This document shows positions 1 through 15,533 of a DNA stretch of 15,533 nt, piece by piece. The DNA is from Caulobacter sp. (lineage in GTDB: Bacteria > Pseudomonadota > Alphaproteobacteria > Caulobacterales > Caulobacteraceae), in NCBI GenBank assembly GCA_014378155.1, contig JACMOF010000329.1:1-15533 (forward strand), given 5' to 3'. The translations under genes were made by a program, and so were the position numbers. Under the pieces are notes generated by a model, which did not search any database, was not told the origin of the DNA, and saw nothing but the letters and a program-made list of their open reading frames with translations. Numbering within the stretch: position 1 is the stretch's first letter; every line of letters starts with the position of its first letter.

Positions 1-1
1 C

Positions 2-499
2 GCGGTCGAGACCGCCGAATGCTGGAAGATCGCCCTGGACCAGGCCGCCACTCCGTCGGTGATGTGCCTGTCGCGCCAGAAGGTCCCCGGCGTGCGCGGC
101 GACGCCACCGAAAACCTGTCGGCCAAGGGCGCCTATGAGCTGCTGGCCGCGGAGGGCGGCGAGGCCGTGGTGACGATCTTCGCCTCGGGCACAGAAGTCT
201 CGATCGCCGTGGCGGCGCGCGACATCTTGCAGACCCAAGGCAAGCCGACCCGTGTGGTCTCCACCCCATGCTGGGAGCTGTTCGAGCAGCAGCCGGCCGA
301 TTATCGCCAGGCGGTGATCGGGACCGCCCCCACCCGCATCGCCGTCGAGGCCGCCATCCGCATGGGCTGGGAACGCTTCATCGGCGAGGATGGCAAGTTC
401 GTGGGCATGACGGGGTTCGGCGCGTCGGCGCCTTTCGAGCGCCTCTACAAGGAATTTGGCATCACCGCTGAGGCCGTAGCGGCGCGCGCGGCAGATTGA
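2..499 (+). CDS. tkt: transketolase, C-terminal part (5' end outside window)
   Basis: This is an open frame running in from the left edge and ending at TGA 497-499; about 165 residues are visible. It matches the end of the transketolase pyrimidine-binding domain (SVMCLSRQ, where E. coli TktA has a similar LSRQ) and the C-terminal domain (CWELFEQQ, RIAVEAAIRMGW, and the hallmark GMTGFGASAPFERLYKEFGI near the end). Transketolase is a cytoplasmic, thiamine-diphosphate-dependent enzyme that moves two-carbon ketol units in the non-oxidative pentose phosphate pathway and makes sedoheptulose 7-phosphate. That product is the precursor of bacterial heptoses, which may be relevant to the heptose-type genes further right (inference). 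The catalytic N-terminal domain cannot be inspected here. No frameshift is seen in the visible part. The next gene follows after about 86 nt on the same strand. Confidence 0.93.
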   Translation, partial: AVETAECWKIALDQAATPSVMCLSRQKVPGVRGDATENLSAKGAYELLAAEGGEAVVTIFASGTEVSIAVAARDILQTQGKPTRVVSTPCWELFEQQPADYRQAVIGTAPTRIAVEAAIRMGWERFIGEDGKFVGMTGFGASAPFERLYKEFGITAEAVAARAAD

Positions 500-585
500 A
501 GGGCGCAGGAATCGGCGGCGATCCTCGCCTCTGGACGCGGCGAGCAACCCGATGCAAACAGGCGCCGCCGCCATAGGAGATGCCC

Positions 586-1746
586 TTGTCCGCCCCAGAG
601 ACCGCCATCGATGTGCCGTTCGCCGACATCCGACGCTGGATGTTCGACCAGGCTCTGCCCTTCTGGGCCGAACAAGGCGTCGATCACGAGAATGGCGGCT
701 TCCTAGAACAACTCGACTTCGAGGGCCGCGACACAGGCGTCGATTTCAAACGTACACGGGTCACCTCCCGCCAGATCTACGTGTTCGCCCACGCCGCTGT
801 GTTGGGCTGGACGCCCGGCAAGGCGCTGGCCGACCAAGGCGTAGCGTTTCTGAAGAAGGCGTGGCTAGGGCCGGACGGCGGCTGGGCCCGTCTTCTCAAC
901 CGTCAAGGCGAGGTGCTCGACACGACGCCGGACCTCTATGACATCGCATTCGCTCTATTTGCCCTGGGTTGGCACGTCCGCGCCACAGGCGACACCGCGT
1001 CCGCCGCCCTTGCCTTGCAAACCCTCGATTTCCTTGACGCACACATGCGTCCCAGCCAGGGTCGTGGCTTCCTGCACGAAAAGCCGGCCAAGGGCAGGCG
1101 GCTGCAGAATCCTCACATGCACCTCATGGAAGCCGCGCTGGCCTGCCTTGAGGCGACCGGCGACGCGCGCTACGCCGTCTTGGCCCAGGAGCTGGAAAGC
1201 CTTTTCCGCGACCGGCTCTTCGACCCCGAAACCCAGACCCTGGCGGAATATTTCGACGACGACTGGAATCGCGCGTCCGGTGACGAAGGCCGGATCGTCG
1301 AGCCGGGCCACCAGCTAGAATGGGCTTGGATATTGGCCAATCTTGAGCGACTGACCGGCGCCAAGACAGGCGACCTGGTCAGAGGCCTCACCGATTTCGC
1401 CGAGCGCCATGGCGTGGATCCTGAGACGGGCGTCACCTTCAACCAGGTTCGGGACGATGGCGTTGTGCTTGATCGCGGCTCGCGCACCTGGCCCAACACC
1501 GAGCGGCTAAAGGGCCATGTGGCGCGTTTCGAACAGTTAGGCGAAGACCCCCGGACGGCCCTGGCCAGTTCCAGCCGCGTGCTGCTAGATCGCTACCTGG
1601 GCTACGGTCGACCGGCGCTCTGGATGGATCATTTTGGTCCAAACGGCGAACATCGCGTGAACTTCGCGCCAGCCTCGACGCTCTACCACGTGTTCCTGGC
1701 CTTCGCCGAGGTTCTGCGGATCGAGCCGCGTCTGGCGGCGCTCTAA
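586..1746 (+). CDS. AGE-family sugar isomerase/epimerase (mannose-6-phosphate isomerase-like)
   Basis: This 386-residue protein has the length and motifs of the N-acylglucosamine 2-epimerase (AGE) family, an (alpha/alpha)6-barrel. Visible motifs are NPHMHLMEA (His177 and His179), EPGHQLEWAWIL (His242), RTWPNTERLKG and ASTLYHVFLAFAE (His368). In characterised members such as YihS, histidines at equivalent places handle proton transfer at the sugar C1/C2. Many bacterial relatives are annotated as mannose-6-phosphate isomerases, which would link fructose 6-phosphate to mannose and GDP-mannose pools; the substrate cannot be settled from sequence. Start choice: AGGAG at 575-579 directly abuts an ATG at 580, but lies 6 nt from the in-frame TTG at 586 (giving MSAPETAID), so TTG is preferred; ATG 580 would add two residues. 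Its stop overlaps the convergent glycosyltransferase stop at 1743-1746. Confidence 0.85.
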   Translation: MSAPETAIDVPFADIRRWMFDQALPFWAEQGVDHENGGFLEQLDFEGRDTGVDFKRTRVTSRQIYVFAHAAVLGWTPGKALADQGVAFLKKAWLGPDGGWARLLNRQGEVLDTTPDLYDIAFALFALGWHVRATGDTASAALALQTLDFLDAHMRPSQGRGFLHEKPAKGRRLQNPHMHLMEAALACLEATGDARYAVLAQELESLFRDRLFDPETQTLAEYFDDDWNRASGDEGRIVEPGHQLEWAWILANLERLTGAKTGDLVRGLTDFAERHGVDPETGVTFNQVRDDGVVLDRGSRTWPNTERLKGHVARFEQLGEDPRTALASSSRVLLDRYLGYGRPALWMDHFGPNGEHRVNFAPASTLYHVFLAFAEVLRIEPRLAAL

Positions 1747-2882
1747 AGGCCCAGCTGCGTCACCAGGCTCTCAGCCGAGTTGAAACCAATCCAGTCGGCC
1801 TCGGCTTTGGTCGGGACGAAGGGCGAGGCGCCCACGCCAGCGGCGTCGGTCAATATCTGGGCCGCCGCGGCGAGATCGGTGAAGTCGGCTGGGAAATAGC
1901 GCGTCAGCCCGACGCGGGCGGCTTCGTCGCCCATCCAGCCGTCCAGCGGGCCGACGACCGCGCAGCCGACCGCCAGCCCGGCCGCGAAGATACCCGAGGT
2001 TCCGGCGCGATAGATGACCGGATCATAGGGTGTCAACAAGACGGCGCAGCCTGCCAGTGCAATGTGGAACTCCTGGCTGGAAAGCGGGGCTTCCAGCAAG
2101 GTGATGCGCGGCGCGGCGCGCAGCGCGGCCAGAGCTCGCGCGATCTCCGGATCAGGCGCGTCATCCGGGTGACCATAGACCTGGACCACAAAGCTCAAGG
2201 TCGGGTCGGCCGACAACGCCGCGGCGAAAAGACCCGGCAGGTGCTGAAAACCCTTTTGGCGACGCATCGCCCCGAAAAAGCCTACGATCCGAGGCTTGGG
2301 CGCGACCCCGGACGCGGCCTGGACTGGGATGGGCGCCAAGCGAATCTCCGCAGGCGCGAGGGGGGCAAGCAGGGTTCGCAGGGTCTCGCTGTCGGCGAAA
2401 AGCGCGATACGCGGATCGGAAGCCGGCGCCAGGGCCCGCCGGACAGCCTCGACCGCGGCTGGATCGTCGTAATGGTCATAGCGCAAGATCACCGCCAGCC
2501 GGCCCTTGCCGAACCTGGAGAAGGCCAAGGCAATTCTGGCGATTTCGTCATAGGGCGCAGTGTGAACCAACCACAGGGTCGGGCCGCTCCGCGCGAAGAG
2601 GCGCTCGTACCGCATACGCTCGAGTCGCTCCCGCAGCGGCAGGAGCCGTGCCCGGACCCGCGTCGCCAGAGAGCGATCCGGAATCGGCGCCCGCCGCGTC
2701 GGCAGAACCGCGAGAGTTTCGCCAGGCAAACCGAGCTCCTCGGTCGGCGGCGGGCAAATTACCCGCACCGTCGCCCCTCGGCTGATGGCCGCGCGCGCGA
2801 CCATCAGCGTGTATTCATGCTCGTGGCCGACGCGGTTCGTCAGGCCAGGCGCCAGGATCGTCAGTCCGGACAAAGGCGCCAC
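1743..2882 (-). CDS. GT-B fold glycosyltransferase (group 1/GT4-like)
   Basis: This 379-residue protein has the two-Rossmann GT-B layout. The N-terminal part opens with LTILAPGL and GHEHEYTLMVARA. The second domain begins at GFFGAMRRQKGFQHLP (about residues 201-216), the usual place for nucleotide-sugar phosphate contacts. It continues with LLTPYDPVIYRAGTSGIFAAG (about 283-302) and VGPLDGWMGDE. The tail shortens into LAAAAQILTDA. It probably adds a sugar to a growing surface glycan on the cytoplasmic side; donor and acceptor are unknown. The start is GTG at 2882 with no clear Shine-Dalgarno; a TTG four codons in (MSGLTI) is an alternative. It lies 12 nt downstream of the SDR gene and is likely co-transcribed. 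A related YxAG[TS]SG[IV]FA segment occurs in the 733-residue protein at 7343-9544. Confidence 0.85.
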   Translation of the reverse strand: MAPLSGLTILAPGLTNRVGHEHEYTLMVARAAISRGATVRVICPPPTEELGLPGETLAVLPTRRAPIPDRSLATRVRARLLPLRERLERMRYERLFARSGPTLWLVHTAPYDEIARIALAFSRFGKGRLAVILRYDHYDDPAAVEAVRRALAPASDPRIALFADSETLRTLLAPLAPAEIRLAPIPVQAASGVAPKPRIVGFFGAMRRQKGFQHLPGLFAAALSADPTLSFVVQVYGHPDDAPDPEIARALAALRAAPRITLLEAPLSSQEFHIALAGCAVLLTPYDPVIYRAGTSGIFAAGLAVGCAVVGPLDGWMGDEAARVGLTRYFPADFTDLAAAAQILTDAAGVGASPFVPTKAEADWIGFNSAESLVTQLGL

Positions 2883-2894
2883 GTGTTTCGCCGA

Positions 2895-3848
2895 TCACAA
2901 ACGCAGGCCGTCGCCGGCTTCGGCGTAGTTCTCCTGGAACCACGCGTAGGTCTTGACCAGGCCTTCGCGCAGGCCCGTGGGGCAGTCGATGCCCATCTCG
3001 CGCATGCGCTTGACGTCGAAGATCTTGATTAGCTGACCCTCGGGCTTGTCGTGGTCCCAATTGATCTTCGCTTCGAGACCCACGACCTCGGCGACGGTTT
3101 CCGCCAACTCGCGAATGGTCGTGGTCGCTCCGTGCGAAAGGTTGACCGGACCGGGCACGTCCGTGCGGTCGAGAAACTGGGGAATGGCCCTGGCCACGTC
3201 TTCGGCATAGACAAAATCGCGCTGGGCGATGCCGCGACCCCAACAGGTGACTTCGCTCACGCCGTTCAGCTTGGCTTCGTGGAAGCGGCGCAGAAACGCC
3301 GGGATCACGTGGCTCTCGCCATTGCGATAGTTGTCGAATTCGCCGAACAGGTTGCCGGGTACCAGAACGGTCGAACTGATGCCATGCTGGGCCTCGTAGG
3401 CCTTGGCGGCGACGATACCCATCTTCTTTGCGGCCGAATAGGCGGCGGAGTCGCCCTGCGGATAGCCTTCCCACATCTGGTCCTCGCTGATCGGCGAGGT
3501 GGCGGTGCCGGGATACGAACAGCCGCCCATGGTGTAGACGATGCGCTTGACGCCGGTTTGGGCGGCAGCCTCGTACATGTTCGAGACCAGGGTGATGTTG
3601 CGCCAGTAGAAGTCGGCGGGCCAAGAGCGATTTGCGCCGATCCCCCCGGAATAGGCCGCCAAGTGGATCACCGCGTCGGGGCGAATTTTGTCGAGTAGCG
3701 CGCGGGTGGCTTCGAACTGCGTGAGATCTCCATCCACGCTGGACGCTCCGACGATCTCCCGGTCAGGATAGGCTTCGCGCAATACCGGCATCATGTGGCG
3801 GCCGAGAAAACCGGTCGCGCCGGTGACAAGAATCTTGCGTTGGGTCAT
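2895..3848 (-). CDS. GDP-L-fucose synthase-like NAD(P)-dependent SDR (epimerase/reductase)
   Basis: This 317-residue extended SDR has GATGFLG (residues 10-16) for dinucleotide binding and HLAAYSGGIGANR. Its active site closely follows GDP-L-fucose synthase (WcaG/Fcl): Cys110 in GGCSYPG, Tyr137 and Lys141 in YSAAKK, and His180 in SHVIPAFLRRFHEA. These line up, each offset by one, with E. coli WcaG Cys109, Tyr136, Lys140 and His179. The WcaG Ser107 position is Gly108 here. GFS-type enzymes epimerise and/or reduce 4-keto GDP-hexoses; relatives in GDP-heptose pathways act as C4 reductases. No GDP-mannose 4,6-dehydratase (gmd) is in the window, so GDP-fucose is not the obvious product. The ATG at 3848 is preceded by GAAAGG six nt away. 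It is probably the first gene of a two-gene minus-strand operon. A degenerate paralogue lies at 9586-10536. Confidence 0.88.
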   Translation of the reverse strand: MTQRKILVTGATGFLGRHMMPVLREAYPDREIVGASSVDGDLTQFEATRALLDKIRPDAVIHLAAYSGGIGANRSWPADFYWRNITLVSNMYEAAAQTGVKRIVYTMGGCSYPGTATSPISEDQMWEGYPQGDSAAYSAAKKMGIVAAKAYEAQHGISSTVLVPGNLFGEFDNYRNGESHVIPAFLRRFHEAKLNGVSEVTCWGRGIAQRDFVYAEDVARAIPQFLDRTDVPGPVNLSHGATTTIRELAETVAEVVGLEAKINWDHDKPEGQLIKIFDVKRMREMGIDCPTGLREGLVKTYAWFQENYAEAGDGLRL

Positions 3849-3884
3849 CAGGCGCCTTTCGTCAGCGCATTTCGCGCGCGCCGC

Positions 3885-3913
3885 CTATGACAGACCCCAC
3901 CGTCCGGGGTCAA
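3885..3913 (-). promoter_or_regulatory. possible promoter for the minus-strand SDR/glycosyltransferase pair
   Basis: Read on the minus strand, TTGACC (3913-3908) is followed after 17 nt by TCATAG (3890-3885), about 37 nt before the ATG at 3848. The -35 is good and the -10 is weak. A dyad, GACCCC (3893-3898) and GGGGTC (3906-3911) with a 7-nt spacer, overlaps it and could be an operator. No transcription data support this. Confidence 0.35.
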
Positions 3914-3934
3914 CGGACACGAAGAGGCGCGTTG

Positions 3935-3963
3935 TTGACAAGCCTGACGCGGACGGCCAATAG
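3935..3963 (+). promoter_or_regulatory. possible promoter for the 4003-4932 SDR gene
   Basis: A perfect TTGACA at 3935-3940 is followed after 17 nt by CAATAG (3958-3963), a weak -10, about 40 nt upstream of the ATG at 4003. It would fire divergently from the minus-strand promoter in the same 154-nt gap. This is called from consensus similarity only. Confidence 0.35.
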
Positions 3964-4002
3964 CCACGCGCTTTTCGACATTATTTGGAAGAGAGACATC
4001 GC

Positions 4003-4932
4003 ATGCGCGTACTCATCACCGGAGGCGCCGGCTATATCGGCTCCATCCTCACCCCGACCCTTCTTGAAATGGGGCATGAGGTCACGGTGCTCGATACGTT
4101 CGCGCGTGGCGACACCGCTCTGGCGGCGTGCTGCCAATACGAAGGCTTCACGCCTGTGCGCGGCGACGCTCGCGATGAGCGCTTGCTGGACGAGTTGACC
4201 CCCAAGGCGGACGTAATCATTCCGCTCGCCGCGCTGGTCGGCGCCCCGCTGTGCAAGGAAGATCCGATCGCCGCACAGACGCTCAACCAGGACGCCGTCG
4301 TGGCCCTGGCCAAGCGCAAGGGCGAGGGCCAGATGATGGTGTATCCAACCACCAACTCGGGCTACGGCGTCGGCATCGCCGGTCAGTTCTGCACCGAAGA
4401 GACCCCGCTGAACCCTCTGTCGTTGTATGGCATCACCAAGATGGCCGCTGAAAACGCCGTGCTCGAGCAGGGTGGTGTTTCTTTCCGCCTGGCGACCGTG
4501 TTCGGCATGGCGCCGCGCATGCGGCTAGACCTGCTGGTCAACGACTTCGCTTGGCGCGCGGTCACAGACCGAGCCGTGGTAATCTTCGAAGGCCACTTCA
4601 AGCGCAATTACATCCACATTCGCGACGTCGTGAAGGGCTTCCTGCACGGGATCGAGAACTACGAAACCATGGGCGGCCAAGCCTATAATCTAGGCCTGTC
4701 ATCGGCCAATCTCTCCAAGCTGGAACTGTGCGCCAAAATCCAGGAGCACGTGCCCAACTTCGTGTTCCTGGAAGCGCCTATCGGCGAGGATCCCGACAAG
4801 CGCGACTACATCGTGTCGAACGCAAAGCTCGAAGGAACCGGCTGGACCCCCGACTGGACGCTAGATCGGGGCATCCCCGAACTGCTGCGCGGCTACAAGA
4901 CCATCCGCAACTCGCGCTACGCCAACGTCTGA
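4003..4932 (+). CDS. NAD-dependent SDR, possibly GDP-manno-heptose 4-dehydrogenase-like
   Basis: This 309-residue extended SDR has GGAGYIG (residues 7-13) for NAD binding, PLAALVGAPLCKEDP, a catalytic region TTNSGYG (116-122) and YxxxK as YGITK (Tyr142, Lys146). Further on are RLATVFGMAPRMRLDLLVND and RNYIHIRDVVKGFLHGIENY, and the end is RNSRYANV. From memory, this pattern is very close to C. jejuni Cj1427, which oxidises C4 of GDP-D-glycero-alpha-D-manno-heptose; I could not run an alignment. An ordinary NDP-sugar 4-epimerase or dehydratase remains possible. The ATG at 4003 is chosen because GAGAG at 3991-3995 sits 7 nt upstream; a TTG at 3985 would extend it by six residues across that site. 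It appears monocistronic, with a divergent promoter region upstream and a strong hairpin just after the stop. Confidence 0.85.
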   Translation: MRVLITGGAGYIGSILTPTLLEMGHEVTVLDTFARGDTALAACCQYEGFTPVRGDARDERLLDELTPKADVIIPLAALVGAPLCKEDPIAAQTLNQDAVVALAKRKGEGQMMVYPTTNSGYGVGIAGQFCTEETPLNPLSLYGITKMAAENAVLEQGGVSFRLATVFGMAPRMRLDLLVNDFAWRAVTDRAVVIFEGHFKRNYIHIRDVVKGFLHGIENYETMGGQAYNLGLSSANLSKLELCAKIQEHVPNFVFLEAPIGEDPDKRDYIVSNAKLEGTGWTPDWTLDRGIPELLRGYKTIRNSRYANV

Positions 4933-4937
4933 CCTGC

Positions 4938-4973
4938 AGGGCCGCGATCGGCGCTCACGCCGCTCGCGGCCCT
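4938..4973. terminator. hairpin between convergent genes, probable bidirectional terminator
   Basis: A perfect 10-bp inverted repeat, AGGGCCGCGA (4938-4947) with TCGCGGCCCT (4964-4973), encloses a second 5-bp stem CGGCG/CGCCG (4949-4953, 4958-4962) with loop CTCA. A single T/C mismatch separates the stems. It begins 5 nt after the SDR stop and ends 9 nt before the stop of the convergent gene. The following tract is only weakly T-rich, so it may be an incomplete intrinsic terminator or a 3'-end stabiliser. Confidence 0.6.
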
Positions 4974-4982
4974 TGGTCTCGG

Positions 4983-6068
4983 TCAGAACGCGCTCGCCGC
5001 CGTCTGAAACCGCGCGGTCATCGCAGAGAGCGTGTCGGCCCAGTCGGGCCGCCGTACGCCTCGCGGCGCGGGTGCGATGGCGAACACTTCCGATCCGGCA
5101 TGCAGGATCGACGATATCTTCACCGCGCTTGTCTTGCGGTCGATAACATACAGAAGACTCTCATCGACGTGCAGCGCCTCGCGCTCGATCGGCACCGTAA
5201 CGCCTAAATGTCTCGAACGCCTGCGGTGCGCGCTAGCCCCGACGAAGACGTGCCGGGGCGTAACCATTAGCCCCCTAAGATAGCCGCGCAGGCGCGCCAC
5301 CGGCGCGGTGCCTTCCCCGGGGGTGTGCCGCCAAACCGTCGAGGTGGCGGACTCGCACCACCAGAAGGCCAAACCCTCGGCAATCAGGGAATGAGGCTGC
5401 GCGATCCCTGACACCAGAATTTCGCCGCTCACGCAATCGACGATGAAGCCGCCGCACGCCGATCGCCAACCTGCCCCCGGCTTAACGCCGAACGCCGTGG
5501 CCAGAACGCGCCCCCCCACGACCGCGACCGAATTGACGTGCTGAGTGTCGGCGCCGGTGTCGCTAGCCCGCCACAGGGTCTTGGTTGGTTTGCCGGGGCG
5601 CAGCCAAGCGATCCGATCGTGGCCGGTGTCCGCCACCACCAAGCCCCCCCGCCACGACCTTAGGTCGTGCCCGTCGGCGATCTCGGGCAGGTCCTCAGCC
5701 TGGCTCGGGGCCAGGGTTTCGTCATAGCGCGTCAACCAAGTTCCGCCGCCATAGACCTGTTCCATGGCCAGCATACCACCGGGGACACGGATCAATCCGT
5801 CGGTGCCGTTGAAGGCCGGTCGGCTTGGCACGCCGTGACCCACCCAACGAAAGTAGCCGCTATCAGGATCCAGCACCGCCAGCCCGTGTCCTGCCGGCCA
5901 AGTGTTGCAGAACGAGATTAGGACGCTACGCGACCGCGAATGGGTGACTCGATCAGCAAGAACAAATTCGCTTTCAACTAGGTGACCCGAAAAAACGCGG
6001 CCTTTATCTACCTCAAGAACGGAGGGAATATCAAAGATTGAATCCACAGTGTCTTGCTCTTCACTCAA
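4983..6068 (-). CDS. beta-propeller-like protein, DUF4915/TIGR03032-like
   Basis: This 361-residue protein has no clear catalytic signature. It shows repeated beta-strand-rich blades: GLAVLDPDSGYFRW (about 62-75), GHDLRSWRGGLVVADTGHDR (133-152), QHVNSVAVVGGRVLATAFG (176-194), QPHSLIAEGLAFWWCES (224-240) and LLYVIDRKTSAV near the end. The spaced HD, HxN and PHS elements recall DUF4915/TIGR03032 proteins, which often lie in glycan or sulfated-sugar gene clusters; this assignment is from memory and moderate. No signal peptide or membrane segment is evident, so it is probably cytoplasmic. The start is TTG at 6068 with GAGG five nt upstream. The gene contains two C7 tracts (5511-5517, 5644-5650). 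It is divergent from the large plus-strand operon and convergent with the SDR at 4003-4932. Function is unknown; sugar binding is a guess. Confidence 0.7.
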   Translation of the reverse strand: MSEEQDTVDSIFDIPSVLEVDKGRVFSGHLVESEFVLADRVTHSRSRSVLISFCNTWPAGHGLAVLDPDSGYFRWVGHGVPSRPAFNGTDGLIRVPGGMLAMEQVYGGGTWLTRYDETLAPSQAEDLPEIADGHDLRSWRGGLVVADTGHDRIAWLRPGKPTKTLWRASDTGADTQHVNSVAVVGGRVLATAFGVKPGAGWRSACGGFIVDCVSGEILVSGIAQPHSLIAEGLAFWWCESATSTVWRHTPGEGTAPVARLRGYLRGLMVTPRHVFVGASAHRRRSRHLGVTVPIEREALHVDESLLYVIDRKTSAVKISSILHAGSEVFAIAPAPRGVRRPDWADTLSAMTARFQTAASAF

Positions 6069-6128
6069 AATAGCCTCGTATAGATACTTTTAGGTCAAAC
6101 AAATCCAGGCCAGAATTGCAACCGTCAT

Positions 6129-6157
6129 TTGACGCTCCTAACCATATCGGATAAAGC
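6129..6157 (+). promoter_or_regulatory. possible promoter of the 6187-13107 operon
   Basis: TTGACG (6129-6134), the alphaproteobacterial housekeeping -35 form, is followed after 17 nt by TAAAGC (6152-6157), a weak -10. It lies about 30 nt before the GTG start at 6187, in a 118-nt gap that is AT-rich compared with its surroundings. The gap must also hold the promoter for the divergent gene at 4983-6068, where I see no convincing pair. Confidence 0.4.
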
Positions 6158-6186
6158 GAGCGTCGGTCACGATGTTGGGGGCTTGA

Positions 6187-7305
6187 GTGGCAGAAATCAT
6201 TGGCATTTCAGACGTTAGCGTAGGGTACGGATCGCCGGAGGTGCCTGCGTTGATGGACTCGATCTGCAAGCTGTTCGGCAAGCGCGGCCTGCTCATTGAG
6301 CCCGACGAGATCGCCCGCCCTCCGGTGGAAATGCCGTGGGGTCCCGCATTTGAGCTCAAGCGCGTCTCGTCTGACTATCCGGACCATAGTCCGATGTGGC
6401 AACGCGCATACCTTTCGCAAGCCCTGCGCATGGTGGAAAAATACAACCCAAAGCTTTTGGTGGTTTTCGGCTCCAGCGTCTTCACCAGCCTGATCGGTCT
6501 CAAGCGCCGTCCCCAGCGGATCATCTACCATGCGTACGAATTCATCTCGAACCTCCAGGAAGCCGATATCGACGCGCACCGCCTGATGCTTGCTGACGTC
6601 GACCTGATGGTGACGCCCGACGTCGAACGGCTGGTCTATGACGTGCGCACGGTGCAAACTCAGCCGAAGGTGGCGACCGCGATCTACAATGTCGCCGACG
6701 TCAGTTATCCTGCGGCCGTGCGCAGCCTGCCGGCCGACCAGCGCAACGGCCGGTTTCTCTGGTACGGAACCCTTCACCGCCATCAGGCGCTAGCTGATCA
6801 CTTCACCTCGGAACTGGTTCGCGAGTATCAGTTCGATCTGTTCGGGCGTATCACGGATCCGAACGCCGGCGAGGTGGAAGCCGCCCTGCGCGACGCGCAC
6901 AACATTCGTTATTTTGGCGTGGCCCCTGCGGAAGAGTTGAATGCGCGCCGGGCCGAGAACATCTTTTCCTTCGTGTGGTGGAATCCAGAGATTTCGCCGG
7001 GACATTACTATCTCCCCTCGAACCGTTTCTTCACCTCGATCCAGGCCGGCGTGCCGCCGATTTGCGCGCCGCACCCTCAGTGCGTTGAACTGGTCGAGCG
7101 CTATGGCTGTGGCATGATCATGGAAGATTGGTCCCTGTCAGCTTTCGCCCGGGCCCTGGCGCGGGCGCAGCGGATCTATGGCACCAGCGCCTATGCGGAT
7201 TTGGTCCGAAACTGCGAGATCGCGGCTCGCGACGAACTTAACTGGCCACGCCAGTTCGCTCGCGTCGAACCGCATATCCGCCAAGCCCTGGCCGGGGTGC
7301 TGTGA
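6187..7305 (+). CDS. GT-B-like glycosyltransferase
   Basis: This 372-residue protein looks like a GT-B glycosyltransferase. The first half contains LLVVFGSSVFTSLIG (90-104), RIIYHAYEF (111-119) and DLMVTPDVERLVYD (139-152), the usual 'sentinel' segment before the linker. The second domain starts at GRFLWYGTLHRHQALADH (188-205). It then has YQFDLFGRI (214-222), NIRYFGVAPAEELNARRA (239-256) and PSNRFFTSIQAGVPPICAP (277-295), where donor phosphates and ribose are normally held. It has no signal peptide or membrane helix. An in-frame TGA at 6184-6186 sits immediately before the GTG at 6187, so no earlier start is possible; a G-rich run just upstream is a weak ribosome site. It is the first gene of the long plus-strand operon. 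Donor and acceptor are unknown. Confidence 0.8.
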   Translation: MAEIIGISDVSVGYGSPEVPALMDSICKLFGKRGLLIEPDEIARPPVEMPWGPAFELKRVSSDYPDHSPMWQRAYLSQALRMVEKYNPKLLVVFGSSVFTSLIGLKRRPQRIIYHAYEFISNLQEADIDAHRLMLADVDLMVTPDVERLVYDVRTVQTQPKVATAIYNVADVSYPAAVRSLPADQRNGRFLWYGTLHRHQALADHFTSELVREYQFDLFGRITDPNAGEVEAALRDAHNIRYFGVAPAEELNARRAENIFSFVWWNPEISPGHYYLPSNRFFTSIQAGVPPICAPHPQCVELVERYGCGMIMEDWSLSAFARALARAQRIYGTSAYADLVRNCEIAARDELNWPRQFARVEPHIRQALAGVL

Positions 7306-7342
7306 TGACCACGTTTGAAACGATTGGCCGGATGGGCTCGCA

Positions 7343-9544
7343 ATGCCGCGGATAATCTTCACCGACAAGCTCATGAGGTCGGGCGGCGGCCACCATCTGG
7401 AATACTGCCTGAGGTTGGTCGAGGCGTTCGTCGCCCAAGGCTATGAACCCGTCTTTCTCGCCAATCGCGAGTTCAAGGGGGCGCGCCCGCCCGGCCTGAA
7501 GGCCGTCATTGAGTTTGATTTCAATCGTGTGATCTTGGGCCAGGAGATGCGCGCCAAGCGTAAGCTTGAGCGTGAAAAGGACAGGCGTCGCCACACTCGG
7601 CGGATGCGGGAACGCTTTTATTTCTCACGTCTTGGCATCGCTCACCTGGCCCTGAACGAAATGCGGCGGGGCGCTTCCCTGCAGTCGGAACGCGGCCTGA
7701 TCGTTGGCGCCTTTCTGATCGGTGCAGCCGCCTTGGCCGTGCGCCTCATCGGACTCGTCGTCTGGGTGATGACTTGGCCCTATCGCGTCGCGATGCGTGG
7801 CCTGCAGTGGCTGTCTGCCCGCGGTCGCCGGACGCGCCTCGCCAACGCACTGCGCGCCCGCTGGGAAGTGCTGACGGCGCGCCTGGCGGTGAAGGAACCC
7901 CTCAGGCTCCTTCGCGCGGTCTTACAGTCACGGGACGGGCCGGAACAGGCGCTGGTCGCCTCGATCGGACGCGCCCTCACGCGCCTTGAGCCGACAGAGA
8001 ACGACATCATCTTCTGCACCACCACGGTGGTGTCTGACCTCAACATCTATCTGAAGGTGCTGGAAGCCTTCCCCAGGACGCGCAAACTCCACTGGAACTT
8101 CGTTTTCCGGGAACCGATCTTCCTCAACCAGGGGCCGAGCTACGTTGTCGGCCAGAACCAGCGTAGCCTGCGAACCAGGCTGATCTCCTTCGACAGCCGG
8201 AAAGACGTGCGGACAGGTTGGTGGGTCGATACTGACGAACTCGCCGAACAGTACTCGCACCTGGGTGTTTTCCAGTTCCAGGCCCTGCCGATCCCCATGC
8301 CCAAGGCCTTATCGGACTTTGTTGACGATCCGCTCCCGGACGACCGCCCGCTGACGATCGGCTATCTAGGCGACGCGCGGCCCGAAAAGGGCTATTGCGA
8401 CCTCTCGAACGCCATGCGGGACCTCTCGGCGACCCATCGTTACTGGCTGCGCCAACTCTATCGGATGGCCGACTTGGACGAGAGCGAGGCGCGAGCTCTT
8501 CTCCTGCCCAACCGTCCCTCGCCCGATGCGCGCGACGCGATGCTCAAGCGGCGAACCGCCCATCGCTACGAAATCGACCGCGCGAAGCTGAGGTCTGACC
8601 CGACCGACAATCTCAAGCACGCTCCGCGGTTCGCGATGCTTGCCCAAAGCAATTTTAACGTGCCCGACGGCATCGATCAGACCCGCTCGGAGCGTTACCG
8701 CTTGATGGCGCAAGACGACGTCGGCGTGAAGCTGATCCTCTCGCCGCCCAGTTCGGCCGAATATGTCGCGAACGTGAGACGCAGCGATCTCTTCATGCTG
8801 AACTATCGGCATCCACTCTATCACGCGGGCAGCTCGGGCGTGTTTGCCGAGGCTATCATGGCTGGCAGGCCGGTCCTGGTCAGCGACGACACCTGGGGTG
8901 GCCGGCGCCTGCGCACGTCTCTCGAATATGTTACCCATCTCAAGCAATTAACCGTGGACCACCAGTCCATCGAGATCGAGATCGCCGCGTCAAAGCATTC
9001 GTCGTACGGCCTGACCTGGCGAGTCCTGCCCAGAACGGTCAGCCACCTTGTTTCAGTCTGCGACTTCGCGCAGCGCGCGGTCACTGATCAGTTGGCCTGG
9101 GTCGCGGAGTTCCGCACCGTCGACGGAACTGTCATCCTTCGCCGTCGCCTCCTGTGCAGCCGCCAGGGCGCCGCCGTCGCCATCGTGGAAGTCCCCGAAC
9201 AAGCCGTCCTGGTGCGGTCGCGTATTGAGCGCTTGAACCCGCTGTTGCAGCCCAGCGACTGGTCCGTGCGCACCTTCGGCCTTGACCTGCGCGCGTTCGA
9301 CGCCCCATTGGCGGCGGTCGGCATGGTGGTCAGCGATCCGGAAGAAATCGCGCCGGCCCTCGCCGAGATCGGTCGCCACTATGCCCACTACAGGCAAGGG
9401 GCGGCGAGCTTCGCCAGATCATGGGCCGCCGAGAACGACGCCAATCTTCTCGCCAAGCAGGTGGTGGATCACGCCCGCGACCTGCTCCTGCCAGCGGCCC
9501 CAGAGCCCGCGGCGGAGCCCAAGCTGCTCGATAACGCCGCCTGA
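7343..9544 (+). CDS. large membrane-associated GT-B glycosyltransferase with an inserted domain
   Basis: This 733-residue protein is about twice the usual GT-B length. It opens with a Rossmann-like start containing SGGGHHLEYCLRL (13-25), followed by a very basic stretch (about 68-92, rich in Arg/Lys). A hydrophobic segment at about 118-145 could span or enter the membrane and is flanked by more basic residues. The C-terminal GT domain begins at LTIGYLGDARPEKGY and includes MLNYRHPLYHAGSSGVFAEA (485-504) and GRPVLVSDDTWGG (about 507-519). Instead of finishing normally, it then carries about 130 residues of beta-rich sequence (roughly 525-655) before the expected final part, VGMVVSDPEEIAPALAEIG. 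A probable role is sugar transfer on a lipid-linked glycan at the inner membrane. The ATG is at 7343, 37 nt after the upstream stop, with only a weak ribosome site. Confidence 0.8.
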   Translation: MPRIIFTDKLMRSGGGHHLEYCLRLVEAFVAQGYEPVFLANREFKGARPPGLKAVIEFDFNRVILGQEMRAKRKLEREKDRRRHTRRMRERFYFSRLGIAHLALNEMRRGASLQSERGLIVGAFLIGAAALAVRLIGLVVWVMTWPYRVAMRGLQWLSARGRRTRLANALRARWEVLTARLAVKEPLRLLRAVLQSRDGPEQALVASIGRALTRLEPTENDIIFCTTTVVSDLNIYLKVLEAFPRTRKLHWNFVFREPIFLNQGPSYVVGQNQRSLRTRLISFDSRKDVRTGWWVDTDELAEQYSHLGVFQFQALPIPMPKALSDFVDDPLPDDRPLTIGYLGDARPEKGYCDLSNAMRDLSATHRYWLRQLYRMADLDESEARALLLPNRPSPDARDAMLKRRTAHRYEIDRAKLRSDPTDNLKHAPRFAMLAQSNFNVPDGIDQTRSERYRLMAQDDVGVKLILSPPSSAEYVANVRRSDLFMLNYRHPLYHAGSSGVFAEAIMAGRPVLVSDDTWGGRRLRTSLEYVTHLKQLTVDHQSIEIEIAASKHSSYGLTWRVLPRTVSHLVSVCDFAQRAVTDQLAWVAEFRTVDGTVILRRRLLCSRQGAAVAIVEVPEQAVLVRSRIERLNPLLQPSDWSVRTFGLDLRAFDAPLAAVGMVVSDPEEIAPALAEIGRHYAHYRQGAASFARSWAAENDANLLAKQVVDHARDLLLPAAPEPAAEPKLLDNAA

Positions 9545-9585
9545 TCCGCGTCCCGCCCAGCAATCGCCGTCCAGCGGATATCCAG

Positions 9586-10536
9586 ATGACCCATCAAACG
9601 ATCCTCGTCACCGGCGCTACCGGCCTGCTCGGCCGGCACGTGGTGCCCCTCCTCGAGCAGCGTTTTTCAGATCGGACCATTATGGCGGTCGGTTCGGAGG
9701 CAGGGGACCTGTCGCGCCTCGACCATGCGCTGGGCCTGATCCGCGATACCCGGCCCGACTGCATCGTGCACCTCGCGGCTTACGGAGGCGGTCAAGAGTT
9801 CAACCGGGCCTGGACCGCCGACTGTCTGTTTCAGAACGCGTCGATGACCTTGAATCTGTATGAGGCCGCCAGCCAAAACGGGGTCAAGAAGATCGTCTAT
9901 CCGGTGTCCTTCGACAGTTACCCTGCGCGGTGCCTCTCCCCCGTGGCGGAAAGCCAGCTGTGGGCCGGCTACAACCCGGCCAACTACGCCGGTCACGCCA
10001 TTGGCAAGCGCCTCGGCGCTGCCGCAGCCGACGTCTATCGCTACCAATATGGAATGGACAGCGCGGTCCTGATCCTGGGCGAACTTTATGGTGAACAAGA
10101 CAATTTCCGCGCCCAGGAAACCGCCACGGTCGCCTCGATCATCCGCTGCATGACGGAGGCGGAACGGTCCGGCTTACGCAAGATCAGCCTCCCGGCCTCC
10201 GACGACGTCCTGTACGATCTGGCCTATGCCGGCGACGTCGCCGCCTTGATCCCCTGGTTCATTGATAATGACAGCCCGCGCCCGGTGAATGTTTCACAGG
10301 GCGTCGGCTATAGCGTCAGCGACATCATTGAAGCGGTGCGCGAAGCGACGGGCTATCGCGTCGAGGTCGACCTGACGGAGCCGTCGGTCGACGCGCTCTC
10401 GCCGCACCTGATGAACGTCAGCGCGTTAGCCGAGCTGGGCCTTTCATGCCCAACGCCCCTCAAGACTGGCATCAAGCGCACCGTTCGGTGGTATCTAGAC
10501 AACTTGGATGCTCCAAAACATGGCTTCCGCGCATAA
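9586..10536 (+). CDS. GFS-like SDR paralogue with substituted active site
   Basis: This 316-residue extended SDR is clearly paralogous to the protein at 2895-3848; the two align without gaps through about residue 180. The NAD-binding GATGLLG (10-16) and Lys141 are kept. At the GFS catalytic positions, Cys110 becomes Asp (SFDSYP), Tyr137 becomes His (GHAIGK, codon CAC at 9994-9996) and His180 becomes Ala. Position 108 is Ser here, whereas the paralogue has Gly. Tyr134, three residues before His137, might substitute. The reading frame is intact with ordinary codon use, so it is not a simple pseudogene. It could be an altered-specificity reductase/epimerase, a binding protein or a partner subunit. 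It is the third gene of the operon, 41 nt after the glycosyltransferase and 36 nt before the kinase. A moderate ribosome site (GCGGATATCCAG) precedes the ATG. Confidence 0.85.
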   Translation: MTHQTILVTGATGLLGRHVVPLLEQRFSDRTIMAVGSEAGDLSRLDHALGLIRDTRPDCIVHLAAYGGGQEFNRAWTADCLFQNASMTLNLYEAASQNGVKKIVYPVSFDSYPARCLSPVAESQLWAGYNPANYAGHAIGKRLGAAAADVYRYQYGMDSAVLILGELYGEQDNFRAQETATVASIIRCMTEAERSGLRKISLPASDDVLYDLAYAGDVAALIPWFIDNDSPRPVNVSQGVGYSVSDIIEAVREATGYRVEVDLTEPSVDALSPHLMNVSALAELGLSCPTPLKTGIKRTVRWYLDNLDAPKHGFRA

Positions 10537-10572
10537 TTTAGCGACACGGACATCTGATCTGGGAGTCTTTGG

Positions 10573-11643
10573 TTGATTATCGTCAGAACACCGCTGCGCA
10601 TCTCCTTCTTCGGAGGCGGCACCGATCATCCGAGCTGGTTCAAGACTTACGGCCCCGGCGCCGTGCTGTCGACAACCATAGACAAGTACGTTTACATCAC
10701 GCTGCGCCACCTGCCGGCGGTATTTGATTTCAACTACCGCGTCTCCTGGCGAATGCTGGAGCAGGCCGCGACGATCGCTGAAATTCAACATCCGGTCGTC
10801 CGTGCGGTGCTGACCCACTATACCGACCCGGACGACGCCGGATACGAGATCGCCTATAATGCTGATCTTCCGGCCCGGTCCGGTCTGGGTTCGTCATCCG
10901 CCTTCACCGTTGCGGCCTTGCACGCCCTGATGCGCCACCAAGGCAAGACGGTCTCCAAAATGAGTCTCGCCCAAGAAGCCATTCGGGTAGAGCAAGAATA
11001 TCTTCAAGAACCAGTCGGCTCCCAAGACCAGACGGCCGTCGCCTTCGGCGGCTTGAACCGCATCGACTTCGAAGCCAACGGAGATCTAGGCGTGCGTCGC
11101 CTGGAGCTGTCCCTGAACCGGCAGATGGAGCTGGAAAGCCGCCTAATGATGTTTTTCACCGGCTTCACTCGTGACGCCAGCGCTATTGAAATAGCCAAGG
11201 TCCAGACCTTTGGCGATCAGCGCGAGCGGATGGAGAAGCTGTACAAGATGGTCGGCGATGGCGAGGCCATCCTGCTCGACGAAGGGTCCCCGATAGACGA
11301 TTTTGGTCGGCTGCTACACGAGGCTTGGGTGGAGAAGCGCGGCCTGTCGGCCGGCGTATCGAGCGGGCCGATCGACCGGATGTACAACACCGCCCTGCAG
11401 GCCGGAGCCCTGGGCGGAAAGATTCTCGGGGCGGGGGGCGGCGGCTTCATGCTGTTGTTTGTTCCGCCTGAGGCGCAGCCTGACGTGCTGTTCGCCATGT
11501 CCAACCTCAAGCTCGACGATGTGCGCAGGCCAATCCACATCCCCTTTCGCTTCGAGCGCGACGGTAGCCAAGTCGTGCTGCACCAGCCCCAACTGACGGC
11601 AAACTACGAGCGGATGCCGATCCGGCCCGCGCGCGAGGCCTGA
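10573..11643 (+). CDS. hddA: GHMP-family kinase, D-glycero-D-manno-heptose 7-phosphate kinase-like
   Basis: This 356-residue GHMP kinase opens with RTPLRISFFGGGTDHPSW (5-22), the typical HddA-type start. It carries the ATP-binding GHMP motif at Pro100-Ala110 (PARSGLGSSSA) and a C-terminal glycine-rich segment, GKILGAGGGGFMLLF (about 280-294). HddA phosphorylates D-glycero-alpha-D-manno-heptose 7-phosphate at C1, the step before GDP activation by HddC; related family members act on other sugars such as fucose, so the substrate is inferred. The start is TTG at 10573 with GGGAG at 10561-10565, 7 nt upstream; no ATG lies nearby. The stop overlaps the next start by one base (TGATG), indicating translational coupling to the RmlC-like epimerase. 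GmhA, GmhB and HddC are not in the window. Confidence 0.85.
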   Translation: MIIVRTPLRISFFGGGTDHPSWFKTYGPGAVLSTTIDKYVYITLRHLPAVFDFNYRVSWRMLEQAATIAEIQHPVVRAVLTHYTDPDDAGYEIAYNADLPARSGLGSSSAFTVAALHALMRHQGKTVSKMSLAQEAIRVEQEYLQEPVGSQDQTAVAFGGLNRIDFEANGDLGVRRLELSLNRQMELESRLMMFFTGFTRDASAIEIAKVQTFGDQRERMEKLYKMVGDGEAILLDEGSPIDDFGRLLHEAWVEKRGLSAGVSSGPIDRMYNTALQAGALGGKILGAGGGGFMLLFVPPEAQPDVLFAMSNLKLDDVRRPIHIPFRFERDGSQVVLHQPQLTANYERMPIRPAREA

Positions 11644-12194
11644 TGGCCAACGCCCTCGAAGCCGCGGGCGCTACTCGCCTGGCTGTCGTCGGGGCTTGGT
11701 TGTTTCGCCCCACGCGTTTCGAAGACAGTCGAGGTTGGACCAGCGAAGTCATCACCGAGGCTCTCTGGCGAACGGCGGGTTGGCGGGGCTTTGTCCAGGA
11801 AAACCAGAACCACGCGGTGCGCAAGGGTACGGTGCGAGGCTTTCACTATCAGGCCGGCGCCAGCGCCCAGGCGCGGATCTTGCGTGTGGTACAGGGCGCG
11901 ACCTATTCGGTGGTGCTGGATTCGCGGCCCGAGTCTTCGACCTATCGCCGCTGGGACGCGGCCCTGCTTACGGCGCGGGACGGCGACGTGATGTACGTGC
12001 CACCCGGATGCGCCCATGCGGTCCAGACGGTCGAGGACGACACTTCGACAAGCTGGATGACAGACGCGCCGTTCGACCGTTCAGCCGCGGCGGGCGTGTT
12101 GTGGAACGATCCCGCCCTGGCCATTCCCTGGCCACTGGGCGACGCGGCCTTGGTCGGCGACCGCGACGCGCGCTTCCCACCGGCAGCGCCGTGA
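11643..12194 (+). CDS. RmlC-like sugar 3,5-epimerase with Tyr-to-Trp substitution
   Basis: This 183-residue cupin has the usual RmlC length and order: RFEDSRGW, VRGFHYQ (catalytic-type His68, with Arg65), ILRVVQGATYSVVLD, MYVPPGCAHAVQ, VLWNDPALAIPWPL and DRDARFP (Asp175, the likely dyad partner of His68). The conserved Tyr that normally sits about 70 residues after the His is Trp138 here (TGG at 12054-12056) in an ungapped stretch. RmlC enzymes epimerise C3 and C5 of 4-keto NDP-sugars. No rmlA, rmlB or rmlD is present, and the coupled upstream gene is an HddA-like kinase, so a GDP-4-keto-heptose is a likelier substrate than dTDP-rhamnose precursors (inference). Without the Tyr acid it may epimerise only one carbon or use another donor. 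The start codon overlaps the kinase stop by one base. Confidence 0.85.
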   Translation: MANALEAAGATRLAVVGAWLFRPTRFEDSRGWTSEVITEALWRTAGWRGFVQENQNHAVRKGTVRGFHYQAGASAQARILRVVQGATYSVVLDSRPESSTYRRWDAALLTARDGDVMYVPPGCAHAVQTVEDDTSTSWMTDAPFDRSAAAGVLWNDPALAIPWPLGDAALVGDRDARFPPAAP

Positions 12195-12210
12195 CCTTGG
12201 AGCCTTTCTC

Positions 12211-13107
12211 GTGACCGAAGTCCATTTCCGCCTCGCCCGCGACGAGCCGGGCGACGCGAAGGCCTTCCGCGCGCTCTCCAACAGCCTATACGCGCGAAAG
12301 ATCGACGAACGGTACTATCGTTGGCAGTTCTTCGACTGTCCCCACGCCCCGTTGCTGATGACCGGCTGGGCCGGCGAGCGCATGGTGGCCGCCTATGGCG
12401 TTCACGTGATCTCTAGTGGGGTCGAGGTCGCCGGCATGAGCCTGGACATCATGATCGCCGACGACCATCAGGGCTGCGGCCTCATCGCCCCTCTCGCCCA
12501 AGCCGCGATCGATGAGGCCCGTCGGCGCGGCGCCCTTCGGCTGGCGGTGATCGGCAACGCCCGGGCTCGCGATGCCATGAGCCGTCGTTTGGGCTGGAAG
12601 ACCTGGCAGGTGTTGGCCGACTGGACCCGGCTCACCGCCGGGACAGACTCGGCGCCGGCCGAGCCCGTGGCGCGCCCTCCTCCGGCGTCGTTGGCGCCCG
12701 GCGCGCGAACCTTCTATCCGCGGGACGAAGCGACCTTGGCCTGGCGCACGGAACAAAGCCCGCGCTACGACTATACGTGGCTAAGGGCTGGCCCCCCGGA
12801 GGCTCCACAAGGCTGGTCCGTGATCAAACTGTTCCGCGATCCGGTCAGCGGCGAGGGATTCGGCGACATCGTTGGCCTGTTCCTCTCGCAAGTCGGCGGT
12901 TCTCCAGAACCCATTCTCCAGGCGACGCTTGCCTGGCTGGACGCTCAAAACGTCGGCCAGGCTGCCTTTTATCCCGCCGGCCTCGCCGAAAACGCTGCCG
13001 CCAAGGCGCTCGGGTTCACCGCGTCCCGTCGCGAGCGCTACCTTTGCGGCGAGGGTGACGCCCCCCCCGGATTGAACATTGGAATGCTGGACGTCGACGT
13101 CTATTAG
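12211..13107 (+). CDS. GNAT-family N-acetyltransferase
   Basis: This 298-residue protein has one recognisable GNAT domain in its first half. An N-terminal segment ARKIDERYYRWQFFDCP resembles polysaccharide-cluster GNATs. The core strands LLMTGWAGERMVAAYGVHV and MSLDIMIADDH precede the acetyl-CoA pyrophosphate motif QGCGLIAPLAQ (87-97), then AVIGNARARDAMSRRLGW. The C-terminal half (from about 145) is less recognisable and may be a degenerate second GNAT-like fold. It may acylate an amino sugar; the nearby aminotransferase at 14354-15451 could make such a sugar (inference). The GTG at 12211 has GGAG 8 nt upstream and lies 16 nt after the previous stop; it closes the operon. A C8 tract (13061-13068) falls 13 codons before the stop. 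Confidence 0.8.
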   Translation: MTEVHFRLARDEPGDAKAFRALSNSLYARKIDERYYRWQFFDCPHAPLLMTGWAGERMVAAYGVHVISSGVEVAGMSLDIMIADDHQGCGLIAPLAQAAIDEARRRGALRLAVIGNARARDAMSRRLGWKTWQVLADWTRLTAGTDSAPAEPVARPPPASLAPGARTFYPRDEATLAWRTEQSPRYDYTWLRAGPPEAPQGWSVIKLFRDPVSGEGFGDIVGLFLSQVGGSPEPILQATLAWLDAQNVGQAAFYPAGLAENAAAKALGFTASRRERYLCGEGDAPPGLNIGMLDVDVY

Positions 13108-13125
13108 GCCGCCACAGCGCGAGGC

Positions 13126-13347
13126 TCAACGGGCGGAGGACGGCGGTTCGTTGGTCGGATAGGTGCCGGGTTGGGCTGGAATATCCTTCATGACGGCGGG
13201 ACGCTCCCTCGTGGGAGCGGGCTCTGGAACCCACGGCTTGAAGATCAAGACCAGGGCAACCGCAAGCATGAAGACCGCGAGGACCGCCCATTCCTTTTTC
13301 TTCCACGACGAGCGCTGACGCGGAACAGTCGGTTCAGGGTCGGACAT
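13126..13347 (-). CDS. small single-pass membrane protein, unknown function
   Basis: This 73-residue protein has a basic N-terminal part (QRSSWKKKEW), one hydrophobic helix at about 20-37 (WAVLAVFMLAVALVLIF) and a Pro-rich tail of roughly 35 residues. By the positive-inside rule the tail should face the periplasm. There is no cleavable signal or lipobox. The ATG at 13347 is preferred because GGAGA lies 8 nt upstream; the frame stays open to 13467, but the added residues look like non-coding translation. It is convergent with the acetyltransferase (18-nt gap). I do not recognise a family; it may be unrelated to the glycan genes. Confidence 0.65.
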   Translation of the reverse strand: MSDPEPTVPRQRSSWKKKEWAVLAVFMLAVALVLIFKPWVPEPAPTRERPAVMKDIPAQPGTYPTNEPPSSAR

Positions 13348-13495
13348 AGGGCGGTTCTCCACTCCGTCCGAAACGAACTCGCCGCATGTTCGATGCATGA
13401 TTTCCGGATGAATGTTCACGCCGGGCTGGTTGTCCGTGACCGTCGGTCGTAATGGGCGTCTTGTCACCGAAAGCTGACGACCGCCCGGCGCCTGA

Positions 13496-13548
13496 GGAGG
13501 CTCGAACTGAACCGATATCTCGGTGGTTCGACCTCCCCCGGAGCGGGG
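13496..13548. other. structured intergenic element: bulged long hairpin plus short GC hairpin
   Basis: GGAGG-c-TCGAAC (13496-13507) pairs with GTTCGACCTCC (13526-13536), an 11-bp stem with one bulged C. It encloses an inner 5-bp stem ACCGA/TCGGT (13511-13515, 13520-13524) with loop TATC. It is followed at once by CCCCG-GAG-CGGGG (13536-13548) and CTTTTA on the plus strand. It begins just past the stop of the methyltransferase gene at 13552. It could be a 3' terminator or processing signal, or an unrecognised small RNA. It does not fit a tRNA cloverleaf. The rest of the 204-nt gap 13348-13551 shows nothing I can call. Confidence 0.5.
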
Positions 13549-13551
13549 CTT

Positions 13552-14349
13552 TTACGTCTTGGAGACTCGCATATACAGGCGGCCGATTGAGAAGAAACCC
13601 AGGCTTTCAAACGTGTAGCCGGACGTCGGCGCCCATTCGAAAAAGGCCTTGGTCTCACCCTTTTCCGGATTGAAGGTCCAATCGTCGAAAACCAGGATCG
13701 CGCCGTCAACCAATTTTCCGCTCAGGTAGGACAGGGTATCGACGGCGGATTCGTACAGGTCTCCGTCGACGCGGGCATAGGCGATCTGGTCCACTTGGGC
13801 TTCGGGCAAGCCGATCGTGTCGCAGAACCAACCTTTGATGAGCTTGAGGTGCGGCCGCTCGGCCAGGCGGAGACGCTGAGAAACCTGGGTCAGCGGCGCA
13901 TTATATTCGCCTTCCGCCCAGCCCATGCCTTCATCGGCTTCCGTCGGGGCTGGAAGACCCTCGAAGCTGTCGAAACCCAACACGGGACGGGCCATGCCCA
14001 TCCCGTCCATGGTGTTCATCAGGAACTCCAACCAACGGCCCTCGAAGACGCCGAACTCGACGATAGCGCCGGGGACCTGCTCTTCATGCAATTGCTTCAG
14101 CAGAGCCGCAGCGTATTCGCGCTCCACCACACACATGGCATCGTTGATGCGAGCGCCCCACATCGTACCGATGGGGAAACTCGAAGCTGGCCATGTATTC
14201 GGGGCAAAGGTGCAGCCCGTCATTAGACTGGAGGCGATTTGTTCGTAACTCATACTGGTATTGCTCCAAACGATTGGATCCGAATGACCGGGCGGATTCC
14301 GAAATTTTTGCCGCAAAAGCTCTAGGCGATGGGAGAAAGATTTGCCCAA
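13552..14349 (-). CDS. TylF/MycF-type SAM-dependent sugar O-methyltransferase
   Basis: This 265-residue class I methyltransferase has SAM motif I as AIVEFGVFEGRW (95-106), then VLGFDSFEGLPAP (123-135), the family's characteristic post-motif. Metal/substrate-site acids follow in ARVDGDLYES (Asp195, Asp197) and LVFDDW (Asp222, Asp223). The family includes macrocin O-methyltransferase and many polysaccharide-cluster members that methylate sugar hydroxyls with Mg2+. Substrate here is unknown. Start is uncertain: TTG at 14349 lies 4 nt after the aminotransferase stop and keeps 32 further residues; ATG at 14253 (MSYEQIASS) has GGAG 10 nt upstream and would give 233 residues. The gene is probably co-transcribed with the aminotransferase and ends near a structured element. 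Its codon use is slightly less GC-rich at the N-terminal end. Confidence 0.85.
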   Translation of the reverse strand: MGKSFSHRLELLRQKFRNPPGHSDPIVWSNTSMSYEQIASSLMTGCTFAPNTWPASSFPIGTMWGARINDAMCVVEREYAAALLKQLHEEQVPGAIVEFGVFEGRWLEFLMNTMDGMGMARPVLGFDSFEGLPAPTEADEGMGWAEGEYNAPLTQVSQRLRLAERPHLKLIKGWFCDTIGLPEAQVDQIAYARVDGDLYESAVDTLSYLSGKLVDGAILVFDDWTFNPEKGETKAFFEWAPTSGYTFESLGFFSIGRLYMRVSKT

Positions 14350-14353
14350 GAGC

Positions 14354-15451
14354 TTACCACCCCGACTTTACGGATTCCACGACCTTAGCCAAGTCCTCGT
14401 CACTGAGGTCTTCGTGAATCGGAATATGGATCTGTTCGGCGTCAAAACGGGCAGCGCCTTCAAGATCTTCACGCAATCCGCCCAAGATCGGGTGCTTATC
14501 GATGCGGCGATCCACGACGGTGATCGGGACGTCGCGCGACTTCATCGCCCGCCCGAAGTCTTCACGTCGCTCGACCAGGATCGGGAACAGCCAGAACCCC
14601 CCCTCGCTGTCGGCACGGCGGCGAATGTGGCGCAGGCCAGCGACCTGAGCCAGTTCGTGCAGATAGGTTGCCCCGATCTCGCGGCGGCGGCTCAGTCGGG
14701 CTGGGTGGTCAGGCAAATTCCCGACGCCCAAGGCAGCGGCGATATTGTTCATGTGGTACTTGTAGCCGAGGATGTCGATCGCCACGCTGCGCTCGCCGAT
14801 GTCAGTGACCGGCGTGCGGGTCTTGTCGATCCCGAACCAGCGCCGGCGGGTGAGCAGGATGGCGTCCTCCTCGGACTGGACGGCGATCGCGCCGCCATCT
14901 CCCGTGGTCATCCCCTTGATCGCCTGGAACGAGAAACAGGTCAGGCGCGACAGCGTACCGACCATCCGGCCTTTGTAGACCGCTCCGAATGCGTGAGCCG
15001 CATCCTCGATAACGGCGATCCCCGCTTCGGTGGCGATCGCGTTCAACGTATCCATGTCGCAAGGCTCGCCGCCCCAGTGCACCGGAATGACGGCCTTGGT
15101 GCGCGCCGTGATCTTGCGCCGCACCGAGGCCGGGTCGATATTTCCCGTCTCAGGGTCGATATCGGCGAAAACCGGGGTCGCCCCCGCATGCAGGACAACC
15201 AGGCCGGTGGCCACAAAGGTTTGAGGCGGAATGATCACCTCGTCACCCGGTCCAATTCCCAGATGGATCAACGCCAGATGTAGCGCCGAGGTCGCGCTGT
15301 TGGTGGTCACGACGTGCGGGGCGCCGAGATAATCAACTAGATCCGCCTCGAACTCCTTGACGACCGCCCCCTCGTTTAGGAAGCCGGACCGAAGAACCTG
15401 GACGACCCGCTCAATTGCTTCATCTGACACTTTTGTAGTGAAGAAATTCAT
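14354..15451 (-). CDS. DegT/DnrJ/EryC1/StrS-family PLP-dependent sugar aminotransferase
   Basis: This 365-residue fold-type I aminotransferase starts at MNFFTTKVSDEAIERVVQVL and RSGFLNEG, the normal DegT family beginning. It has TTNSATSALHLAL (49-61), GDEVIIPPQTFVATG (69-83), the PLP-contacting IEDAAHAFGA (148-157; Asp150, His153) and the Schiff-base region FSFQAIKGMTTGDGG (173-187; Lys179). Family members transaminate 3- or 4-keto NDP-sugars to amino sugars (for example GDP-perosamine synthase); the keto-sugar here is not determined. The ATG at 15451 is chosen over the in-frame ATG at 15508 because it matches the family start; neither has a strong ribosome site. It leads a probable operon with the methyltransferase. 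Confidence 0.88.
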   Translation of the reverse strand: MNFFTTKVSDEAIERVVQVLRSGFLNEGAVVKEFEADLVDYLGAPHVVTTNSATSALHLALIHLGIGPGDEVIIPPQTFVATGLVVLHAGATPVFADIDPETGNIDPASVRRKITARTKAVIPVHWGGEPCDMDTLNAIATEAGIAVIEDAAHAFGAVYKGRMVGTLSRLTCFSFQAIKGMTTGDGGAIAVQSEEDAILLTRRRWFGIDKTRTPVTDIGERSVAIDILGYKYHMNNIAAALGVGNLPDHPARLSRRREIGATYLHELAQVAGLRHIRRRADSEGGFWLFPILVERREDFGRAMKSRDVPITVVDRRIDKHPILGGLREDLEGAARFDAEQIHIPIHEDLSDEDLAKVVESVKSGW

Positions 15452-15533
15452 GGCACGATCCACTGGCGCGCCGGCTTGTCCGGCCTGGGTTTCGTGCACG
15501 TGCCACATCGCGGACGACGTGACAATCGGTGGC

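Follow-up and report, generated by a model that had tools for sequence, protein, structure and literature searches.

The window, a 15,533-nucleotide contig of a Caulobacter sp. genome, and the overlapping contig C415 of the same genome carry a gene set that probably makes and remodels a GDP-heptose for a surface glycan, in an order that includes roles for AGE-2, a protein of the N-acylglucosamine 2-epimerase (AGE) fold, and for an LhgO-like protein. That the pathway uses an AGE-fold isomerase in place of GmhA and a dedicated L-2-hydroxyglutarate oxidase closing a 2-oxoglutarate/L-2-hydroxyglutarate cycle is a more tentative proposal, which we hold to be possible rather than probable. Sequence comparison and gene context place the Cj1427-type, HddA, HddC-GmhB, LhgO-like, AGE-2 and transketolase genes in their families and in one linked set. 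An earlier note on this DNA had described a GDP-heptose modification set; this description stands for the Cj1427-type enzyme, HddA, HddC-GmhB and their linkage, but not for GmhA or for plain equivalents of Cj1428 and Cj1430.

The genes named in the earlier note are open frames at the coordinates it gave. Proteins are named here after their best family, most of them scoring below the strict NCBIfam equivalog cut-offs. At the left end lies the C-terminal part of a transketolase (2-499, plus strand; PF22613, 130 bits), its gene cut by the contig end; the equivalent cluster of the relative G005 opens with a complete transketolase, with which this fragment shares 78% identity across 155 residues. 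The AGE-2 gene (580-1746, plus strand; PF07221, 215.8 bits, cut-off 23.4) starts 80 nt further on, with no terminator-like site in between. Both genes lie outside the gene list of the earlier note, and both matter. They are followed on the minus strand by a probable glycosyltransferase (1743-2882), an open frame without Pfam or NCBIfam match that is named from its context, and by GFS1, a GDP-fucose-synthase-like SDR (2895-3848). The Cj1427-type dehydrogenase gene (4003-4932, plus strand) is next, then a DUF4915/TIGR03032-like gene (4983-6068, minus strand; PF16261, 65 bits), a relative of which adjoins the Cj1427-type gene in locus L016.

A tight run of six plus-strand genes begins with two further probable glycosyltransferases, likewise named from context and without family match, at 6187-7305 and, as a large open frame, at 7343-9544, with 61% and 43% identical relatives in Brevundimonas aveniformis, respectively. 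The run continues with GFS2, a divergent GFS-like SDR (9586-10536), an HddA-type GHMP kinase (10573-11643) and an RmlC-like cupin (11643-12194), and ends with a GNAT-family acetyltransferase (12211-13107; PF00583, 25 bits, cut-off 20.7). On the minus strand lie a TylF-type O-methyltransferase (13552-14349; PF05711, 90 bits) and a DegT sugar aminotransferase (14354-15508; PF01041, 339 bits), which reaches 278 bits with the PseC model (cut-off 423.5), and 222 bits with PDB entry 4xau and 186-189 bits with perosamine synthases. A CBS domain in the DegT protein 3' of HddA in relatives was unsupported by Pfam and was rejected, only an N-terminal extension being present. As the earlier note had stated for gmd and rmlABD, neither gmd nor rmlA, rmlB or rmlD was the best model for any window gene scanned.

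The start region of the DegT gene overlaps C415 (15216-15533; 318 nt with 4 mismatches), which continues past the right end of the window with a Wzm-Wzt-like ABC transporter, an HddC-GmhB fusion and the LhgO-like gene. Single-contig versions of the gene set are found in G005 and B. aveniformis. The earlier note had listed GmhA, GmhB and HddC as missing and had set the absence of gmhA and hddC from the genome against the heptose reading; all three indeed lie outside the window, but our search of the flanking genome found hddC and gmhB as one fused gene on C415, whereas gmhA was not found, which leaves half of that objection standing. The N-terminal HddC half scores 97 bits with NF049965 (cut-off 300). 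The GmhB half has PRK08942 as its best model (142.6 bits) and exceeds the cut-off of TIGR01656 (HAD-IIIA/histidinol-ppas; 119.8 versus 84.15 bits), while falling under the curated GmhB cut-offs (142.6 and 130.8 versus 178 and 149.6 bits).

The resemblance of 4003-4932 to Cj1427 stated in the earlier note was borne out by alignment, giving 180 identical residues out of 307 (58.6%) over the full length. PDB entries 6vo6 and 6vo8 were the first matches (E 7.4e-119), the runner-up reaching only 2e-21; 6vo6, labeled putative sugar-nucleotide epimerase/dehydratase in the PDB, is the entry we take to be Cj1427. At 23 of the 24 loci in our class sample an HddA-type kinase gene lies no more than 5 kb from the Cj1427-type gene, and HddC is present at 18 of the 24; the kinase is found in 54 of 80 Cj1427 loci from named genomes, many of the 80 being short contigs. 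Records titled alphaproteobacteria, Verrucomicrobia, cyanobacteria and Chloroflexi, many of them MAGs, contain Cj1427-type genes at least 64% identical to that of the window, a spread far beyond Campylobacter.

Both SDRs noted as GFS-like match NF047922, GFS1 with 254 and GFS2 with 144 bits (cut-off 500). GFS1, which has a 70% identical relative in B. aveniformis, keeps C109, H179, Y136, K140 and R187, S107 being replaced by Gly, and is predicted from its sequence to be a C3/C5 epimerase and C4 reductase. The active site of GFS2 is altered, with Y136 replaced by His, C109 by Asp and H179 lost, S107 and K140 being kept. For the RmlC-like protein we aligned the window sequence with four close and seven more distant relatives: the catalytic His is kept, Lys is replaced by Arg and Tyr by Trp, and the same holds for all four close relatives. 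The spacings from the His (10, 70 and 107) fit Salmonella RmlC numbering, presumably H62/K72/Y132/D169. The earlier designation as an RmlC-like epimerase thus holds for the family match (TIGR01221, 122 bits, cut-off 155.75) but not for the catalytic Tyr and Lys, whose roles we took as in PMC7949155. Similarly, the families of the proposed Cj1428/Cj1430-type enzymes are present, but with an RmlC-like protein lacking Tyr and Lys and a GFS1 that keeps the Cys/His epimerase pair found in genuine GDP-fucose synthase they are not plain equivalents.

In the pathway that we propose, transketolase would provide sedoheptulose-7-phosphate, AGE-2 would isomerise it to heptose-7-phosphate and the HddA-type kinase would phosphorylate C1; within the fusion, the GmhB half would then take off the 7-phosphate and the HddC half would add GMP. 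The Cj1427-type enzyme would then oxidise C4, passing the electrons to 2-oxoglutarate to yield L-2-hydroxyglutarate, which the LhgO-like flavoprotein would convert back to 2-oxoglutarate. GFS1 would epimerise and reduce the 4-keto sugar, the predicted product being GDP-D-glycero-beta-L-galacto-heptose, the heptose analogue of GDP-L-fucose; alternatively, the DegT enzyme might aminate the 4-keto sugar. The glycosyltransferases and the Wzm/Wzt-like ABC transporter would assemble and export the glycan. We infer all substrates and products along this route, those of AGE-2 and the LhgO-like protein above all.

In this genome, which is 85% complete, GmhA model TIGR00441 gave no match at E<=0.001, and SIS_2 (PF13580), the Pfam family of GmhA, gave just two matches below cut-off (E 0.006 and 0.04). 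Loss of GmhA to MAG incompleteness is possible for this genome alone and was rejected as a general explanation, as SIS_2 has no match at 1e-5 either in G005, G061, G065 and G070, four relatives that share the core genes and whose genomes are 100% complete. Hence, the first step needs another isomerase, and from gene context we propose AGE-2 as the sedoheptulose-7-phosphate isomerase replacing GmhA. Its clade comprises 14 members apart from the housekeeping AGE-1, with which it has 40 positions in common, and Gln of the WPxTE motif is changed to Asn in all 14. AGE-2 adjoins HddC-GmhB in 10 of the 14 loci, no GmhA being nearby in any of the 10, and manC in two. Among 35 loci with the fusion an AGE gene is present in 13, GmhA in 16 and both in none (hypergeometric probability 2e-5, or 0.01 after collapsing to roughly counted 20 lineages, both uncorrected for ancestry), a set that includes loci picked for AGE presence (L096-L099, L164, L169). 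Two of these, L096 and L169, were counted as positive with AGE-2 elsewhere in the same cluster (in the window and in L017, respectively). The AGE profile threshold used at the loci does not separate AGE-1 from AGE-2, and L221, one of the 13, carries an AGE-1-type protein instead. The fusion loci of the 80-locus subset alone (n = 21; GmhA 11, AGE 6) give 0.004.

Over whole genomes a strict rule of either GmhA or AGE-2 is too strong and was rejected. It holds in the first set of Cj1427-positive genomes, where SIS_2 is missing in all five with AGE-2 versus none of the 25 others, and breaks in the second, which covers the genomes behind 49 of the 80 named loci in a choice favouring alphaproteobacteria and where SIS_2 is missing in six of nine genomes with AGE-2, the other three having a SIS_2 protein, versus 7 of 40 without. 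Some SIS_2 matches in the other genomes, those of G204, G249 and G270, are poor (E 1e-6 to 1e-8) and might represent proteins other than GmhA. Moreover, SIS_2 is missing in 8 of 10 Cj1427-negative Caulobacter genomes, so that part of the AGE-2/SIS_2 pattern reflects ancestry.

The explanation that competes best, which we regard as somewhat unlikely, leaves the heptose route intact but makes AGE-2 an ordinary phosphomannose isomerase of type III serving GDP-mannose synthesis, with some other, unrecognised enzyme isomerising sedoheptulose-7-phosphate. We take Rhizobium meliloti Pmi to be such an AGE-type phosphomannose isomerase; AGE-2 shares its family (PF07221) and would likewise interconvert a phosphorylated ketose and a manno-aldose, the Pmi reaction being one carbon shorter, but differs in its separate clade, its altered WPxTE motif and its HddC-GmhB neighbour, and it is never found together with GmhA at these loci. 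In G485 and G486 (loci L016 and L017) AGE-2 is divergent from a manC-like gene, which fits a mannose-6-phosphate isomerase, and AGE-1 was not found in these two and four more of the 14 AGE-2 genomes (G070, G498, G501, G518). The present genome, however, has a separate AGE-1 adjoining a manC that scores above the GMP/PMI cut-off, and seven further AGE-2 genomes also have AGE-1. Four genomes with a Cj1427-type gene, G508 (which has HddA, HddC and LhgO), G510, G512 and G529, have neither AGE-2 nor SIS_2, again as the phosphomannose isomerase explanation would allow; against it, AGE-2 was found in none of 15 genomes from this genus or family that are without a Cj1427-type gene. Our literature search found no report tying a sedoheptulose isomerase to N-acylglucosamine 2-epimerase.

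According to PMC10680097, Cj1427 chemistry in C. jejuni yields L-2-hydroxyglutarate as a by-product, and gene context suggests that the LhgO-like enzyme may recycle it. PMC3234257 describes E. coli LhgO (YgaF), of an FAD oxidase family, as recovering 2-oxoglutarate reduced by other enzymes; the C415 copy differs in its linkage to sugar-nucleotide genes whose pathway should give rise to L-2-hydroxyglutarate and in scoring below the LhgO cut-off. An LhgO-like gene adjoins HddC or HddC-GmhB on C415 and in G005, G070, G486 and G508, and it is present in 15 of the 80 named loci, in nine of which it immediately precedes the Cj1427-type gene in the same orientation. That the gene has nothing to do with Cj1427 chemistry and acts on another 2-hydroxy acid or sugar we consider somewhat unlikely as well. 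This explanation draws on the scores of the C415 and B. aveniformis copies with NF008726 (180 and 198 bits, both below the cut-off of 299), whereas the copy in the verrucomicrobial locus L054, the one tested of those directly upstream of Cj1427-type genes in Verrucomicrobia and cyanobacteria, reaches 549.6 bits. It also draws on linkage, as only one of 24 class-sample loci has LhgO within about 10 kb of Cj1427 and the single copy is unlinked in G025, G061 and G065; against this, LhgO is found at none of 28 HddA loci chosen for having no strong Cj1427 gene, two of which hold weaker Cj1427-like genes (Fisher test 0.02 for 16/104 versus 0/26, ancestry ignored). Proximity of LhgO to Cj1427 as a general rule was rejected on the class sample and because most genomes have a copy somewhere (42 of 53 searched). 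Among 30 Cj1427-positive genomes LhgO lies within 20 kb of Cj1427 only in the present one, G005, G070 and G326, and six have none at all; the present genome and G005 have a second copy. In the literature on L-2-hydroxyglutarate or LhgO with heptose, nucleotide sugars or polysaccharide, available to us in part, we found no link between LhgO and a heptose pathway.

The kinase had been described as HddA-like, with grouping among fucokinases as the outcome that would speak against it. HddA is the best NCBIfam family (NF049969, 138 bits, below the curated cut-off of 600), ahead of mevalonate kinase (81 bits) and a fucokinase fusion (76 bits), and the first PDB chains are 4usk, 4usm, 3k85 and 4n3o (121-132 bits), which are heptose and putative sugar kinases, fucokinases reaching 55-58 bits; by both measures it groups with HddA. 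A set acting on a hexose, in which AGE would give mannose-6-phosphate, kinase and fusion GDP-mannose via the 1,6-bisphosphate, and the Cj1427-type enzyme GDP-4-keto-mannose, is improbable. The stereochemistry from C2 to C5 is identical in mannose and D-glycero-D-manno-heptose, and the HddC half scores 103 bits with a mannose-1-phosphate guanylyltransferase model versus 97 with HddC, but the genome already has manC beside AGE-1, the best matches of the kinase are heptose kinases, loci that share this kinase and the fusion carry GmhA, and a transketolase gene adjoins. GDP-fucose salvage or synthesis, with the kinase as fucokinase and the SDRs as GDP-fucose synthases, is barely credible and was rejected on the kinase scores, since fucokinase models and structures fall far below HddA, and no gmd or fucose-1-phosphate guanylyltransferase was recognised among the scanned window and C415 genes, even though both SDRs have GDP-fucose synthase as their nearest match.

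GDP-heptose modification in C. jejuni involves GmhA, HddA, GmhB, HddC, Cj1427, Cj1428 and Cj1430 (PMC10680097). The present set resembles it in the HddA-type kinase, the HddC and GmhB functions, the 59%-identical Cj1427-type enzyme, the GFS-like reductase and the RmlC-like epimerase, but differs in the fusion of HddC and GmhB, in that no GmhA was found, in the linkage of AGE-2, transketolase and LhgO-like genes, in the missing Tyr and Lys of the RmlC-like protein and in the Cys/His epimerase pair kept by GFS1. In the Pseudomonas WbpB/WbpE pathway an NAD-dependent sugar-nucleotide dehydrogenase is recycled by 2-oxoglutarate; the sugar and the enzyme family are different from those described here, and we know of no LhgO partner in that pathway. 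GmhA counts as the enzyme with which bacterial heptose synthesis starts, and inhibitors against it are being sought (PMC11056994); if a second, unrelated isomerase exists, genomes that make heptose would have to be recognised differently. Cj1427 chemistry forms one L-2-hydroxyglutarate per oxidised sugar, and the LhgO link is relevant to its fate; if the proposed cycle operates, the driving force for sugar oxidation would in effect come from the electron acceptor that the oxidase itself uses.

All genes named in the earlier note are present in the window. The product of the gene at 4003-4932 (+), which had been likened to Cj1427, is 58.6% identical over its full length to PDB entry 6vo6, which we take to be Cj1427, and a PDB search with this product gave a best E-value of 7e-119, followed by 2e-21 for the next structure. 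The suggested assignment of the kinase encoded at 10573-11643 as HddA-like, not fucokinase-like, also held, with HddA as top family and fucokinase well behind; its structure matches were headed by heptose and putative sugar kinases, fucokinase ranking far lower. The kinase gene is part of a tight one-strand run (6187-13107, intergenic gaps of -1 to 41 nt) that also comprises genes for two glycosyltransferases predicted from context, the GDP-fucose-synthase-like SDR GFS2, an RmlC-like protein and a GNAT protein. The Cj1427-type gene converges with a gene for a DUF4915/TIGR03032-type protein (4983-6068), the two meeting at their 3' ends, an arrangement likewise present in locus L016 (10918-11421).

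A search of 387 genomes of the class at E ≤ 1e-80 detected Cj1427-type genes in 27, and the gene regions of 24 of them, leaving out G000 (the window's own genome), G061 and G065, served as class sample. An HddA-type kinase gene lies within 5 kb of the Cj1427-type gene in 23 of the 24 regions and about 13 kb away in the remaining one (G428); HddC is found in 18/24, GmhA in 4/24 and GmhB in 3/24. Among 80 named loci, the best 80 of at least 572 matching stretches, many of them on short contigs, HddA occurs in 54, HddC in 56, GmhB in 31 and GmhA in 17.

The window is the entire contig C102 of a genome that is 85% complete and split into 598 contigs. The last 318 nt on its right side are shared, apart from 4 mismatches, with another contig of this genome, C415, which we therefore take to be the predicted continuation of the window; strain variation at contig ends could be the source of the mismatches. 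On C415 the 5' part of the window's DegT gene is followed by genes for a Wzm-like permease and a Wzt-like ATPase, next by a fused HddC-GmhB gene and finally by the gene of an LhgO-like flavoprotein (LhgO, L-2-hydroxyglutarate oxidase). Of the three genes that the earlier note had listed as missing from the window, hddC and gmhB are thus found, fused to each other on C415 (the true start of the fusion is likely to be 76 residues into its longest frame), and only gmhA was not found in the 85% complete G000. The isolate Brevundimonas aveniformis has Wzm, Wzt, HddC-GmhB and LhgO in identical order, and a single contig adds AGE-2 (the clade of the window's AGE-family protein, 580-1746), Cj1427-type, HddA, GFS1, DegT and RmlC-like genes to that set. 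Its proteins are 81% (Cj1427-type), 70% (GFS1), 63% (DegT) and 41% (HddA) identical to those of the window, HddA being the top-scoring model for its kinase (137 bits). G005, a genome of the same genus as G000, combines transketolase, LhgO-like, HddC-GmhB, AGE-2, HddA, DegT, ABC transporter and Cj1427-type genes in one block.

The GmhA model TIGR00441 had no match in the 85% complete G000, and PF13580 (SIS_2, the Pfam family of GmhA) had just two, far under the cut-off. At 1e-5, PF13580 was not found in G005, G061, G065 and G070 (each 100% complete); it matched at least once in all 25 other Cj1427-positive genomes of the set, some matches being weak or other SIS proteins, and was also absent from 8/10 Cj1427-negative Caulobacter in the same search. 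Relatives of the window AGE with at least 50% identity were found, among 45 genomes searched, in exactly G000, G005, G061, G065 and G070; the housekeeping AGE (AGE-1) carried by the other members of the window's genus and family is 35-41% identical to it, and AGE-1 of G000 adjoins a manC that exceeds the curated cut-off. AGE-type phosphomannose isomerases catalyse, on a six-carbon sugar, the ketose-to-manno-aldose step that AGE-2 would carry out on sedoheptulose-7-phosphate if it stands in for GmhA. The 14 AGE-2 sequences group together in a FastTree tree, and all 14 have Asn in the WPxTE motif where 22 of 25 other AGEs have Gln; in our interpretation, the shorter side chain might leave space for one more carbon, the seventh. 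In 35 HddC-GmhB fusion loci, six of which (L096-L099, L164, L169) were picked for AGE presence, GmhA occurs in 16, AGE in 13, neither in 6 and both in none. Among the 13 AGE-bearing loci, the immediate neighbour of the fusion is AGE-2 in 10 and an AGE-1-type gene in L221; in G000 and B. aveniformis AGE-2 lies elsewhere in the cluster, apart from the fusion. A transketolase gene, 80 nt upstream of AGE-2 in the window and first in the G005 block, would provide the source of sedoheptulose-7-phosphate.

The genome survey also holds exceptions, because of which AGE-2 could serve mannose, additionally or exclusively, or AGE-1 could do both jobs, on mannose and heptose. Four genomes with a Cj1427-type gene (G508, G510, G512, G529) carry neither AGE-2 nor SIS_2, G492, G496 and G498 have AGE-2 alongside a SIS_2 protein, and AGE-1 was not found in 6 of 14 AGE-2 genomes (G070, G485, G486, G498, G501, G518). 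In two of these six, G485 and G486, AGE-2 and a manC-like gene are arranged divergently. As separate observations, L221 (G134:C14), from a genome that has no strong Cj1427 gene, encodes HddA, the HddC-GmhB fusion and the AGE-1-type protein on a single strand, and L172 (G000:C494, 9142-12973) unites a fructose-6-phosphate aldolase/transaldolase-family gene, a lone GmhB-like HAD gene with no evident heptose partner at the locus, AGE-1 and manC.

Cj1427 is reported to hold its NADH tightly and to pass the electrons on to 2-oxoglutarate, yielding L-2-hydroxyglutarate (PMC10680097). LhgO-family genes occur in 15 of the best 80 of at least 572 loci; a rough Poisson estimate assuming 1.1 copies per 4 Mb gives 1e-19, the loci not being independent. 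In nine of these loci, by record title from Verrucomicrobia and cyanobacteria (L054, L060, L066, L072, L074, L075, L084, L085, L089; a fragment at the contig end in L084), LhgO has the same orientation as the Cj1427-type gene and ends directly 5' of it. In Caulobacterales-type clusters it adjoins HddC(-GmhB) (C415, G005, G070, G486, G508), and G000 and G005 have a second copy elsewhere. The C415 protein, which like that of B. aveniformis scores under the LhgO cut-off, shares 52% identity with its paralogue on contig C176 and 64-65% with the copies in the clusters of G005 and B. aveniformis. Fifteen Cj1427-negative genomes of the G000/G005 family have one copy (11), none (3) or two (1). Besides the scores under the cut-off, it counts against a role for LhgO here that it is present in only 1/24 class-sample regions; a set of 30 Cj1427-positive genomes includes only 4 in which it lies within 20 kb, and 6 that lack it altogether.

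In GFS1 (2895-3848, -) the Cys109/His179 pair needed for epimerisation is conserved, as are Tyr136 and Lys140, while Ser107 is replaced by Gly; the protein is therefore predicted to be an epimerase and reductase. The identical pattern is found in its four cluster-linked relatives, from B. aveniformis, L041, L042 and L053. C3 and C5 epimerisation and C4 reduction by GFS1 would give a heptose analogue of GDP-L-fucose. C. jejuni MlghC and DdahC have Tyr and Thr at the Cys position. GFS2 (9586-10536, +), whose gene is flanked by those of a probable glycosyltransferase and of HddA, retains neither Tyr136 nor the Cys109/His179 pair and is possibly a pseudoenzyme. As MlghC also lacks the Tyr, loss of this residue alone does not prove inactivity. 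Of the catalytic residues, the RmlC-like protein (11643-12194) keeps the His, but Arg replaces the Lys and Trp the Tyr, as in 4/4 close relatives. DegT (14354-15508, -) keeps the lysine of its SFQAIK motif, presumably the PLP lysine, and would yield a 4-amino-heptose if it acts on a 4-keto sugar. In many related clusters (among them L019, L020, L023, L029, L039 and L097-L099) the gene after HddA encodes a DegT aminotransferase extended at its N-terminus by about 100 residues, hinting at 4-amino-heptose there. A sugar C-methyltransferase family is encoded beside Cj1427-type genes in 28 of 81 loci (the window and the best 80 of at least 572; e.g. L025, L026, L030, L033 and L057, the last matching PF08421 and PF08484), which suggests branched heptoses.

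The steps assigned to GFS1, GFS2, the RmlC-like protein and DegT are predictions, and two further points are put forward as good proposals open to testing, either of which may fail: that AGE-2 replaces GmhA, and that LhgO and the Cj1427-type enzyme form an L-2-hydroxyglutarate cycle. The GDP-heptose core is well supported, and the cluster is a real surface-glycan cluster with a variant form of the GDP-heptose pathway.
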